This document shows, piece after piece, positions 1-64,000 of a DNA stretch of 64,000 bases. The translations under genes were made by a program, and so were the position numbers. The DNA comes from Pseudooceanicola sp. HF7. Its GTDB lineage: Bacteria > Pseudomonadota > Alphaproteobacteria > Rhodobacterales > Rhodobacteraceae. The first letter of the stretch is position 1. Every line of letters starts with the position of its first letter. The stretch covers positions 1 to 64,000 of the forward strand of contig NZ_JAATOW010000018.1 of assembly GCF_011806405.1 (NCBI RefSeq), written 5' to 3'. A model generated the notes under the pieces. The model searched no databases, had not been told where the DNA came from, and saw nothing but the letters and a program-made list of their open reading frames with translations.

Positions 1-34
1 GATAAGCACCAGCAGGGCGGGCAAAGCCCGACCA

Positions 35-69
35 ACGGCCGATGGGGGCTCAATGCCCCCAAAGGCCGT
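35..69 (-). terminator. Stem-loop downstream of the M20 deacylase gene
   Basis: An interrupted inverted repeat (ACGGCC, GGGGGC, loop TCAAT, GCCCCC, GGCCGT) lies 19 nt beyond the stop codon of the minus-strand deacylase gene. The position suits a transcription end for that gene. There is no clear U-run, so it may be a weak or factor-assisted terminator. Confidence 0.4.
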
Positions 70-87
70 CGCCCCCTCCCCTGCCGG

Positions 88-1230
88 TCACCCCCGCAGA
101 TCAGAGAGCAGGCGGGCCAGCATCGCATCGCAGGCGGCAAGGGCGCTCTCTTCCAGGTATTCGTCCGGCTGGTGCCCCTGCCCTGCCATGTCACCGGGTC
201 CGCAGACCACGGTGGGAATGCCGAGACCCGCGAAAAAGCCGGCCTCTGTTCCGAAGGCCACCTTGGTCGTGCCCGTCCCGGCCAGGTCGCAGGCCCAGCG
301 GGCAAGCGTTCCGTCCGGCTCGACATCCAGCCCGGGGTAGGCCGAGAGGCGCTCGCGCTGCACCAGCCCGGCCTCTCCTTCGCTGTATTGCGCCTGCACC
401 TGCGCAAGCAGCGTGTCGATCCGGGCCTCTATCCGGTCCGGGGCATCGGCGGCCAGGTGACGGTATTCGAAATCGAGCGTCGCCAGGTCCGGCACGATGT
501 TCAGCGCCTGCCCGCCCTGCATCCGCCCCACGTGGAAAGTGGTATGGGGCACGGCATAGGCCGCGTCGCGCGCGCCATTGGCCCGATAGTCCTGTTGCAG
601 GCCGCGCAGCCCGGTGACCAGATCGGCGGCCATGTCCAGCGCATTGATGAACTGCGGGGCCAGGGCGGAATGGCCCGCCCGCCCCCGGCAGGTCACGCGA
701 TAGGCGGCCTTGCCCTTGTGCCCCAGGGCCACCTGCATCGATGTCGGCTCTCCCACGATGGCGGCGCGGGGCAGGCCGATGGCGGGCTTCAGATGGTCGA
801 TCATATGGGCGATGCCCAGGCAGCCGATTTCCTCGTCATAGGAGATGGAGAGTGTCAGCGGTGTGCGCAGGGTCATGGCCGAAGCCAGATCCGCGGCGCG
901 CAGCATGGCCGCAAGGAAGCCCTTCATGTCCGTGGTGCCGCGCCCGTAAAGACGCCCCGCTTCCCGCGTCAGGGCAAAGGCGGGCCTGGTCCAGGTCTGG
1001 CCGGTCACCGGCACCGTATCCACATGGGCAGAGAGCAGCACCCCCGGCCCCTCCGGCCCGATACTGGCAAAGAGCCCGGCCCGCTTGCCTTCGGGGGCGG
1101 GAATGCGGGTCAGGCGGGCCCCGCGCCGGGTCAGGAAATCCGTCACCCAGTCGATCAGCGCCAGGTTGGAGCGGCCCGCCGTGGTGTCAAAGCCGATCAG
1201 CCGGTCCAGGATCTCAAGCGTGGATGTCAT
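88..1230 (-). CDS. argE: M20 family deacylase, acetylornithine deacetylase (ArgE)-like
   Basis: A 380-aa cytoplasmic amidohydrolase of the M20/ArgE-DapE family, predicted to hydrolyse an N-acyl amino acid such as N-acetylornithine. The dinuclear-zinc motifs are visible: HVDTVP (His69, Asp71), GRGTTDMKG (bridging Asp101), YDEEIG (Glu133 general base, Glu134) and GEPT. Length matches ArgE. It is the last gene of a minus-strand run with a LysR regulator, a DUF1028 protein and a RidA protein. In Rhodobacteraceae that company suggests catabolism of an acylated amine or amino acid rather than arginine synthesis, so the exact substrate is uncertain although the family is clear. Confidence 0.8.
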   Translation of the reverse strand: MTSTLEILDRLIGFDTTAGRSNLALIDWVTDFLTRRGARLTRIPAPEGKRAGLFASIGPEGPGVLLSAHVDTVPVTGQTWTRPAFALTREAGRLYGRGTTDMKGFLAAMLRAADLASAMTLRTPLTLSISYDEEIGCLGIAHMIDHLKPAIGLPRAAIVGEPTSMQVALGHKGKAAYRVTCRGRAGHSALAPQFINALDMAADLVTGLRGLQQDYRANGARDAAYAVPHTTFHVGRMQGGQALNIVPDLATLDFEYRHLAADAPDRIEARIDTLLAQVQAQYSEGEAGLVQRERLSAYPGLDVEPDGTLARWACDLAGTGTTKVAFGTEAGFFAGLGIPTVVCGPGDMAGQGHQPDEYLEESALAACDAMLARLLSDLRG

Positions 1231-1322
1231 GGGGGTCCTTTCAGTGCCTGTCCTTCGGCGCTTTCTTATAGAGCGTGGCTATCAACGCGGGGCCAGGCCC
1301 GCAGTCGCCGGATGGCGGGGGG

Positions 1323-2315
1323 TCATGCTTTCGGCGCCTGGGGCGGCGCGTCCCGATCCAATGCAGGGGCGGCCTGGGGGCCGGCGGTGGCGCGGGCCAC
1401 GCGGCCGTTGCGGAAATCCTCTTGTATCCAGTCACGGGCGAAGTCGACGAAGCTGCGCACGACGCTGGTGGTTTCCGCCTGCGGGGTGGTCATCAGCCCC
1501 ATGCGCATCGGGCGCAGGTCCCCTTCCAGCGGCAGGATGCGCAGCGGGCGGCCATCCGGGGCGGCGCCGGTGACCGGGCGCATGTTGGCCAGCGAATAGC
1601 CAAAGCCGTTGGCCACCAGACTGCGCACCACCGCCAGGTCGCGGGAGCGCTCGGCGATCTGCGGGCGCAGGCCGGCCTCCTGGAAGAAGGACAGGAAGTA
1701 GTCATTGCTGTGCGGCAGATCGAGCAGGATCATCGGTTCTTCCGCCAGGTCCCGGACCGAGACGGCCTCTCGCGTGGCCAGCCGGTGATCGGGTGGCAGC
1801 ATGACGAAGGGCGGCAGGTCGATCAGCGGCACGAAGCGCAGGTCCGGCGGCATCAGCAGGTCATAGGTCAGCGCCACGTCGATCTCTGCCCGGCGCAGGG
1901 CGGCGACGATCCCGGTGGCATCCAGTTCCGCCTGGGTCAGGCGCACCTCTGGAAAGGCCGTCACGAAATCGCGGCGCAGGGCGGGCAGGACCACCTGGGC
2001 AAAGGTGACCATGCAGCCGATATCCAGCGGCCCGCGCACCTGGCCAGAGATATCGCCAGCCAGGTCCACCAGCCGGTCGGCTTCGCGCAGCACGGTGCGG
2101 GCCTGCGCAATCAGTCGCCGCCCGGCCTGGGTCAGGGACAGCCCCTGTGCATGCTGGCGCACGAAAAGCGGCAGGCCGAATTCCGTCTCAAGCTGGGAGA
2201 TCGCGGCAGAGATCGAGGGCGAAGAGACATTCACCCGGGCCGCCGCAAGGGTGATGCTGCCCGCCTCGCCCACGGCCACGAAGTATTCCAGCTGGCGAAG
2301 AGTGTAGCGGACCAT
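1323..2315 (-). CDS. LysR family transcriptional regulator
   Basis: A 330-aa LysR-type regulator. The N-terminal winged helix-turn-helix begins YTLRQLEYFVAVGEAGS and continues through SSPSISAAISQLE and LFVRQHAQGLSLT. A periplasmic-binding-like co-inducer domain follows. The start is placed at the ATG at 2315 because an in-frame extension upstream is proline/arginine-rich and unlike the family. It sits between the DUF1028 and M20 deacylase genes on the same strand, so it probably regulates this neighbourhood. The C-terminal 25 residues are alanine/proline-rich. The ligand is unknown. Confidence 0.85.
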   Translation of the reverse strand: MVRYTLRQLEYFVAVGEAGSITLAAARVNVSSPSISAAISQLETEFGLPLFVRQHAQGLSLTQAGRRLIAQARTVLREADRLVDLAGDISGQVRGPLDIGCMVTFAQVVLPALRRDFVTAFPEVRLTQAELDATGIVAALRRAEIDVALTYDLLMPPDLRFVPLIDLPPFVMLPPDHRLATREAVSVRDLAEEPMILLDLPHSNDYFLSFFQEAGLRPQIAERSRDLAVVRSLVANGFGYSLANMRPVTGAAPDGRPLRILPLEGDLRPMRMGLMTTPQAETTSVVRSFVDFARDWIQEDFRNGRVARATAGPQAAPALDRDAPPQAPKA

Positions 2316-2433
2316 GGCAGTCTTTCCGGTTGCGGCTTCGGGCGGCGGTGCCCCTGCACGGGGGCGCTTCCTGCAGGCTCTTCCATATGGGCCGTTTAGA
2401 CAAGCTGGCGCCTGCGCCCGAAGGCGGGTTCGC

Positions 2434-3108
2434 TCACTCGTCTCCGGGCACGCCGTAGGAGGGGGCCTCTCGCGGGTCGAGCGCGCGGGTGACATAGGCC
2501 TCCAGCTGGGGTTTGTAGACCTGCCAGGCGGTGGCGATAGCCTCGATCGGGCAGTCCTCGGTCCAGTCGCAGCGCAGGTCCGCCACCGGCCAGGAGACCT
2601 TGTCCACGATCATCATGCCGGCGGAATGCACCGGCCCGGCTTCGCCCCCGGCGGCAAGGCCGGCGCGCAGGGCGGCGATCAGGCGATCCCCGATATGGCC
2701 GGAGGAGGCCAGCCAGCCATCGACGATGGCCTGGGGCACGCCGGGATTGGCCAGCAGGTTGCCCCCCGAGGCGACGTTCTGCGCCTGCGCCTCTGACCAG
2801 GTGCCAAGGGCGTTGGGGCCGGAGTGGATGGCGGTGCCGCCCCGGGCATCCACCGCCAGCACCTGGCGGTATTCGGGAAAGCTGCCCTCCTTGCGGACCC
2901 TTTCGACGGCGGAGGCGGCATCGCCCCCCGCCGCCATCGTGTCCAGGACCAGCGGCCCGAGGGTGGGATCGGTCACGTTCTGGCTGGCCACGGCCCCCAC
3001 CCCGGCGCGGGCATAGGCGCAGCGCGCCGCCACCGCCGGAGAGGAGGAGGAGATGGCGATCCCGAACATGCCGGTTTCGGGGCAGCGGGCGACTAGGGAA
3101 AAGGTCAT
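2434..3108 (-). CDS. DUF1028 family protein (Ntn-hydrolase-like)
   Basis: A 224-aa protein of the DUF1028 family. It opens with MTFSLVARCPETGMFGIAISS, followed by AVASQNVTDPTLG, GGTAIHSG and ASGGNLLA, as in members with the Ntn-hydrolase fold. No reaction is firmly established for the family. Members are often found beside RidA proteins, amidohydrolases and amino-acid or peptide uptake genes, which is the context here. The RidA gene ends 4 nt upstream of this start, so the two are almost certainly co-transcribed. A role in hydrolysing a small amide or peptide is inferred only from fold and neighbours. Confidence 0.8.
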   Translation of the reverse strand: MTFSLVARCPETGMFGIAISSSSPAVAARCAYARAGVGAVASQNVTDPTLGPLVLDTMAAGGDAASAVERVRKEGSFPEYRQVLAVDARGGTAIHSGPNALGTWSEAQAQNVASGGNLLANPGVPQAIVDGWLASSGHIGDRLIAALRAGLAAGGEAGPVHSAGMMIVDKVSWPVADLRCDWTEDCPIEAIATAWQVYKPQLEAYVTRALDPREAPSYGVPGDE

Positions 3109-3112
3109 GGGA

Positions 3113-3550
3113 TCACGCCTGTTCTTGGGTAAAGGAATCCGGGATCACGGCGGTGCCGTCGATCTCAACCAGCCATTCGGGGCGGGCCAGGGCCTGGACG
3201 ACCAGCCCGGTGGAGACCGGGTGCACGCCGCGGATATATTCGCCCATGGTGCGGTAGACGGCTTCGCGGTGGCGCACGTCGGTGATGTAGACCACGACCT
3301 TGACCAGGTGCTCCATGCTGCCGCCGGCCTCTTCGATGAGCTGGCGGATGTTCTGCATCACCTTGTGGGTCTGTTCGACCGGGTCGTGGCTGTCGATGTT
3401 GCGCGCGTCCTCCAGGTTCTGCGGGCATTGGCCGCGCAGCCAGACGGTGCGTCCCCCGCGCGTCACGACGGCCTGGGCCAGGTCGTTGTCGAGGTTCTGT
3501 TCCGGGTAGGTGTCCTTCGTGTTGAAGGGACGGATGCGGGTATGGGCCAT
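3113..3550 (-). CDS. RidA family protein (reactive enamine/imine deaminase)
   Basis: A 145-aa member of the RidA/YjgF/UK114 superfamily. It hydrolyses reactive enamine/imine intermediates produced by PLP enzymes and oxidases, or acts as a related deaminase. Family features include VWLRGQCPQNLEDARNIDSHD, MQNIRQLIEEAGGSMEHLVK and PEWLVEIDGTAVIP near the end. The start is set at the ATG at 3550, since further in-frame sequence upstream does not resemble the family. It precedes the DUF1028 gene by 4 nt. Its pairing with a DUF1028 protein, a deacylase and a flavin monooxygenase suggests clean-up of imines during amine or amino-acid degradation. Confidence 0.85.
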   Translation of the reverse strand: MAHTRIRPFNTKDTYPEQNLDNDLAQAVVTRGGRTVWLRGQCPQNLEDARNIDSHDPVEQTHKVMQNIRQLIEEAGGSMEHLVKVVVYITDVRHREAVYRTMGEYIRGVHPVSTGLVVQALARPEWLVEIDGTAVIPDSFTQEQA

Positions 3551-3771
3551 GGTATCCTCGGGCAGGTGAGTGCCCCCGCCCGGGCAGGGCAGGAACGGGG
3601 TGTCGGGGCGCAGCGCCCTGCGGACAGGCTTGCCACCGGGAGGGGCGGCTTGGCAGTCGAAAGTTTCAAGCCGGGGCTTAGGTTTTTCCGAATATCCGAA
3701 ATCACGCGGGGTTTCACGCCCCGGGGGCGGCTGCGGGCGGTGGCTGCCCAATCTTTGCGCAAGGCGCGCGG

Positions 3772-5046
3772 TCAGGCCTGGGCCGGGGCGGCGCGGCTGG
3801 CCTGGGCGTGGTAGGCGGCATAGCTGCGCCGGGTCAGCATGTGATCGGCCAGCAGCTTGGCATCATGCCAGACCCCCCAGATGAAGGCAGAACCCCGGCG
3901 GCTTTGCCAGGGCAGCCCCAGGAAGTAGATCCCCGGCGCGCGGGAAATCCCGCGCTGGTGCTGCGGGCGACCCCGGTCATCGAAGGCGTCCACCTCGAGC
4001 CAGCTGTAGTCGCTGGCATAGCCGGTGGCCCAGATCACGGTGGAGATCCCTTCGCGCGCTAGGTCCAGCGCGCGCAGCGGATGGGTCAGGCACTCCGGGT
4101 CGGGCAGTGTTTCACGCGCGCCGGGGTCGGGCGGCAGGTCAAGCCCGTTGCTGCGCACATGGGCATCGGCCTCGTCCAGAAGGGCATGGAGGCTGGCATC
4201 GCCGCGCGCCACATTTTCTGCCAGGTCGGGCGCGAAGCGGAGCTTGCCGTCCTGGAAGCCGTCCGTGCGCCCCACCAGGGTCATGCCCCGGGCGGCCAGC
4301 GCGCGGAAATCGACGGTCTTGCCGCCCCGCGCCCCGGAGACGGCGATGGTCACATGTTCGCGCCCCGGCTCCATCTGCGCGGCATCCCATTTGCCCAGCA
4401 CCCCCAGCCACCAGCAGAAATCCCGGCCCCGGTAGCTGCGCGGCGGGCGCTCATGCGGGCCGACGGAAAGATGCACGCGGCGCCCGGCCTCCATCAGCTC
4501 TTCGGCGATCTGCACGCCGGAAGAGCCCGCCCCCACTACCAGCACGCCGCCCTTCGGCAAGGCGGCAGGATTGCGGTAGTCGGCGGAGTGCATCTGGGTG
4601 ATCCCGGCCTGTTCGGGCAGGATCGGCGGGATCACGGGTGTCTGGAAGGGGCCGGTGGCCGCAACGATGTTCTGCACCGCGTAGCTGCCCTGCGTGGTCT
4701 GCACCAGGTAGCCCGGCGCGCCGTCGCGCTTGCTGGCGCGCAGCACCTCGACCCCGCAGTGCACGGGGGCGTCGATCTGGCGGGCGTAATCCTCGAAATA
4801 GGCGGCCACGTCATCCTTGGCGACAAAGCCGTCGGGATCGCCGGGAAAGGTGCGGTTGGGAAAGCGATCATGCCAGGCCGGGCCATTGGCCACCAGGGAA
4901 TCCCAGCGCCCGCTGCGCCAGCGCTCCGCGATGCGGTTCTTTTCGATCACCAGGTGGGGAATGCCGCTGCGGGTCAGGTGTTCGCTCATCGCGATCCCGG
5001 CCTGCCCGCCCCCGACGACAAGCGTCTCGATCTCTGTCACCGCCAT
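3772..5046 (-). CDS. Flavin-containing monooxygenase / FAD-dependent oxidoreductase
   Basis: A 424-aa two-dinucleotide-fold flavoprotein. The FAD-binding GGGQAG lies at residues 12-17, the second Rossmann motif VVGAGSSGVQIAEE follows at mid-protein, and ATGY occurs near the C-terminus. This layout is typical of class B flavoprotein monooxygenases and CzcO-like proteins that oxygenate N or S atoms with NADPH and O2. The ATG at 5046 is chosen because the FAD motif begins within 12 residues; upstream in-frame sequence is low-complexity. It is separated by 221 nt from the RidA gene. The substrate is not evident from the sequence. Confidence 0.8.
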   Translation of the reverse strand: MAVTEIETLVVGGGQAGIAMSEHLTRSGIPHLVIEKNRIAERWRSGRWDSLVANGPAWHDRFPNRTFPGDPDGFVAKDDVAAYFEDYARQIDAPVHCGVEVLRASKRDGAPGYLVQTTQGSYAVQNIVAATGPFQTPVIPPILPEQAGITQMHSADYRNPAALPKGGVLVVGAGSSGVQIAEELMEAGRRVHLSVGPHERPPRSYRGRDFCWWLGVLGKWDAAQMEPGREHVTIAVSGARGGKTVDFRALAARGMTLVGRTDGFQDGKLRFAPDLAENVARGDASLHALLDEADAHVRSNGLDLPPDPGARETLPDPECLTHPLRALDLAREGISTVIWATGYASDYSWLEVDAFDDRGRPQHQRGISRAPGIYFLGLPWQSRRGSAFIWGVWHDAKLLADHMLTRRSYAAYHAQASRAAPAQA

Positions 5047-5195
5047 GCAAGGTCCCTTTGCTGTCCTGCGCCCCGGCACGGGGGCCATTCCTGCCCGAAG
5101 CATAGGAAGCAGGGCGGCGCGGCGACAAAGATGAATTGCCGAAGCACGGCTTGCGCTTTGCCTAAGAGGCCCCGGCGCGGCGGGGCTGAGCACGC

Positions 5196-5234
5196 GCAAA
5201 CGCCTGCCCCTGTTGGGCAGGCGCAGGCATTTGC
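5196..5234 (-). terminator. Hairpin(s) in the 330-bp gap after the phosphonate transport operon
   Basis: The gap from 5047 to 5376 holds no plausible gene. A strong stem (CGCCTGCCC, loop CTGTT, GGGCAGGCG at 5201-5223) is flanked by GCAAA and TTTGC, giving a bulged hairpin from 5196 to 5234. A second, shorter one (GCCCGG and CCGGGC) lies at 5279-5302. Either could end minus-strand transcripts that stop at 5377. No long U-run is present. Confidence 0.45.
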
Positions 5235-5376
5235 GGGAAAGCGGCCGGCCCGGGGCAAGGCGGCGAGGCATCGGCCGTTGCCCGGGAATTGGGCAATCCG
5301 GGCGAAGGGGGCGGCTGCGGGTCGGGCAGAGGCCCGCCCCCTGCCCCGCCGGAACGCTCAGCGCCAGCGGGGGCGG

Positions 5377-6003
5377 TCAGCGGTAGCTGGCGATGAAATC
5401 CTCTATGCTCATGGCGCGGATGTCCGGCAGGGCGGCCTGGTAGTCCTCTCTTGGCCAGTCCCAGACGGCGATCTGCATCAGCTCTTCCGCCTGGGCTTCG
5501 CTGAAGCGGCGCCGGATCAGACGGGCCGGAACGCCGCCGACCACCGTGTAGGGGGCGACATCGCGGGTCACGACGGCCCCCGCGCCCACCACCGCGCCGG
5601 TGCCGATCCGCACCCCCGCCGTTACCGTCACCCCGTGGCCGATCCAGACATCATGGCCAATGGTGACGTGATCCGCCTTGCGCCAGTCGAAGAAGTCATG
5701 GTCATCCGGCCCCAGCCCGTAGGCCTGCGAGCGATAGACCGAATGGTGCTGGACCGCGCGCCAGGTGGGGTGATTGCCGGGATTGATCCGGGTGGCATTG
5801 GCGATGGAGCACATCTTGCCGATGCTGGTCCAGACCACGTGGCAATCCTGGGTGATATAGGACCAGTCGCCCATGGTGCTTTCGCGCATGACCGTGCCGC
5901 GCCCCACCTCTGTCCAGGCGCCAAGGGTGCAATCCTTGACCCGGGCCTCTGGGTGGATGGTGGGGGACGGGGACAGGGCCGCCTTGTCGCCCGCGCCGCT
6001 CAT
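5377..6003 (-). CDS. Phosphonate-associated hexapeptide-repeat transferase
   Basis: A 208-aa left-handed beta-helix acyltransferase-like protein. Hexapeptide repeats run from about residue 15 ([14 protein letters not shown]) through [20 protein letters not shown] and [19 protein letters not shown] to PARLIRRRF. It matches the family of hexapeptide transferases that accompany phosphonate operons (TIGR03308 type), whose reaction is not settled; acetylation of an aminoalkyl-phosphonate is one suggestion. The ATG at 6003 follows an ACAGGTG ribosome-binding-like sequence. A TTG at 6063, inside the end of the permease gene, would add 20 residues. It is the last gene of the phnCDEE unit. Confidence 0.75.
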
Positions 6004-6052
6004 GCGGGCACCTGTGTCACGGCCTGGCCGGGGATGAGGGGGAAAAGGGCGT

Positions 6053-6964
6053 TCATTTCGCAAGCTCCGATGTGCCGATCAGCCGGGCCCGGATCAGGCC
6101 GGACAGCCAATCGATGATGTAGACCATGGCGATGATCAGGAAGATGATCGACCAGGCCTCGTCCCACTTGTAGGCGCTGATGCGATCCGACAGCAGGAAG
6201 CCGATGCCCCCCGCCCCGACAATGCCCAGGATGGTGCCCGAGCGGACGTTGGATTCGAAATTGTAGAGCAGGATGGACAGGATCACCGGGTTCACCTGCG
6301 GCGCGATGGCGAAGCGGATCTGCTGAAGGCGCGATCCACCAGAGGCCTTGACCCCGTCGATGGGGCGTTCCGAGGTGTTCTCAAGCGCCTCGGAGAAGAG
6401 CTTTGCGAAGGTGCCCACCTCTGACACGGCGATGGCCAGGATGCCGGGCAGCGGCCCCAGCCCGAAGGCGCGAATGAAGATCAGCGCGAGGATCAGCGTT
6501 TCAAAGGCCCGGATCAGGTCGAAGCCGCGCCGGACCCCCAGCCGCAGAAAGCTGAGCCGGTTGATGTTGCGCGCGCCGAGGAAGGACAGCGGATAGGCCA
6601 CGATCGCCCCCAGCAGCGTGCCCAGGAAGGCAATGGCAAGGGTTTCGCCCAGGCCCTTAAGGATCTCGGAGAACTCCGCCCAGCTGGTCCAGACATGGGG
6701 CGGGAACATGAAGCTGAGCACCCGGCCCAGCCGTCCCATCCCCTCTGCGATGCGGGCCGGGGTGATGTTGAAATCGTAGATGCACCAGGCCAGCAGCGCC
6801 AGGAAAAGCCCCCAGAGCACCCCGCGGCGCAGGCGTTGGGACAGGGGCGCGCCGAAGCCCCCCGGCAGGCGGGCGCGGGCGGCGGCGATCCGTTCGGCGG
6901 TCATGGGTGGGGCGGCGTGGCCCCGGGGGGCGGGCTTGGCGGAGGTGGTGGATGTGGCGGGCAT
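6053..6964 (-). CDS. phnE: Phosphonate ABC transporter permease PhnE (second copy)
   Basis: A 303-aa inner-membrane permease of the PhnE family. Hydrophobic segments include [40 protein letters not shown] and [19 protein letters not shown]. The cytoplasmic coupling loop ([18 protein letters not shown]) and [17 protein letters not shown] are characteristic. It works with the adjacent PhnE, PhnD and PhnC to import phosphonates or related oxyanions. The two permeases follow each other (62-nt gap) and probably form a heterodimer, as in other alphaproteobacteria. The first ~40 residues are a Pro/Ala-rich cytoplasmic extension. Confidence 0.9.
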
Positions 6965-7026
6965 GGGGGCGGGATCCTTCGGAAGGCCGGGTCTGTCGGG
7001 GCCTGATCGGGGACGTGAATGCGCGG

Positions 7027-7995
7027 TCAGATCACCTGGGCGCGCGCATCGCGGCGGCTCTGGTCCAGGTCCATCCCGATGATGCGGTGGCGCAGCTTTT
7101 CAGAGCCGTAGTCGATCAGGGCGACGGTGGCGAAGATGATCAGGAAGAGCGCCGAGAGGTCGGTGTATTCCTGGAAGGACATGGCGGTGCGGAACTCCTG
7201 CCCCAGCCCGCCGGCGCCGACGTAGCCGATGATCGAGGAAGAGCGCACGTTGATCTCGAAGCGCAGCAGCGTGTAGCTGACGATATTGGGCAGCACCTGG
7301 GGCACGGCGCCGTAGCGGATCTGGTCGAACCAGGTGCCCCCGGCGGCCCGGACCCCTTCCAGGGGGCGCATGTCGATATTCTCGTTCACCTCGGAATAGA
7401 GCTTGCCGAGCGCGCCGCAGGCATGCAGCCCGATGGCCAGCACCCCGGCCATGGGGCCGACGCCGAAGCAGAAGACGAAGATCAGCGCCCAGACCAGTTC
7501 CGGCACGGTGCGCGCGACCTCAAGGTAGCGGCGGGTGAGCCAGAGCCCCCAGCGGTTGGGCGCCAGGTTGCGGGCGGCCGGGAAAGACAGAAGGAAGCCG
7601 CCCGCCACGCCCAGGGTGGTGGCCAGGAAGGCGATCAGGATGGTTTGAAAGAGCAGCTTCAGCCAGATCTTCCAGCGCCAGAACCAGTTGGCCAGGTCCG
7701 CGCCCAGGCTGTCCCAGTGCAGCGCCGGCAGCGTCTTTTCGATGTATTCGCCGAGGCGGGGCAGACCCGCCGGCAGGATCCAGCGCCAGTCGCGCGAGCC
7801 ATCCGGCAGGGTGACCTGGGTCACCTTGAAGAAATCCCCCGCCCAGGAGGTCAGCGCGAAGAGCACCAGGAAGATCGCCGTGCCGACCACCCAGCCGATG
7901 CGGGCGCGACGGCGGCGGGCGGCATAGGCGTGCTCGAAGGCGCGCATGGGATCGCCCGGGCCGGCAGGCAGCGCGGGATCGGCGGTGGCGGTCAT
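7027..7995 (-). CDS. phnE: Phosphonate ABC transporter permease PhnE (first copy)
   Basis: A 322-aa permease homologous to its downstream neighbour. A first membrane span lies at about residues 35-55 (GWVVGTAIFLVLFALTSWAG). The coupling loop reads NENIDMRPLEGVRAAGGTWF, and SSSIIGYVGAGGLGQEF precedes a final membrane pair. It starts 81 nt downstream of phnD, after a strong intercistronic hairpin. It belongs to the transport unit phnC-phnD-phnE-phnE-transferase, preceded by a predicted PhnF operator at 9922. Confidence 0.9.
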   Translation of the reverse strand: MTATADPALPAGPGDPMRAFEHAYAARRRRARIGWVVGTAIFLVLFALTSWAGDFFKVTQVTLPDGSRDWRWILPAGLPRLGEYIEKTLPALHWDSLGADLANWFWRWKIWLKLLFQTILIAFLATTLGVAGGFLLSFPAARNLAPNRWGLWLTRRYLEVARTVPELVWALIFVFCFGVGPMAGVLAIGLHACGALGKLYSEVNENIDMRPLEGVRAAGGTWFDQIRYGAVPQVLPNIVSYTLLRFEINVRSSSIIGYVGAGGLGQEFRTAMSFQEYTDLSALFLIIFATVALIDYGSEKLRHRIIGMDLDQSRRDARAQVI

Positions 7996-8031
7996 GGGCG
8001 GGCCCCTGGATGATGCGAGAGGAAGGGAAAG

Positions 8032-8060
8032 CGGCGGCCGGAAGGATCCCCCGGCCGCCG
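8032..8060 (-). terminator. Intercistronic hairpin between phnD and phnE
   Basis: A perfect 10-bp stem (CGGCGGCCGG at 8032-8041, CCGGCCGCCG at 8051-8060) with a 9-nt loop lies between the solute-binding-protein gene and the first permease gene. Such hairpins often stabilise the upstream binding-protein message or cause partial termination, giving more PhnD than permease. Confidence 0.6.
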
Positions 8061-8076
8061 GATCTTTGCCGGGCGA

Positions 8077-8997
8077 TCAGGAGCCGGAGCGGCGCTGATC
8101 CTTGATCCACTGGCGCATGTCGACGATCCACTGGTAGCGATCGCTGTCCACGCGGGTGAAGCCGACCTCGGGATTGGCATCTTCGGGATTGAAGGAGGAA
8201 TAGAGCTTGTAGCCCTCCGGATCGTCCTGCGGGAAGGCCTCGATCGCGGCGGTGACGGCTTCGATCATCTCGGGGGGCAGGTTCTTGCGGAAGGTCCAGG
8301 GGCCGGAGGTGATCTCGGGGCTTTCCCAGATCTTGCAGATCACGCCGGGCTCGATCATGCCCTTGTCTTCCATGCGCTGGTAGATGCCGCTGACATCGTT
8401 GTCCTGGTAGGTGGAGGCCGTGTCGAAGGTGCCGTTGACCACGCCAGTCACATCCGCCTCGTGAGAGCCGCCGAATGTCACCGTGCCGAAGTACTCCTCG
8501 GGCTTGAAGCCCATGACCTTGACCATGTTGAAATAGGGCACGGCATAGCCGGAGGTGCTGTCGGGATCGGCGAAGGCATGGACCTTGCCCTTTGCGTCCT
8601 CAAGCGAGGTGATGCCGCTGTCGCAGCGGGTCACGACGATGGAGCGGTAACCGGTGTTGCCGTCCTTCTTCATGGCCGTCAGCGTCGGGACGACCCCGCC
8701 ATCGGTCGCGGTATAGGCCGCTGCATAGGAGGAAGAGCCAAGGCGGGCCACTTCGATCTGGTTGGCGGCCACGGCCTGGATCACGCCGTCGTAGTTGCCG
8801 GCGGTGAAGATCTCCACCTCGACGCCAAGGGCCTCTTCCAGGTAGAGGCGCAGCGGTTCGTTGCGCATCAGGCGGTCTTTCTCGTTCTCACCCGACAGGA
8901 TGCCGAACTTGATGACCTGGTAATCGTCCTTCCAGCCTTCGGCCAGGGCGGGTGCGGCGACAAGCGCGAGCAGCGCGGTGGCAGTGACGAAACGCAT
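8077..8997 (-). CDS. phnD: Phosphonate ABC transporter substrate-binding protein PhnD
   Basis: A 306-aa periplasmic binding protein. A Sec signal peptide ends at about residue 19 (LLALVAAPALA). The mature part has PhnD hallmarks: IKFGILSGENEKDRLMRNEP, YDGVIQAVAANQIEVARLGS, and the anion-site region ADPDSTSGYAVPYF around residues 145-158. It delivers phosphonate or a related oxyanion to PhnC-PhnE. It lies 65 nt downstream of phnC in this gene order. It is only distantly similar to the second PhnD encoded at 16727, so the two systems probably have different ligands. Confidence 0.9.
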   Translation of the reverse strand: MRFVTATALLALVAAPALAEGWKDDYQVIKFGILSGENEKDRLMRNEPLRLYLEEALGVEVEIFTAGNYDGVIQAVAANQIEVARLGSSSYAAAYTATDGGVVPTLTAMKKDGNTGYRSIVVTRCDSGITSLEDAKGKVHAFADPDSTSGYAVPYFNMVKVMGFKPEEYFGTVTFGGSHEADVTGVVNGTFDTASTYQDNDVSGIYQRMEDKGMIEPGVICKIWESPEITSGPWTFRKNLPPEMIEAVTAAIEAFPQDDPEGYKLYSSFNPEDANPEVGFTRVDSDRYQWIVDMRQWIKDQRRSGS

Positions 8998-9062
8998 GAT
9001 TGGATCTCCCTTTAGCGTTGTCTTGTGGGGTGGTTGGTTTTGTGGGGGTCCGGGATGCGGGG

Positions 9063-9878
9063 TCAGGCCTGTTCGGTGACCCGGCCCGTGGCCCGGGCGG
9101 TGGTGGAAGTGACGGCCTCGTTGAACTCTGCCAGCCCGTCCAGGCCGTAGATGTCGCGCACCACGTCATCGGTCAGCTGGAACGGCGTGCCGTCGAACAT
9201 CACCCGGCCCGCGCGCATGGCGATGATGCGGTCGCAATAGGCGCGCGCCGTGTCCAGCGTGTGCAGGTTGACCAGCACGGTCAGCCCGTCTTCGCGGTTG
9301 ATCTGCCGCAGCCCGTCCATCACCCGAGAGGCATTGGCAGGATCGAGGCTGGCGATGGGTTCATCGGCCAGCATGATCCGGGGGCGCTGCACCAGCGCCT
9401 TGGCGATGGCCACGCGCTGCTGCTGCCCGCCAGAGAGCGTGCCGGCCCGTTGCAGGGCCTGGGGCAGCAGGTCCAGCCGGTCCAGCGCCTCGATCGCCAT
9501 GGCGCGTTCGGCATCGCTGAAGCGCATCGCCATGGAGGACAGGAACCCGTGGTCCGCCAGCCGCCCGATCAGCACGTTGGTCAGCACGTCAAGCCGGTCC
9601 ACCAGGTTGAACTGCTGGAAGATCATCGCGCAGTCGCGCCGCCAGTTGCGCAGCGCGCGCCCCCGGAAGGCGCTGACCTCTGCCCCGTCGAAGAAGATCG
9701 CTCCGGAGGTCGGTTCGACCAGCCGGTTGATCAGCCGCAGCATGGTGGATTTGCCCGCGCCGGAGCGCCCGATGACGCCGACGAATTCGCCGGGCTGGAT
9801 ATCCAGCGTGGCCTTGTCGACGGCGGTCGTGGCACCGAATTGTCGGGTCACGCTCCGAAGGCTGAGGGTCGCGGTCAT
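9063..9878 (-). CDS. phnC: Phosphonate ABC transporter ATP-binding protein PhnC
   Basis: A 271-aa ABC ATPase. Walker A is GRSGAGKST, the Q-loop is [15 protein letters not shown], the signature is [15 protein letters not shown] and Walker B is [13 protein letters not shown], all as in PhnC. The ATG at 9878 is chosen over an upstream in-frame start at 9914, because the family begins close to [13 protein letters not shown]. It is the first gene of the phnCDEE-transferase unit. A predicted PhnF operator lies 43 nt upstream of the start. Confidence 0.9.
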
Positions 9879-9921
9879 GGCGCTGTCTCTCCTTGCGATC
9901 AAACGGGCGATCAACCGGGTG

Positions 9922-9937
9922 ATTCATCCGAATGAAT
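9922..9937. promoter_or_regulatory. Predicted PhnF operator in front of phnC
   Basis: ATTCATCCGAATGAAT is an inverted repeat (ATTCAT and ATGAAT, spacer 4). Near-identical copies occur at 16500 and, in reverse complement, at 16695. All three lie in phn promoter regions. Assignment to the GntR/UTRA regulator encoded at 15772 is by position. Confidence 0.7.
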
Positions 9938-10049
9938 TGCCTGAGAGCGGTTTAGGCGGTGCGGGTAACAGCGTGACAACCTGCGCGTGACGCTTTGTTG
10001 ACATGGGGGGATCGGGGCGGAATTGGCGCCAGATTGGCCCCGTTTCCAG

Positions 10050-10081
10050 GCACAAAGAAGGCGGCCCCGTCCCGGGCCGCC
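10050..10081 (-). terminator. Intrinsic terminator after phnM
   Basis: On the minus strand a 7-bp GC stem (GGCGGCC and GGCCGCC, loop 8 nt, at 10060-10081) is followed by TTCTTTGTG, 31 nt after the phnM stop codon. It separates the phnF-to-phnM unit from phnC, which has its own predicted operator. Confidence 0.65.
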
Positions 10082-10112
10082 GATTGTCGTGTGGCTGAAA
10101 AGCAGGTGGCGG

Positions 10113-11285
10113 TCAGGCCACGGTGCGCAGCGCGGCGCCTGCGCCCTGAAGCGTGCCGTTGGCATAGGCGGTTTCGCCCTGAACCAGCGTCAGCGCCACC
10201 CGGTCGGCGGCATCGACCACCACCAGGTCGGCGCGTTTGCCCGCCACCAGCGCGCCGCGATCTTCCAGGCCCAGGGCGCGGGCCGGGTTCACCGTGGCCA
10301 GCCGCGCGGCCCCGGCCAGCCCGTCCGGATCGTTTTGGGCCAGCGCGCGGATCGCGGGCAGGAGCGCGGCCGGGTGGTAATCCGCCGCCAGGATCGACAG
10401 CCGCCCCGCCGCATGGGCCTCTCGCGCCGAAAGGTTGCCCGAGTAGCTTTGCCCACGCATGGCATTGGGCGCGCCCATGGCGGTCATCATGCCGGCGGCC
10501 ACCGCGGCCTCTGCCGCCTCCATCGTGACGGGGAATTCCGCGATCACCGCGCCCAGGTCGGCCATCAGGCGCGCCTTGTCCGCGGTATCGTCGTCGTGGC
10601 TGGCGATGGCCACGCCATGGGCCCGGCACAGGCGCGCCACTTCCTGGATATTGGCCAGCAGCTGTTCCTGCGGGCGGGCGCGTTCGGCCATGGTATCGGC
10701 CACAAGCTTGCGCGCGTCGCTTTCGGTGATGCCGTTCTGCGCCGCCTTGTTGCGGATGTGGACCTCCAGGTTGCGATATTGCCCCTGCCCCGGCGTGTGA
10801 TCCATCAGCGACACCAGGTCCACCTGCGCATCCGCGAGAAGCTGCGCCAGCACGCCCACCGCATTGTCGAAGGTGATGTCGAAGCGGGCATGGATGCGGT
10901 GATCGACCCGGCAGGCGGCGCGCGCGTCATGCAGGGCGCGGATCACTTCGGAGGTATGTTCGTAAGAGCGCCTTTCGCCCTGCGCCACCCCGCGCGAGAA
11001 GGAGACCGAGGCATAGGCCGTGGTCACGCCGCTGGCCGCCAGCCGGGCATCCAGCGCGTTCAGCGCCACCGGCATGGGGAAATGCACGTTCGCGCGCGGC
11101 TCAAGCTCCTGTTCGATCATGTCGCCATGCATGTCGATGAAGCCGGCAAAGATGGTATGGCCCGCGCCCTTGAGCCCGCCGGGCACCGGGTGATCGGTGA
11201 TCTCCGCGATGCGGCCCTCTTCGATGCGCAAGGAGCCGCGCGTGACGGCATCGGGCAGGACTAGGGTGAAGTCAGACAACCACAT
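10113..11285 (-). CDS. phnM: PhnM, ribose 1-phosphonate 5-triphosphate diphosphatase
   Basis: A 390-aa metal-dependent amidohydrolase of the PhnM family, which removes pyrophosphate from the 5-triphosphate of the ribose-phosphonate intermediate in the C-P lyase pathway. Visible family motifs are GFIDMHGD (metal-binding His-x-Asp), VSLMDHTPGQGQ, ASHDDDT, GAPNAMRGQSYSGN and LAADYHP. Its start overlaps the phnL stop region by 14 nt. In many alphaproteobacterial operons phnN lies near here; no phnN is present in this window. A second PhnM paralog is encoded at 19904. Confidence 0.88.
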   Translation of the reverse strand: MWLSDFTLVLPDAVTRGSLRIEEGRIAEITDHPVPGGLKGAGHTIFAGFIDMHGDMIEQELEPRANVHFPMPVALNALDARLAASGVTTAYASVSFSRGVAQGERRSYEHTSEVIRALHDARAACRVDHRIHARFDITFDNAVGVLAQLLADAQVDLVSLMDHTPGQGQYRNLEVHIRNKAAQNGITESDARKLVADTMAERARPQEQLLANIQEVARLCRAHGVAIASHDDDTADKARLMADLGAVIAEFPVTMEAAEAAVAAGMMTAMGAPNAMRGQSYSGNLSAREAHAAGRLSILAADYHPAALLPAIRALAQNDPDGLAGAARLATVNPARALGLEDRGALVAGKRADLVVVDAADRVALTLVQGETAYANGTLQGAGAALRTVA

Positions 11286-11991
11286 CGGTGCGGGTCTCCT
11301 CTTGGGGGGCGTCGGGGGTCAGGTCGATCTCGCGGTCGATCAGGGTGGCCACGTCGCCGGGGTGGTGAAAGACGCCGATCATGGCGGTGCCGCTGGCCTT
11401 GAGCTCTGCCAGCCGGTCGATCAGCGCGGCCCGGGCAGAGGCATCCAGGGAGGCCGTGGGTTCATCCAGCAGCAGCAGCCGTTGCGGCAGGATCAGCGCG
11501 CGGGCCAGGTTCACCTTTTGCTGCTCACCGCCGGAGAAGGTCGTGGGATAAGCGGGCCAGAGCGTGCGCTTGACCCCGAAGGCCGCCAGCCAGTGGCGCG
11601 CCTGCTCCAGCGCCTCGGCCGGGTCCCGGCCGGCCTGACGCAGGGGTTCGGCCACCAGCTCCTCTGCGCTGACGCGGGGGCGCGCGCTGAGGAACTGAGT
11701 GACAAAGCCGATCTCCGTACGGCGCAGCAGTGTCACGTCCACGTCCGCGGCGCGGGCCAGGTCGATCACCCCGTGCGAGGAATGGAACAGGATCTGCCCC
11801 GATTGCGCCAGGTAGCTGCGGTAGAGCGTGCGCAGCAGGGTGGATTTGCCCGCGCCGTTGCGCCCCTTGAGCAGCAGGAATTCCCCCGCCGAGAGGGTCA
11901 GGGAGATCTCGGAGAAGGCCGCCATATGGGTGGCCAGGTGGTGCATCTGGAAGCCCTTGGACAGGCCGCGCACGTCAAGGATACATGTCAT
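11272..11991 (-). CDS. phnL: C-P lyase ABC-type subunit PhnL
   Basis: A 239-aa ABC-class ATPase of the PhnL family. It has Walker A KGRNGAGKST, WVSQFL-like FVTQFLSARPRVSA, signature TFSGGEQQKVNLARAL and Walker B LLLLDEPTASLD. In E. coli PhnK and PhnL form a stacked ABC pair on the PhnGHIJ core and act on the complex rather than in transport. It overlaps phnK by 4 nt and phnM by 14 nt, so it is translationally coupled. Confidence 0.88.
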   Translation of the reverse strand: MTCILDVRGLSKGFQMHHLATHMAAFSEISLTLSAGEFLLLKGRNGAGKSTLLRTLYRSYLAQSGQILFHSSHGVIDLARAADVDVTLLRRTEIGFVTQFLSARPRVSAEELVAEPLRQAGRDPAEALEQARHWLAAFGVKRTLWPAYPTTFSGGEQQKVNLARALILPQRLLLLDEPTASLDASARAALIDRLAELKASGTAMIGVFHHPGDVATLIDREIDLTPDAPQEETRTDVVV

Positions 11992-12785
11992 AGCTTCGCG
12001 TGAACCAATTGTTGCGTATAGGCGTGTTGCGGATCCTGGAAGACCTGGTCGGCCAGACCGGCCTCGACCACCTCTCCGCGGCGCATGACCATGACGCGAT
12101 CCGCCAGGGTGCGGATGACGCCAAGGTCGTGGCTGACGATGACCATGGTGATCCGGCGATCCTGCTGCAGGCGCTTGAGCGTGTCCAGCACCAGCGCCTG
12201 GACAGAGACATCAAGCCCCGTCGTCGGCTCATCCAGCAGCAGAAGCGCGGGTTCCAGCGCGATGGCCTTGGCCAGTTGCACGCGCTGCTGCATGCCGCCC
12301 GAAAGCTCCTCGGGCGGGGCATCCATGCGGGCCAGCGGAAACTCCGAGGCATCCAGCGCGCCGCGGGCCTTGTGGCGCAGCACGCCGAAGCGGCGTTCGC
12401 CGGCGATCAGCAGGCGTTCGGCCACGTTGCCCGAAGAGGAATGGCGCATCAGCAGGCCCAGGTGTGGGTTCTGGTAGACGATGCCGATCCGCGTGGCGCA
12501 GAGCATCCGGCGGGCAAAGCGATCCAGATCGAAAAGGTTGCCCTGCACGTCGGGCAGATCCAGCGTGTAGCTGCCCCGGTCCGGCGTTTCCTCAAGGTTG
12601 AGGCAGCGCAGGAAGGTCGATTTGCCCGACCCGCTTTCGCCCACGATGCCCAGCACCTCGCCCGGGTAGACCGTGGCAGAGACATCGCGCAGCGCCGGCA
12701 CGTCGCCATAATTCAGCGACAGGCCCTGCGCCGTCAGCAGCGGGCGGGCGGTGACCAGGCGGGGGGCGTCCATCACGGCTGTCAT
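11988..12785 (-). CDS. phnK: C-P lyase ABC-type subunit PhnK
   Basis: A 265-aa ABC ATPase of the PhnK family, related to oligopeptide-transporter ATPases. Walker A is GESGSGKST, the signature is ELSGGMQQRVQLAKAI and Walker B is LLLLDEPTTGLDVSVQ. The tail ends DPQHAYTQQLVHAKL, as expected for PhnK. In E. coli it binds the PhnJ subunits through a conserved interface. It overlaps both phnJ and phnL by 4 nt. About 20 residues precede the ABC domain; an alternative start is Met5. Confidence 0.88.
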   Translation of the reverse strand: MTAVMDAPRLVTARPLLTAQGLSLNYGDVPALRDVSATVYPGEVLGIVGESGSGKSTFLRCLNLEETPDRGSYTLDLPDVQGNLFDLDRFARRMLCATRIGIVYQNPHLGLLMRHSSSGNVAERLLIAGERRFGVLRHKARGALDASEFPLARMDAPPEELSGGMQQRVQLAKAIALEPALLLLDEPTTGLDVSVQALVLDTLKRLQQDRRITMVIVSHDLGVIRTLADRVMVMRRGEVVEAGLADQVFQDPQHAYTQQLVHAKL

Positions 12786-13693
12786 GACATCTCTCCATCT
12801 ACGTACCAGGTGGCGCCGATCCGGGTATCTTCGCCCTCGGCGGCACGGATGGTTTTCACGCCCAGGTCGCTGTCGGAGACCTCGTGCAGAGAGGTGCCAT
12901 CGGCCTGCGGGATCTCGTTCATGAAAAAGCCGCGCGCGCCGGAACGGTGGCAGGTCAGGCCCGCGTGGTCCTCTACCCGGTAGGGCACGTCGTCAAAGAC
13001 CAGCGGTTCGACGCGGGTGAAGGGCGGCACCGCGTGCAGGCGCTTTTCGCGCCCCGCCGACAGCAGGGTCAGGTGGCGGGCCATGTGCAGCTTGGGCACG
13101 TCCCAGCGCGGGATCGGCGAGGGCGTCATCACGTGGCGCCCGTTCACCAGGCTGGGATAGGAGGCCCCCTGCATCACCCGGCCCGAGCGCACGATCTGCT
13201 CGTAAAGCTGCAACCACATGCGCCCGTAATCGGCATCCGCATGCATCTGGCGCGCGATGGACATGTTGGGCTGGACGGAGCGCAGCGGCTCCGGGTTGGG
13301 GACCTGGAGCACAAGCACCTGGTCCTCGCGCAGGCGCTCTTCGGGGATGCGGTGGCGGGACTGGATCAGGTCGGCCTGCAGCGTATCGGTGGTCACCGGC
13401 GCCCCCGACACGCTTGCCAGGAACTTGCGGATCGAGGCGGCGTTGACGCTGTCGTCCGCGCCCTGGTCGATCACCTTGATCCGGGTCCGCGGCGTCACCA
13501 GCGTGCAAGAGACCTGCAGCCCCCCGGTGCCCCAGCCGCGCGCCATGGGCACTTCGCGGCTGGCATAGGGCATCTGGCAGCCGGGCACGGAAATCGCCTT
13601 GAGCATCTTGCGCCGGATCTCGCGCTTGGCCGATCCGTCAAGGAAGCCATAGGCCATGGGCTCCCAATCCTTGGTCAGGGATTGCAGGGTCAT
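12782..13693 (-). CDS. phnJ: PhnJ homolog lacking the canonical C-P lyase cysteines
   Basis: A 303-aa homolog of the radical-SAM C-P lyase subunit PhnJ. The core is well conserved: KAISVPGCQMPYASREVPM, GWGTGG, VIDQGADDSVNAASIR, SRHRIPEERLREDQ, PSPIPRWDVPK and AGREKRLHAVPPFTRVE. Gly38 aligns with the E. coli glycyl-radical residue Gly32. In the C-terminal region E. coli has EPCAICG and VCSDTDYC, but this protein reads LTCHRSG and HEVSDSDLG. Only Cys248 (matching Cys241) remains; Cys244, Cys266 and the catalytic Cys272 are Ser, Val and Gly. Cys39 and Cys63 are the only other cysteines. The frame is intact and coupled to phnI and phnK, so this is not simple decay. Whether it can cleave C-P bonds is open. 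Confidence 0.85.
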   Translation of the reverse strand: MTLQSLTKDWEPMAYGFLDGSAKREIRRKMLKAISVPGCQMPYASREVPMARGWGTGGLQVSCTLVTPRTRIKVIDQGADDSVNAASIRKFLASVSGAPVTTDTLQADLIQSRHRIPEERLREDQVLVLQVPNPEPLRSVQPNMSIARQMHADADYGRMWLQLYEQIVRSGRVMQGASYPSLVNGRHVMTPSPIPRWDVPKLHMARHLTLLSAGREKRLHAVPPFTRVEPLVFDDVPYRVEDHAGLTCHRSGARGFFMNEIPQADGTSLHEVSDSDLGVKTIRAAEGEDTRIGATWYVDGEMS

Positions 13694-14760
13694 TCGGCAG
13701 GCTCCGCTTGCTTTGAGGGGGCCGCCCCGGCGGCGCCCGCGCGGGCATCGCGCATGGCATCCAGGGAGGACTGGAAGGTCACGTAATGGGGCAGCTTGAA
13801 GTGGATGCAGAAGCCCGAGCTTTCCACGCCCTCCGTATGATAGAGGAAGAATTCCTCTTCCGTGGCCGATCCCTTGGGCGCGCCCTTGGCGTTCAGGTCC
13901 AGGGTCGCGGCGGCGATCACCTTGACCTCGTTCCAGCCCAGGGTGGCGGCAAAGCCAAGCCCCAGCGCGCTGCCCTTCTTAGAGACGACCTCGGCCTGGG
14001 AGACCTTGACCCGGCCGGCGCTGAAGACCGTGCCGCGCGGGTGGGTGACGCGCAGATCCGCCTCTGCCAGGCGCAATTCGTTGACCGTCGGGTGGGCCTG
14101 TCCGTAGCCGCGCTGCGCGGCATAGCCCAGGGCCAGCACGCCGCCGGTTTCGGCCCGGGCCAGCGATTGCAGGCTATGGGCGCGCGGGGCAGGAAAGAGC
14201 AGCGGTTCGCGGGTGACATCGGGGATGTCGTTGCCGGTGGTGCTGTCGGCGCGGGGCGCGCTGAGCAAGCCGTTCGCCGCCTGCCAGGCCGCCACCGAGG
14301 GCTGCTGCGCCGGGGCGGGCCGGTCCGCCGGTTCGACCGGCTCGGGCCGGCTGGTCGCGCCCTCAAGCACCTCTGTCGCCAGGATGCGGTGGGCGTAATC
14401 CAGCGTCGGGCCCAGCACCTGACCTCCGGGAATATCCTTGAAGGCGGCAGAAATGCGGCGATGGGTGAACAGGCTTTCCTGGGTCACCGGCGCGGCCACC
14501 GCAAGCCGGGGCTGGGTGGTGCGCCAGGCGCGCAGCAGCAGGATCGCCTCGTAAAGTTCTCCGCCTGTCTGGGCCAGGGCGAGCGCCGCCAGATCCTCGT
14601 CATAAAGAGAGGCCTCGCCCATCACCCGGTCGATCAGATACGGCAGGGCGCGGCGCAGTTCGGCCACGCGTTCGGGCGTGATCGCGCCCATCTCTGCGCG
14701 GAACAGGCGCTGCGACTGTTCGATCGCGCGTTCCCCGCCACGGGTTGCCACATAGGCCAT
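13690..14760 (-). CDS. phnI: C-P lyase core subunit PhnI
   Basis: A 356-aa PhnI homolog, close to the E. coli length of 354. In E. coli PhnI with PhnG, H and L attaches the phosphonate to ribose triphosphate from ATP, displacing adenine. Conserved blocks are ISAAFKDIPGGQVLGPTLDY, AAQRGYGQAHP and CIHFKLPHYVTFQ; the last keeps both His residues of the HLKLPHY metal-site motif near the PhnJ active site. The N-terminus (MAYVATRGGERAI) fits the family. A Pro/Ala-rich stretch at about residues 135-170 replaces part of the E. coli middle region. It overlaps phnH by 1 nt and phnJ by 4 nt. Confidence 0.88.
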   Translation of the reverse strand: MAYVATRGGERAIEQSQRLFRAEMGAITPERVAELRRALPYLIDRVMGEASLYDEDLAALALAQTGGELYEAILLLRAWRTTQPRLAVAAPVTQESLFTHRRISAAFKDIPGGQVLGPTLDYAHRILATEVLEGATSRPEPVEPADRPAPAQQPSVAAWQAANGLLSAPRADSTTGNDIPDVTREPLLFPAPRAHSLQSLARAETGGVLALGYAAQRGYGQAHPTVNELRLAEADLRVTHPRGTVFSAGRVKVSQAEVVSKKGSALGLGFAATLGWNEVKVIAAATLDLNAKGAPKGSATEEEFFLYHTEGVESSGFCIHFKLPHYVTFQSSLDAMRDARAGAAGAAPSKQAEPAE

Positions 14761-15332
14761 CAGAGCACCTCCACGCGGGTTGAACGGGGCAGGCCCAGGA
14801 CGCGTGCGCCATCGGTTAGGAAGACCTCGAACCCCATGGGGTAGCGCATGATCCGGGCGCGGGTCTGCCAGAAGCCCTCCGGCAGGCCGGCGAGCCGCAC
14901 ATCGAGCGTGCCATCGACGCCCGGACCGCTGAGCCGCAGGGGCGCGCCCTGCCCCAGCCGGGCCGGCAGCACCAGGGTTGCGCCGTCTTCGGGGTGCAGG
15001 TCCGATCCCTGGCGCAGGTCCCCCAGCAGGTCGGGCGTGGCAAGGCCGTCAAGGAAGAGGTGATCGGCGGTGCGGGGCGTCCCCGGCGCGGCCCCGCTGC
15101 GCGCCGCGTGGCGGGCGAGCTCAGGGTTTTCGCAATGGACCGTGCATTCCCGGTCGATCAGCGCATCGATCAGCGCCGCATGGGCGGGATGCGCCAGGCC
15201 GGCAGGCAGATCGTCCGGGTCAAAGGGGGGCAGATCGCGCGGCAGGCCGGGACGCGACAGGGCCCACATCAGCGCGTCATAGGTCGCGTTGCAGCGGCTT
15301 TCAAAGGCAGAGGGCTGGGGGACGGCGGGCAT
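14760..15332 (-). CDS. phnH: C-P lyase core subunit PhnH
   Basis: A 190-aa PhnH homolog, a structural dimer-forming subunit of the PhnGHIJ core in E. coli. Family features include the opening FESRCNATYDALMWALSRPG, DRECTVHC and the ending FLTDGARVLGLPRSTRVEVL. It overlaps phnG and phnI by 1 nt each through TGATG junctions, which implies translational coupling and equimolar production. Confidence 0.85.
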   Translation of the reverse strand: MPAVPQPSAFESRCNATYDALMWALSRPGLPRDLPPFDPDDLPAGLAHPAHAALIDALIDRECTVHCENPELARHAARSGAAPGTPRTADHLFLDGLATPDLLGDLRQGSDLHPEDGATLVLPARLGQGAPLRLSGPGVDGTLDVRLAGLPEGFWQTRARIMRYPMGFEVFLTDGARVLGLPRSTRVEVL

Positions 15333-15775
15333 CAGAAGGTCTCCATCTCGACGCGGGTGGCTTCGACCCGGCGCAGCGTCTCGTGATCCTCTGCGGCCTG
15401 GATTGCGGCCTCAGAGGTGATGAAATCGTTGCAGGCCGGGACATTGCGGCCAAGCGCGACGCTCAGGTCGACCAGCGCCATGGCCATCGCCGCCTCAAGA
15501 TCGCGGCCCCGGCGCATCCCGTAGCCCTCAAGACCGTCGCAGGCGATCAGCGCCTCGCTCACCAGCACCTCGCCGAGGTGGAAATGCGTGCCCTCTGCCG
15601 TGTCGCGCATGGGCAGCATCACCAGGCCGGTGCGGTTCTCACGCACCTCGATCCCCTCCAGCGCGGCGATCAGCGGCTCTGCAAAGGCCTTGAGCCGCGC
15701 GGCATCGGCGCGCGCCAGGACCCCCAGCATCTGGTCATGGCCATGATCGGGCAAGGTGCCGATGGTCGGTGTCAT
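15332..15775 (-). CDS. phnG: C-P lyase core subunit PhnG
   Basis: A 147-aa PhnG homolog. The family pattern is recognisable in MLGVLARADAARL, RTGLVMLPMRD, HFHLGEVLVSEA, GYGMRRGRDLEAAMAMALVD and the C-terminal RRVEATRVEMETF. It is clearly diverged from the E. coli form, as is the PhnJ of this operon. In E. coli PhnG joins PhnI in the nucleosidase step. It overlaps phnF by 4 nt. Confidence 0.82.
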   Translation of the reverse strand: MTPTIGTLPDHGHDQMLGVLARADAARLKAFAEPLIAALEGIEVRENRTGLVMLPMRDTAEGTHFHLGEVLVSEALIACDGLEGYGMRRGRDLEAAMAMALVDLSVALGRNVPACNDFITSEAAIQAAEDHETLRRVEATRVEMETF

Positions 15776-16494
15776 GAGTCATCCTCGTCGAAGTTGATAC
15801 TGAATTTCACCCGCGCCGCGGACCAGATCACCTCGCTATGGGCGATCGGGGTGCCGTCGGGCAGCGCATCCACCGCGCGCACCACCATGACCGGCATGTC
15901 CGGGTGCTGTTGCAGCAGGCGCGGTTCCTCGCCGCGCGCCGGGCGGGCGTGGATGCGGGTCTCTGCGCGCAGGTAATCCTGCACGCCGTAGGACTGGTAG
16001 ACCGCCGTGGTCGAGCCCATGGCAAGGCGCCGCTGCGGGTAGTCGGGAAAGCGCGCCGGATCGTGGTAGATCTGGCCGATGTTGACCGGCACCCCATCCG
16101 CCATGGAGCGGCGGCTGGTCGCGAGGACCTCTGCACCCGGGGCAAGCTGCAAGGCCCGGGCGACACGCGGCGGGGCCGGGATGCGGGCATAGTCCAGCGT
16201 TTCGCCGGAGACGGCGATGCCCTTGGGATCGAGGTTGCCACGCAGGCGGGTGCGGCGCTTGATGGCGTAGTCGATCATGGGGCGGGCCTGCACGAAGGTG
16301 CCGCGCCCCTGCTCGACGCTGAGGTATCCGGCCTTGCCCAGCTCCGTCACCGCGCGGCGCACGCTGTGGCGGCCGGCCTGGTAGATCCGGGCCAGCTCTG
16401 GCTCTGTCGGCAGCTTGGTGCCGGGCTCCATCACGCCGTCCATGATGTCCTGCTCAATCAGGGCGCTTATCTCGCGCCAGCGGTCTCTGGTCAT
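15772..16494 (-). CDS. phnF: GntR/UTRA family regulator PhnF
   Basis: A 240-aa GntR-family regulator of the HutC/UTRA type. The N-terminal winged helix contains PTEPELARIYQAGRHSVRRAVTELGKAGYLSVEQGRGTFVQ-type features, and a UTRA ligand domain fills the C-terminal two thirds (YHDPARFPDYPQRR, MPVMVVRAVDALPDGTPIAHSE). It is the first gene of the minus-strand phn unit. A 16-bp palindrome starts 6 nt upstream of its ATG, so autoregulation is likely. No good Shine-Dalgarno sequence separates the palindrome from the ATG, which suggests a very short leader. The ligand is probably a phosphonate or pathway intermediate. Confidence 0.85.
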   Translation of the reverse strand: MTRDRWREISALIEQDIMDGVMEPGTKLPTEPELARIYQAGRHSVRRAVTELGKAGYLSVEQGRGTFVQARPMIDYAIKRRTRLRGNLDPKGIAVSGETLDYARIPAPPRVARALQLAPGAEVLATSRRSMADGVPVNIGQIYHDPARFPDYPQRRLAMGSTTAVYQSYGVQDYLRAETRIHARPARGEEPRLLQQHPDMPVMVVRAVDALPDGTPIAHSEVIWSAARVKFSINFDEDDS

Positions 16495-16499
16495 GTCAT

Positions 16500-16515
16500 A
16501 ATCATCCGAATGAAT
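16500..16515. promoter_or_regulatory. Predicted PhnF operator in front of phnF
   Basis: AATCATCCGAATGAAT differs by one base from the copy at 9922. It ends 6 nt from the phnF ATG, within the probable transcription start or leader of the phnF-to-phnM unit. A bound protein here would block that promoter. Confidence 0.65.
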
Positions 16516-16694
16516 TTCTGGCTAGTTCGGCGGTATGACAGCGCCGTGACGTTTGCAATGCAGCCGGGTGACAATCGCGGGAGGCGGAGAAATGGCCCCT
16601 GCCCCGCCCTGCCTGCACTGGCCCCGGCACTGGCCCGAAGGCAGGTTTCACAAAGCCTTCACGCCGGCGTCTTGGTCCGTTTACAGCCCGCGAT

Positions 16695-16710
16695 ATTCAT
16701 TCGGATGAAT
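16695..16710. promoter_or_regulatory. Predicted PhnF operator in front of the second phnD operon
   Basis: ATTCATTCGGATGAAT is the exact reverse complement of the copy at 9922. It lies 16 nt upstream of the ATG of the second phnD-like gene, with a GGAGG ribosome-binding site in between. With the 16500 copy it frames a ~180-bp divergent promoter region that holds no gene. Confidence 0.7.
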
Positions 16711-16726
16711 TTCACTGGAGGCTGTC

Positions 16727-17596
16727 ATGAAGATCAATTCTGTGCTGCTGGGCCTGGGCCTGGCGACATTCACCGCATTCGGCGCCAGCGCCGAAACCTG
16801 GAAACTGGCCGTGACCGACGTCGAGGGCATGGAACGGCTGCAAACCGAATGGGGGCCCTTCAAGGCCGCCCTGGAAGAAGCCACGGGCGATACCTTCGAC
16901 TTCTTCCCGGTCAACTCCCGCACCGCCGCCGCAGAGGCGCTGCGCGGGGAAACCGTGGACCTGGTCGTCTCCGGCCCGGCGGAATACGTGGTCATCAACA
17001 CGCTGACCGAAGCCCGCCCGCTGATCGGCCTGGGCCGCCCGGATTATCACTGCGCGATCATCGTGCGCGCGGACAGCGGCATCAATGTGCCCGCCGACCT
17101 CAAGGGCAAGAAGGTCGCCTTCGGCGACATCGGCTCCACCTCCAACATGCTCTGCCCGATGCAGGTGCTGGCCGATCACGGCATCGACCCGGTCAACGAC
17201 ATCGAGCGCACCCATACCTCGCGCAATATCGCGCATGAGGCGCTCAAGCATGGCGACGTGGATGCCATCGGCTCCAACGCCGGATCCTGGCTGAACGTGC
17301 GCAACGCCGAAGAGGACCTGCCCTACGGGTTCTTCAAGATGATCGCGCGCTCGGGTGATCTGCCCAACGACATGATCATGGTCGGCGCGCATGTCGACAC
17401 GGCCGCCGCCGAGGGCCTGCGCGACGCGATCCTTGAGCACAAGGTGGAGATCATCGCCGGCATCACCGCCCATGAAGAGAACGACAAATACGTCGGCATG
17501 GACCTGGTCGCGATCGAGGACGACGCCTACGATTACGTGCGCTCCATGTATGCCAACGCGGGCTACCCGCAATTCGACAAGTTCATCGGTGAGTGA
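16727..17596 (+). CDS. Second PhnD-like ABC transporter substrate-binding protein
   Basis: A 289-aa periplasmic binding protein of the PhnD/phosphonate-binding family. Signal peptide cleavage is predicted after Ala22 (FTAFGASA). Family features are FFPVNSRTAAAEALRGETVDLV, SGPAEYVV, LKGKKVAFGDIGSTSNMLCP and HGDVDAIGSN. It has little similarity to the PhnD at 8077 outside the fold, so a different ligand is likely. It is the first gene of a six-gene plus-strand operon, with a predicted PhnF operator and a good GGAGG site upstream. Confidence 0.82.
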   Translation: MKINSVLLGLGLATFTAFGASAETWKLAVTDVEGMERLQTEWGPFKAALEEATGDTFDFFPVNSRTAAAEALRGETVDLVVSGPAEYVVINTLTEARPLIGLGRPDYHCAIIVRADSGINVPADLKGKKVAFGDIGSTSNMLCPMQVLADHGIDPVNDIERTHTSRNIAHEALKHGDVDAIGSNAGSWLNVRNAEEDLPYGFFKMIARSGDLPNDMIMVGAHVDTAAAEGLRDAILEHKVEIIAGITAHEENDKYVGMDLVAIEDDAYDYVRSMYANAGYPQFDKFIGE

Positions 17597-18461
17597 CGCG
17601 TCGCTGAAACGGCCCGGCCCGCAACAGCGGGCCGCAGGCCCCGGTCAGGCCGCCCATGCGCCTGACCGGGCGCAGCCTGCGCGGGCGGGCCATGGGACCG
17701 GGGCGCAGGCCGTGCCGGTTCCCGCCATCGATATTGAGGCCCGGCAGGTCGCCAAGCGCTTTGGCGACACGCAGATCTTCAGCGATGTCAGCTTCCGGCT
17801 GGAACGGGGGCGGGCCACCGCCCTTGTGGGCGCCAACGGTGCTGGCAAATCCACCCTGCTGCGCTGCCTGATGGGGCTGATCCCCGTCAGTGGCGGAGAG
17901 GTGCGGCTGTTGCAGCAGACCGCGACCCAGGCCCGGCCCGCCGCGCTGCGCGCCCTGCGGGCCCGGGTCGGGCTGGTGTCGCAGAAGCATAATATCGTGC
18001 CCCGCATGTCGGTGCTGTCCAACGTGCTGCACGGGCTGCTGGGCCAGCAGGGTGGCCCGCGTCACTGGAGCCACGTCCTGGCCCCGGCGCAATCGCGCGC
18101 ACAGGCCATGCAGGCGCTGGAAAAGGTCGGGCTGGCCCACCTGGCCCTGCGTCGGGCGGACCGGCTTTCAGGCGGGCAATCCCAGCGCGTGGCCATCGCC
18201 CGCGCCATCGTTTCCCGCCCCGAGGTGCTTTTCGCCGATGAGCCCTGTGCCTCGCTTGATCCGCAAGCCGGAGAGGACGTGATGGACCTGTTCTTCGACC
18301 TGGCGCGCCGGGACGGGGTAACGGTGGTCTTCACCTCTCACAACATCGATCACGCGCTGCGCTACGGCGACCGGGTGCTGGGGCTGGCCGATGGCCGGAT
18401 GCGCCTGGATGCCACGGCGTCATCGCTGCACGAAAGCGACCTGAGGGGGCTTTATGACTGA
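17589..18461 (+). CDS. Second PhnC-like ABC transporter ATP-binding protein
   Basis: A 290-aa ABC ATPase. Walker A is GANGAGKST, QKHNIVPRMSVLSNVLHGLLG matches the PhnC Q-loop region, the signature is LSGGQSQRVAIARAI and Walker B is VLFADEPCASLDP. The start is taken as the GTG at 17589, overlapping the binding-protein stop by 8 nt. That choice gives a Pro/Ala-rich extension of ~45 residues; a GTG at 17712 would give a 249-aa protein without it. It overlaps the permease gene by 8 nt. Confidence 0.8.
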   Translation: MSDASLKRPGPQQRAAGPGQAAHAPDRAQPARAGHGTGAQAVPVPAIDIEARQVAKRFGDTQIFSDVSFRLERGRATALVGANGAGKSTLLRCLMGLIPVSGGEVRLLQQTATQARPAALRALRARVGLVSQKHNIVPRMSVLSNVLHGLLGQQGGPRHWSHVLAPAQSRAQAMQALEKVGLAHLALRRADRLSGGQSQRVAIARAIVSRPEVLFADEPCASLDPQAGEDVMDLFFDLARRDGVTVVFTSHNIDHALRYGDRVLGLADGRMRLDATASSLHESDLRGLYD

Positions 18462-19260
18462 CCTGACTGCACCGGCGCGTTTCGAGCGCCCCTCGGCGGT
18501 GACCTTCCTGGGCTACCTGGCCGGGCTGGTCCTGGTGTTCTGGTGCCTTTCCGGCGCGGGCTTTTCCATGGACAAGGTCATGACCTCTCCGCCGCGCTTT
18601 GCCGATTTCCTGTCGCGGGCCTTTCCGCCCAACCTGTCGGGCGATGTGCTGGGCCGGCTGGGCTGGAAGATGGTGGAGACACTGCAGATCGCCGTGGCCG
18701 GGGCCGTGCTGGGGGTGATCCTGTCGCTGCCCGTGGCCCTGCTGGCCGCGCGCGGGCTGATCGCGGGACCTTGGGTGAACCAGACCACCCGCATCGTGCT
18801 GGGCTTCATCCGGGCGGTGCCCGATATCGCCTGGGCGCTGGTCTTCGTGGTCGCCGTGGGGCTGGGCCCCTTCGCGGGCATGCTGGCGATCCTGATCGAT
18901 ACCGTGGGCTTCTGCGGCCGCTTCTTTGCCGATGACATGGAAGCCACGGAAAAGGGCCCCGCCGAAAGCCTGACCGCCACCGGCGCGCGCCGCCTCGACG
19001 TGGTGGCCTGCGCCACCATTCCCGCAGCCATGCCCGCCTTCGTCTCTACCGCGCTTTACGCACTGGAAAAGGCGGTGCGCTCCTCGACCATCCTGGGCCT
19101 GGTGGGCGCGGGCGGCATCGGGATCGAGCTGAAGGTGGGCTTCGACCTGTTCGATTACCCCACCGCGCTGACCGTGATCCTGATGATCGCCGTGGTGGTG
19201 ATCGGGATCGAGCAACTTTCGGGCCATGCCCGCACCAAGATCATCGGAGAACAGCGATGA
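18454..19260 (+). CDS. Second PhnE-like ABC transporter permease
   Basis: A 268-aa inner-membrane permease of the PhnE family. Membrane segments are seen near residues 15-33, 78-100, 125-150, 195-222 and 236-255. The coupling loop EATEKGPAESLTATGARRLD (164-182) and SSTILGLVGAGGIGIELKVG fit PhnE. It is the only permease in this operon, so the transporter probably uses a homodimer, unlike the two-permease system at 6053-7995. It overlaps the methyltransferase gene by 4 nt (ATGA). Confidence 0.85.
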   Translation: MTDLTAPARFERPSAVTFLGYLAGLVLVFWCLSGAGFSMDKVMTSPPRFADFLSRAFPPNLSGDVLGRLGWKMVETLQIAVAGAVLGVILSLPVALLAARGLIAGPWVNQTTRIVLGFIRAVPDIAWALVFVVAVGLGPFAGMLAILIDTVGFCGRFFADDMEATEKGPAESLTATGARRLDVVACATIPAAMPAFVSTALYALEKAVRSSTILGLVGAGGIGIELKVGFDLFDYPTALTVILMIAVVVIGIEQLSGHARTKIIGEQR

Positions 19261-19904
19261 AGACCGATACCGCAGATACCCACTGGAACAGCACCTGGGC
19301 CGGGATCGCCCCGGACAGCAAGTGGCTGAACCCGGAAGAGGACGTGATCGCCTGGGCCCGGGGGCTGGCCCCCGGCGCGCGGATACTGGACCTGGGCGCC
19401 GGGGTCGGGCGCCATGCGCTCTGGCTGGCGGAGCAGGGTTTCAACATGGTCGCGCTGGATGCTGCGCCGGAGGGGCTGGCAGAGATCGCCCGGCGATCTG
19501 ACCGGGTCGAGACGGTGCAGGCGCGCATGGACAGCCTGCCCCTGGCCGATGGGGATTTCGATCACGTGCTGTCCTGGAACGTGATCTACCATGGCGACGA
19601 AGACGTGTTGCTGCGCACCATCGGGGAGATCCGCCGCGTGCTGAAACCGGGGGGCAGCTACCTGGGCACCATGCTGTCGCGCCGCCGCCTGCCCCATGAG
19701 CAGGCGCGCTATCCGGGCCGCGAGATCAGCCGCAACGCCTGGACATTCGAGGCGCCGGGCACGGACAAGATCCACCCGCATTACTTCTGCAGCGCCGCGG
19801 AGCTGCTGGCGCTATTCAGCGGATTTGAATGCCTGGCGCTGGCGGATCGCGAACACGACAGCCCCGGCTCCTGGCACTGGCACCTGACGATGGAGCGGCT
19901 GTGA
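19257..19904 (+). CDS. SAM-dependent methyltransferase of the phnDCE2 operon
   Basis: A 215-aa class I methyltransferase. Motif I is ILDLGAGVGRHALWLA (43-58), the acidic end of strand 2 is ALDAAPEGL (66-74), and LPLADGDFDHVLSWNVIYH (94-112) covers motifs II and III. It belongs to the broad Methyltransf_11/25 group; no specific subfamily can be named from sequence alone. It is coupled to the permease gene (4-nt overlap) and to the PhnM-like gene (TGATG). Within an uptake and PhnM-type hydrolysis operon it probably methylates a phosphonate-derived metabolite or another oxyanion product. This is inference only. Confidence 0.75.
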   Translation: MKTDTADTHWNSTWAGIAPDSKWLNPEEDVIAWARGLAPGARILDLGAGVGRHALWLAEQGFNMVALDAAPEGLAEIARRSDRVETVQARMDSLPLADGDFDHVLSWNVIYHGDEDVLLRTIGEIRRVLKPGGSYLGTMLSRRRLPHEQARYPGREISRNAWTFEAPGTDKIHPHYFCSAAELLALFSGFECLALADREHDSPGSWHWHLTMERL

Positions 19905-21157
19905 TGTTCACCTTTGAAGGCGCTTGCGTCTACCTGCCCGGCGAGATCGCCGAAACCAATGTCACCGTGGAGGCAGGCCGCATCGTTGAGATCGGCGGCC
20001 CCGTGCAGGGCGCGCGGATCGATGCGCGCGGCCGGATCCTGGCCCCGGCCCTGATCGACGTGCACGGCGATGCCTTCGAGCGCCAGCTGATGCCGCGCCC
20101 GGGGGTCTATTTCCCGCTGGAAGCGGCGGTGATCGACACCGATCGCCAGCTGGCCTCCAACGGGATCGCCACGGCCTACCACGCCATCACGCTGGGCTGG
20201 GAACCCGGCCTGCGCGACGTGTCGCGGGGCCAGGAGCTGATCCGCGCGCTGACGCAGATTGCCCCGCGCCTGATGGTGGAGAACCGCGTGCAGCTTCGCT
20301 GGGAAACCTTCGCCTTCGAGGCGCTGGAGGTGATCCGGGAGGCCCTTGAGGGGCCGCTCCTGCCGGCCCTCGCCTTCAACGATCATACCTCCATGACGAT
20401 GCGGGCCTATGACGTGGCGATCCAGGATCGCGGCTTCGAGCTGAGCCCGGATTTCTCCATCGCCGCGCTGGACGATGCGCGGATGAAGAAGCGCACGGCT
20501 TCCAAGGCCCATCGCGCGGGCCTGTCAGAGGAAGCCTACATCAAGCTGCTGGGCCAGGTCTGGGAGCGGCGCGCCGAGGTGCCCGGCAAGATCGCCGAGG
20601 TCGCCGGCATGGGCCATGCGGCGGGCGCGCCGATGCTGTCCCATGACGACACCACCGCCCAGACGCGGGCCTGGTTCCGCGACCGGGGCGCGCGGGTTGC
20701 GGAATTCCCCATGGTGCTTGAGGCCGCCCAGGCCGCGCGCGATGCCGGGGATGCGCTGATCTTCGGCGCACCCAACGCGGCGCGCGGGGGAAGTCACATC
20801 GGCTCTCTTGGCGCCGGGGACATGGTTGAGGCCGGGCTGTGCGATGCGCTGGCCTCTGATTACTTCTACCCGGCGATGCTGGCGGCGGTGGCGCGGCTGG
20901 ACGCGGAGCGGCGCGCCGAACGGCTGGCGCTCTGGCGGCTGGTCTCGGCCGGACCGGCACGCGCCATGAACCTGCACGACCGTGGAGAGATCGCCACCGG
21001 CGCGCGCGCCGACCTGGTGCTGGTGGACTGGCCCGATGGCCATGCCCCCGCGATCACCGGCACCTGGGTCGCCGGGCGGATGGCCTATGGCGGCACGCCC
21101 GCCGGCCATTCCGCATCTGCCTTCCCTGCCCCACATGCCGAAAGGACCCCTGCATGA
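19904..21157 (+). CDS. PhnM-like amidohydrolase (second paralog)
   Basis: A 417-aa amidohydrolase of the PhnM family. Motifs are LIDVHGDAFERQLMPRPGVYFP, LAFNDHTSM, LSHDDTTAQ, GAPNAARGGSHIGS and ASDYFYPAML. It differs from the operon PhnM at 10113 in several family blocks, for example NDHTS in place of MDHTPGQ. It starts at an ATG overlapping the methyltransferase stop by 1 nt and ends with a 4-nt overlap with the next gene. The expected reaction is diphosphate removal from a ribose 5-triphosphate-type intermediate or a related phosphoester. Being separate from the phnG-L genes, it may act on a different product. Confidence 0.78.
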   Translation: MFTFEGACVYLPGEIAETNVTVEAGRIVEIGGPVQGARIDARGRILAPALIDVHGDAFERQLMPRPGVYFPLEAAVIDTDRQLASNGIATAYHAITLGWEPGLRDVSRGQELIRALTQIAPRLMVENRVQLRWETFAFEALEVIREALEGPLLPALAFNDHTSMTMRAYDVAIQDRGFELSPDFSIAALDDARMKKRTASKAHRAGLSEEAYIKLLGQVWERRAEVPGKIAEVAGMGHAAGAPMLSHDDTTAQTRAWFRDRGARVAEFPMVLEAAQAARDAGDALIFGAPNAARGGSHIGSLGAGDMVEAGLCDALASDYFYPAMLAAVARLDAERRAERLALWRLVSAGPARAMNLHDRGEIATGARADLVLVDWPDGHAPAITGTWVAGRMAYGGTPAGHSASAFPAPHAERTPA

Positions 21158-21969
21158 CCCCTCTCAAGATCGGCGCGGCGCTGAGCATTGCCCAGATCGC
21201 CCGACACCGCGACTGGCTGTTTGACCACGGGCGCGACATCGAGCTTCAGGATTTCATGAGCCATGAGTCCCTGACCTCCCAGCGGGCGGAGCGCGTGGCG
21301 GCGGCGCGCGCGGCGCTTGACGGGTTCACCGGGCGGCTGGGCCTTCATGGCCCCTTCGAGGGGCTGGACATCGACAACAAGGACCCGGAGCTGCGCCCGC
21401 TGATCACCGCCCGCTTCCTGGCCGCACTCGAGGTTGCAGAGAGCCTTGGCGCGCGCCAGGTGGTGCTGCATTCGCCCTATACGCCGTGGTACCGCAACAA
21501 CCTGCTGGCCAGCCCGGGCTATGCAGAGACCAAGCTGGCCCGTATCCACGAGGTGCTGGACCCGGTGGTGCGCTCTGCCGCCGACAAGGGCATCACCCTG
21601 GTGATCGAGAACATCCAGGACGTGGATCCCGCCACCCGCCGCGCGATGGTGGACAGTTTCGACAGCGCGGCCATGGCCCTGTCCGTGGACACCGGCCATG
21701 CCCAACTGGCCCGACGGATGTCCGGCGCCCCGCCGGTGGATTACTTCCTGCGCGATGCCGGGGCGCAGCTGGCCCATGTGCATCTGCAGGACGTGGACGG
21801 CCATGCCGATCGCCACTGGCCCCCCGGCGAGGGAGAGATCCAGTGGCCGGCGGTCTTCAGCGCCCTGTCAGAGGCCCCCTCGGCCCCGCACCTGGTGCTG
21901 GAACTGCGCCATCATGACCGCATCCCGCAGGCCTTTGGCTACCTGAAAGGTCTTGGGCTGGTTTGTTGA
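21154..21969 (+). CDS. EndoIV/xylose-isomerase-like TIM-barrel protein
   Basis: A 271-aa TIM-barrel protein of the AP-endonuclease-2/sugar-phosphate isomerase superfamily. Potential metal ligands are His65 (LHGPFEG), His106 (VVLHSPYTPW), Glu152 (LVIENI), Asp179 and His182 (VDTGHA), His208/His210 (HVHLQD) and Glu250 (LVLELR). The set suits a di- or trinuclear metal site able to isomerise sugar phosphates or cleave phosphoesters. It ends the phnDCE2 operon. Because phnP, the cyclic ribose-phosphate phosphodiesterase of the C-P lyase pathway, is not seen here, a role on a ribosyl phosphate is attractive but unproven. Confidence 0.75.
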   Translation: MTPLKIGAALSIAQIARHRDWLFDHGRDIELQDFMSHESLTSQRAERVAAARAALDGFTGRLGLHGPFEGLDIDNKDPELRPLITARFLAALEVAESLGARQVVLHSPYTPWYRNNLLASPGYAETKLARIHEVLDPVVRSAADKGITLVIENIQDVDPATRRAMVDSFDSAAMALSVDTGHAQLARRMSGAPPVDYFLRDAGAQLAHVHLQDVDGHADRHWPPGEGEIQWPAVFSALSEAPSAPHLVLELRHHDRIPQAFGYLKGLGLVC

Positions 21970-21989
21970 CAGCCGTCACCTGAAGAAAC

Positions 21990-22014
21990 GATCTGCCGGG
22001 GGCCCCGGCAGATC
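21990..22014. terminator. Bidirectional hairpin between convergent genes
   Basis: GATCTGCCGG (21990-21999), a 5-nt loop and CCGGCAGATC (22005-22014) form a perfect 10-bp stem between the stop codons of the TIM-barrel gene (plus) and the outer-membrane protein gene (minus). Position and symmetry suit termination in both directions. Confidence 0.7.
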
Positions 22015-22037
22015 CACCCACAAAGCGCGCGCCCCGG

Positions 22038-22811
22038 TCAGGGAACCAGGATCTTCATGGTGAAGCCGATGGTATCCTTCGGGCCATTGCCGGCGTCGTA
22101 GAAATTGTATTCGTAGCTCAGCCCGAACTGCACCGGGGTGGCGCCCAGGGTGACCAGCTTGTTGACCTGCAGGCCCAGTGGCAGGCTGACCCAGTCGTTC
22201 CGCTCCCAGTCATAGGTCACCGACATGTCGGAGGTGCCCATTGACCAGCCATCCTGCATCGCGACGTTCACGATCGGCTGGATCACCGACAGGTTCACCG
22301 GGTTGCGCCCAGAGGTGCCGCCCATGTCGATCAGGTTCTGGTTGAAAAGGCCCCAGATCCCCCAATCCGCCGTTGCGATGAAGCCCGCCGCCGGTCCAAG
22401 CGCCCAGCGATCCGCAGAGACTCCGGAGGCACCCGTGGGCAGCAGCGCCACGGCCCCAAGGCCGAACCGCCCCCAGGGTTGATCGAAGGTGGTCAGGTTG
22501 AACACCGTCATATCGGAGAACCCGCTGGTGCCGGTGGGACTGTCCGTCAGGTAGCCCAAGGTGAGGCGGAAGATGTTGCTGGTCCCGCCCAGCTCATAGG
22601 GCAAGGCCATGCGGAACTGCAGTGTGTTGCCTTCCGCGTCGTCGCGCCCGTGATAGCCGTAGGTGTAGAAATCCTGGAACAGGTAGGCGGTCAGCGAGGC
22701 GGTGGGATCGCTGGCGGCCGTGGACAGATCCTGCGCGTCGCTCTGCGCGAGGGCCGGGCCGGCAAGCAGCAATGAGGTCGAGAAGGCGAAGGCGGCGATG
22801 CGTCCAGTCAT
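22038..22811 (-). CDS. Outer-membrane beta-barrel protein
   Basis: A 257-aa exported protein. A Sec signal peptide ends at about Ala22 (LLLAGPALA). The remainder consists of alternating hydrophobic/polar strands rich in aromatic residues and glycine (DFYTYGYHGRDDAEG, FRLTLGYLTDSPTG, WGRFGLGAVALLPTG, FGLSYEYNFYD), ending in a strand IGFTMKILVP. This fits a small outer-membrane barrel of the type found among hypothetical or phenol-degradation-associated transporters. It lies divergent from an exported amidohydrolase gene. No ligand can be named. Confidence 0.65.
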   Translation of the reverse strand: MTGRIAAFAFSTSLLLAGPALAQSDAQDLSTAASDPTASLTAYLFQDFYTYGYHGRDDAEGNTLQFRMALPYELGGTSNIFRLTLGYLTDSPTGTSGFSDMTVFNLTTFDQPWGRFGLGAVALLPTGASGVSADRWALGPAAGFIATADWGIWGLFNQNLIDMGGTSGRNPVNLSVIQPIVNVAMQDGWSMGTSDMSVTYDWERNDWVSLPLGLQVNKLVTLGATPVQFGLSYEYNFYDAGNGPKDTIGFTMKILVP

Positions 22812-23129
22812 GGCAGGGCCCTATGCGTTGAAAGTGCGTGTTCCAAATGCGCTCAATCGACAGCCGCAGCACTGGAACCCGCACCGGACTGCCCCCTTGG
22901 ATGCCTGTCATGCTCTCACCAAGTGGCGGGAATTGAAACAGGATTCTGCAACCATGGCGCGTTCTGTCGCCGGGCTGCACCATGTCGCTGGGCCCCGAGC
23001 AACAGCCTTGCGCACGCCCCGAAAAGCCACGGCCTTTATTGCTTTTTTCCAGCACTGGCGGCACCTTGCTGTGACGAGGTCAGGAACGCGCCCGTCCCCG
23101 CGCCTGACGCCTTTGAGAGAGGAACATTC
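22812..23129. other. Divergent promoter region without a gene
   Basis: This 318-bp stretch separates the outer-membrane protein gene (minus) from the amidohydrolase gene (plus). It is more A/T-rich near CCTTTATTGCTTTTTTCC, as expected of a promoter area. I see no RNA gene, strong palindrome or credible small gene in it. Confidence 0.5.
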
Positions 23130-24944
23130 ATGAAACCACTTGCACGTCCGGCCGCAGTCGCGCTGTGCCTTTGCGTGACGGCAACCTCCGCCCTGGCCCA
23201 GGAGGTGGCGGATACGATCTATTCCGGCGGGCCGATCCTGACGATCGACGACGCCCAGCCAAGGGCCGAGGCCGTGGCGGTCAAGGATGGCCGCATCCTT
23301 GCCGTCGGCGCGCTGTCGGATGTGAGTGCCCACCGGGGCGAGGGCACGCAGGCCTTCGACCTTGCCGGGCGCACCATGCTGCCCGGCTTCGTAGACAGCC
23401 ACGGGCATGTGGTCATGGGCGGATTGCAAGCGCTGTCGGCCAACCTGCTGTCCCCCCCGGATGGCAAGGTCACCGATATCGCCGCACTTCAGGCCGCCCT
23501 GAAAGACTGGGCCGAAAAGAACGCCGCGGCGGTCGAGAAGGTGCAGATGATCGTCGGCTTCGGCTACGACAATGCCCAGTTGGCAGAGCTGCGCCACCCG
23601 ACCCGCGAAGACCTTGATGCCGTCTCGACCGAGCTTCCGGTGATGATCGTGCACCAGTCAGGGCACCTTGGCGTGGCCAATTCCAAGGCGCTTGAGCTTG
23701 CCGGCATCACGGCAGAGACAGAGGACCCCGCAGGCGGCGTCATCCAGCGCGCCCCGGATGGCACACCAAACGGCGTGCTTGAGGAATATGCCTTCTTTAC
23801 CGCGATCCTGCCGATGCTGTCCCAGCTCGGCTCCGACGGGCTGAGCGAATTCGCCCGGGCCGGCGCAGAGATGTGGGCCCGCTTCGGCTACACCACGGCG
23901 CAGGAGGGCAGATCCTCTGGCGGGATCGTCGCGGCGCTGAAGGCGGTGGATGCGTCGGGCAATCTGCCGGTGGATGTCATCGCCTATCCCGATGTGCTGG
24001 AATCGCGCGACTTCATCGCCGACAACGTCTCTCTCGACTATGACGGGCATGTGCGCGTGGGCGGCTGCAAGCTGACGATCGACGGCTCCCCTCAGGGGTT
24101 CACCGCGCTGCGGGACCGTCCCTACCATGATCCGGTGGGGGATTACCCTCCGGGCTATGCAGGCTATGCCGCCGTCACCATGGAACAGGTCCAGGATGCG
24201 GTGGACTGGTGCTATTCCGAGGGCATCCAGGTCATCACCCATGCCAATGGCGAGGGGGCCTCGGACATGCTGATCGCGGCGCTTGAGTCAGCCCAGGCAA
24301 AGCATGGCGATCCGGGAAACCGGCCCGTGCTGATCCACGGCCAGTTCCTGCGCGAAGACCAGGTGGACAGCTACAAGCGCCTTGGCGTCTTCCCCTCGCT
24401 CTTCCCGATGCACACATTCTACTGGGGTGACTGGCACCGCGAACACACGGTGGGCCCGGTGAATGCAGACAACATCTCTCCCACGGGATGGGTGCGCGAG
24501 CGCGGCATGATGTTCGGCACGCACCACGATGCGCCGGTCGCCTTCCCGGATTCCATGCGCATCCTGTCGGCCACCGTCACCCGGCGTACCCGGTCAGGGG
24601 ATATCCTGGGCCCGGCACAGCGCGTGGACGTGATGACGGCGCTCAAGGCCATGACGATCTGGCCCGCCTGGCAGCAATTCGAGGAAGACGACAAGGGCAG
24701 CATAGAGACCGGCAAGATGGCCGATTTCGTGATCCTGTCCGATGATCCCACCGCCGTCGATCCCGAGGCCCTGGCGCAGCTGCGCGTGATGACGACGATC
24801 AAGGAGGATCAGGTGATCCACGAGGCGCAGGGGGCAGAGCAGAAGGGAGAGCTTGATCCGCTGCCGACCCGCTTTGCCTTCAGCCCGGAGGCGGGAGAGC
24901 AGTTCCTGCACGTGATGTATGACGGGCTGACCGCTCACGACTAG
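23130..24944 (+). CDS. Exported amidohydrolase family 3 protein (YtcJ-like)
   Basis: A 604-aa metal-dependent amidohydrolase. A signal peptide ends near residue 23 (TATSALA), so the enzyme is probably periplasmic. The YtcJ/amidohydrolase-3 pattern is clear: DTIYSGGPILTIDD, MLPGFVDSHGHV (metal HxH), VHQSGHLGVANSKAL, TTAQEGRSS, IDGSPQGFTAL, ITHANGEGA and GTHHDAPVAFPD, then GKMADFVILSDDP. The ATG at 23130 follows GAGAGAGGAA. The substrate is unknown; related proteins act on cyclic amides, carbamates or N-substituted formamides. Convergent hairpin at 25010. Confidence 0.8.
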   Translation: MKPLARPAAVALCLCVTATSALAQEVADTIYSGGPILTIDDAQPRAEAVAVKDGRILAVGALSDVSAHRGEGTQAFDLAGRTMLPGFVDSHGHVVMGGLQALSANLLSPPDGKVTDIAALQAALKDWAEKNAAAVEKVQMIVGFGYDNAQLAELRHPTREDLDAVSTELPVMIVHQSGHLGVANSKALELAGITAETEDPAGGVIQRAPDGTPNGVLEEYAFFTAILPMLSQLGSDGLSEFARAGAEMWARFGYTTAQEGRSSGGIVAALKAVDASGNLPVDVIAYPDVLESRDFIADNVSLDYDGHVRVGGCKLTIDGSPQGFTALRDRPYHDPVGDYPPGYAGYAAVTMEQVQDAVDWCYSEGIQVITHANGEGASDMLIAALESAQAKHGDPGNRPVLIHGQFLREDQVDSYKRLGVFPSLFPMHTFYWGDWHREHTVGPVNADNISPTGWVRERGMMFGTHHDAPVAFPDSMRILSATVTRRTRSGDILGPAQRVDVMTALKAMTIWPAWQQFEEDDKGSIETGKMADFVILSDDPTAVDPEALAQLRVMTTIKEDQVIHEAQGAEQKGELDPLPTRFAFSPEAGEQFLHVMYDGLTAHD

Positions 24945-25009
24945 GCCGCAGGCCGCGCAAGGGCGGCCGCTGTCCTGACCCCTTGGCAACCCGCGTTGCC
25001 CCAGGGGGT

Positions 25010-25044
25010 GCAGGGTCCGAAAGAGCGACTCTTCCGGGCCCTGC
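25010..25044. terminator. Bidirectional terminator between amidohydrolase and proV
   Basis: An interrupted inverted repeat (GCAGGG, CCG, AAGAG, loop CGA, CTCTT, CGG, CCCTGC) of about 14 bp lies between the plus-strand amidohydrolase stop (24944) and the minus-strand proV stop (25053). Single mismatches separate the three paired blocks. Confidence 0.7.
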
Positions 25045-25052
25045 GTATCGGC

Positions 25053-26102
25053 TTACTTGCGGTCGCTGGGGCCGCTCGCATCCACGGTGGCGGCAAGTGC
25101 GGTCAGCACGTTGCGCATCGACAGGATGCCCACCTGCCGGTCCCCGTCCATCACGCGGAAGGTCAGGTCTGCATTGCCCTTGCCCTGTGCAATCACCTCT
25201 TCCAGGGTGGCGGTTGTCCGGACCTCCCCATTCGTTTCGCGCGGCTCTTTCGTCCGCTCCATCACCGTGCGGGCGCGCAGCACGCGGGCGCGGTTGATGT
25301 CCGCGATGAAGTCCACGATGTAGGGATCGCCCGGGTTCATCAGGATGTGCTGCGGCTCACCCTGCTGGATGACCTCGCCATCCTTCAGGATCACCAGGTG
25401 ATCGGCCAGCTTCAGCGCCTCGTCGAGGTCGTGGGTGATGAAGATGATGGTCTTCTGAAGCTCGCGCTGCAGCTCCAGCAGCAGGTCCTGCATGTCGGTC
25501 CGGATCAGCGGATCGAGCGCGGAAAACGCTTCGTCCATCAGCATGATGTCGGAGTTCGACGTCAGCGCGCGGGCGATGCCGACACGCTGCTGCATCCCCC
25601 CCGACAGCTGGTGGGGATACTGCGCGCCCTGCCCTTCCAGCCCGACACGGTCGAGCCACTTGGTCGCCTCCGCCTCGTAGCTGCGCCGGGTGGAGCCGCG
25701 CACGATCATCGGCGTGGCGACATTGTCCAGCACGGTGCGGTGCGGCAGCAGGGCGAACTTCTGGAACACCATCGACATGTTGGTCCGGCGCAGCTCACGC
25801 AGGCGGGCCTCGCCGTAGGTCATGATGTTCTCGCCGTTGACGATCACCTCGCCGTCGGTCGGGTCGATCAGCCGGTTGAGGTGCCGGATCAGCGTCGACT
25901 TGCCAGAGCCCGAAAGCCCCATGATCACGGTGATCTCACCGTCCTGCATGTCGACGTTGATGTCGCGCAGGCCCAGGACGTGGTTGTGCTTTTCCAGCAG
26001 CTCGTCCTTGTGCATGCCCGCCTTGGCCTGTTTCAGCGCCTCTTCCGGGTGGGCGCCGAAGATCTTGTAGAGGTTCCGGATGGAAATCTTTGGGTCAGTC
26101 AT
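25053..26102 (-). CDS. proV: Glycine betaine/proline ABC transporter ATP-binding protein
   Basis: A 349-aa ATPase of the ProV/OpuA family. It begins KISIRNLYKIFGAHPEEALKQ, as in ProV, then Walker A GLSGSGKST, signature HQLSGGMQQRVGIARAL and Walker B IMLMDEAFSALDP. After the ATPase domain (to about residue 270) there is a short C-terminal region resembling a CBS segment (DLTFRVMDGDRQVGILSMRNVL). The ATG at 26102 is chosen on family alignment. It follows proW by 10 nt. It energises uptake of betaine-type osmolytes or carnitine-like compounds. Confidence 0.88.
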   Translation of the reverse strand: MTDPKISIRNLYKIFGAHPEEALKQAKAGMHKDELLEKHNHVLGLRDINVDMQDGEITVIMGLSGSGKSTLIRHLNRLIDPTDGEVIVNGENIMTYGEARLRELRRTNMSMVFQKFALLPHRTVLDNVATPMIVRGSTRRSYEAEATKWLDRVGLEGQGAQYPHQLSGGMQQRVGIARALTSNSDIMLMDEAFSALDPLIRTDMQDLLLELQRELQKTIIFITHDLDEALKLADHLVILKDGEVIQQGEPQHILMNPGDPYIVDFIADINRARVLRARTVMERTKEPRETNGEVRTTATLEEVIAQGKGNADLTFRVMDGDRQVGILSMRNVLTALAATVDASGPSDRK

Positions 26103-26112
26103 CTTGGACCTC

Positions 26113-27144
26113 TCACTGCTTCTGGGCGGCATTGACGCGGGCAAGGGCCGCCTTGGTGGAGCGGTCGAGCACGACCGCCAGCAGCACGATCCCGAGGCCG
26201 GCAACAAGGCCGACGCCCAGTTCCAGATTCCGGATGCCGCGCAGCACCAGCACGCCAAGGCCCGGGGCCGACACCATGGAGGCGATCACCACCATGGCGA
26301 GGCTCATCATGATCGTCTGGTTCACGCCGGCCATGATGTTGGGCAGCGCCAGCGGGATCTGCACCCCGAACAGCTTCTGCCGCTTGGTCATGCCGAAGGC
26401 ATCGGCCGCCTCGATCACCTCTGGATCCACCATGCGGATGCCAAGGTTGGTCAGGCGCACCACCGGCACGATGGCGTAAAGGATCACCGCGATGCCGTAG
26501 AGCTTGGGTTCGGTGACGGAGAAGAGGAAGATCAGCGGGATCAGGTAGACGAAGGGCGGCAGGGTCTGCAGCATGTCCAGCACCGGGATCATGATCCGCT
26601 CCAGCCGGTCGCTGCGCGACATGGCGATGCCTATGGGCACCCCGAAGAGCACCGCTATGAAGGCACAGACCGCGATGATGGCCAGCGTCTGCATGGCGTA
26701 ATCGTAGTAGTTGATGAAGGCCAGCAGGCCGAAGACCAGCAGGATGAAGCCGGTCAGCTTCACCGAGCGGCTGATCAGCGCCACGATCAGCGCCAGGATC
26801 GGGATCATCACGAACCAGGGGGTTTCCTGGAACAGCCAGAGCGCCCCGTTCAGCGCCCAGGACAACGGCTGCGTCAGCGGATCGAGCACCACGGACAGGG
26901 AGTCCTTGATGTCGAGGAACCCGCGTTCCAGCCCGCGTGTCAGCTCGCGGGCCTGCGGGAAGCTGGCGCAGGCGTCGTTCAGGGCGTTCATCGAGGGGAA
27001 GGGCGTGTCCCAGACGGTCGTGTCGGGCGTTGCGCCCGCCTGCCCCATCAGGTCCGCCATCGACATGGGCGCGCTGCTCGCCCCGCTGCCGTCACACCAA
27101 TCGCGCAAACCGAGGCTGTCAAAAACCCAGTCGTAGGTAGCCAT
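26113..27144 (-). CDS. proW: Glycine betaine/proline ABC transporter permease
   Basis: A 343-aa ProW-type permease. A ~100-residue N-terminal hydrophilic part (including DSLSVVLDPLTQPLSWALNGALWLF) is followed by membrane spans from PWFVMIPILALIVALIS onward. It has MLQTLPPFVYLIPLIFLFSVTEPKLY and the coupling loop EVIEAADAFGMTKRQKLFGVQIPLALP. It sits between proX and proV, 10 nt before proV and 89 nt after proX. Confidence 0.9.
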   Translation of the reverse strand: MATYDWVFDSLGLRDWCDGSGASSAPMSMADLMGQAGATPDTTVWDTPFPSMNALNDACASFPQARELTRGLERGFLDIKDSLSVVLDPLTQPLSWALNGALWLFQETPWFVMIPILALIVALISRSVKLTGFILLVFGLLAFINYYDYAMQTLAIIAVCAFIAVLFGVPIGIAMSRSDRLERIMIPVLDMLQTLPPFVYLIPLIFLFSVTEPKLYGIAVILYAIVPVVRLTNLGIRMVDPEVIEAADAFGMTKRQKLFGVQIPLALPNIMAGVNQTIMMSLAMVVIASMVSAPGLGVLVLRGIRNLELGVGLVAGLGIVLLAVVLDRSTKAALARVNAAQKQ

Positions 27145-27207
27145 CTAACTATCCTTCTTGTCATGGAAAACGGCCGCCCCTTTCCCCGGGGCGACCGTCA
27201 ATCACCG

Positions 27208-27225
27208 GGACCGCGCGCGCGGTCC
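27208..27225 (-). terminator. Intercistronic hairpin between proX and proW
   Basis: GGACCGCGCGCGCGGTCC is a perfect 18-bp palindrome just after the proX stop codon and before proW. It likely folds in the mRNA to protect or partly terminate the abundant binding-protein transcript, paralleling the phnD-phnE hairpin at 8032. Confidence 0.6.
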
Positions 27226-27233
27226 GGATCGTC

Positions 27234-28205
27234 TTACTGCTCGAGCAGCTGGGACAGGTTCGCGGTGGCCTTGTCGTCCAGCCAGCCGGACCAGATGTCC
27301 TTGTGGTTGGTCAGGAAGTAGACCGCGCCCTCTTCACCGGAGGCGGAGTTGTCATCCATCCAGCTCAGCGTTTCGTTCATCACGTCGTTGGGGAAGGTCA
27401 TCTTGGACAGGAAGTCCACGAGTTCCGGGTGCTCGCCCTCGAAGTCGGTGGTGACGGCGGTCGAAACCGGCGCCGGCGGGAAGGAGGTGCGACCGACGTT
27501 TTCGGCGTCCGGGTTCTGGGAAGCCTTGTGCGCTTCCTCGTCGTAGGCGCCCATGTCGACCTGCACCATGTCATAGCGGCCGATCACGGCCGTCGGCGCC
27601 CAGTAGTAGCCGAACCAGGGTTCTTCGTTCTCGAAGGCAGAGGCGATGGAGGTCGCCAGCGTTTCGCCGGAGCCGTGGTTGAAGACCTCGATCCCTGCGT
27701 CCTGAACACCGAAGGCGGGCAGCAAGTTGTCGTTGAAGACGCGGCAGCCCCAGCCCTCGGGGCAGTTGTGGAAGCGGTTGCCGACCAGCTCGGGGTTGGC
27801 AAGGATGCCGTCGATGGTCTTCAGCTCGGGGTGTTCCTCGGCCAGGTAGGCCGGGATCCACCAGGCATCGATCCCGCCCGGATCCAGCACGGCGCCCAGT
27901 TCGACCACGCGGCCTTCTTCCTTCAGCCGCTCGTAGACCTGGCCGGTGGCGTTGGTCCAGAGCTCCGTCACGATGTCCGGCTCGCCGTTTTCAGCCACGG
28001 AGGTGATCGCGGGCACGGTATCGGAGGGCACGATATCGACGTCGCAGCCATAGCCCTGCTGCATGATGAAGCTTGCGACATTGGTCACGACCGAGGCGGA
28101 GGCCCAGTTCATCTGGGTGATCGACACCTCACCGCAGCTGTCGTCCTGCGCGAAAGCGGGAGCGGCCAGCAGCGTCAGGGCTGCGCCGGCAAGAAACTTG
28201 TTCAT
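27234..28205 (-). CDS. proX: Glycine betaine/proline-type substrate-binding protein
   Basis: A 323-aa periplasmic binding protein of the OpuAC/ProX family. The signal peptide ends at about Ala19 (TLLAAPAFA). Landmarks are ITQMNWASASVVTNVASFIM, DIVTELWTNATGQV, GGIDAWWIPAYLA, EPWFGYYWAPTA and a pair of cysteines in NCPEGWGCRVF. The aromatic residues fit a cage for quaternary amines. The ATG at 28205 follows AAGGAGA. It is the first gene of the proXWV unit; an inverted repeat lies ~125 nt upstream of the start. Confidence 0.88.
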   Translation of the reverse strand: MNKFLAGAALTLLAAPAFAQDDSCGEVSITQMNWASASVVTNVASFIMQQGYGCDVDIVPSDTVPAITSVAENGEPDIVTELWTNATGQVYERLKEEGRVVELGAVLDPGGIDAWWIPAYLAEEHPELKTIDGILANPELVGNRFHNCPEGWGCRVFNDNLLPAFGVQDAGIEVFNHGSGETLATSIASAFENEEPWFGYYWAPTAVIGRYDMVQVDMGAYDEEAHKASQNPDAENVGRTSFPPAPVSTAVTTDFEGEHPELVDFLSKMTFPNDVMNETLSWMDDNSASGEEGAVYFLTNHKDIWSGWLDDKATANLSQLLEQ

Positions 28206-28329
28206 TCTGTTCTCCTTTAGGGGGAATTGGCCTTGGAAGGGAAAGCGGGCGGTAGGTAGCGGCCCTGGGCCGCCCTCCGAAACACCTTTGAATTCCGTCA
28301 CTTGGGCCATCAGCGCGGTGGCTATCACT

Positions 28330-28365
28330 AAAAACGACATTATTGAACCGTGAAACGTCGTTTTT
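28330..28365. promoter_or_regulatory. Inverted repeat upstream of proX
   Basis: AAAAACGAC (28330-28338) and GTCGTTTTT (28357-28365) form perfect 9-bp arms separated by 18 bp. The site lies in the presumed promoter region of the betaine transporter, in unusually A/T-rich sequence. The arm spacing suits a dimeric repressor or activator; the regulator is not identifiable here. Confidence 0.5.
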
Positions 28366-28381
28366 GTACCATCAATCGCGT

Positions 28382-28746
28382 TCAGGGCTTAATTTCCCAG
28401 CCCTGGTTGGCGTTTAACGGGTGTCGCTCTGCGATCCGGGCGGCGAAATCGGGCGCGCGGGATAGCGCGGGGGCGTCAGGGACGCGAAGATCGTCGCATT
28501 GAAAAAGCGGCCCGATCGCGGCAATGTCCGCGTGATGCTGTCGCTTGGCGAAAAGGTCTCGGTCGCCGGGCCACCATACGATGACGCTGTGCCCGGTCCA
28601 ATGACTGGCCGCACCCCGTCCCGAAAGAGCAGCCGCCGAAGGATGCGGCCCTGCCGGAGCCTTTCTTCCACAACGCCAAGCGCAAGCAGATCCTTGTCCA
28701 CACTCCCGCCGAGCTTCTCGGCCATGATCCGGTATCCCCATGACAC
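28382..28746 (-). pseudogene. Possible remnant of an unrecognised gene, frameshifted
   Basis: Two minus-strand frames look protein-like in succession. The first, from about 28746, reads [19 protein letters not shown] and continues to RRLLFRDGVRPVIGP (about 28610). A second frame carries on with HSVIVWWPGDRDLFAKRQ and ends HPLNANQGWEIKP at a TGA at 28382. Together they suggest a gene fragment with a frameshift near 28590-28620 and a missing 5' part, overlapping the start of the aldolase gene. I do not recognise the family, and chance coding-like sequence in GC-rich DNA is a real alternative. Confidence 0.3.
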
Positions 28747-29510
28747 AACGCCTATCCGACGTCATCGCAACCGCCAGGGCAGAGGGGCGCCCCCTGCTGA
28801 ATGGCTGGATGATGACCCCCGAACCCGCCGTGCTGGAGGCAATGGCCCCCCATGGCTGGGACTGCGTCACGCTTGACCTGCAACACGGGCAGATCGACCA
28901 GACCCAGGCCCGGACGCTGGCGCGCACGGCCACCGGGCTGGGGCTGCCGCTTCTGGCGCGCCCGGCCTGGAATGACGTGGCGATGATCTCCCGCCTGCTG
29001 GACGACGGTTTCGAAGGGATCATCTGCCCGATGATCAACTCGGCCGAGGACGCCCGCAGGCTGGCCGCCGCCGCCCATTACGCACCGCGCGGCGCACGCA
29101 GCTACGGGCCGGTCCGTGCAAGGGTCGCCTTTGGTCCGGATTACTTCGCCGGCGCGTCCGACAACCTGCTGGTCCTCGCCATGATCGAAACGAAAGAGGC
29201 CCTTGCCGCCCTGCCCGAGATCATCGCGGTCGAGGGGATCTCCGGCGTCTACGTGGGCCCGGCGGACCTGAGCCTGTCCATGATCGGGCACCCCACCGGA
29301 GAGCCCAGCGATCCCACCGTGACGGCGGCTGTCGACCAGATCCGCAAGACGGTGCAGCAGGCCGGCGGATTGGCAGCCGTGCACAACCTGAGCGTGGATC
29401 ACACCATGAAGATGGCCGACAAGGGCTGGGACATGGTCACCGGCCCCTCGGATGTCGGCCTGATCGCCGCCGCCTCTGCCGAGGCCGTGCGCCGCATCAA
29501 GGGCCGGTAA
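28740..29510 (+). CDS. HpcH/HpaI aldolase family protein
   Basis: A 256-aa class II pyruvate-type aldolase or citrate-lyase-beta-like barrel protein. HpcH/HpaI features are visible: [27 protein letters not shown] (active-site His in LQHG), [32 protein letters not shown] (metal Glu) and [12 protein letters not shown] (metal Asp). It cleaves or forms a 4-hydroxy-2-oxo acid to pyruvate and an aldehyde. It is monocistronic between the betaine transporter and nirK. The specific substrate cannot be read from the sequence. Confidence 0.82.
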
Positions 29511-29707
29511 GGCGCACCAAAGCCGGCGGATGCCCCCCGGATTGGATGCGAATCGCGTCCCTCTATTCTGAAAAACTGCCGCGCCGGCTCCCCCCGCGCG
29601 TCAGATCCCCTTTCCAGCCCGTGCCGCCTGGCGCCCGCCACGGCGCGAAAAAAGGCCCTGTAAAGGCGCGACGCAACCCCCCGGAAAATTTCGCAAAAAG
29701 TCACTTG

Positions 29708-29723
29708 TTTGCCCTAGCGCAAA
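29708..29723. promoter_or_regulatory. NnrR/Fnr-type box upstream of nirK
   Basis: TTTGCCCTAGCGCAAA (TTTGC-N6-GCAAA) is a Crp/Fnr-family dyad centred ~73 bp before the nirK start. It resembles NnrR sites (TTGCG-N4-CGCAA) more than FNR sites. An NnrR-like regulator is encoded at 39304. Confidence 0.65.
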
Positions 29724-29788
29724 GAAGGCCCTTCGGGTCGTCGATAGACTCGTTCTCAGACAGCATTCAGACCGGAAAGGAAGTGAAC

Positions 29789-30937
29789 ATGCTGACGAGA
29801 AGAGCCGCGCTGCTTGGGGGCGCATGCATCGCCGCCTCCCCCCTGCTGATCAAGGCCGCGCAGGCAGAAGAGATCATGGATACCTCCATGGCGCCCGCGC
29901 CCGACCTGTCCAACCTCAAGCGTGTGAAACGCCGGCTCGTGCGCCCGCCGATGGTGCATGACCACGAACAGCAGGCCCCCGCCGAACCGCGAATCATCGA
30001 GTTCGAAATGCGCATCGTCGAGAAGGAAGTGGAGGTCGACACTGGCGCCTACCTTCAGGCGATGACCTTCAACGGCTCCATTCCCGGACCGCTGATGGTG
30101 GTGCACGAAGGGGATTACGTGGAATTGACGCTCTACAATTCCCCGGAAAACCTGATGCAGCACAACATCGACTTCCACGCGGCCACCGGCGCCCTGGGCG
30201 GCGGGTCCCTGACCCTGGTGAACCCGGGCGAAAAGACGGTGCTGCGGTTCAAGGCCACGCGGCCGGGCACCTTCGTCTATCACTGCGCCCCCGGCGGTCC
30301 GATGATCCCCTGGCACGTCGTCAGCGGCATGTCCGGTGCGATCATGGTCCTGCCCCGCGACGGGCTGAAGGACGACAAGGGCAACCCGGTCAGCTACGAC
30401 CGCGTCTTTTATATCGGAGAGAACGATTTCTACATCCCGCGCGACGAGAACGGCGAATTCAAGCGGTTCGCGGATGTCGGCGAAAGCTATCCCGACACGC
30501 TTGAGGTGATGAACGGGCTGATCCCCAGCCACGTCGTGTTCAACGGCAGCGTGGGCGCGCTGACGGGCGACAATGCGCTGCACGCGGCGCAGGGTGAAAA
30601 GGTGCTCTTCGTGCACAGCCAGGCCAACCGCGATTCCCGCCCGCACCTGATCGGCGGCCACGGCGACCTGGTCTGGGAGACCGGCAAGTTCAACAACCCG
30701 CCGGAACGCGATCTTGAGACCTGGTTCATCCGCGGCGGCTCTGCCGGGGCGGCGCTTTACGAGTTCCTGCAACCGGGGGTCTATGCCTATGTGAACCACA
30801 ACCTGATCGAGGCGGTGAACCTTGGCGCGACGGCCCACGTGGTGGTCGAGGGCAATTGGAACAACGACCTGATGGAGCAGGTCCAGGCCCCGATCGAGTA
30901 CAACTCCGCATACGAGGGCAGGACGGCGCTGCCGTAA
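29789..30937 (+). CDS. nirK: Copper-containing nitrite reductase NirK
   Basis: A 382-aa periplasmic enzyme reducing nitrite to NO. It starts with a twin-arginine-type leader ([16 protein letters not shown], cleavage near residue 26), suiting export of a folded copper protein. Two cupredoxin domains follow. Type 1 copper ligands are His125, Cys166, His176 and Met181; type 2 ligands are His130, His165 and His337; catalytic Asp128 and the His in HLIGGHGD are present. The loop [11 protein letters not shown] is one residue longer than the CAPPGMVPWH form. The ATG at 29789 follows GGAAAGGAAG. The pseudoazurin at 40098 is a likely electron donor. Confidence 0.95.
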
Positions 30938-30963
30938 CCGGCGCGACCGTCGAAAGAAGACCC

Positions 30964-30989
30964 GGGCGGCTGGCACAGGTCAGCCGCCC
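30964..30989 (+). terminator. Hairpin between nirK and nirV
   Basis: GGGCGGCTG (30964-30972) and CAGCCGCCC (30981-30989) form a perfect 9-bp stem with an 8-nt loop, followed by TTCCCC. It lies 26 nt after the nirK stop and ends 23 nt before nirV, so it likely attenuates rather than fully ends transcription. Confidence 0.6.
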
Positions 30990-31012
30990 TTCCCCGGTTC
31001 GGGAGATCGGAC

Positions 31013-31882
31013 ATGACACCCTCGGACAGCAAGCCCTTCAAAATCACTTCCAAGGCAGCGATAGCTTGCGTCGCCGGCCTGCTGGCGTCGACGGCCCTCG
31101 CGCTGCTGGCCTGGCCGCAGGCCGACAGGGCCCCTGCCCCCTTCCCCGCGCCAGAGGTCATCGCGATCCCGGCGGGCACGATCAGCTACCGCCCCTTCGG
31201 CAGCTTCGAAAAGGCTGGCAAGGCGCAGACCCCGGCGACGGTCCCGACGCAGGTCAACGGCATCGCGATCATGAAATACCAGGTCAGCCGCGCCCAATAT
31301 GGCGCCTGTGTCGCGGCGGGGGCCTGCGATCCCGGCCCCTCTTCAGGCGCGGACCTGCCCCAGACCCAGGTCAACTGGACCGACGCCCACGCCTTTGCCG
31401 ATTGGTATTCCGCTCTGACCGGAGAGGCCTGGCGCCTGCCGACGGACCGGGAATGGCAGCTGGCGGCAGCCGAGCGTTACGGCGACGCGGTGGCCGATCC
31501 CGGGGACCTGGATCCGGGCGAAAGGATGCTTGCCAACTACAAGGCCGGCGTCCTGCTGCGCGGCACCGCCAGCCCGACGCTGCGGCCCGCAGGCGGCTTC
31601 GGGGTCAATTCGCGCGGCGTCGCGGACATGGCGGGCAATGTCTGGGAATGGACGGATGGCTGCATGGAAAGCGGCACGCTGAACCCGGATGGCACCATCG
31701 CGCGCAGTGAGCCCTATTGCTGGGTGCGCATCGCCGGCGGGCGGCACCGCGCGGCGATCGTGGATTTCATCCGCGATGCCAGCGTGGGCGGTTGCGCCGT
31801 CGGGATGCCGCCCGATCACCTTGGCTTCCGCCTTGTGCGCGATACCGCAGGCACGCGCCGCCGCTGGCTTGCCTTCCTCTGA
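31013..31882 (+). CDS. nirV: NirV, formylglycine-generating-enzyme-like protein
   Basis: A 289-aa protein with an N-terminal membrane anchor or signal (AAIACVAGLLASTALALLAW, about residues 13-34) and a SUMF1/FGE-sulfatase domain. Family blocks are IMKYQVSRAQYGACVAAGAC, QVNWTDAHAFADWYSALTGEAWRLPTDREWQLAAAERYG-type sequence, ADMAGNVWEWTDGC and LGFRLVRDT. nirV accompanies nirK in many alphaproteobacterial denitrifiers and probably acts in the periplasm, but its reaction is not established. It follows nirK by 75 nt across a hairpin and ends before a terminator at 31932. Confidence 0.85.
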   Translation: MTPSDSKPFKITSKAAIACVAGLLASTALALLAWPQADRAPAPFPAPEVIAIPAGTISYRPFGSFEKAGKAQTPATVPTQVNGIAIMKYQVSRAQYGACVAAGACDPGPSSGADLPQTQVNWTDAHAFADWYSALTGEAWRLPTDREWQLAAAERYGDAVADPGDLDPGERMLANYKAGVLLRGTASPTLRPAGGFGVNSRGVADMAGNVWEWTDGCMESGTLNPDGTIARSEPYCWVRIAGGRHRAAIVDFIRDASVGGCAVGMPPDHLGFRLVRDTAGTRRRWLAFL

Positions 31883-31931
31883 CGCGCGGGCGGTCGAGAT
31901 GCTGATTGACGCTTCGCCCAGGCGAAACAAG

Positions 31932-31959
31932 CGCGGCCCTGACATGCATCAGGGCCGCG
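31932..31959 (+). terminator. Intrinsic terminator after nirV
   Basis: CGCGGCCCTGA (31932-31942) and TCAGGGCCGCG (31949-31959) form a perfect 11-bp stem with a 6-nt loop, followed by TCTTTCTC. It closes the nirKV unit and faces the convergent hemN-like remnant. Confidence 0.8.
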
Positions 31960-32005
31960 TCTTTCTCAGGAGTCATCCCAATATATTCCGGTTTCTGAAT
32001 AAATA

Positions 32006-33320
32006 TCAGGAAGCCTGGCTGTAGCGCGCGCCATCGGCCACATGAGCATCGAAGCGGCTTGCCACGATCCGGGTCAGGGCGCGGCCCTCCGGGCGGACCG
32101 AAAGACTATCCGCCGTGACCTCGACAAGATCGCCAAAGCTTTCTGCCACAAGGGCCATCTCGCGCCTCAGCCGATCCGCACCAGCCCCATGGACGGCGCG
32201 CAGCGCGGCAAGGTCGAGCCGGAAATCGCACATGATCATCTCGATCGCGCGGGCGCGCAGAAGGTCGTCCGGGCTCATCACGTGGCCCCGTCCGCCTGCC
32301 AGCTCTCCGGCTTCGATACGCTGCACGTAAGCAGGCGTCGCGGCGGCGTTCTGGACATAGCCCGCCGGCAGCTTGGAAATCGAAGAGGCCCCAAGCCCGA
32401 TCAGCGTCGGGCAGGTGTCATCGGTATAGCCCTGGAAGTTCCGGCGCAGGTGTCCGGTCTGCGCCGCCTGGGCCAGCCCGTCACCGGGCCCGGAAGCGAC
32501 GCGCCGCGTGCTCTGCCAGCTCGAAACGCGCGACCTCCTTGGGCAGGACCTCTGCGTCGATCAGCTGCTGGCGCTTAGAGACCCAGGGCACATGGGCATA
32601 GCCGAACAGCGCCAGCCGGTCCGGCACAAGGTCCAGCACCTTGGAGACCGTATCATCAAGCCGCGCGATATCCTGGTGCGGCAGGCCATAGATCAGGTCC
32701 GCGTTCAGCGACCGGATGCCGGCGGCGCGCAGATCCTCGACGCAGGCGCGCGTGATGTCGAAGGGCTGAAGGCGGCCGATGGCCTCCTGCACGAGGGGGT
32801 CGAAATCCTGGATGCCGATGCTGGCGCGGTTCATGCCTTCTTCCGCCAGCGCCTGGATCTTGGCGCGGTCCACCATAGTCGGGTCGATCTCGACAGAGAA
32901 CTCGTGATCCTCGGTGGGCGGAATCACCGCGCGCACCGCCTGTGCCAGCCGGTGGATCAGCGCGGGCGGCAGGATAGTGGGCGTCCCCCCGCCCCAATGC
33001 ATCCGCCCCATGCGAAGCCCCTTGGGCAGGATGTCCTTCAGCAGGGCCAGTTCCTGTTCCAGCGTGCCGATGTAGCTTTCCACCGGCGTCAGCGTCTTCG
33101 TGCCCTGCGTCCGGCAGGCGCAGAACCAGCACAGCCGTTCACAGAACGGGATATGCAGATAGACCGAGACCGGCACGGCCGGGTCCAGCGCGGCAAGGGC
33201 CTGCGCCTGCTCGGCCGCGCCAACGGCGGGCGAGAAGACGGGGGCCGTGGGATAAGAGGTGTAGCGGGGCACCCGGGCATCGAAAAGGCCCAGGGATCCA
33301 AGGCGGTCAATCTGTTTCAT
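32006..33320 (-). pseudogene. hemN: hemN-like coproporphyrinogen dehydrogenase broken by a deletion
   Basis: The N-terminal part (33320 to 32481, 279 aa) is a good anaerobic coproporphyrinogen III oxidase: HIPFCERLCWFCACRTQG carries the radical-SAM cysteines and MHWGGGTPTIL follows. It runs into a TGA after AEHAARRFRAR. The next frame continues without a stop as PGDGLAQAAQTGHLRRNFQG, then IGLGASSISKLPAGYVQNA, to the normal C-terminus at 32006. About a dozen residues matching GYxxIGxDHFAR are missing at the junction. This indicates an out-of-frame deletion of roughly 35-40 nt. Both halves are otherwise well preserved, so the loss is recent. The gene starts 50 nt after nnrU. Confidence 0.8.
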
Positions 33321-33353
33321 GCGCCCGGTATCGCGCCCCTGCCCGCCCCGCGC

Positions 33354-33369
33354 TTTGCGCAGGATCAAA
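33354..33369. promoter_or_regulatory. Fnr-type box upstream of the hemN remnant
   Basis: TTTGCGCAGGATCAAA contains TTGCG-N4-ATCAA, with one perfect FNR half-site (ATCAA). It is centred ~41 nt before the hemN-like ATG and overlaps the beginning of the nnrU stop region. Oxygen-regulated hemN promoters of this kind are known in Rhodobacter. Confidence 0.5.
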
Positions 33370-33370
33370 C

Positions 33371-34063
33371 TCAGACCGGAAAAGGCGAAACCCCGATCAC
33401 GAGGCCGTGTAGGTGCAAGGCCCCCATCCAGAGGGCCAGGCCAAGCAGGGCCCGCAGCGCCATGCGCCGGCCATTGGAAGCCCGCCAGCTGGGGCGGAAA
33501 AGCGGCGCGACAGAGAAGATCGCGGTATTTGCGAAGAAGACATCGGACTGCGGGCCCATCACCCGCCGTGCCCGCGCGTCAAAGGCCGGGATGGCCGCGA
33601 TGGCCATGACGACGAAGCTGGCGAACAGGATGACGTGGGCCAGATCCCCGTTCACCACCAGGTGCGACCCGGACCAGAGCGCGAGCGCCAGGAAAAGCGG
33701 GTGGCGCGACAGGGCGGCAAAGCCCGGCGCCTGCGGATCGAAAGGCGCCTTGCGCGCGCCGCCCAGCGTGGCGGGGCTGGCCACCCCGGCCCCGCAGGTT
33801 ACCAGCATGGCCGCAAGTGGCATGGCAAGGTTGGGCAGCCAGCGCATCCAGGGCATTTGCGGCCAGAGCGCGACGTAGGGCGCCCGACCGGCCGCCGCGA
33901 TGACCCAGACCAGCAGGGCAAGCGACAGACCCCCGTAGACAGCGAAGTAGGCGCGCCGTCCGACCACCCCGATCAGCCGCTCCCGCAGCCCGCCGATCCG
34001 GGGCAGGAAGTGACTGGCGACGAACAGCGCCAGCGCCAGAATGTATGCGCTCCAGCCGGTCAT
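33371..34063 (-). CDS. nnrU: NnrU family membrane protein
   Basis: A 230-aa NnrU protein. Six or so membrane segments are visible, starting WSAYILALALFVASHFLP, then AYFAVYGGLSLALLVWVIAAA and ending LLGLALWMGALHLHGLVIG. The conserved ALSRHPLFLALALWSGSHLV block is typical. NnrU is needed for normal nitrite and NO reductase activity in Rhodobacter-type denitrifiers, by a mechanism not fully known. The ATG at 34063 overlaps the nnrT stop by 4 nt. Confidence 0.85.
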   Translation of the reverse strand: MTGWSAYILALALFVASHFLPRIGGLRERLIGVVGRRAYFAVYGGLSLALLVWVIAAAGRAPYVALWPQMPWMRWLPNLAMPLAAMLVTCGAGVASPATLGGARKAPFDPQAPGFAALSRHPLFLALALWSGSHLVVNGDLAHVILFASFVVMAIAAIPAFDARARRVMGPQSDVFFANTAIFSVAPLFRPSWRASNGRRMALRALLGLALWMGALHLHGLVIGVSPFPV

Positions 34064-34278
34064 TTGCCCTCCGTCTGCTGCTTGAGCCGTTCGATATGAA
34101 GGGCAAAGGCCCAGGTCGCCGGACATCCGATCACCAGCCCGCCGGCGGCGGCCTGCCAGGGCGACAGCACCGGCCAGCCCAGCCAGGAGGTGATGAGCGA
34201 GGCAAAGAACAGGTTTACCCCCATGGCCCCTGCCCCGAACGGGTATAGGGCCGCGAAAAGGCCAGCCTGGGGTCTCAT
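34060..34278 (-). CDS. nnrT: NnrT-like small membrane protein
   Basis: A 72-aa protein with two membrane segments (GAGAMGVNLFFASLITSWLG and AAAGGLVIGCPATWAFALHI). Position between norD and nnrU matches nnrT of the norCBQD-nnrTU arrangement in Rhodobacter; the name rests largely on context. The ATG at 34278 overlaps the preceding 57-aa gene by 4 nt (ATGA) and is preferred over an in-frame start at 34347 that would lie inside that gene. Confidence 0.65.
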   Translation of the reverse strand: MRPQAGLFAALYPFGAGAMGVNLFFASLITSWLGWPVLSPWQAAAGGLVIGCPATWAFALHIERLKQQTEGK

Positions 34279-34448
34279 CTGCGGCTCACCAGCATCTGTA
34301 CGGCCACCAGCGCGCCCAGCAGGGCAAGGGAGGCCAGGAGGTACCAAAGCTCGGCGCTGTCGGTCTGCGGCTGCGGGATCGGGCGCTGGAACCCCTCGGC
34401 CAGGGCCGGTGCGGGCAGGATGAGGGCGAAGGTGAAGATGCGTTTCAT
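34275..34448 (-). CDS. 57-aa membrane protein between norD and nnrT
   Basis: A short gene starting at ATG 34448, 1 nt after the norD stop, and ending in a 4-nt overlap with nnrT. The product begins MKRIFTFALILPAPALAEGF, resembling a signal peptide. A proline/glutamine-rich linker (QRPIPQPQTD) and one membrane span (ELWYLLASLALLGALVAVQMLVSRR region) follow. It would sit in the periplasm with a C-terminal anchor. Tight coupling on both sides argues that it is real and part of the nor operon. It might correspond to a small norF-like accessory subunit, but no clear homology is visible. Confidence 0.7.
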   Translation of the reverse strand: MKRIFTFALILPAPALAEGFQRPIPQPQTDSAELWYLLASLALLGALVAVQMLVSRR

Positions 34449-34449
34449 G

Positions 34450-36327
34450 TCAGCTCTCCATGGTCAGGGTTTGATAGATCTCCGGCAGCGCGCGGGGCAA
34501 GCGTTCCGGATGCGGCAATAGGGTGAAGCCGGCGCGCCCGAAGATGCGGGCGAACCAGTCCTGCCCGTCCTGGTCAACGATGACCCCATGCACCGCCTGG
34601 CCCAGCGCGCGGGCCTCGCGGACGGCCATGCGGCTGTCCTCGATCCCGTGTTGGCCTTCGTAGTGGTCGAGGTCATTGGGCTTGCCGTCGGTCAGCACAA
34701 GCAGCAGGCGGCGCGTCGCGCCCTCTTCGGCCAGCTGGGCAGAGACATGGCGGATCGCCGCGCCAAGGCGGGTGTAATGCCCCGGTGTCAGCCCGCCGAT
34801 GCGGGCCGTGACCGCGCCCGACATCGGCTCGGCAAAGGTCTTGGCCCGGTGCAGGAAGACCCGGTCCCGGCGCAATGAGGAGAACCCCCAGATGCCCAGC
34901 CGGTCGCCCGCGGTGTCGATGCCGCAGGCCAGGGCCGCGACGGCCTCGCGCGCGACCTCGATCACCGATGTGTCGCCGATGGCGGCCTCGGTCGAGCGAG
35001 AACAATCCATCAGGATCGCCACGCTCAGATCCCGCGCCACCGCGCGCCCGGCCTGCCAGACCCGGTCCGAGCCCTCCTGCCCGCAGGCGATATCGGTGCG
35101 CGAAGTCACCACCGCGTCCAGGTCCACGTCCTCACCGTCGATCTGCCGGGGCAGGATCACGCGGCGCGGATGCAGCGGGGCAAACTGGCGTTTCACCCGC
35201 GCGACAAGGCGCGGATCAGGGGCATATTCGGCGCGCGGCTTCGCCGGGGCCTCCAGCACGCGGGTATGTGCAGGCATGTAATCGCCCGTGCGCCGGTTCC
35301 ACTCGGGGTAGGTGAACTTGCCCGCCAGCCGCTCGTGCTCGGCGTCCTGCGGCGAGAGGTCCAGCGACAGGCGCAGCCGGGTCGCGGCGCGTTTCATGTT
35401 TTCAGAGAAGGTCAGGTGGTCCTGATCCTCGGCGGCCTTGGCGGCATTGTCTTGGTCGTCGTCATCCACCAGCCGGTTGATGTTCAGGCTCTCGGCCCAG
35501 GACATGATCGTCTCGAAGCGGTGGATGATGAAACCGTCGTTGCGGTTGGCCTGGTCGCGCGCCTCGCGCCTGGCCTCCTTGCGGCTGGGCACCGCGAAGG
35601 CGGGCGCGGGACCCGGTTCCTCGGCATTGTCAGCGGCCCCCTTCCCTGCGCCGCGCGTCAGGAAGCGCAGCCAGATCGGCACGGGCGCATAGCTGCGGTA
35701 GCCGCGTGGCGCGGGACTGGCCATTTCTTCGACCCCGCCGCGCTGGCAGCCGATCTGATCCAGGATCTGACGCTCGATGGCGGCCTCGTGTCGGGGCAGG
35801 CCCGTGCGCCCGCGCAGGGCGCAGGTCTCGCGGCAGAGCGCGCGGTAGGCGTCGCGCAGGCCGGGACAGGCGGCAAAGGCACGGTCCATCGCCGCCGCGT
35901 TGGCCGCGATCTGGGCCAGGTCGTTGCGATAGGGATCGTCAAGCGCCGCGGGGCGCTCGGCGAAGGCCGCGATGGCCGCCAGCCAGAGGTAGGCCGCCCG
36001 GTTCAGCGCCCGGGTCGAAAACACGTCCATCACCGGTGGCAGTCGCAGGCGGTCGCCGTCGAAATCGGCCGTGTGCCCCCTCTCGCGCGGGGTGCCGACC
36101 CGGCGCAGAAGGCCGGGGCGGTGATCGCAAGAGGCCAGCGGCGCCACCACGATCTCGACAGAGGCGCCGCCGCCAAGCGCGCGGAACAGCGCGGCAAGGC
36201 TGGGGCGGATCTGCTCGAACGTGACCGCGCGGTCGCTGGCATCCGCAGCCCTGCGCCGCGTGGCCATGTCATGCCAGAGGTTGCCGACGGTTTCCTCCGG
36301 CTCCATCAGGTCGAGAACATGGATCAT
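34450..36327 (-). CDS. norD: Nitric oxide reductase activation protein NorD
   Basis: A 625-aa NorD. The C-terminal von Willebrand factor A domain carries a MIDAS DxSxS motif (ILMDCSRST) and later VLTDGKPNDLDHYEG. The preceding region is variable and charged, with KAAEDQDHLTFSENMKRA and the RPRAEYAPD-type linker. With the MoxR-like AAA+ protein NorQ it activates NorCB, probably by inserting the non-haem iron. The ATG at 36327 is 4 nt after the norQ stop; an in-frame extension to 36378 overlaps norQ and was not used. Confidence 0.9.
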   Translation of the reverse strand: MIHVLDLMEPEETVGNLWHDMATRRRAADASDRAVTFEQIRPSLAALFRALGGGASVEIVVAPLASCDHRPGLLRRVGTPRERGHTADFDGDRLRLPPVMDVFSTRALNRAAYLWLAAIAAFAERPAALDDPYRNDLAQIAANAAAMDRAFAACPGLRDAYRALCRETCALRGRTGLPRHEAAIERQILDQIGCQRGGVEEMASPAPRGYRSYAPVPIWLRFLTRGAGKGAADNAEEPGPAPAFAVPSRKEARREARDQANRNDGFIIHRFETIMSWAESLNINRLVDDDDQDNAAKAAEDQDHLTFSENMKRAATRLRLSLDLSPQDAEHERLAGKFTYPEWNRRTGDYMPAHTRVLEAPAKPRAEYAPDPRLVARVKRQFAPLHPRRVILPRQIDGEDVDLDAVVTSRTDIACGQEGSDRVWQAGRAVARDLSVAILMDCSRSTEAAIGDTSVIEVAREAVAALACGIDTAGDRLGIWGFSSLRRDRVFLHRAKTFAEPMSGAVTARIGGLTPGHYTRLGAAIRHVSAQLAEEGATRRLLLVLTDGKPNDLDHYEGQHGIEDSRMAVREARALGQAVHGVIVDQDGQDWFARIFGRAGFTLLPHPERLPRALPEIYQTLTMES

Positions 36328-36331
36328 GGCC

Positions 36332-37126
36332 TTACCCGTAGACGGCGCTGGCGAGGTCGCGCAGGGCCTGCTGGACATCCGCTTCGTCGGACAGGGGTTC
36401 GATGATGGCGGCCTCCAGCGCCCGCGCGATGGGCATGCCAGAGGCCATCAGCGTGGCGGCATAGATCAGCAGGCGGGTGGACACCCCCTCTTCCAGATCC
36501 ATGCCTGTCAGCTTGCGGATCCCCCCGGCCAGGCGCACCAGCGCCCGGGCCGGATCCTCTGCCAGTCCGCTTTCGCGCATCACCACCGGCACCTCGACCT
36601 CGGGCGCGGGAAAGTCGAACCCGACGGAGACAAAGCGCTGGCGGGTCGAGGGCTTCATCTTCTTCAGGATGTTCTGGTAGCCGGGGTTGTAGCTGGCGAC
36701 CAGCATGAAGCTCTCCGGCGCCACCAGCTCCTCTCTGGTCTTGTCGATGACCAGCCGGCGCCGGTCATCGGTCAGCGGGTGCAGCACCACGGTGACGTCC
36801 TTGCGGGCCTCCACCACCTCATCAAGGTAGCAGATCCCGCCCATCCGCACCGCCCGCGTGAGAGGCCCGTCGACCCAGACGGTCTCTCCGCCCTTCAGCA
36901 GGTAGCGCCCGATGAGGTCGGCGGCGGACAGGTCGTCATGGCAGGCCACGGTGTAAAGCGGCAGGTCCAGCCGGGCCGCCATATGTTCGACAAAGCGGGT
37001 CTTGCCGCAGCCCGTGGGCCCCTTCAGAAGAAGGGGCAGCGCCTTTGCCTGAGCCATCTCGAAGACGGCGCATTCATCGGCGACGGGTTGGTAGAACGGC
37101 AGGTCGGGGTGGGTCAGGTCGTTCAT
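36332..37126 (-). CDS. norQ: AAA+ ATPase NorQ
   Basis: A 264-aa MoxR-family AAA+ ATPase. Walker A is LLKGPTGCGKT, Walker B is ICYLDEVVEA, and the sensor-1 region is MLVASYNPGYQ, followed by KKMKPSTRQRFVS. It remodels or metallates the NorCB reductase together with NorD. Placed 4 nt after norB and 4 nt before norD, it is clearly co-transcribed. Start at ATG 37126, giving MNDLTHPDLPFYQP. Confidence 0.92.
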   Translation of the reverse strand: MNDLTHPDLPFYQPVADECAVFEMAQAKALPLLLKGPTGCGKTRFVEHMAARLDLPLYTVACHDDLSAADLIGRYLLKGGETVWVDGPLTRAVRMGGICYLDEVVEARKDVTVVLHPLTDDRRRLVIDKTREELVAPESFMLVASYNPGYQNILKKMKPSTRQRFVSVGFDFPAPEVEVPVVMRESGLAEDPARALVRLAGGIRKLTGMDLEEGVSTRLLIYAATLMASGMPIARALEAAIIEPLSDEADVQQALRDLASAVYG

Positions 37127-37130
37127 CACA

Positions 37131-38486
37131 TCACTCTCCCGCAAGTTTTGCGTCTTTGACCACGGGGCCGGGTTTCACCACCTCGCGGCGCACCACGAGC
37201 ATCGAGTAGATGAAGAGGATGGCCCCAAGGACCACGGCCACACCGGAGCCGAAGCGCATCAGGTAGAAGAGGCCCAGCTGATCCTGCACATCCATGTAGT
37301 AATCCCCCACGATGCGCTGCATGTGCGTCTGGATCGTCCCGGCGAAGGTCAGGGTGAAGGTCATGAAGGCCATGCCCCCCGTCATCAGCCAGAAGCTGGC
37401 CATGTTGAGCACCTGGTTATAGGGCGCGCGGCCCCGCAGCAGCGGCATGGCATAGCTGAACATCGCCAGGTTCAGGGCCACGTAGGCGCCGTAGAAGGAC
37501 AGGTGCCCGTGGGCGGCGGTGATCTGCGTGCCATGGGTGTAGTAGTTCACCCCGTGCAGCGTATGCAGGAACCCCCAGACGCCGGCGCCGAAGAAGGCCA
37601 CGGTGGAGGACCCCAGCGACCACAGCAGCGCGGCCTTGTTGGGATGGTTTTTGCGCCCTTTCCAGACCATCAGGAAGGCAAAGGACATCATGGCGAAGAA
37701 GGGCACCACCTCGAAGGTGGAGAAGATCGAGCCGACCCACTGCCAGTAGCCCGGCGTGCCGATCCAGTAGAAATGGTGCCCCGTGCCAAGGATGCCGGAG
37801 AAGAGCGCGGTGGCGACGATGATGTAGAGCCATTTCTCGATCACCTCGCGGTCCACGCCGGTCAGCTTCAGCATCAGGAAGCCCAGGATCGCGGCCATGA
37901 CCAGCTCCCAGGTCGCCTCCACCCACAGGTGGACGACGAACCACCAGTACATTTTGTCCAGGCTCAGGTTGTCCGGGTTGATGAAGGCGAAGACCCAGAG
38001 CAGGCAGAGCAGCCAGAGGCCCATCATCAGGATATTGGTGATGGCTGTCTTGCGCCCCGCCAGGAAGGTCAGCGAGACGTTCACGAGGAAGATGACGGCG
38101 GCCACGAGGATGCCGAACTTCACCCAGAGCGGTTGCTCAAGGAACTCGCGCCCGCCGTGGATGCCGACGAGGTAGGAGCCGACGGCGCCCAGCGTGCCCA
38201 CGACCAGGATCGCCAGCTGGATATAAGCCAGCTTGACCGAGAAGATCTCGCGCTCGCTCTCCTCGGGCACCAGGTAGTAGGCGGCCCCGAAGAAGCCCAG
38301 CAGAAGCCAGACGATCAGCGCGTTGGTGTGGATCATGCGGATGACGTTGAAGGGCAGCAGCTCACTCAGCGTATTGGGCGCGACATAGATCCAGCCCGCC
38401 AGCAGCCCGCCAGCGACCTGGATCGCGAACAGGCCCATGGCCACGAGGAAATAGGCGTAGGCCACCTTTTGCGATTGGTATTTCAT
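37131..38486 (-). CDS. norB: Nitric oxide reductase large subunit NorB
   Basis: A 451-aa haem-copper-oxidase-like subunit with twelve predicted membrane helices, containing haem b, haem b3 and a non-haem iron (FeB). Ligand regions include IHTNALIVWLL (His53), HLWVEATWELVM, GTGHHFYWIGTP and HTLHGVNYYTHGTQITAAHGH. It reduces NO to N2O with electrons from NorC. The ATG at 38486 follows AGGAGAAAGAACC. It lies 22 nt after norC. Confidence 0.95.
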   Translation of the reverse strand: MKYQSQKVAYAYFLVAMGLFAIQVAGGLLAGWIYVAPNTLSELLPFNVIRMIHTNALIVWLLLGFFGAAYYLVPEESEREIFSVKLAYIQLAILVVGTLGAVGSYLVGIHGGREFLEQPLWVKFGILVAAVIFLVNVSLTFLAGRKTAITNILMMGLWLLCLLWVFAFINPDNLSLDKMYWWFVVHLWVEATWELVMAAILGFLMLKLTGVDREVIEKWLYIIVATALFSGILGTGHHFYWIGTPGYWQWVGSIFSTFEVVPFFAMMSFAFLMVWKGRKNHPNKAALLWSLGSSTVAFFGAGVWGFLHTLHGVNYYTHGTQITAAHGHLSFYGAYVALNLAMFSYAMPLLRGRAPYNQVLNMASFWLMTGGMAFMTFTLTFAGTIQTHMQRIVGDYYMDVQDQLGLFYLMRFGSGVAVVLGAILFIYSMLVVRREVVKPGPVVKDAKLAGE

Positions 38487-38508
38487 GGTTCTTTCTCCTG
38501 TCCCGCGC

Positions 38509-38961
38509 TCAGCCGGCGTCGTTGGGCGGCCAGTTCTGGGTGTCGGTCTGATCGGCCCAGCGAAGGAATTCGGCCAGGGCGCGCATCTCCTCCTCGGTGA
38601 TCTCGAAATGCGGCATCTGGCGGCGCCCCTCGATTCCCGAGGGCTGCGCCTTCATCCATCCATCCAGGATCTCGTAGGCCAGCTCTGGCTCGTCCTGCGC
38701 ACCCCAGCGGGTCATCACGTTGCCAAGCTCGGGGGCGAAATAGGCACCCTCTCCGTGCAGCGTGTGGCAGTTGATGCAGGAATGGCGTTCCCAGACGTGC
38801 TTGCCCAGGCGTACCTCCTCGGTCAGGGGCATGCCTGCCGTCGAGGTTTCGGCGATGTAGCGGTGGCTCTGCACCGTAAGGGCCACGAACACCACGACGA
38901 AGAATATGGATCCCCCGTAGAAGACATTCCTGGCCCGCGATTTGGTGAGTAGGTCTGACAT
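38509..38961 (-). CDS. norC: Nitric oxide reductase cytochrome c subunit NorC
   Basis: A 150-aa membrane-anchored monohaem cytochrome c. An N-terminal membrane helix (FYGGSIFFVVVFVALTV, about 14-30) is followed by the haem-binding CINCH motif (Cys62, Cys65, His66) and a Met ligand probably in RRQMPHF. It passes electrons to NorB. It is the first gene of norCBQD; an NnrR-type box lies about 70 bp upstream. The ATG at 38961 is chosen on family length; 16 extra in-frame residues upstream are not needed. Confidence 0.93.
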   Translation of the reverse strand: MSDLLTKSRARNVFYGGSIFFVVVFVALTVQSHRYIAETSTAGMPLTEEVRLGKHVWERHSCINCHTLHGEGAYFAPELGNVMTRWGAQDEPELAYEILDGWMKAQPSGIEGRRQMPHFEITEEEMRALAEFLRWADQTDTQNWPPNDAG

Positions 38962-39022
38962 GTCGCGGTCCCGATGGATTGTTTCGGATGCGAGATGTCT
39001 AGGCGGCACTGCCGTGGTGCTT

Positions 39023-39038
39023 TTTGCGCAAACGCAAA
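39023..39038. promoter_or_regulatory. NnrR box between norC and the DUF1858 gene
   Basis: TTTGCGCAAACGCAAA contains a perfect TTGCG-N4-CGCAA dyad, the expected NnrR form. It is ~70 bp from norC (minus) and ~56 bp from the small DUF1858 gene (plus), so it could serve both. Confidence 0.75.
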
Positions 39039-39086
39039 GACGGCGGCGAAAGATCGGCGCAGCATCGGCGCATAGGAGGGACCCCC

Positions 39087-39350
39087 ATGCGCCACCCTGA
39101 TTTCGATGCCCCTGACCTGCCCCTGTCGGAGCTTTTCACCCAATGGCCTGAGCTGGCCATCACCTTCCTTGACCGGCGGATGCTCTGCCCCGGCTGCCCG
39201 ATCGCGCCCTTTCACGCGATCGCGGATGCCTGCCTGGAATACCGGCTGGACGAAGCGGCCTTCCGGGCAGAGCTTTACCGCTGCGGCCGCACCGCGGGGC
39301 TGTTCAGGGATCGAGTTCGCTCAGCAGGACAAGGGCATGGGGATCCGTGA
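39087..39350 (+). CDS. DUF1858 domain-containing small protein
   Basis: An 87-aa protein with the DUF1858 (hybrid-cluster-associated disulphide) pattern: LPLSELFTQWPELAITFLDRR then MLCPGCPIAPFHAIADACLEY. The CPGC pair suggests a redox or metal role, often near NO- or nitrate-related genes. The ATG at 39087 follows AGGAGGGACCCCC. Its 3' end overlaps the 3' end of the convergent nnrR-type gene by 47 nt. The shared NnrR box suggests expression during denitrification. Confidence 0.75.
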   Translation: MRHPDFDAPDLPLSELFTQWPELAITFLDRRMLCPGCPIAPFHAIADACLEYRLDEAAFRAELYRCGRTAGLFRDRVRSAGQGHGDP

Positions 39351-39999
39351 CCGTCACATGCTTGCGCGTTGATTCCACGATTCCCGCCTTCTGCCAGGCG
39401 GACAGAAGCCGGCTGACCGTGTGCAGCGTGGTCCCCGTCATGTCAGAGATGTTCTGCCGCGTGATGGGAAAGGCGATCTCGATCCCCGCCTCGGTCTTGC
39501 GTCCACTCTGGTTGACCATCCGCAGCAGGGCGCAGGCCACGCGCTTCTCGACCGCCTGGGTCGCCATCTCCGTCAGGGTTTCCTGGATCTGGCCCAGCCG
39601 CTGGCCGACGGTCTTGTAGCTTTCCGTGGCGAACCCGGGGTACTTCGCGGTGAACTCCGGCCAAAGCCGCACCGGCCAGGACAGCGCAAGGCTTTCCACC
39701 GCCGCGACAGAGGCCGCCGGGTAGGTCTCCCGTTGCAGGGCCGGCGCGATGCCGAACAGCTGCCCCGGAGAGATATGCAGCACGATGATCTGATCGCCCC
39801 CCGGCGTGGTGCGCACCACCCGCAGGTAGCCGTCCAGCAGCAGGAAGAACCGGTCGGCCTGCGCCCCCTCTTCGAAGATCGACGTGCCCGCCTCGTACCG
39901 ACGCGACACGGCAGCTTCCAGGATCTCGCGGATCTGCGCGCGCTCCAGCAGGCAGAAGGGCGGCAGGTCGCAGAGCAGACTTTCGTCAAGTTTCGCCAT
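39304..39999 (-). CDS. nnrR: Crp/Fnr family regulator, NnrR-type
   Basis: A 231-aa Crp/Fnr regulator. A cyclic-nucleotide-binding-like sensor fold (residues ~10-120, [24 protein letters not shown]) is followed by a dimerisation helix and a winged helix-turn-helix ([30 protein letters not shown] region). It lacks the N-terminal FNR cysteine cluster, which fits the NO-responsive NnrR/DNR group. Located between norCB and pseudoazurin, it probably acts on the TTTG-N8-CAAA sites at 29708, 39023 and 40014. Confidence 0.82.
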
Positions 40000-40013
40000 T
40001 TTCCCACCGCCAG

Positions 40014-40029
40014 TTTGTTCGAGAGCAAA
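40014..40029. promoter_or_regulatory. Crp/Fnr-type box between nnrR and pseudoazurin
   Basis: TTTGTTCGAGAGCAAA keeps the TTTG-N8-CAAA core but is less symmetric than the other two boxes. It lies in the 98-bp divergent region, 15 bp from the nnrR start and ~70 bp from the pseudoazurin start. Confidence 0.5.
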
Positions 40030-40097
40030 GTCGGACCCGCCGCCTTGTTGCAGAATTGGCCCAGACGAAACAAGCGGATAAGGAAAAGGAAATTCCG

Positions 40098-40526
40098 ATG
40101 ATCGCGAAACTCATGATGGCCGGTGCCCTTGTACTTGCAGCTGGCACAGGCTGGGCCGAAACCTTCGAAGTGCACATGCAGAACAAGGGGGCCGAAGGGG
40201 CCATGGTCTTTGAACCGGCCTATGTCAGGGCCGCGCCGGGCGACGTGGTAAAGTTCATTCCCACCGACAAGGGCCATAACGTCGAAAGCATCGACGGCAT
40301 GCTTCCCGACGGGGTCGACAGCTTCAAGTCCCCGTTCAACAAGGAATTCGAGCTGACCGTGGAAGACGAAGGTCTTTATGGCATCAAGTGTACGCCGCAT
40401 TACGCCATGGGGATGGTAGCCCTGATCCAGGTGGGCGAGGCCGTGAACCTGGATGAGGCACAGGCCGTCCCCCAAAGAGGCAAGGCCAAGCAGCGGATGG
40501 CGGATCTGTTCGCGCAGGTCGACTAG
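40098..40526 (+). CDS. Pseudoazurin (type 1 copper protein)
   Basis: A 142-aa periplasmic cupredoxin. The signal peptide ends at Ala20 (LAAGTGWA). The mature protein opens [11 protein letters not shown], typical of pseudoazurin. Type 1 copper ligands are His60 (KGHNVES), Cys98, His101 and Met106 (CTPHYAMGM). It is expected to shuttle electrons from cytochrome bc1 to NirK. The ATG at 40098 follows AAAAGGAAA. nnrS follows 79 nt downstream. Confidence 0.92.
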
Positions 40527-40605
40527 GGCGGCCCCGCCTCTGTCGATCCGGTCGGGCGGTGCCATCGGTGCCGCCCTAGGTCTTTTCAAGGACAGGAGTT
40601 CCCAG

Positions 40606-41823
40606 ATGACCCCGCGCACCAACTACACCGGGCCAGCCCTGTTTTCCTACGGTTTCCGCCCCTTCTTCCTTGCCGCCACGCTGTTTGCCCTCCTCGTCAT
40701 ACCGGCCTGGTGGCTGATCTGGCGCGGGGCCATGGCGCTTTCGGGCCCGTTCATGCCGGTGGACTGGCACATCCATGAAATGGTCTTCGGTTACGGGGCG
40801 GCGGTGGTGGCGGGCTTCCTGTTCACTGCCGTGCCGAACTGGACCGGGCGGCTGCCGACCCGGGGCTGGCCGCTTGTCGCCCTGCTGGCGGTCTGGCTGG
40901 CGGGGCGCGCGGCCGTCGCCGGGCTTGCCGGCCTGGGCGCGCTGCCGGTCCTGCTGTTCGACCAGCTGTTTCTGCTCACCGTCGCCGCGATGATCACGCG
41001 CGAGATCCTGGCCGGTAAGAACTGGCGCAACCTCAAGGTGCTGGTCCCGGTCACCCTGCTCTGGCTGGCCAATGTGCTGTTTCACGTCGAATCGATGACG
41101 CAGGGCGCCGCCGACATGTCGCGCCGGTTCGGCATCGGGCTGCTGATCTTCCTGGTCATGCTGATCGGCGGGCGCATCCTGCCCAGCTTCACGCGGAACT
41201 GGCTGGTCCAGCGCGGCGCGCAGCGCCTGCCCGTGGCCTTCAACGGCCTGGACGCCGCAAGCCTTTTGGCCGCAGCCCTTGCCCTGCTGGCCTGGACCTT
41301 CGCGCCCTTCGGCTGGCCCTGCGCGGTGCTGGCTGCCCTCGCGGGGGCGCTGCAACTGGTCCGGCTGTCGCGCTGGTGCGGCGACCAGAGCTGGCCCTCG
41401 CCCCTCTTGCTGATGCTGCACCTCTCCTATGCCGCGATCCCCGTCGGTTTCCTGATGATCGCCCTCGGCGCCGCCGGACTTCTGGGCGTGGCCGTCGGCG
41501 TGCATGTCTTCGGCATTGCGGCCATCGGCGGGATGACCGTGGCCGTGATGATGCGGGCCACCATGGGCCACACGGGCCGCCCCCTGCAGGCGGGCCGGGC
41601 ACTGACCACGGCCTTTGCCCTCGTGTTCACGGCCGCCATCTTCCGCGTCGCCGGTCCCGGGGTTGCGCTCGGTCGCTTCGACGGCGTGGACCTGTGCGTT
41701 GTGCTCTGGACGGCAGGCTTTGCCCTGCTCGCCTGGCGGATCGGCCCCTGGCTTGCAGGGCCGAAGCAATACCGGAAACGCCCGTCGAAACCTGCGGCAG
41801 GTCCGAGCCAAGTCTCGGCTTGA
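40606..41823 (+). CDS. nnrS: NnrS family haem/copper membrane protein
   Basis: A 405-aa inner-membrane protein with about twelve helices. NnrS landmarks are FSYGFRPFFLAA, PVDWHIHEMVFGYGAAVVAGFLFTAVPNWTGR-type sequence, LIGGRILPSFTRNWL and AVMMRATMGHTGRPL. The histidines in WHIHEM and MGHTG are likely metal or haem ligands. NnrS relieves damage by NO during denitrification. The ATG at 40606 follows GGACAGGAG. It ends 81 nt before the convergent P-loop ATPase gene. Confidence 0.9.
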   Translation: MTPRTNYTGPALFSYGFRPFFLAATLFALLVIPAWWLIWRGAMALSGPFMPVDWHIHEMVFGYGAAVVAGFLFTAVPNWTGRLPTRGWPLVALLAVWLAGRAAVAGLAGLGALPVLLFDQLFLLTVAAMITREILAGKNWRNLKVLVPVTLLWLANVLFHVESMTQGAADMSRRFGIGLLIFLVMLIGGRILPSFTRNWLVQRGAQRLPVAFNGLDAASLLAAALALLAWTFAPFGWPCAVLAALAGALQLVRLSRWCGDQSWPSPLLLMLHLSYAAIPVGFLMIALGAAGLLGVAVGVHVFGIAAIGGMTVAVMMRATMGHTGRPLQAGRALTTAFALVFTAAIFRVAGPGVALGRFDGVDLCVVLWTAGFALLAWRIGPWLAGPKQYRKRPSKPAAGPSQVSA

Positions 41824-41904
41824 AGGCGGGTGCGGAAACGGGACCTGAAGCTGACGACTGCCGGGGGCTTGGCCCTCACCCGGTCTCGCACACCCCGGGC
41901 AGAT

Positions 41905-42462
41905 TCATCGCTGTCCGGGACTCGCTGCCGCCAGCCGCTCAACCACGAAATCGGCCCGTTCCGTGATGCCGGCACATGGAAGCTCAATGAGCTCGTATCC
42001 AAGCGCGGCATATGTCCGGCGCATCATGGCACAAGTCGCCTTAGCCTCCGCCCTGCCCTGCTTGTGCTCGGCGTCCTGCGTGAAGATCTCCTCCCAGAAG
42101 GGCGCCAGAAAGACCTGGGCATAGTAGCGAACCGCCCTGGCCGCAGCGCTGACATGCGACGGCACGGGAAGCCCGCAAAGGCCCAGGTAGCCGACGATAT
42201 CGGGAACGCCCCGATCAAAGATCACGGGGCCTGAGAGTGCTTGAGCGTCCTTGAAGGCACGCAGGTCCCGCTCCACCATCCGCTCGGCATAGGCCAGACG
42301 GTCGGCCCAAGGCAGGGCATCTCCGCCGCGCGCCACCTCCTCGCGGATGATCGCGCGGCCGGATTCGGGGATTGTGTGAAAGCCACGGCGGGCAAGCTCG
42401 GTGATCAGGCTGGTCTTGCCCGCACCGGGGCCGCCCGTCACGACGAAGAAATGGTCGCTCAT
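41905..42462 (-). CDS. Small P-loop ATPase (AAA_28 type), left copy
   Basis: A 185-aa nucleotide-binding protein. Walker A is VVTGGPGAGKTSL (residues 7-19) and a Walker-B-like segment is VIFDRGVPDI. The remainder (RAIIREE, LPWADRLAYAERMVERDL, QVFLAPFWEEIFTQD) is shared with AAA_28 proteins, which look like small kinases; the substrate is unknown. A close paralog lies at 51492 on the same strand. The 5' flanks of the two genes are also alike, so the genes lie in a duplicated segment around the catabolic island. The C-terminal ~10 residues differ between copies. Confidence 0.75.
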   Translation of the reverse strand: MSDHFFVVTGGPGAGKTSLITELARRGFHTIPESGRAIIREEVARGGDALPWADRLAYAERMVERDLRAFKDAQALSGPVIFDRGVPDIVGYLGLCGLPVPSHVSAAARAVRYYAQVFLAPFWEEIFTQDAEHKQGRAEAKATCAMMRRTYAALGYELIELPCAGITERADFVVERLAAASPGQR

Positions 42463-42628
42463 GGGCCATCCTCGGATGTGACTGGGGGAGAACTGCGCAG
42501 CGATCGACACGCCCAAAGGCGCGGATCAAGGCAGCAAGAATTTTCGTAGGGAAAACAGCAACCGTCTGCGCGGCAGAGGCAAATCCTCTGACGAGAAAGG
42601 CAGACCTATCTGGTGCTTTTCAGGGGGT
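41929..42628 (-). repeat. Left direct repeat flanking the catabolic island
   Basis: This segment (most of the ATPase gene plus ~165 bp upstream of it) recurs at 51567-52267 in the same orientation. The non-coding part is highly conserved, including ATTTTCGTAGGGAAAACAGCA and GGCAGAGGCAAATCCTCTGA. Similarity stops near TGCTTTTCA plus a run of G. At the right copy that point lies just beyond a tRNA-Ala 3' end; here no tRNA follows. Confidence 0.75.
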
Positions 42629-42755
42629 GGGACGGGGCACATAGTTTTGCCTCTCAGCGCCAGAATTTCCTTTTAAATTCAGAGCCTCGAAATCTCGATG
42701 CTGAACTGAAGCTGCCTTTTTCGTCAGATAGGGTTGCCTCTGGGCCGACACGAAA

Positions 42756-42779
42756 AAAGCCGACGCAGTGGTCGGCTTT
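42756..42779. terminator. Hairpin with A/T flanks in the junction region
   Basis: AAAGCCGAC (42756-42764) and GTCGGCTTT (42771-42779) form a perfect 9-bp stem with a 6-nt loop, preceded by an A-run and ending in TTT. It has the shape of a bidirectional intrinsic terminator but stands near no intact gene. Confidence 0.6.
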
Positions 42780-42809
42780 CTCAAGGGTTATCGTGTCAGA
42801 AGGTCCTGG

Positions 42810-42836
42810 GGACTCTGTTGCACAAATCGGGTGATG
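42810..42836. mobile_element. Possible insertion-sequence end (IS5/IS903-like)
   Basis: The stretch beginning GGACTCTGTTGCACAAATC resembles terminal inverted repeats of IS5-family elements related to IS903. No transposase gene or matching opposite end was found nearby, so at most this is a remnant. The similarity is from memory of IS ends. Confidence 0.35.
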
Positions 42837-43163
42837 GCCGAGCATAATGCTCCGATCAAGTATATTCTTGGCACGTCAGTCCCGCCGTTAGCATTCAAAA
42901 CCATGAGGGCAATAGCTGTGCGCGTCATCATCTACAATGTCCGCTTCATCCGCTCTGCCGACCTTGCGACCCCGATAGGGATTCCGAGCGCGGTCAACGG
43001 CAGCATTGACGGGCTGCGCTACGGCATTCTGATCCAGGGCTGAAGGTCGGCTCTGGCCCGGAAGCAGCTACTATGACCGGGCGGCACACCGGAGGCTGGC
43101 TCTGGGCCGGGTGTAATCATTGCGCCGCCGTTCTCAGGCAACCGGCTGCTTCCTGTGGATATT

Positions 43164-43814
43164 CTACTCTTCCAAGGTTAGGCGCCTGCGCGCATTGAGC
43201 AGCAAGTTCGCTGCGGCTTGCCTAGCTGGCTCGTCGAACCGCGTGCAGATACCGGACACGCACAACGCGCCACGCAATTCCCCGTCGCGAGAACTGATCC
43301 GTACCGCCACGGCGGCAACTTCCGGGTTGCGCTCACCGACCGAGACGAAGACGTCGTCGGGGCTGGCGTTGGTTGCGCTGAGGGCATGGCCAGCAGCGCC
43401 TCGGTCGATGCTGAGTCGCGACCCTTCGTCGAGATGGTGGCGGACGGGATTCGGGGAATTCTGACGGTAGAGACAGATCCGTTCCTCCTGTTCGCGGACA
43501 TAATAGGAGGCGGTCTCGCCTGTCAGCTCGACGAGCTTGCGTAGCTCAGGGCGGACCCTTTCACCCAGATCGAACCGCCGTCGGAACAGGGCGCCCAGAC
43601 GCCAGACGTTCGAGCCAAGCGCGTAGCGTTTCGATGGGTCACGCACGATGAATCCAAACAAGATCAAAGAATTGAGAAGCCTTGGCAGCGAGCTCTTGGA
43701 GATGCCCGTCTCCTTGGAAAGCTCGCTGAGACTGAGCGATGTACGGTCCTCCGAGAAGGCATCCAGGATCGACAGAGCCTTTTCCACCGCTTCAACACGC
43801 TGTCCGCTTTCCAT
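43164..43814 (-). CDS. IclR family transcriptional regulator
   Basis: A 216-aa IclR regulator. The N-terminal winged helix reads RVEAVEKALSILDAF, then SLSELSKETGISKSSLPRLLNSL. The effector domain includes GETASYYVREQEERICLY and RGAAGHALSA and ends DEPARQAAANLLLNARRRL. It is somewhat shorter than the usual 240-260 aa, mainly in the middle. Divergent from the tctCBA-type operon across 114 bp, it very probably controls the island genes. The ligand is probably the imported acid or its CoA ester. Confidence 0.82.
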   Translation of the reverse strand: MESGQRVEAVEKALSILDAFSEDRTSLSLSELSKETGISKSSLPRLLNSLILFGFIVRDPSKRYALGSNVWRLGALFRRRFDLGERVRPELRKLVELTGETASYYVREQEERICLYRQNSPNPVRHHLDEGSRLSIDRGAAGHALSATNASPDDVFVSVGERNPEVAAVAVRISSRDGELRGALCVSGICTRFDEPARQAAANLLLNARRRLTLEE

Positions 43815-43928
43815 GATGATTGTTCCGCTCTGTAAAACTGGTGTCTCGCACTGTGGACTTTTGGCTGCTGCCTGTCCAGTCTCCGCCTCATCGACAGGGA
43901 GGCTGTCGAACGAGGAGGAGGAAAGCGA

Positions 43929-44891
43929 ATGACGAAGACCATTTTTGCCGGTGCGCTTGCCGCGCTGGCCATGTCCACAGGGGCCGTGGCCGCCCAGGAC
44001 TACCCGACCCGGACCATCAACATGGTGATCGCCTACAGTGCTGGTGGGGGGACAGACGTGGCAGCGCGCACGCTGGTGCCGTTCATCGAGAAATATCTGC
44101 CTGGCGATGAGACCATTGCCGTGATCAACAAGCCGGGCGCATCGGGCGAGCTGGGTTTTGCCGAGATCGCCAAGGCAACCCCCGATGGTTACACCATCGG
44201 CTTCATCAACACACCGACCAGCATCACGATCCCGATCCAGCGCGAGGCGTCCTTCGCCTTCGACCAGCTGAAGCCGATTGCCAACGTGGTGTTCGATGCG
44301 GGGTCCCTTGTAGCGCTGCCGAACAATGACTTCGGCGATCTGGCCGGTCTGGTCGAGGCCGCCAAGGCCGCGCCGGGCACCATTACCTATGGCACCACCG
44401 GTATCGGTTCAGATGACCACCTGTCGATGCTGGCACTGCAGCGCGCGGCAGGCATCGAATTGCGTCACGTGCCCTTCGGCGGCTCGTCCGAGATTCGCGC
44501 GGCCCTGCTGGGCGGCCATATTGCCCTAGGTTCGATGAATATTGGCGAGGTGATCGACAGCGTGAACGAGGGCGAGTTGGCCACCTTCGGCCAGATGGGT
44601 GCCGACCGCTGGGACGGCGCGCCCGAGGTGCCGACCTTCCAGGAGCAGGGTTTCGACGTGGTGTCCGGCGCTTATCGCGGCATCGGTGCCCCCGTGGGCC
44701 TCGATCCGGCGATCATCGAAACCCTGTCGACCGCCATCGGCGAAGCCGTCGCGGACGAGGAATTCCGCGCTGCTGCTGCCGAACAAGCGCTTCCGCTGGA
44801 TTACCAGAACTCGGATGACTTCACCGCGACGCTGACCGATCTGCAGGGCCTCTATCAAGCGCTGTGGGATGAGAACCCTTGGGTCGAGTGA
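43929..44891 (+). CDS. Tripartite tricarboxylate transporter binding protein (TctC family)
   Basis: A 320-aa periplasmic solute receptor. The signal peptide ends near Ala22 (STGAVAA). Family features are YPTRTINMVIAYSAGGGTDVAARTL, VINKPGASGELGF, YGTTGIGSDDHLSM and PFGGSSEIRAALLGGHIA. It captures a carboxylate for the TctAB membrane complex. It starts after a strong GAGGAGGAGGAAAG site and is the first gene of the eight-gene-scale catabolic unit running to 51454. TctC family members have very varied ligands. Confidence 0.88.
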   Translation: MTKTIFAGALAALAMSTGAVAAQDYPTRTINMVIAYSAGGGTDVAARTLVPFIEKYLPGDETIAVINKPGASGELGFAEIAKATPDGYTIGFINTPTSITIPIQREASFAFDQLKPIANVVFDAGSLVALPNNDFGDLAGLVEAAKAAPGTITYGTTGIGSDDHLSMLALQRAAGIELRHVPFGGSSEIRAALLGGHIALGSMNIGEVIDSVNEGELATFGQMGADRWDGAPEVPTFQEQGFDVVSGAYRGIGAPVGLDPAIIETLSTAIGEAVADEEFRAAAAEQALPLDYQNSDDFTATLTDLQGLYQALWDENPWVE

Positions 44892-44892
44892 C

Positions 44893-45378
44893 ATGAGCAC
44901 GCGCGACGACATCTCCTTGACGTCTTCCCGGGTGGTGGTGGCAGAACTTGCCGCCGCCCTCGGGATCGCCGCGATCTTCGCCCTTCTGGCGTGGGTCGGC
45001 ACCGGCTACCGTGGCGCGGCGGCCTTCATGCCGATCGCCGTTTCGGGGCTGGGCTGCATGGCGGCCCTGACATGGGCCGCTGGCCTGCTGCGCAAGCTGC
45101 CCAAGGCCTCGGTCGAGGAGGACGTGACGCTGTCGAAGCCCTCGCTGCGCCGTCTGGCCACCTTGGCGGCCCTGATGGTGGCCTTCGTGGCGGCGATCCC
45201 GCATCTGGGCTTCTTCACCGGAATCTTGGTCTTCTTGACTGCCGCGCCTGTCCTGATGGGACTGCGCCCGGCATGGCAGGCCGCCCTGGCCGCCGCCGGT
45301 CTCGCCGTCCTGCTCTGGCTGATCTTCATTGTGCTGCTCGAAAGTCCCATGCCTGCGGACCTGATCTTCGGCGGCTGA
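44893..45378 (+). CDS. Tripartite tricarboxylate transporter small membrane subunit (TctB family)
   Basis: A 161-aa protein with four predicted membrane helices (VVVAELAAALGIAAIFALLAW, FMPIAVSGLGCMAALTWAAG, LRRLATLAALMVAFVAAIP and AWQAALAAAGLAVLLWLIFI). Size and position between the TctC and TctA genes identify it as the TctB subunit; sequence conservation in this family is low. The ATG at 44893 is 1 nt after the upstream stop. Confidence 0.82.
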   Translation: MSTRDDISLTSSRVVVAELAAALGIAAIFALLAWVGTGYRGAAAFMPIAVSGLGCMAALTWAAGLLRKLPKASVEEDVTLSKPSLRRLATLAALMVAFVAAIPHLGFFTGILVFLTAAPVLMGLRPAWQAALAAAGLAVLLWLIFIVLLESPMPADLIFGG

Positions 45379-45388
45379 GGAGTTTTCC

Positions 45389-46900
45389 TTGGATATTCTG
45401 ACACATCTGGTGGACGGCTTCGCCGCCATCTTCACGCCTGTGGTCATCCTCGCCATGGTTGCCGGTACGGTGATGGGCGTCCTGGCCGGGGCCTTGCCAG
45501 GGCTTTCGGCGACCATGGGGATCGCTGTGCTCATCCCCTTCACCTTCGGGATGGAACCGCTGGTTGCGCTTGGCCTGGTGGCGGGCATCTACAACGGTGC
45601 CATGTACGGCGGCTCGATTCCCGCCATTCTGCTGCGCATCCCAGGCACGCCTGCGGGCATCGCGACCGTCTTTGACGGCTACCCGATGACACAGCAGGGC
45701 CGTGCCCGGCTGGCGCTGCGGGTTTCGCTCTATTCCTCGGCCTTCGGCTCTTTCGTCAGCGCTCTGTGCCTGATCCTGCTGTCGCCGCCCCTGGCTGCGC
45801 TGGCGCTGAAATTCGGGCCGTCGCAGTTCTTCTGGCTGGCGATCTTCGGGATGCTGTGCATCACTTCGGTGCTGGGCGGCTCGCTCTCCAAAGGGCTTAT
45901 CTCGACCTGCGCGGGCCTGCTGATGGGCTTGGTGGGAATCGACCAGATTACTGGCGCCGAACGCTACACCTTCGGCTCGGTCCATCTGGTTTCGGGCTTT
46001 TCGATCATCGTCGTGCTGACCGGCCTGTATGCCATTCCCCCCGCGCTGGAACTGGCCGAGAAGGCGCTGCGCATCAACAGCAAGGACCTGAACACTGGCA
46101 ACCGCGCCGACGACGGGTTCAGGATGCGATCCTTGCTACCGGTCTGGCTGCGCTCTTCGGTGATCGGCGTGATCGTCGGCATCATGCCCGGCGCGGGCGG
46201 CAACATCGCCGCTGTGATCTCCTGGAACGAGGCGCGGCGTCGCGCCAAGGAGGGCGATTGCTACGGCAAGGGCGACCCCAAGGGTGTGGCTGCCGCCGAA
46301 TGTGCCAACAACGCCGACACTGCCGCGACGCTGATCCCCGCCCTGACCCTGGGCGTGCCGGGCTCCGCCGTGGCTGCCGTCATCATGGGGGTACTGCTGG
46401 TGCACGGCCTGCGCCCCGGGCCCGCGCTGTTCCGCGATACGGCCGAGATCACCTACGGGTTCATGATCGCAATGGGCGTGACCGCGCTGATGATGATCCC
46501 GATCGGGGCGCTGGGCTCGCGCCTTTTCATCAACGCGTTGCGCCTGCCGCCGCTGATCCTGGCCCCCGGCATCATCGTGCTGACCTCGATCGGCGTCTAC
46601 ACGGTGGGCAACAGCATCGTCGAGGTCTGGATCATGATGATCGTCGGCTTTGTCGGCTACGGCATGGAAAAGCTCGAGATCCCTACGGCGCCCGCCGTGC
46701 TGGCGATCATCCTCGGCCCGATGGCCGAATCCGAACTGCGCCGCTCGCTGCTGATCAGTGGCAATGACCCGACGATCTTCTTCACCGGGGTGGTGAACTG
46801 GATCTTCATCCTGCTGATCGCGCTGATGCTGGCGCTTCCCCTCATCCGCCGGCGCAAGGCGCGCCGCGCCGTGACCGAAAACCAGAAGGTGGACACATGA
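45389..46900 (+). CDS. Tripartite tricarboxylate transporter large membrane subunit (TctA family)
   Basis: A 503-aa membrane protein with about twelve helices. TctA hallmarks are VMGVLAGALPGLSATMGIAVLIPFTF, GGSIPAILLRIPGTPAGIATVFDGYPM and GIMPGAGGNIAAVISWNEARR; the paired glycine-rich loops probably form the substrate and Na+ sites. The start is a TTG at 45389, since a GAGGAG site precedes it at proper spacing and no ATG fits. It overlaps the aldehyde dehydrogenase gene by 4 nt. Confidence 0.9.
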   Translation: MDILTHLVDGFAAIFTPVVILAMVAGTVMGVLAGALPGLSATMGIAVLIPFTFGMEPLVALGLVAGIYNGAMYGGSIPAILLRIPGTPAGIATVFDGYPMTQQGRARLALRVSLYSSAFGSFVSALCLILLSPPLAALALKFGPSQFFWLAIFGMLCITSVLGGSLSKGLISTCAGLLMGLVGIDQITGAERYTFGSVHLVSGFSIIVVLTGLYAIPPALELAEKALRINSKDLNTGNRADDGFRMRSLLPVWLRSSVIGVIVGIMPGAGGNIAAVISWNEARRRAKEGDCYGKGDPKGVAAAECANNADTAATLIPALTLGVPGSAVAAVIMGVLLVHGLRPGPALFRDTAEITYGFMIAMGVTALMMIPIGALGSRLFINALRLPPLILAPGIIVLTSIGVYTVGNSIVEVWIMMIVGFVGYGMEKLEIPTAPAVLAIILGPMAESELRRSLLISGNDPTIFFTGVVNWIFILLIALMLALPLIRRRKARRAVTENQKVDT

Positions 46901-48375
46901 TCAAGTATCTCAACTATATCGACGGCGCCTGGGCCGAACCTGCATCGGGCCAGTGGATGGATGCGGTCGAGCCGTTCTCGGGCAAGGTCTGGGCCGAGGT
47001 GCCGCGATCGGACGCGACCGATGCCGACCGCGCGGTGCGTGCCGCCCATGCGGCGATGGACAATCCCGACTGGGTGGGCCTGACCCCGACCGCGCGGGGG
47101 GCACTGCTGCGCCGCTTCGCGGATTACATCCAGGCGAACTCCGATCGCCTGGTCGAGGTGGAGCAGCGCGATAACGGCAAGCTGGTGGCCGAGGTGAAGG
47201 GCCAGGTGGCCAACATGGCGCAATGGCTGAACTACTACTCGGGCCTGTGCGACAAGGTCGGCGGCCACGTGGTGCCGATCAACAAGCCCGGCGTCTTCAA
47301 CTACGTGAAATACGAACCCATCGGCGTGGTGGTGGCGATCACCGCCTGGAACTCTCCGTTGTCGCTGACAGCGTGGAAGCTTGCGCCGGCGCTGGCGGCG
47401 GGCAACACCATCGTCATCAAGCCGTCCGAGTTTGCATCGGCCTCAGTGCTCGAGCTGGCGCGGCTGGCGGATGAAGCCGGGATGCCGAAGGGCGTGATCA
47501 ACGTTGTCACCGGCCTGGGCGCCGAGGTTGGCGAGGCGCTGGTGTCGCATCCGCTGACCGCCAAGATTGCCTTCACCGGTGGCGAGGAGGGCGGGCGCCA
47601 TGTGGCCATGGCCGCCGCCCGGCATTTCAAGCCGGTCACGCTGGAGCTGGGGGGCAAGTCGCCGAATATCATCTTCGACGATTGCGACATGGACCAGGCG
47701 GTAAAGGGCGCCATCGCGGGCATCTTCGCCGCAGCCGGGCAGACCTGCATGGCAGGCAGTCGGGTGCTGGTTCAGAAAAGCGTGCTGGAGCCTTTCCTGA
47801 AGGCCTTCAAGGCTGCGACGGAGGCCGCGAAGATCGGTGATCCGGCTGATCCCGAGACCCAGATCGGCCCGATCTGCACGCGTCCGCAGTTCGAGAAGGT
47901 CCAGGCGATGATCACCATGGCCCAGAAAGACGGCGCGCGGCTGGTCACAGGGGGCGAGGTGGTCAGTGGCCCTGATCTTGGGCAGGGGCAGTTCATCCGC
48001 CCCACGGTCTTTGCCGATGTCACCAATGACATGCGCATCGCCCGTGAGGAGGTGTTCGGCCCGGTGGCCAGCGTCATCGCCTTCGAGACCGAGGAAGAGG
48101 CCTATGCCATTGCCAATGACACCGACTACGGCCTTGCGGCCGCCGTCTGGACCCGTGATCTGGCCCGCGCCATGCGGGCCGTCGACCGAATCCGCGCGGG
48201 CACCGTCTGGGTGAACAACTACCGCACCACCAGCTTTGCCACACCCTTCGGCGGCTACAAGCAGTCGGGCATCGGGCGCGAGGGCGGGGTGGACGCCTTC
48301 AAGGACTACCTTGAGACGAAAAGCGTCTGGATCACGCCCGAGCCGAACCGTTCCAATCCTTTCGTGCTGGGGTAA
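46897..48375 (+). CDS. NAD(P)-dependent aldehyde dehydrogenase
   Basis: A 492-aa aldehyde dehydrogenase superfamily enzyme oxidising an aldehyde to the acid. Catalytic residues are Cys284 (GQTCMAGS), Glu250 (LELGGKSPNI), Asn152 (ITAWNSPL) and Lys175. FTGGEEGGRHV stands in place of the common FTGSTxxG. The C-terminus has VWVNNYRTTSFATPFGGYKQSG. Coupled to the transporter gene by a 4-nt overlap and followed 4 nt later by an alcohol dehydrogenase, it probably takes the aldehyde made by that enzyme. Confidence 0.9.
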   Translation: MIKYLNYIDGAWAEPASGQWMDAVEPFSGKVWAEVPRSDATDADRAVRAAHAAMDNPDWVGLTPTARGALLRRFADYIQANSDRLVEVEQRDNGKLVAEVKGQVANMAQWLNYYSGLCDKVGGHVVPINKPGVFNYVKYEPIGVVVAITAWNSPLSLTAWKLAPALAAGNTIVIKPSEFASASVLELARLADEAGMPKGVINVVTGLGAEVGEALVSHPLTAKIAFTGGEEGGRHVAMAAARHFKPVTLELGGKSPNIIFDDCDMDQAVKGAIAGIFAAAGQTCMAGSRVLVQKSVLEPFLKAFKAATEAAKIGDPADPETQIGPICTRPQFEKVQAMITMAQKDGARLVTGGEVVSGPDLGQGQFIRPTVFADVTNDMRIAREEVFGPVASVIAFETEEEAYAIANDTDYGLAAAVWTRDLARAMRAVDRIRAGTVWVNNYRTTSFATPFGGYKQSGIGREGGVDAFKDYLETKSVWITPEPNRSNPFVLG

Positions 48376-48379
48376 GCCG

Positions 48380-49498
48380 ATGACACTTCCCGACCAATCC
48401 CGCGCCGCGGTCCTGCGCCAGTACGGAACGCCACTGAAAATCGAGAACGTGCCCGTTCCCCGGACAATCGAGCCCGGCGCGATTCTGGTGAAGACCGATT
48501 GCTGCACCATCTGCGGCACCGACGTACACCTTGCCAACGGCGCCTTGGCCCGGCCGGTCGAATTGCCGGTGATCGTCGGCCACGAGATGACCGGCACGGT
48601 CGTGGCCTTCGGACCGGGCGCTGACCGCGACAGCGTCGGTCAGGACCTGCGCGCCGGCGACCGCATCACCTGGACCCGCACCAATTGTGGTCATTGCTAC
48701 ATGTGCACCGTCGCGGCCAAGCCGACCCTGTGCCAGAACGCCCGCGCCTACATGTACGAGACGATGGAGCGCGCGCCCTACCTGCTCGGCGGCTTCTCGG
48801 AATACGTCTACGTTCTGCCGGAGTCCGGCCGCGTGAAGGTGCCCGAGAGCGTGCCAAGCCCGCTGGCCAGCATGGCCAGTTGCGCCTTCCGCTCGGTCAT
48901 CCACGCGGTGGAGGAACTGGGCGAGATCCGGCACACCGACACGGTGGTGGTGCAGGGAACCGGGCCCCTGGGCCTGCTGGCCACGGGCGTCGCCCGCATG
49001 TCGGGCGCTCGGCGGGTGATTTCCATAGGGGCGCCCGAGGCACGGCTCGATCTGGCGCGCGCGTTCGGCGCCGATGATGTCCTGTCGGTCGAGACCATGT
49101 CGGCCGAGGAGCGCCAGGCCTTCGTGATGGACGCCACCGGAGGACGCGGCGCCGATGTGGTGATGGAATTCGCGGGCATCCCCCAGGCCTTCACCGAGGG
49201 CCTGCACCTGGCTCGACGCGGCGGCAGCTACCTGCTCGTCGGCCAGCTGGGGCAAGGCGAAGTGACGATCAAGCCTTCGACCTTCGTCAACCGCAACCTG
49301 CGGGTACTGGGCTCGCTGGCCGGAGGGGCCAAGGATTACTGGGCGGCAATGGAGTTCATCCGCCGCCACGGCAGCGACCTGCCGTTTGAGCGCCTGATCT
49401 CGAACCACTACCGGCTGGATCAGGTGAACGATGCGCTGGCGGCGATGAAACAGCAGACCGAAGTCAAGCCGGTCGTCACCTTCATGGAGGGAGCATGA
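48380..49498 (+). CDS. Zinc-dependent alcohol dehydrogenase
   Basis: A 372-aa medium-chain dehydrogenase. The catalytic zinc region has CCTICGTDVH and GHE (67-69). The structural zinc cysteines are Cys103, Cys106, Cys109 and Cys118 (NCGHCYMC and LCQN). The Rossmann motif is VVQGTGPLGLLA. It should oxidise an alcohol with NAD(P)+ to the aldehyde handled by the preceding gene product. It overlaps the CoA-transferase gene by 4 nt. The substrate is unknown. Confidence 0.88.
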   Translation: MTLPDQSRAAVLRQYGTPLKIENVPVPRTIEPGAILVKTDCCTICGTDVHLANGALARPVELPVIVGHEMTGTVVAFGPGADRDSVGQDLRAGDRITWTRTNCGHCYMCTVAAKPTLCQNARAYMYETMERAPYLLGGFSEYVYVLPESGRVKVPESVPSPLASMASCAFRSVIHAVEELGEIRHTDTVVVQGTGPLGLLATGVARMSGARRVISIGAPEARLDLARAFGADDVLSVETMSAEERQAFVMDATGGRGADVVMEFAGIPQAFTEGLHLARRGGSYLLVGQLGQGEVTIKPSTFVNRNLRVLGSLAGGAKDYWAAMEFIRRHGSDLPFERLISNHYRLDQVNDALAAMKQQTEVKPVVTFMEGA

Positions 49499-50682
49499 CC
49501 CAGGACAGCAAAGCCACCTCTCCGCTGTCCGGCGTCCGGGTGCTGGACATGACGAACGTGCTGGCGGGCCCCTTTGCCTGCCAGCAGCTGGCGCATCTCG
49601 GAGCCGAGGTCATCAAGATCGAAATCCCCGGCCGGGGCGATCTGGCGCGCCAGCTGGGTGCCTCGCGCGCACTGTCGGCGGATCTGATGGGCGTGTCCTT
49701 CCTGGCTCAGAATGCCGGCAAGGGCTCTGTTGAGCTGGATCTGAAAAGCGCCGAAGGTAAGGCGGATTTCCTGGCCCTGGTCGAGACCTCGGACGTGGTG
49801 GTCGAGAACTTCCGCCCTGGCGTGATGGACAGGCTGGGACTGGGCTGGGAGGTGCTGCGCGCCCGAAAGGCCGACCTGATCTATTGCGCCATCTCCGGTT
49901 TTGGCCAGACAGGCCCATGGGCCAAGCGCCCGGCCTATGACCAGATCATCCAGGGTGCGGCGGGGGTCATGGCCGTCACCGGCACGCCAGAGGTCAATCC
50001 GCTGCGCGTCGGCTTTCCTGTGGCCGACACGATCGGCGGTCTGACCGCCGCCATGTCGATCTGCGCCGCTCTGGCGGACCGTAGCGAGGCGCGGTTCATC
50101 GACGTTTCCATGCTCGAGGCAACGGTGGCGACCATGGGCTGGGCCGTGTCCAACTGGCTGGTGGCCGGGGTGCCGCCGGCGGTGATCGGCAACGAGAACA
50201 TGACGGCGGCGCCCTCCGGAGCCTTCCAGACGGGCGACGGCCTGCTGAACATTGCCGCCAATGAAAGCCGCCAGTGGGAGGCGCTTTGCCGGTCCCTTGG
50301 CCGGGAGGATCTGCTGAGCCATCCAGACTACAGCCAGCGGGACGACCGAAAGGCCAACCGCGATGCGCTGCGGGTCGAGATCGAGGCGGCGCTGGCCAGC
50401 AAGTCCGCCCGCGCCTGGGAGGCCGAGCTGAACCCTCTGGGTGTGCCGGCGGGCGCGGTGCTGTCGGTAGAGGAGGTCCTCGCCTCCGACCACCTGTCCG
50501 AACGCGGGCTGGTGCGCGATTTCGGCGCCTTCGAAGGCGCGCGGGGTGGGCGGCTGTCGCTGGTCGCCTCGCCGGTGACAATCAACGGAGAACGGCCCTG
50601 CGTCGCCTCCCCGCCGCCCCGGCTGGGACAGGACGCGGACCGCTACCTCCATCAACGGACCACTGGAGCGGACGATGACTGA
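49495..50682 (+). CDS. CaiB/BaiF family (class III) CoA-transferase
   Basis: A 395-aa class III CoA-transferase moving CoA between carboxylic acids. Family blocks are GVRVLDMTNVLAGPFACQQLAHLGAEVIKIE, SVELDLKSAEGKADF, VVENFRPGVMDRLGLGWE and AISGFGQTGPWAKRPAYDQIIQG; the catalytic Asp is expected shortly after the last block. Overlap of 8 nt with the next gene, a citryl-CoA-lyase-like enzyme, suggests that the CoA ester formed here is cleaved there. Confidence 0.88.
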   Translation: MTQDSKATSPLSGVRVLDMTNVLAGPFACQQLAHLGAEVIKIEIPGRGDLARQLGASRALSADLMGVSFLAQNAGKGSVELDLKSAEGKADFLALVETSDVVVENFRPGVMDRLGLGWEVLRARKADLIYCAISGFGQTGPWAKRPAYDQIIQGAAGVMAVTGTPEVNPLRVGFPVADTIGGLTAAMSICAALADRSEARFIDVSMLEATVATMGWAVSNWLVAGVPPAVIGNENMTAAPSGAFQTGDGLLNIAANESRQWEALCRSLGREDLLSHPDYSQRDDRKANRDALRVEIEAALASKSARAWEAELNPLGVPAGAVLSVEEVLASDHLSERGLVRDFGAFEGARGGRLSLVASPVTINGERPCVASPPPRLGQDADRYLHQRTTGADDD

Positions 50683-51454
50683 CAAGGCGGTTGAAGACTG
50701 GTGGACCACCTCGATCATCCGGATGGAGCCTGGCGTGATCGAGTTCCGTGGCCACCCCATCCAGGAGCTGATCGGCGCGGTCAGCTTTCCCCAGATGATC
50801 TGGCTGATGCTGCGGAGCGATCAGCCCAGCGAGGGCCAGGCGAAGCTGCTGGAAGCGGCGCTGGTCGCCTCTGTCGATCACGGGCCGCAGGCCCCTTCGA
50901 TCGCCACGGCGCGTATGGCGATCACCTGCGGGGTAGGGCTGAACAACGCGATGGGATCGGCAGTCAACGTGCTGGGCGATGTCCATGGCGGCGCCGGGGA
51001 ACAGCTGGTCGAACTCTTCGAGCGGATCGACGCGGCGGGCGGCGTGCCGGCGGTGCCCGAGGTGCTGGCAGCTTTCCGCGCCGAGCAGGGCAAGTTTGTC
51101 CCCGGCTACGGGCACCGCTTCCACAAGGACGGCGACCCGCGCGCACCGCGTTTGCTGGCGCTGGTTGATGATCTGGTGGTCCAGGGTGAGATTTCGGGGC
51201 GTTTCGCCGCCATCGCCCGCGCCATAGAGGCCGAACTGGCCCGAGGCCGTTCGCGCGGCGTGCCGATGAATATCGACGGGGCCACGGCGGTGATCTTTGC
51301 CGAGCTGGGCTTTCCCGCGCCGCTGGCGCGCGGCATCTTCTGCCTGTCGCGCTCAGTCGGCATCCTAGCCCATGCCTGGGAACAGAAACAGCAAGGCGGG
51401 CGTAACAAGGGGCCAATGCCGCCAAGCTATCTGTGGACCTACAGGGACGACTGA
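50675..51454 (+). CDS. Citryl-CoA lyase-like protein (short citrate synthase family)
   Basis: A 259-aa member of the citrate synthase superfamily, much shorter than citrate synthase (about 430 aa) and lacking its N-terminal part. Retained core motifs are NVLGDVHGGAGEQ, VPGYGHRFHKDGDPRAPRL (His and Asp region) and ARSVGILAHAWEQK-like SRSVGILAHAWEQKQQGG. Such short forms act as citryl-CoA lyases, splitting a 3-hydroxy-3-carboxy acyl-CoA to acetyl-CoA and a 2-oxo acid. Coupled to the CoA-transferase, it forms the last step of the island pathway. Confidence 0.8.
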   Translation: MTDKAVEDWWTTSIIRMEPGVIEFRGHPIQELIGAVSFPQMIWLMLRSDQPSEGQAKLLEAALVASVDHGPQAPSIATARMAITCGVGLNNAMGSAVNVLGDVHGGAGEQLVELFERIDAAGGVPAVPEVLAAFRAEQGKFVPGYGHRFHKDGDPRAPRLLALVDDLVVQGEISGRFAAIARAIEAELARGRSRGVPMNIDGATAVIFAELGFPAPLARGIFCLSRSVGILAHAWEQKQQGGRNKGPMPPSYLWTYRDD

Positions 51455-51491
51455 GTTCGTGATCCGGTGCTGCGCGATGCCCCTCGTCCTG

Positions 51492-52100
51492 TCATGGCTG
51501 ACCAAGCTCGGTCTTGTCGATAAATGGCGGAACCAAAGTGGGATCAACGTGATGTCGGCGAAGCCTAGCCAGTTGCCCACATACAAAGTCGGCGCGTGTT
51601 GCGATGTCGGTGCGCGGCAGCTCCATGATGTCGTATCCTAGGGCGGTGTAGGTCTCGCGCATAACGGCGCATGTCGCTTCGGCCGCAGCGCGGGTTTGCT
51701 TGCGTTCTGCGTCCTGCGCGAAGATCTCGTTCCAGTAGGGCGCCAGGAAGACGCGGGCGTTGTAGCGGGCTGCCTTGGCCGCTGCAGCGATGTGGGGCGG
51801 CACGGGGAGGCCGCAGTGGGTCAGGTAGCCCATGATGTCGGGAATGCCTCGGTCGAAGATCACGGAGCCTGAGAGCGCCTGTGCGGTGCTGTAGGCGCGC
51901 AGGTCGCGCTCCAGCATCTGTTGAGCATAGGCCATGCGATCCGCCCAGGGGAGGGCCTCTCCGCCGCTCTGCATCTCCTCGCGAATGATGGCGCGGCCGG
52001 ATTCGGGGATTGTGTGAAGGCCGCGACGGGCGAGCTCGGCGATCAGGCTGGTCTTGCCCGCACCGGGGCCGCCCGTCACGACGAAGAAATGGTCGCTCAT
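51492..52100 (-). CDS. Small P-loop ATPase (AAA_28 type), right copy
   Basis: A 202-aa paralog of the protein at 41905, with identical Walker A VVTGGPGAGKTSL and closely similar sequence to about residue 175. The tail (RHHVDPTLVPPFIDKTELGQP) is longer and unrelated. It is encoded downstream of tRNA-Ala(GGC), in the same direction, separated by 169 nt. The two ATPase genes bracket the catabolic island as part of direct repeats. The molecular function is unknown. Confidence 0.75.
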   Translation of the reverse strand: MSDHFFVVTGGPGAGKTSLIAELARRGLHTIPESGRAIIREEMQSGGEALPWADRMAYAQQMLERDLRAYSTAQALSGSVIFDRGIPDIMGYLTHCGLPVPPHIAAAAKAARYNARVFLAPYWNEIFAQDAERKQTRAAAEATCAVMRETYTALGYDIMELPRTDIATRADFVCGQLARLRRHHVDPTLVPPFIDKTELGQP

Positions 52101-52267
52101 GGGCCATCCTCGGGTTTGACAGGGGAAGCGCTGCGAGGCGATCGACGCTCCGAAAGGCGCAGATCAAGGCAGCATGGATTTTCGTAGGGAAAACAGCACC
52201 CGTCTGCGCGGCAGAGGCAAATCCTCTGACGAGAAAGGCAGAACTATCTGATGCTTTTCAAGGGGGG
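51567..52267 (-). repeat. Right direct repeat, abutting tRNA-Ala
   Basis: Matches 41929-42628 in the same orientation. It ends 2-3 bp from the CCA end of tRNA-Ala(GGC), so the repeat boundary coincides with the tRNA 3' end. The conserved intergenic part includes a small stem, CAGAGG and CCTCTG around 52213-52229. Confidence 0.75.
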
Positions 52268-52269
52268 AA

Positions 52270-52345
52270 TGGTGGAGCCTAGGGGGATCGAACCCCTGAC
52301 CTCCTGCATGCCATGCAGGCGCTCTCCCAGCTGAGCTAAGGCCCC
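52270..52345 (-). tRNA. tRNA-Ala, anticodon GGC
   Basis: A 76-nt cloverleaf on the minus strand. The acceptor stem GGGGCCT pairs with AGGCTCC. The D arm contains AGCTCAGCTGGGAGAGC. The anticodon stem CCTGC/GCAGG encloses loop ATGGCAT, giving anticodon GGC. The T arm is GTTCGATCC-type, and CCA is encoded. It lies between the FYDLN-acid protein gene and the right-hand repeat. Confidence 0.95.
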
Positions 52346-52404
52346 GTTCCGCAAGGTCGTTTCGTTTCCGTTCGACCCTGTGCGGCGCTGTCTATGGGAA
52401 GCCC

Positions 52405-52434
52405 GGGGCGGGATCAAGCGAAAAATCGCGCCCC
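52405..52434 (-). terminator. Hairpin downstream of the FYDLN-acid protein gene
   Basis: GGGGCGGGAT and ATCGCGCCCC form a 10-bp stem with one mismatch. It lies between the stop of the minus-strand gene at 52481 and the tRNA-Ala. It may end that gene's transcript; no U-run follows on the minus strand. Confidence 0.4.
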
Positions 52435-52480
52435 TGGCCATTCGTTGTCGCAAGGTCAGTTCAACCCTGCAAACGAGGGA

Positions 52481-52804
52481 TCATTCCTCGTCGTCTGCGA
52501 CGTCCGCGATCTCGTCCAGAGAGACGTTATCGTCATCATCGTCATCGTCCAGGACGTCATCGCCCAGGTCGACATCCACGTCGTCGTCATCCAGGACCAC
52601 GTCCTCGGAATCGCTGCTGTTGGCAGCGGAGGCCTTCTTGGTGGCGGCGTCTTCGTTGTCGGCGGCGATCATGCGGCTCTTGCCCAGATCCAGCTCGACG
52701 ACTTCACCCGTGTAGGGGCTGACCACCGGGTTCTGGTTCAGGTCGTAGAACCGTTTGCCTGTGGTCGGGCAGACGCGCTTGGTGCCCCATTCTTCCTTGG
52801 GCAT
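52481..52804 (-). CDS. FYDLN-acid family protein (TIGR02300)
   Basis: A 107-aa acidic protein. The conserved N-terminal motif KRVCPTTGKRFYDLNQNPVVSP identifies the alphaproteobacterial FYDLN-acid family. After an alanine/serine linker the tail (about 70-107) is an almost unbroken Asp/Glu run, interrupted by Val and Leu. The function is unknown. The start is set at the ATG at 52804, where the family begins MPKEEWGTKR. It is divergent from the YgjP-like gene. Confidence 0.88.
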   Translation of the reverse strand: MPKEEWGTKRVCPTTGKRFYDLNQNPVVSPYTGEVVELDLGKSRMIAADNEDAATKKASAANSSDSEDVVLDDDDVDVDLGDDVLDDDDDDDNVSLDEIADVADDEE

Positions 52805-52938
52805 TTCAGTTCCCTTCTTTGCTGAGACTCTTGTCCACAATCCGGGCCACCTGCCATAAGTGGGAAAGGGTGTCAAAACCTTTTCCCGCGCCATATCACA
52901 TGGCCGGCAGTGTCAGCATGATCGAGACAGGAGAGCAT

Positions 52939-53631
52939 ATGGGCCAGCACGTCCTGCCCGGCAACCCCCCGGTGCCCGTGACCATACGGCGTTCGGCGCG
53001 GGCGCGGCGCATTTCCCTGCGCGTATCGGCGCTGGACGGGCGGGTCACCCTGACCCTGCCAAGGCATGTGCCGGAACGCCAGGGGCTGGATTTCGCGCAT
53101 GAAAAGGCGGAGTGGCTGCGCTCCCACCTGTCTGCGCGCGGCGATGACGTGATCATCCGCCCCGGCGCGCTGATCCCCGTCGAAGGCCAGCCAAGAGAGG
53201 TGCGCGCGGGCAGCGGGCGCTCTGTCCGGCTGGGTCCGGAGACGCTTGAGATCCCCGGATCCGGCGACACCATGGGGCCGCGCCTGGCCGCCTGGCTCAA
53301 GGCGCTGGCGCGGGATCGCCTGGCAGAGGCCTCGGATCTTTACGCAGACCGGCTGGGGCGCGGCTACGCCCGGCTGACCCTGCGCGATACCCGCAGCCGC
53401 TGGGGCTCCTGCACGGCGGACGCGGGGCTGATGTATTCCTGGCGGCTGGTCATGGCCCCGCCAGAGGTGCTGGCCTATGTCGCCGCCCATGAGGTCGCGC
53501 ACCTGGCACAGATGAACCATTCGCCCGCTTTCTGGGCAGAGGTGGAACGCATCCACGGCCCCTACAAGACACAGCGCGGCTGGCTGCGGCAGAAAGGATC
53601 GGACCTGCACCGCTACCGCTTCGACGCTTGA
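52939..53631 (+). CDS. YgjP/SprT-like zinc metallopeptidase (DUF45 family)
   Basis: A 230-aa cytoplasmic zincin. The DUF45 features are VTIRRSARARRISLRVS, TRSRWGSCTADAGLMYSWRLVMAP and the zinc site HEVAH (184-188) with the third ligand at His194 (MNHSPAFW). Members act in cytoplasmic proteolysis or tRNA-associated processes, but no substrate is known here. The ATG at 52939 follows ACAGGAGAGC. A GntR regulator gene starts 31 nt downstream. Confidence 0.85.
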   Translation: MGQHVLPGNPPVPVTIRRSARARRISLRVSALDGRVTLTLPRHVPERQGLDFAHEKAEWLRSHLSARGDDVIIRPGALIPVEGQPREVRAGSGRSVRLGPETLEIPGSGDTMGPRLAAWLKALARDRLAEASDLYADRLGRGYARLTLRDTRSRWGSCTADAGLMYSWRLVMAPPEVLAYVAAHEVAHLAQMNHSPAFWAEVERIHGPYKTQRGWLRQKGSDLHRYRFDA

Positions 53632-53662
53632 CTGCAAGGCCGCCCGTGATCACAAGCATTGC

Positions 53663-54310
53663 ATGCTGCTCCAGACCCGCCCAGACCCGTCCCCCTCTGC
53701 CCATGACCGCACCTACCGCGGCCTGCGCACCCGCATCATGCACGGAGAGGTCGACCCAGGCACCGCCATGACCCTGCGCGGCATCGGCAAGGAATTCGGC
53801 GTCTCCATGACCCCGGCGCGCGAAGCGGTGCGCCGCCTGGTGGCCGAAGGGGCGCTGCAGCTTTCCAGCTCGGGCCGCGTCTCAACCCCCGATCTTTCCA
53901 ACGAGCGGATCGAGGAACTGGCCGCCCTGCGCTCGCTGATCGAGGTGGAGCTTGCCTCCCGCGCCCTGCCCCGCGCCCACATGGCGCTGATCGACCGGCT
54001 GCAGGCGATCAACGGCACGATCTCTGAAATGGTGATTTCTCACGACAGCGTCGGCTATATCCGCACCAACCTGGAATTCCACCGCACGCTCTACCTGCGC
54101 GCCCAGGCGCCGGCGATGCTGGCCATGGCGGAAACGGTCTGGCTGCAACTGGGCCCGACGATGCGCAAGCTCTATACCAAGATGCGCCGCAACGAGGCCC
54201 CGCATTTCCACCGCCACATCATCGCCGCGCTGAAGGCCGGGGATGAACCGGGGCTGCGGCTGGCCGTGCGCTCGGACGTGACGCAGGGGCTAAAGATGCT
54301 GGTGGCCTGA
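53663..54310 (+). CDS. GntR family regulator (FCD/FadR type)
   Basis: A 215-aa GntR regulator. The winged helix contains HDRTYRGLRTRIMHGEVDPG, TLRGIGKEFGVSMTPAREAVRRL and EGALQLSSSGRVSTP. The C-terminal all-helical FCD domain includes ERIEELAALRSLIEVELASRAL and a possible metal set (HRTLY, HFHRHIIAAL). It probably regulates a metabolic gene nearby such as the glycerate kinase or MFS exporter. The ligand is unknown. Confidence 0.82.
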   Translation: MLLQTRPDPSPSAHDRTYRGLRTRIMHGEVDPGTAMTLRGIGKEFGVSMTPAREAVRRLVAEGALQLSSSGRVSTPDLSNERIEELAALRSLIEVELASRALPRAHMALIDRLQAINGTISEMVISHDSVGYIRTNLEFHRTLYLRAQAPAMLAMAETVWLQLGPTMRKLYTKMRRNEAPHFHRHIIAALKAGDEPGLRLAVRSDVTQGLKMLVA

Positions 54311-54337
54311 GGCCGGATCGCCCCCTGCCCCGGCCCC

Positions 54338-55846
54338 TCAGCGCCTGCGCGGCCCGCGCCGCACCTCTTCCGCGGCATCCCGGCTCAGCATCCAGCTGTC
54401 GATCAGCGCCAGCAGCGACAGCGCCGCGATCAGCAGGAAGGCCAGCTGGAACCCCGCCGTCACGTCCTCCGGGTAGACCGACTGCCCGATGCGCCAGAAG
54501 ATCGCGCCCACCGCCACGCCCAGCGCCCGCGCCAGCTGCACGATGGTGGAAAACAGCGTATTGGCCTCCGACATCTCCGCTTGGGGCACATCTGCGAAGG
54601 CCAGGGTGTTCATCGCGGTGAACTGCATGGAGCGCACAAGGCCAGAGGCGAAAAGCACCCCCAGCAGCAGCGGAAAGCTGATGCCCGGCCCGACAAAGGA
54701 AAAGGCCAGCACCGCCAGCGTGTTGCACGCCCCCGCCCAAAGCAGCACCGTGCGGAAGCCGAAGCGGCGCAGCAGCGGCGTGGTCAGGGGCTTCATGGCG
54801 ATATTGCCCGCGAAGATCGCGGTCATCATCAGGCCGGCGCGAAAGGCGCTCCAGCCGAAGGCCAGCTGGAAGAAGATCGGCAGCAAAAAGGGCGTGGCAT
54901 TGATCGACAGCCGGAAGATCGACCCGCCCAGCACCGGGACCCGAAAGGTGGCAAAGCGCATGGCGCCGAACTGCAGGATCGGATGGTCGCTGCGCCGCAG
55001 GTGGCGGTAGCCCAGCGCCAGCAGGCCCAGCCCGCCCCCGCCCAGCAGCGCCACCAGCCCCCAGGAAGGGACCTTGGCCCCCATGCTCTCAGCCGCGAAG
55101 AGGATGCAGAACAGCGCCGGCGCGATCAGGGCAAAGCCCAGCCAGTCAAAGCGCCGCCCCGGGTCACGCTCCAGCCGGGGCAGCAGGCGCAGGGCGGCGG
55201 TGATGGCGATCAGGCCCAGCGGCAGGTTCAGCCAGAAGATCCAGCGCCAGCCTGCGCTGTCGATGACCAGCCCGCCCAGCGGCGGCCCCAGGACCGGCGC
55301 CACCAGCCCCGGCCAGGTCAGCAGGGCAATCACCCCCATCAGCCGGTCCTTCGGCGTCAGACTGAGCACCACGTAGCGCCCCACGGGCACCATCATCGCC
55401 CCGCCCAGCCCCTGCAGGATCCGCGCCGCGATGAACTGCGGCAGGCTCCGGCTGAACCCGCACAGCAAAGAGGCCAGGGTGAAAAGGCAGATGGCGATCA
55501 GGAAGATGCGCCGCGCCCCGAACCGCCGCGCCGCCCAGCCCGACACCGGGATGAAGACCCCCACGGTCAGGATATAGGCGCTGACGCCCAGGTTCAGCTC
55601 CACCGGGCGCACGCCAAAGCTCTCGGCCATGGCCGGAATGGCCGGCGTGATCACCGAGGCATCGAGGTTCTGCATGAAGAAGGTGCCCGCGATCAGCAGC
55701 GGCAGGGCCACCTGTCCCGGCTCGAAACCCATCCGGCGGACCAGCCCGTCCGTCATGGCCGGGCGGCGCGCGGAGGCAGCCGGATGCGCCCCCTCGTGCG
55801 GACTCTCTTCCCGGCTCTCGGTTGGGCCCTCATCCTGCGATTTCAT
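54338..55846 (-). CDS. MFS transporter, DHA2/EmrB-type drug exporter
   Basis: A 502-aa membrane protein with about 14 helices. DHA2 features include LDASVITPAIPAMAESFGV, SGWAARRFGARRIFL (loop 2-3 motif) and RILQGLGGAMMVPVGR (motif B), then the motif-C region GLVAPVLGPPLGGLVID. The ATG at 55846 follows AGGAGG at 12 nt; it adds a ~30-residue charged tail before the first helix. A later ATG at 55756 lacks such a site. The predicted role is proton-driven export of hydrophobic compounds. Confidence 0.82.
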   Translation of the reverse strand: MKSQDEGPTESREESPHEGAHPAASARRPAMTDGLVRRMGFEPGQVALPLLIAGTFFMQNLDASVITPAIPAMAESFGVRPVELNLGVSAYILTVGVFIPVSGWAARRFGARRIFLIAICLFTLASLLCGFSRSLPQFIAARILQGLGGAMMVPVGRYVVLSLTPKDRLMGVIALLTWPGLVAPVLGPPLGGLVIDSAGWRWIFWLNLPLGLIAITAALRLLPRLERDPGRRFDWLGFALIAPALFCILFAAESMGAKVPSWGLVALLGGGGLGLLALGYRHLRRSDHPILQFGAMRFATFRVPVLGGSIFRLSINATPFLLPIFFQLAFGWSAFRAGLMMTAIFAGNIAMKPLTTPLLRRFGFRTVLLWAGACNTLAVLAFSFVGPGISFPLLLGVLFASGLVRSMQFTAMNTLAFADVPQAEMSEANTLFSTIVQLARALGVAVGAIFWRIGQSVYPEDVTAGFQLAFLLIAALSLLALIDSWMLSRDAAEEVRRGPRRR

Positions 55847-55985
55847 GACGGACCCGGACCTCCTGGACGACCTGCTCCGCTCCGGACCTAGAGCGCGCGG
55901 GAGCGAAGGAAAAGGGCATCCCCGCGGATGCCCCCTTTTCCGAATACCCCGGCGCAAGGCACCGCCGCCCGCGCCGGGCGCGCGC

Positions 55986-57254
55986 CTATTCCACCAGGAT
56001 GGCGCGGAAATCGTTCACGTTGGTGCCGGTGGGCCCGGGGGCAAAGATCAGCCCGGCGGCTTCGAAGGCGGTATAGGCATCGTTGCGCGCCAGCGCCTCA
56101 GCGGGATCGACGCCTGCGCTGCGCATCTCCGCCGCGGTGGTGCCATCGGCAAAGGCGCCGGCGTTGTCCTCGGATCCGTCGATGCCGTCGGTATCGGCGG
56201 CAATCGCGGAAACCCCCTCCATCCCCTCGATCTCAAGCGCGAAGGACAGCAGGAATTCCGTGTTGCGCCCGCCCCGGCCCTTGCCGCGCAGGGTGACCGT
56301 GGTCTCGCCCCCCGACAGGATCAGCACCGGCGCCCGGAAGGGCCGGTCGCGCAGGCGCACCTCGCGCGCGATGGATGCCAGGACGCGCGCAACCTCGCGC
56401 GCCTCGCCCTCCATCGAATCGGACAGGATGACCGTCGGCAGGCGCTCTACCCCGGCCATGCAAGCCGCCGCCTCGAGCGAGCGCGCGGCCGAGGCGATCA
56501 CCACGGCGCTGTTGGCAGGGAAATCCGCAGGGTCCGGCGCATCCTCGCCCGCCTCTTCCAGGAAAATACGGATGCGCTCGGGCAGCGCGATCTGGTAATT
56601 GCGCACCGCCGCCATCGCATCGGCACGGGTCTTGGCGCAGGGCACCGTGGGGCCGGACGCCACCTCGGCCGGATCGTCGCCAGGCACGTCCGACACGATC
56701 AGAGAGGTCACCTTCGCCGGGGCGGCAATCGCCGCCAGCCGCCCACCCTTCACGCGGCTGACCTGCTTGCGAATGGCGTTCATCGCCCCGATCGGCGCGC
56801 CGGAAGACAGCAGCGCATTGTTCAGCGCCTGCTCGTCCTCAAGCGTCAGCCCCTCGGGCGGCGCGGCCAGCAGGGCAGAGCCACCCCCGGTGATCAGGGC
56901 CACCACCTGGTCATCCTCTCCCAGCCCGTCCAGCAGCGCCACGACCTTTTCGGTCGCCGCGGCACCGGCGGCGTCGGGCACAGGGTGGCTTGCTTCCAGG
57001 ACCTCGAAATTCTCGCAGCTGACCGCGTAGCCGTAGCGCGTGACGACGATCCCCTCCAGCGCACCATGCCCGGCCCCGGCCCAGGCCTGCTCGAAGGCGC
57101 GCGCCAGCTGCGCCGCGCCCTTGCCCGCCCCGATGACCACGGTACGCCCCGCGACGGGCTCCGGCAGGTTCCCCTTGAGTGCCTCGACCGGATCAGCCGC
57201 CGCGACGGCGGCCTCGAACAGGCGGGTGAAACGCGCGCGGGTGTTCTGCTGCAT
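55986..57254 (-). CDS. Glycerate 2-kinase (MOFRL family)
   Basis: A 422-aa DUF4147/MOFRL kinase phosphorylating D-glycerate at C2 (or hydroxypyruvate reductase-associated TtuD type). Family blocks are VVIGAGKGAAQLARAFEQ, ITGGGSALLAAPPEGL, NAIRKQVSRVKGGRLA, SDVPGDDPAEVASGPT, LSGGETTVTLRGKGRGGRNTEFLL and AADTDGIDGSEDNAGA. Full length for the family. It acts in glycolate/glyoxylate or sugar-acid breakdown. A long inverted repeat separates it from the upstream LLM oxidoreductase gene. Confidence 0.9.
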   Translation of the reverse strand: MQQNTRARFTRLFEAAVAAADPVEALKGNLPEPVAGRTVVIGAGKGAAQLARAFEQAWAGAGHGALEGIVVTRYGYAVSCENFEVLEASHPVPDAAGAAATEKVVALLDGLGEDDQVVALITGGGSALLAAPPEGLTLEDEQALNNALLSSGAPIGAMNAIRKQVSRVKGGRLAAIAAPAKVTSLIVSDVPGDDPAEVASGPTVPCAKTRADAMAAVRNYQIALPERIRIFLEEAGEDAPDPADFPANSAVVIASAARSLEAAACMAGVERLPTVILSDSMEGEAREVARVLASIAREVRLRDRPFRAPVLILSGGETTVTLRGKGRGGRNTEFLLSFALEIEGMEGVSAIAADTDGIDGSEDNAGAFADGTTAAEMRSAGVDPAEALARNDAYTAFEAAGLIFAPGPTGTNVNDFRAILVE

Positions 57255-57375
57255 GGGAGTGTGTTCCTTTCCGGGGATCTTTCAGGCGACATTATGCACC
57301 TCCCACCCGGAGGTCCAATGCCGGCACCCGGAAAAAGCGGTGAAGGGGGCCTTGCCCCCCGACGCTGCCGCGTCT

Positions 57376-57443
57376 CCCCCCAAAGTATTTGCGGCCAGAT
57401 GAATGAAGGATCCCATTTCATCTGGCCCGAAATACTTCGGGGG
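57376..57443. repeat. Long imperfect inverted repeat between LLM oxidoreductase and glycerate kinase genes
   Basis: Arms CCCCCCAAAGTATTTGCGGC continuing to CAGATGAA (57376-57403) and TTCATCTGGCCCGAAATACT continuing to TCGGGGG (57417-57443) match with only a few mismatches and a 13-nt loop. In RNA this would form a ~27-bp hairpin. It lies 30 nt after the oxidoreductase gene. It may be a terminator or a dispersed intergenic repeat of this genome. Confidence 0.7.
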
Positions 57444-57472
57444 AGTCCCCGCAGGGGACGGGGGCTGGCCCC

Positions 57473-58501
57473 CTAGCCCGCCTTGCGCAATTCGGGCGCG
57501 ACCTTTGTGCCCAGCACCTCGATGGCCTTCATCATCTCGGCATGGTCTATCACGCCGATGGCCATCTGCATGGTCACCCGGTCAAAGCCGATATCCTCTT
57601 TCAGGCTCAGGATCTTGTCCGTCACCTGCGCGGGCGAGCCCACGAAAAGCGCCCCTTCCGGGGACATGGAGGCATCGTATTGCGCCCGGCTTTGCGGCGG
57701 CCAGCCGCGCTCGCGGCCGATCTGGTCCATGACCGCTTTCTGTGCGGGGAAGAAGAGGTCCGCCGCGCGCTTGCCGTCCTCGCCCACGAAACCGTGCACG
57801 TTGAGAGAGACGCGCGCCGTGTCGGCGTTTTCCGCCTGTTCGGCCGCGCGCCGGTAGAGATCCGCGAGCGGGGCGAAGCGGCGGGGTTGTCCACCGATGA
57901 TCGCCAGCGCCAGCGGCGCGCCGTAGGCCCCTGCGCGCACCATGGACTGCGGCGTGCCCCCGGCGGCGATCCAGATCGGCAGGTTTCCCTTCACCGGTTC
58001 GGGATAGACCCCCAGGCCCTCGACCTTCTGGGTGAACTCCGTGCCCGGCCAGTTCAGCGCCCCGCCATCGTTGATCGCCATCAGCATGGCGAGCTTTTCC
58101 TCGAAGAGCGCGTCGTAATCCTTCAGGTCGTAGCCGAACAGCGGGAAGCTCTCGATGAAGGAGCCCCGCCCCACCATCAGCTCTGCCCGCCCGTCCGACA
58201 GGTTATCGAGCGTGGCGAACTGCTGGTAGACCCGCACCGGATCATCCGAGCTCAGCACCGAGACGGCAGAGGACAGGCGAATGGATTTCGTGCTGCGCGC
58301 CGCCCCGGCCAGCACGGTGGCGGGCGCGGAGATCGCGTAATTGGGCCGGTGATGTTCCCCCAGCCCGAAGACATCCAGCCCGACCTGGTCGGCCAGCTCG
58401 ATTTCTTCCATGAGGTTCTTCAAGCGCTGGTGGGCGTTGACCTTTGCCCCCGTCGCAGGATCCGTGCCGACATCGCCGAAGGTGTAAAGACCGATTTCCA
58501 T
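57473..58501 (-). CDS. LLM class flavin-dependent oxidoreductase
   Basis: A 342-aa luciferase-like monooxygenase family protein. It opens MEIGLYTFGDVGTD and has DVFGLGEHHRPNYAISAP, SAVSVLSSDDPVRVYQQFATLDNLS, GRAELMVGRGSFIESFPLFG and LPIWIAAGGTPQS. It would use FMNH2 or F420-like flavin to oxidise an unknown substrate. The ATG at 58501 is 6 nt from AGGAGG, which settles the start. It is upstream of the glycerate kinase gene but separated by the inverted repeat. Confidence 0.88.
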   Translation of the reverse strand: MEIGLYTFGDVGTDPATGAKVNAHQRLKNLMEEIELADQVGLDVFGLGEHHRPNYAISAPATVLAGAARSTKSIRLSSAVSVLSSDDPVRVYQQFATLDNLSDGRAELMVGRGSFIESFPLFGYDLKDYDALFEEKLAMLMAINDGGALNWPGTEFTQKVEGLGVYPEPVKGNLPIWIAAGGTPQSMVRAGAYGAPLALAIIGGQPRRFAPLADLYRRAAEQAENADTARVSLNVHGFVGEDGKRAADLFFPAQKAVMDQIGRERGWPPQSRAQYDASMSPEGALFVGSPAQVTDKILSLKEDIGFDRVTMQMAIGVIDHAEMMKAIEVLGTKVAPELRKAG

Positions 58502-58592
58502 GCGTTCCTCCTGTGTTGCCAAGGCATCTAGGCCGGCGGAGCGCTGCGGGCCAGCGGAAGGGGCGCACAGGTGCTGTGCAGCCCCGCGCGGC

Positions 58593-59216
58593 TCAGGAGC
58601 CGTTGCCGCCCATCCAGCGGTGCAGGCGGCTTTCGGCCCGGTCCACGCCGTCTTCGGCCTTGTCGAACAGCGGATCGATCCGGCGGGCGCGGAAGCGCAG
58701 CCAGCGCACTCGGATCGCCCAGAACAGCGCCAGGAAGACCAGGATGATCACGATGTTCAGCCAGGGGATCGCGCTGTAATCCGGACCCGAGACCGGCTTG
58801 ATCGCCACCGCGTTGGGGAAGATCGAGATGAACTCGTTCCGCCAGCCGTAATGGGTGATGGAGGCCCACTGCGGATTGGCCGAGGTGGATTTCAGATCCG
58901 CCGCCTCGGTCTGCAGGTTGTTGGTGTCGAACTTGAAATAGGGCGGCCAGCCCCAGCCGGTGTCCTCGTTGCGGTAGACCATCGGCTTGCCGTTGGCGCG
59001 GATGGTCTGGATGAAGAAGACATCCCGGTTGCTGGTCCCCACCGCGTTGCCGGTATCGGCCTTGGCCCAGAAGATCGAGTTCTCTCCGCCGTAATCCACC
59101 CGCCGCTCGAAGGTATCGGTCACCCGCACCACGTCGTGCTGGGGCAGGGTATAATGGAAGACGGCAGCCACGAAGAGGATCAGGATCGTCCAGATGGCCC
59201 ATTTCACGTAACGCAT
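58593..59216 (-). CDS. DUF1523 family membrane protein
   Basis: A 207-aa protein with membrane helices at the N-terminus (MRYVKWAIWTILILFVAAVFHY) and near the C-terminus (IPWLNIVIILVFLALFWAIRV), enclosing a ~130-residue periplasmic domain with RVTDTFERRVDYGGENSIFW and DVFFIQTIRANGKPMVYRNE. This is the DUF1523 pattern, whose function is unknown. It is the last gene of a minus-strand run of conserved unknowns, 12 nt after an 88-aa membrane protein gene. Confidence 0.82.
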   Translation of the reverse strand: MRYVKWAIWTILILFVAAVFHYTLPQHDVVRVTDTFERRVDYGGENSIFWAKADTGNAVGTSNRDVFFIQTIRANGKPMVYRNEDTGWGWPPYFKFDTNNLQTEAADLKSTSANPQWASITHYGWRNEFISIFPNAVAIKPVSGPDYSAIPWLNIVIILVFLALFWAIRVRWLRFRARRIDPLFDKAEDGVDRAESRLHRWMGGNGS

Positions 59217-59228
59217 TGCGCGGCACTC

Positions 59229-59495
59229 CTACATGTAGTTCACGGCGTATATGATGAAGGCGACGATGGCCACCGGCAGGATGTAGATCAGCAGGATCAG
59301 GTGCCGCCGGAAGCTGTCATCATAGTCTTCCAGCCCCTGCTCAACGTAGTCCTCCATCGGGCCGGGCAACCCCTCTTCCCGCCATTCGCGCTCCAGCTTC
59401 TGGCGCCGCTTGCGACGGGACCAGAAGGAGACGGCGATATAGGCGACGGAGAGCACCAGGAAGAGCACGAAGGCCAGGCGGAACAGGGCAAACAT
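59229..59495 (-). CDS. Small two-helix membrane protein
   Basis: An 88-aa protein with an N-terminal helix (LFRLAFVLFLVLSVAYIAVSF), a charged middle (RRKRRQKLEREWREEGLPGP, then EDYVEQGLEDYDDSF) and a C-terminal helix (LILLIYILPVAIVAFIIYAV). Both termini are probably on the outside, with the charged loop in the cytoplasm. It directly abuts the DUF6638-like gene (ATG right after its stop) and precedes the DUF1523 gene by 12 nt. No family is recognised. Confidence 0.75.
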   Translation of the reverse strand: MFALFRLAFVLFLVLSVAYIAVSFWSRRKRRQKLEREWREEGLPGPMEDYVEQGLEDYDDSFRRHLILLIYILPVAIVAFIIYAVNYM

Positions 59496-60893
59496 CTAGC
59501 GCACCCTCCCCAGGCTGGACCAGGGGCCGACACGGCGCAGGCGCTCCTCGGCCTTGTGCTCCTCATCTTTTCGTTGGGCGGCCTGTTCCGCGGCGCGGGC
59601 GCGATCCCAGGGGCCCTCAGTCGCCTCCGGTTCGCGCACCAGCGGGTCATCGGCGCCGAAAAGCTGGGCCCGCGCGCCGGCCTTGTCGGCCATGTATTCG
59701 CGGCTGAGGTACTCCACCGCATAGGCCTGCCGCGTCTCCGACCAGCCCCGGAAAGCCCGGTAGAAGGCCGACTTGTGACAGATGAAGAGCTGGCGGAAAT
59801 CCTTCGGACACAGCTCTGACAGCAGCTGGTTCACCAGGGCCTTCGCCGGGCCGGGCGCAGCACGCAGGGTGTAGAAATAGGCCGGGTCCGCAGAGGTGAC
59901 GCGCGGCCAGGGCGCGCCCTCCTCGGCCCAGGCCACCATGCGCGACAGGTCCGTGTATTCAGGCGGCAATTTATCCGCATGGGCGCGCGCGATGCGGCGC
60001 AGATCGCCCCGCGTGGTGCCCTCAAGCGGGATGCCCGCGCCATCGGCCATGTCCACCAGGATGAAATCCATCTTCTGGCGCAGCACCGCCGCCGCGCCTG
60101 CGCCCTTCTGCCTGATGATGGGCTCTACCAGCCCCTGCTCATCCAGGAAGCGCGCCAGGGCCTTGCGATCGGACAGGGCGATTGCGCGCTCCGGCATCTC
60201 GGCGGGCACATCCGCCCCGATCACCGTGCCGGCGGCGCGAAAGACGTAAAGCCCGCCGAAATGCGAGGTCCAGAAATCCGGCTGGTCGAACTCCGCATGG
60301 CCCAGCGTGACCGGGTTGCGCGCGATATCGCCCGTGCGCTCCGCGACGGAGATCATCTGCGCGATCAGCAGGTCATCGAACCAGGCGTCCTCTTCCTGCA
60401 GGAACCGGTCCGACAGCCGCCCCAGCTCTGCCGCGTCGCGCAGGGTGCCCTTGGTCGTGTCGGCCTCGATCCGGATCTTGCGGATATCCAGAAGCCGCGC
60501 GGGATCCGCGACCGAGAAGACGGAATTCACCAGCTCTCCCGCCACCGCATCCCGGGCGGTCAGCGCGAAGAGCTGGTCCTCGTTGGCGGCGATGAACTGC
60601 TTGAGGATCCCGCGCGAGGTGGAGAAGGTCGCATCCAGCAGCGGCGCCCCCTGCTGGCGCGTGGTCAGCAGGATGAACTGGCGGTTGCAGCCCAGGTGGT
60701 TGAGGTAAAGCGGATCGCCCAGCTCATCCCCCACCTCGGGCGAGAAGCCGGAGATATCGATGTGGAAATCGCTGAGCGCCGTGCGCTTGCCCGTCAGATG
60801 CTCCAGCGCGCGGTTGTAGCGGTCGATCAGCGCGGGGCTGTCGATATGGATGAGGTTGCCGAACATCAGGCCGGAGCGGATGAGGGGGGTCAT
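59496..60893 (-). CDS. DUF6638-like protein of unknown function
   Basis: A 465-aa soluble protein beginning MTPLIRSGLMFGNLIHIDSP. Other recognisable stretches are DFHIDISGFSPEVGDELGDP, YLNHLGCNRQFILLTTRQQG and FHKSAFYRAFRGW-like CHKSAFYRAFRGWSETRQAY. I associate it with DUF6638 proteins found beside an AAA+ ATPase in Rhodobacterales; this rests on memory. The ATG at 60893 follows GGGAGGTGA, and 88 in-frame residues upstream are low-complexity. The charged C-terminal ~45 residues may form a helix. Confidence 0.65.
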   Translation of the reverse strand: MTPLIRSGLMFGNLIHIDSPALIDRYNRALEHLTGKRTALSDFHIDISGFSPEVGDELGDPLYLNHLGCNRQFILLTTRQQGAPLLDATFSTSRGILKQFIAANEDQLFALTARDAVAGELVNSVFSVADPARLLDIRKIRIEADTTKGTLRDAAELGRLSDRFLQEEDAWFDDLLIAQMISVAERTGDIARNPVTLGHAEFDQPDFWTSHFGGLYVFRAAGTVIGADVPAEMPERAIALSDRKALARFLDEQGLVEPIIRQKGAGAAAVLRQKMDFILVDMADGAGIPLEGTTRGDLRRIARAHADKLPPEYTDLSRMVAWAEEGAPWPRVTSADPAYFYTLRAAPGPAKALVNQLLSELCPKDFRQLFICHKSAFYRAFRGWSETRQAYAVEYLSREYMADKAGARAQLFGADDPLVREPEATEGPWDRARAAEQAAQRKDEEHKAEERLRRVGPWSSLGRVR

Positions 60894-61224
60894 TGGGTCA
60901 CCTCCCTGCAGGCCAGGTTGCGGGCAAAGTTGCAGGCCGGGGCAGACGCCCTTTGCCCCCATCGAGGGGGCCGCGGCCGTTGTCGGCATGCGCCTCCCGG
61001 CCCCACGGAAAGGACGGCGCGCCCTTGGACGGGACGGCGGGCGGGGCGAGGCTCCGTAGGAGCGAGCGCCGGTCCCGTCTGCGCATCCACGCACATTACC
61101 AAAGTGCGACCCCACCGTGCGGAGCGCACCGACGTAATACCGACGTGATACCGACACGAAACAGACGTCATACCGACGCTGTTTTTCGCCCCTGGCTCAC
61201 CCTGCATCAGCGCACCATTTCCCA
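60894..61224. other. 331-bp intergenic region with repeat array
   Basis: The gap between the AAA+ ATPase gene and the DUF6638-like gene holds no credible gene. Its main structure is an 11-bp repeat array at 61128-61182. A smaller inverted repeat (GCCCCC and GGGGGC) occurs around 60955-60971. Confidence 0.6.
61128..61182. repeat. Five tandem 11-bp repeats (consensus ACCGACGTNAT)
   Basis: Units are ACCGACGTAAT, ACCGACGTGAT, ACCGACACGAA, ACAGACGTCAT and ACCGACGCTGT, each exactly 11 bp and head to tail. The period is close to one DNA helical turn, so a protein could line up on one face. The array lies ~235 bp upstream of the DUF6638-like start and 43 bp after the AAA+ stop. Confidence 0.7.
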
Positions 61225-63159
61225 TCACGCGCCCCTTTCCAGGAACCGCTTCTGCGCCCGCTCTCGCAGGCCCATCTCGCGCACCATGTCATCGACCGCC
61301 GCCGCGTCGCTTTTCCCGGCGTAGCGGAATTCCGCATCGGCATAGCGGTTGATCTCCTGCAGCACCATCTCTGCGGTCACCGGTTTGCGCAGCTCCGAGA
61401 TCATGCCCAGCTTGGTCTCGTAATCGCGGAACAGGAAGCGCTCCGGCTCTTCCAGCCAGTCGTCGGGCAGGTCGAAATCCATCGCCCGGACCTTGACCGC
61501 ATCGGTCACGTTCTTGACCGCCCGACCAGTGAAACGCGGATCGGCCTCTGCGATGGCCCGCAGGTAAGTTCCCAACTTTTCTAAGGTGTTGAGCGGCCCA
61601 ACGCGGGCTTCCACCTCTGTGAAGACAGTGCTCAGCGCGGCCTCTGCGGGGCGGGAATGACCCGCGTAGCTGCGCGCCACGGCCTGCTGCAATTCCTGCG
61701 CGGCGTAAAGATCATGCTTGCCCAGCGGGATGTCATGCCCCTTGCCCAGCAGCAGGGTCAGGATGTCGATGTAATCTTCGCGGCTCTGCGGCCCGTCTAC
61801 CAGGAAGCGCGCCCCGGCCCGCTGGCGCAGGGCATCATCCACGTTTTCCGGGAAGTTGGAGAACATCCCGAAGGTGCAGTTCCCCCGCACCACGGTCTGC
61901 GCGCCGGCGAAGCTTTCCATCAGGACCGCGGTGATCTCCTGCTGCCCGGCAGAGCTTTGACGATCCCCCCGCCGCCCTGCGATCTGGTCGATGTCGTCGA
62001 TCGTGCCGAAGCCGATCACAGCAGGGTCCAACACCTCGGAAACAAAGGATTTTGCGTTCTGGCCGGACTTGCCCTGATAGCTGTCTATGCTCTCCGTGGA
62101 CAGGTTCCGGTAGCGGAAGGGATAGCCCGCGATCTCGCAATAGCCATGGATCATCCCGGTCATCATCTGGATCAGGGTGGTCTTGCCCGTCCCCGGCGCG
62201 CCGTCCCCCATGAAGGTGAAGACGAAGCCGCCCAGCTCCGCGAAGGGGTTCATCTGCCGGGTGAAATCATAGGCCATGAGCATCTTGGACAGGCGCAGGG
62301 CCTGCTGCTTGGCGATGTGGTTGCCCACGACCTCTTCGGGGCGCTTGAAGGACATGGTCAGGGCCCCGCTCCGGCGATGGGTGGCCGGGCTAAACCCTTG
62401 AATGACAAGCTCATCTGCCGCCACGCGCCAGCGCGCCCCGGTGAAGGCCGCCAGCCCCGGCGCGCCGCTGCGCCGTGCCACGGCCTCCATCAAGGTCTCT
62501 GCCCAGGCCACGACGGCGGGCACCAGTCGCGCCTCGTCGCCATGGGCCACATCCGCCAGAATGCCGTCCAGCTCCCACAGGGTACCCTGCAGGGCCAGGG
62601 GCGCATTGTCGGTCAGCACCTCCTCGACCGGGCCGATCTCCACCGGGGTTTCGCCCTGGTGGGCGGCCAGCAGCCAGGCGGCGGCATTGGCGGTCACATG
62701 CAGCACGGCCAGCGATTCCGCCGCCAGCAATTCCGCGAACCCCGCGCGCCGCTCCGCAGGCAGGGCCGCCTCCAGGTTCGCGCGCTTCAGCTCTGACAGG
62801 CCGGAGGCCTCCGAAAAGGCCTCTCCCACCGCCAGGCCAATGGCGATCGCACGGCGCAGCGCCTGCGCCAGCGCCGCCTGGCGGGGCGATTGCAGGGCGT
62901 CGCCGTCGTCACATTCGCCAATACGATCAAGCAGATGCACGCCTGCCGCGGGTTCCGAGCGCCGCGTGACCAGCCCCGGCGTGGTCGAGCGGAACCGCCG
63001 CCGCGTCCCGAGACCGGGCGAGCGTTCGGGCGCCTCCGCAACACGCGCCGCCGCGATGCGGGGCGCATGGTCGAAGCCTTCCAGCAGCGCCAGGGCAGCC
63101 GGGTAATGCTTGCGGATGTCCTCTTCCCGCAGCTCCATCAGGTCCCCGCTCAGGCTCAT
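61225..63159 (-). CDS. AAA+ ATPase of an uncharacterised conserved cluster
   Basis: A 644-aa protein with a C-terminal AAA+ module. Walker A is FTFMGDGAPGTGKTTL (about residues 313-328), Walker B is VIGFGTIDDIDQIAGRRG, and sensor-1 is NCTFGMFSNFPENVDDALRQRAGARF-like, with an arginine-finger candidate. The N-terminal ~280 residues are helical and contain no known domain. The PF00004-like core suggests a remodelling ATPase. The gene lies 53 nt after the 258-aa protein gene and belongs to a minus-strand set with the DUF6638-like and DUF1523 genes. Confidence 0.75.
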   Translation of the reverse strand: MSLSGDLMELREEDIRKHYPAALALLEGFDHAPRIAAARVAEAPERSPGLGTRRRFRSTTPGLVTRRSEPAAGVHLLDRIGECDDGDALQSPRQAALAQALRRAIAIGLAVGEAFSEASGLSELKRANLEAALPAERRAGFAELLAAESLAVLHVTANAAAWLLAAHQGETPVEIGPVEEVLTDNAPLALQGTLWELDGILADVAHGDEARLVPAVVAWAETLMEAVARRSGAPGLAAFTGARWRVAADELVIQGFSPATHRRSGALTMSFKRPEEVVGNHIAKQQALRLSKMLMAYDFTRQMNPFAELGGFVFTFMGDGAPGTGKTTLIQMMTGMIHGYCEIAGYPFRYRNLSTESIDSYQGKSGQNAKSFVSEVLDPAVIGFGTIDDIDQIAGRRGDRQSSAGQQEITAVLMESFAGAQTVVRGNCTFGMFSNFPENVDDALRQRAGARFLVDGPQSREDYIDILTLLLGKGHDIPLGKHDLYAAQELQQAVARSYAGHSRPAEAALSTVFTEVEARVGPLNTLEKLGTYLRAIAEADPRFTGRAVKNVTDAVKVRAMDFDLPDDWLEEPERFLFRDYETKLGMISELRKPVTAEMVLQEINRYADAEFRYAGKSDAAAVDDMVREMGLRERAQKRFLERGA

Positions 63160-63212
63160 TTCGGCTCCTTCGTCTGACTGCAGTTCTTCATGTTGTCCCG
63201 CTCACCCATCGC

Positions 63213-63989
63213 TCACTTGTAGCTCAGGACCCGGTCGCCCGCGCCCACCACGAATTTGCGCACGGCGGCAAAGCCCGGCGGATCCAGCTCTGCCAGGACC
63301 TGGTAGGCGGCCGCGGGCAGGATGACCGCCCGTTCGGTCCGGGTGGCGCCGGTTTCCACGCCGCGCGCACCGAAGGGATCCAGCGCGAAGACCTCGCGCT
63401 CCACCGTACCGAACCAGCCCGCGCGCTCGCTCTGGACGCCTTCGCTCACCAGCTCCTCACGGGTCCAGGCCAGGGCCCAGTTGTCCTCTCCCAGGGGAAG
63501 CTGGGCCAGCACGTCGCCGATCGGCCCGGATTGCCGCGTCAGCCCGTGCGAATACATCGGCCCGATGTGGATGCGTTGCAGGCGCTTGGGGTGCAGGTGG
63601 TCGAAATCGCGGTCCACCCCCTGCGCGATGGTCAGCAGTTTCAGCCCGCCAAGGCTTTGGGCCAGCAGGTGCTGGCGCAGCCCCTCCCACCGGGCCATGT
63701 CCTTGGGAAGGCCGATCTTTCCGGTATCCTCGATCTCCATCAGGTAGATCACCGGCAGGTTCACCTGGCTGTCGTAGACGGCCCAGTGCAGCAGGTAGAC
63801 ACGCCGCCCATCGGCCCGGGTTTCCAGCCAGATCGCCTCTGGATCGTTGCGCGGCAGAAAGAGCGCGCCACGCGCCAGTTCTTCGTAATAAAGCCGCTGG
63901 CTGAGGGTGAATTGCAGCCGCGTCGGCAGCGTCCGGTCCCCGATGATCTGCTCCAGCATCTGCCGTTTCAGCACCTCGGTCGTGGGCAT
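63213..63989 (-). CDS. 258-aa protein of unknown function, upstream of the AAA+ ATPase
   Basis: A soluble protein beginning MPTTEVLKRQMLEQIIGDRT, with QRLYYEELARGALFLPRND, GRRVYLLHWAVYDSQVNLPV and HPKRLQRIHIGPMYSHG. I do not recognise a family. It is the first visible gene of the minus-strand cluster, 53 nt before the AAA+ ATPase. Only 11 nt of the window lie beyond the ATG at 63989, so the true start may be farther upstream. Confidence 0.6.
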   Translation of the reverse strand: MPTTEVLKRQMLEQIIGDRTLPTRLQFTLSQRLYYEELARGALFLPRNDPEAIWLETRADGRRVYLLHWAVYDSQVNLPVIYLMEIEDTGKIGLPKDMARWEGLRQHLLAQSLGGLKLLTIAQGVDRDFDHLHPKRLQRIHIGPMYSHGLTRQSGPIGDVLAQLPLGEDNWALAWTREELVSEGVQSERAGWFGTVEREVFALDPFGARGVETGATRTERAVILPAAAYQVLAELDPPGFAAVRKFVVGAGDRVLSYK

Positions 63990-64000
63990 CTGCTCCAGGT

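Follow-up and report, generated by a model that had tools for sequence, protein, structure and literature searches.

A clade of PhnJ proteins without the radical-site cysteines, encoded in a complete C-P lyase gene set of Pseudooceanicola and other bacteria

The best described relative of the system reported here is the C-P lyase of E. coli. In the passages of the structural study that concern its active sites, the cyclic ribose phosphate PRcP is placed at the PhnI-PhnJ zinc site, where zinc and PRcP are held by His328 and His333 of PhnI (His219 in the open state) and by Arg107, Gln124, His108 and the loop 47-50 of PhnJ (PMC9947105). The complex in which PRcP was modelled had been made without phosphonate, and the compound may stem from a side reaction (PMC9947105). 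The Fe-S site of PhnJ lies ~30 Å from the radical glycine, and in the open state 31 Å separate this glycine from the zinc. On opening of the complex the PhnG tail moves more than 30 Å into a PhnJ pocket (PMC9947105). As for the subsequent steps, PhnN is described as phosphorylating ribose bisphosphate (PMC10574752), and the likely PRcP phosphodiesterase as the 2H phosphoesterase RcsF (PMC3840354, PMC10574752). In the open literature, at the level of titles and the beginnings of abstracts (subscription papers and supplements lying outside this scope), there was no report of a PhnJ clade without the cysteines. The clade goes unmentioned, and biochemistry of any of its members is absent, in the available passages of PMC9947105, PMC5649143, PMC9381506, PMC6852614, PMC11978286, PMC10574752, PMC8774927, PMC3840354 and PMC5529391.

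Here we describe an operon in which the key subunit, PhnJ, has lost cysteines on which the known radical reaction depends, and whose machine probably carries out another phosphorus reaction. It lies in the window, i.e., the whole stretch of 64,000 nucleotides from Pseudooceanicola sp. HF7 that was analysed. Our reading, to which we give an even chance, is that this operon specifies, in full, a sister of C-P lyase that works without a radical; it would ribosylate an imported phosphorus compound and, at the zinc site, free the phosphorus as a cyclic ribose phosphate. The features of the locus are as follows.

5377..6063, minus strand: hexapeptide-repeat acyltransferase, phn_thr family (TIGR03308 275.3 bits, over the cut-off of 201.65)
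6053..6964, minus strand: phnE1 permease (open frame, synteny; named by position)
7027..7995, minus strand: phnE2 permease (open frame, synteny; named by position)
8077..8997, minus strand: phnD, binding protein in the operon (Pfam Phosphonate-bd 173.8 bits)
9063..9914, minus strand: phnC, transporter ATPase in the operon (open frame, synteny; named by sequence and position)
10113..11285, minus strand: phnM, ribosyl-phosphonate triphosphate diphosphatase family (NF011988 444.5 bits, over the cut-off of 369)
11272..11991, minus strand: phnL, ABC ATPase (best NCBIfam TIGR02324 239.8 bits, under the cut-off of 256.3)
11988..12785, minus strand: phnK, ABC ATPase (best NCBIfam TIGR02323 229.5 bits, under the cut-off of 302.85)
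12782..13693, minus strand: phnJ variant, 303 aa, PhnJ without Cys244, Cys266 and Cys272 (translation, Pfam, residue table)
13690..14760, minus strand: phnI (Pfam PhnI 355.3 bits; equivalents of His328, His333 and His219 kept, loop 258-270 shortened)
14760..15332, minus strand: phnH (TIGR03292 111.6 bits, over the cut-off of 91.5)
15332..15775, minus strand: phnG, C-terminal tail shortened, ending METF (Pfam PhnG 75.4; TIGR03293 82.8 bits, under the cut-off of 89)
15772..16494, minus strand: phnF-type GntR/UTRA regulator, first gene of the operon (Pfam GntR and UTRA, synteny; phnF by position)
16727..17596, plus strand: second PhnD-like binding protein, in a divergent neighbour cluster (Pfam Phosphonate-bd 141 bits)
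19829..21157, plus strand: second PhnM-like amidohydrolase, start uncertain (NF011987 354.7 bits)
21154..21969, plus strand: TIM barrel, AP_endonuc_2 (PF01261 110.5 bits)

The phnJ frame runs uninterrupted from ATG to TGA and overlaps phnK and phnI by four bases each; it is intact and tightly coupled to both, as a sequence-only reading of this DNA had stated. Its product belongs to the Pfam family PhnJ (PF06007; 378.9 bits against a gathering cut-off of 25 bits) and its sole sequence matches in the PDB are the E. coli PhnJ structures (E 2e-77). The translation contains the motifs LTCHRSG and HEVSDSDLG, and alignment with E. coli PhnJ together with a residue table pairs Gly32 with Gly38, Tyr33 with Cys39 and Cys241 with Cys248, and gives Ser, Val and Gly at Cys244, Cys266 and Cys272, which confirms both the substitutions and the glycyl-radical equivalent that had been read from the letters. 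Arg107, His108 and Gln124 are also kept. The cysteines number three in all (39, 63 and 248, as previously listed), and Cys241 is the single survivor of the four C-terminal cysteines of E. coli PhnJ; the shifted but present C-x2-C or C-x5-C motif that the earlier reading had allowed for is found nowhere in the protein. With three of these four residues gone, the known [4Fe-4S]/SAM/thiyl chemistry has no visible place. An AlphaFold model of the variant, made with 30 near relatives, had a pLDDT of 55, insufficient for a fold search, and was set aside. Among the partners, PhnH and the NF011988-type PhnM pass their NCBIfam cut-offs, and PhnG, PhnK and PhnL miss their equivalog cut-offs; the PhnG score agrees with the claim that this subunit had diverged from E. 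coli.

The window's genome also encodes a canonical PhnJ, on contig C20 (467 bits, with CDLCG and VCSDTDFC), surrounded by phnG, H, I, K, L, M and N, and the variant is thus a second system in a cell with a canonical C-P lyase. Seventeen of 390 Rhodobacterales genomes have a PhnJ that is 76-100% identical to that of the window (next best ~51%), 16 of them with canonical PhnJ as well and one, G344, without. One genome per GTDB species was scanned, giving 180 related loci, of which the best 80 were examined, and six plasmid records from matches above 58% (Haematobacter, Nitratireductor, Mesorhizobium, Microvirga and two Thermus) were all Cys-less. Of 398 genomes sampled across the phylum, 5 had the variant, every one from the same class, and viral contigs, scanned once, held no relative. 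In all 101 variant rows, which represent 91 distinct sequences from Rhodobacterales, Hyphomicrobiales and Thermus thermophilus, Cys244, Cys266 and Cys272 are absent and Cys241 is present, whereas all four are kept in 21/21 canonical PhnJ from carrier genomes. The C-terminal set expected of a radical C-P lyase (C-x2-C and C-x5-C; 241/244/266/272) is therefore reduced to Cys241 throughout.

A maximum-likelihood tree of the PhnJ core without the C-terminal domain, built from 33 Cys-less rows (two Thermus included) and 49 others, unites the Cys-less proteins in one clade with support 98/95, with the caveat that the bootstrap had yet to converge completely and that long branches occur in several outgroup rows. 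The cysteine-poor clade that had been conjectured is thereby recovered in alignment and tree alike. Given that the cysteines are kept in all 49 other rows, Haloarcula included, and even in those branching beside the clade, a single loss is the simplest history. The association with one operon type, likewise conjectured, holds too: phnGHIJKLM occur together in 81/81 distinct long variant loci, and the gene order F-G-H-I-J-K-L-M-C-D-E2-E1-acyltransferase is found whole in the window and at 13 of 15 further loci. A hexapeptide acyltransferase lies near 60/81 loci and a PF01261 TIM barrel near 34/81 (including Thermus HB8, and also in the Haloarcula operon), and a minority (11/81) have a second PhnD-like binding protein. 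Clustering of the neighbourhoods also yielded many open frames that look antisense, and these were disregarded. The variant is therefore not an oddity but a recurring clade of many bacteria with a complete, well-preserved C-P lyase gene set.

The preservation extends to the protein sequence. In 15 genomes holding both copies the variant had a median dN/dS of 0.083 and canonical PhnJ one of 0.078, with 0.157 and 0.156 for the respective C-terminal domains (medians over the computable pairs, 80 to 102 of 105); synonymous differences are high (0.6), which makes these values rough, yet they differ little between the copies. Purifying selection acts on the variant PhnJ, whose C-terminal domain shows its own set of conserved motifs (such as C-x-R-S-G, MNE, S-D-S and G-x-T-W-Y). 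That it might be a decaying pseudogene, or a product of sequencing or assembly error as the sequence-only reading had considered, can for practical purposes be dismissed: one of the 17 Rhodobacterales carriers, G090, does have a broken copy (phnJ split, short matches for phnG, H and I, no match for K, L and M), but identical losses in 91 distinct sequences and a dN/dS as low as that of the canonical copy rule out error and decay.

While three radical-site cysteines are gone, the zinc site is kept. Arg107, His108, Gln124 and residues 47-50 of PhnJ are conserved in 101/101 variant rows, as is the radical Gly32, and in PhnI His219 is kept in 100/100 rows and His328 and His333 in 99/100, the remaining row being a gap; the PRcP/zinc-site residues of a C-P lyase are thus all present. 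The Cys-less clade is a natural separation of function. In the E. coli complex PRcP may have arisen in a side reaction without phosphonate (PMC9947105); we infer that the zinc site can make PRcP radical-free and that the variant lives on such formation. Two further subunits are shortened in step, PhnG in its tail and PhnI in a loop. The C-terminus of canonical PhnG reads V-[DE]-F-F-T-[ML]-x-R-G followed by 1-3 residues (21/21), and that of variant PhnG METF (86/88 distinct rows), 5 to 6 residues shorter; the 13-residue loop of canonical PhnI is cut to 6 to 8 residues in 99/100 variant rows, with a gap in the other. The shortening of the PhnG tail suggests which parts might have a role in the radical step. 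The tail is long in three operons that lie close to the clade and keep the cysteines (L235, L236 and L080), but Haloarcula, another Cys keeper, has an intermediate one, and the tail was therefore dropped as a clean clade marker; shared descent would explain part of its shortening.

The conserved glycine bears on whether the complex still cleaves C-P bonds by a radical, using a different cluster or a glycyl radical that canonical PhnJ would supply, which we consider very unlikely. Gly32 is present in every variant row and its adjoining Cys (Cys39 in the window) in 98/101, as such a route would want, but a single Cys, Cys248, is invariant, and Tyr stands at the Cys39 position in Mesorhizobium AR07, Microvirga VF16, G504 and the two Thermus sequences. 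The suggestion that Cys39, Cys63 and Cys248 form an alternative cluster site was rejected, as Cys63 is kept in only 3 of 16 variant alignment rows and Thermus as well as some rhizobial members have Tyr in place of Cys39; of the proposed site only Cys248 stood. Furthermore, some carriers have no canonical PhnJ, hence no glycyl-radical donor.

How often the two types share a cell is also relevant to the idea that the variant complex is a reduced scaffold which makes ribosyl-phosphonate only and leaves cleavage to the cell's canonical PhnJ. Canonical PhnJ occurs in 43 of the 46 carriers of our first set, and in 34 further carriers it is intact in 29, split over contigs in two, broken in one and lacking in two (intact in 72/80 carrier genomes overall), which is what a scaffold of this kind would predict. 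Carriers without it nonetheless exist: G344 (99% complete), Paenochrobactrum gallinarii and Haematobacter missouriensis in the first set, and G812 and G830 in the second, both of them MAGs in which the contigs bearing the variant locus are 4.6 and 8.3 kb long. In the three carriers of the first set phnN adjoins the variant, and the C-terminal domain is under selection with its own motifs, so that we regard the reduced scaffold as improbable.

The phnN link itself is a matter of position. All 46 genomes of the first set, to which the search was confined, contain phnN; it lies within 9 kb of variant phnJ in 3/3 carriers without canonical PhnJ and within 15 kb in 0/43 dual genomes (Fisher p 6.6e-5, uncorrected for kinship), an argument from three genomes of which G344 alone is of known completeness (99%). 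Elsewhere in the order phnN was found in 1/40 PhnJ-less and 10/10 canonical-only genomes. It adjoins 20/21 canonical loci vs 5/81 variant loci, the other 76 having none nearby; the five are those of G344, P. gallinarii and H. missouriensis and the plasmids of Mesorhizobium AR07 and Microvirga VF16, at differing positions. A variant working alone thus tends to have PhnN; against this stands the chance that carriers without canonical PhnJ once had a canonical operon, of which phnN survived. DUF1045, which we take to be the 2H phosphoesterase RcsF, is present in all three first-set carriers without canonical PhnJ and stands between phnM and phnN in the variant operon of Mesorhizobium AR07 (M-DUF1045-phnN); it is also found in 18/40 PhnJ-less genomes, so its presence is unspecific and only its position counts. 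Across the variant loci DUF1045 is near 4/81 and phnP near 0/81.

Given this evidence, we favour the non-radical reading on the strength of the cysteine losses in every variant row, the kept zinc-site residues, the single clade, the dN/dS values and the placement of phnN. The suggestion of a different enzyme on the C-P lyase scaffold is likewise supported by the clade, the cysteine losses, the kept zinc-site set, the PhnG and PhnI changes and the purifying selection, its activity being a prediction. An organophosphorus compound X-PO3 would be imported, and PhnGHI(L) would displace adenine from ATP and put X-PO3 on ribose C1, after which PhnM would trim the triphosphate. The ribose 2'-OH, aided by zinc and PhnJ His108, could then attack the phosphorus and expel X without a radical, giving PRcP, which a cyclic phosphodiesterase and PhnN would convert to PRPP. 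X would be a heterolytic leaving group, e.g., a phosphate-ester alkoxide or an activated carbon, and not methyl, so that the variant complex is expected to release no methane from methylphosphonate. Against this reading, the radical glycine is kept in 101/101 rows although no radical is expected, and the reading gives no reason for spending ATP on ribosylating a phosphate ester when a phosphatase could be used. More tentatively, at somewhat under even chance, the clade may represent a widespread, unrecognised route of phosphorus acquisition, in which the radical half has been shed and an ATP-driven ribosyl transferase and a zinc transesterase act on P-O (or similar) bonds to yield ribose cyclic phosphate and PRPP. 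If true, such a route would show two separable active sites in C-P lyase.

Two alternatives leave the zinc-site chemistry or the substrate differently assigned. Heterolytic, non-radical C-P cleavage of activated phosphonates, e.g., with a carbonyl or other stabilising group beside the carbon, is unlikely: it fits the retained zinc/PRcP site and the phnN link equally well and agrees with the phosphonate-type PhnD within the operon, but no recognised gene making or modifying an activated phosphonate was seen among the neighbours examined, and the substrate is its sole difference from our preferred reading. It is highly improbable that PhnI uses phosphate as nucleophile (ATP + Pi to ribose 1,5-bisphosphate, with no P-X cleavage); this would also explain the need for PhnN, but not the conserved PRcP site or the phosphonate-type transporter, and ATP would presumably be spent without gain of phosphorus.

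Substrate clues from neighbouring genes are weak. In several Roseobacters the operon is preceded by calcineurin-like phosphoesterases (PF00149), presumably GpdQ-like, and a sugar-type ABC transporter that we take to be Ugp-like, and at the Thermus HB8 locus a YmdB-like phosphoesterase accompanies a sugar-type transporter. The title of a 1991 paper by Metcalf and Wanner names Pi esters. A metallophosphodiesterase is near 10/81 variant and 0/21 canonical loci (p 0.12), and this pairing with a sugar-type transporter, not significant against 21 canonical loci, was set aside as a clue. The operon's own transporter says little about another substrate either, as PhnD of canonical stretches (34-39% identical to the window PhnD) overlaps with the matches at some variant loci (as low as 29-36%).

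The expected lack of methane matters for surveys. In the passages concerned, phnJ (K06163) serves as a marker for methane release from methylphosphonate (PMC8774927); the NCBI annotation names the variant C-P-lyase PhnJ in 5/5 records with a gene table, so surveys of this kind can count it too, and it may be mistaken for a methane-making gene. The same passages credit both Marivita genomes with a methane-releasing pathway from their phn genes (PMC8774927). In Marivita sp. SBSPR1 (L114, G820) the variant operon is whole and its phnJ is the only intact one, the canonical set having phnJ in pieces, a partial phnL and no phnK found; as this is a metagenome assembly, the state of the canonical phnJ needs checking. 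SBSPR2 (L123, G825) has full-length matches to both PhnJ types.

Compared with known systems, the variant shares its partner genes, zinc/PRcP-site residues and Gly32 with the E. coli C-P lyase, and differs in lacking Cys244, Cys266 and Cys272, in a PhnJ of ~50% identity, in the shorter PhnG tail and PhnI loop, and in the rarity of phnN (5), DUF1045 (4) and phnP (0) near its 81 loci. Canonical operons of Rhodobacterales, e.g., L001/L079 of the window's genome, are found in the same genomes with the same core genes, and their stretches likewise have a hexapeptide transferase (14/21) and a PhnC-type ATPase (17/21); their PhnJ is 46-51% identical to the variant with all four cysteines (21/21), and they differ in having phnN (20/21) and DUF1045 (18/21) close by. 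The B3TF_MPn_2 operon is assigned to this order in the passage describing it (PMC5649143). By sequence and tree, the phn cluster on pVV8 of Thermus thermophilus HB8 is a member of the Cys-less clade, although it has Gly-Tyr in place of the window's Gly-Cys and, in the stretch examined, a regulator of LacI type and a single annotated phnE. The plasmid itself was reportedly treated by Ohtani in 2012. Finally, the PhnGHIJKL sets on Labrenzia and Proteus plasmids resemble the variant in having a divergent PhnJ, but they keep all four cysteines, have Gln for His108, and are without phnM in the stretches examined.

The window contains a divergent neighbour cluster, parts of which adjoin the canonical operon, i.e., that whose PhnJ has all four C-terminal cysteines, in some genomes:

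window 16727-21969: the cluster encodes a PhnD-like binding protein, an ABC ATPase, a permease, a methyltransferase, a second PhnM and a TIM barrel

The variant operon, whose PhnJ lacks the equivalents of Cys244, Cys266 and Cys272, was found decayed at locus L078 of the Rhodobacterales genome G090. Here phnJ is broken, phnG, phnH and phnI gave short matches only and phnK, phnL and phnM gave no match, while the transporter genes and the neighbour cluster are still present despite this decay. In the metagenome assembly Marivita sp. SBSPR1 the variant operon is intact, and the canonical operon was recorded as follows:

L230 5251-11252: canonical operon with phnJ broken and phnL partial; phnK was looked for and not found

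Rhizobium sp. CG5 (locus L145) carries canonical and variant PhnJ together with a third PhnJ match (375.8 bits; G416:C6:98430-99251). A Rhodobacterales genome has two phn operons in tandem (L080 and L237, contig C52 of G279), both cysteine-keeping and divergent from each other, one of which has His directly after Gly32 as well as phnP and phnN.

A further divergent PhnGHIJKL set was observed on a conjugative plasmid of Labrenzia (L204 7992-8837), with an iron-type ABC transporter upstream, and on a mobilizable plasmid of Proteus (L206 2998-3810). Both PhnJ proteins retain the four cysteines, but His108 is replaced by Gln and Thr50 by Val, and phnM is absent beside these sets in the plasmid stretches read.

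The phn operon of Haloarcula halophila ends with a HAD hydrolase alongside the following feature:

L205 9675-10484: TIM barrel of the same kind as that of the window cluster

These two proteins are possibly substitutes for PhnP and PhnN.
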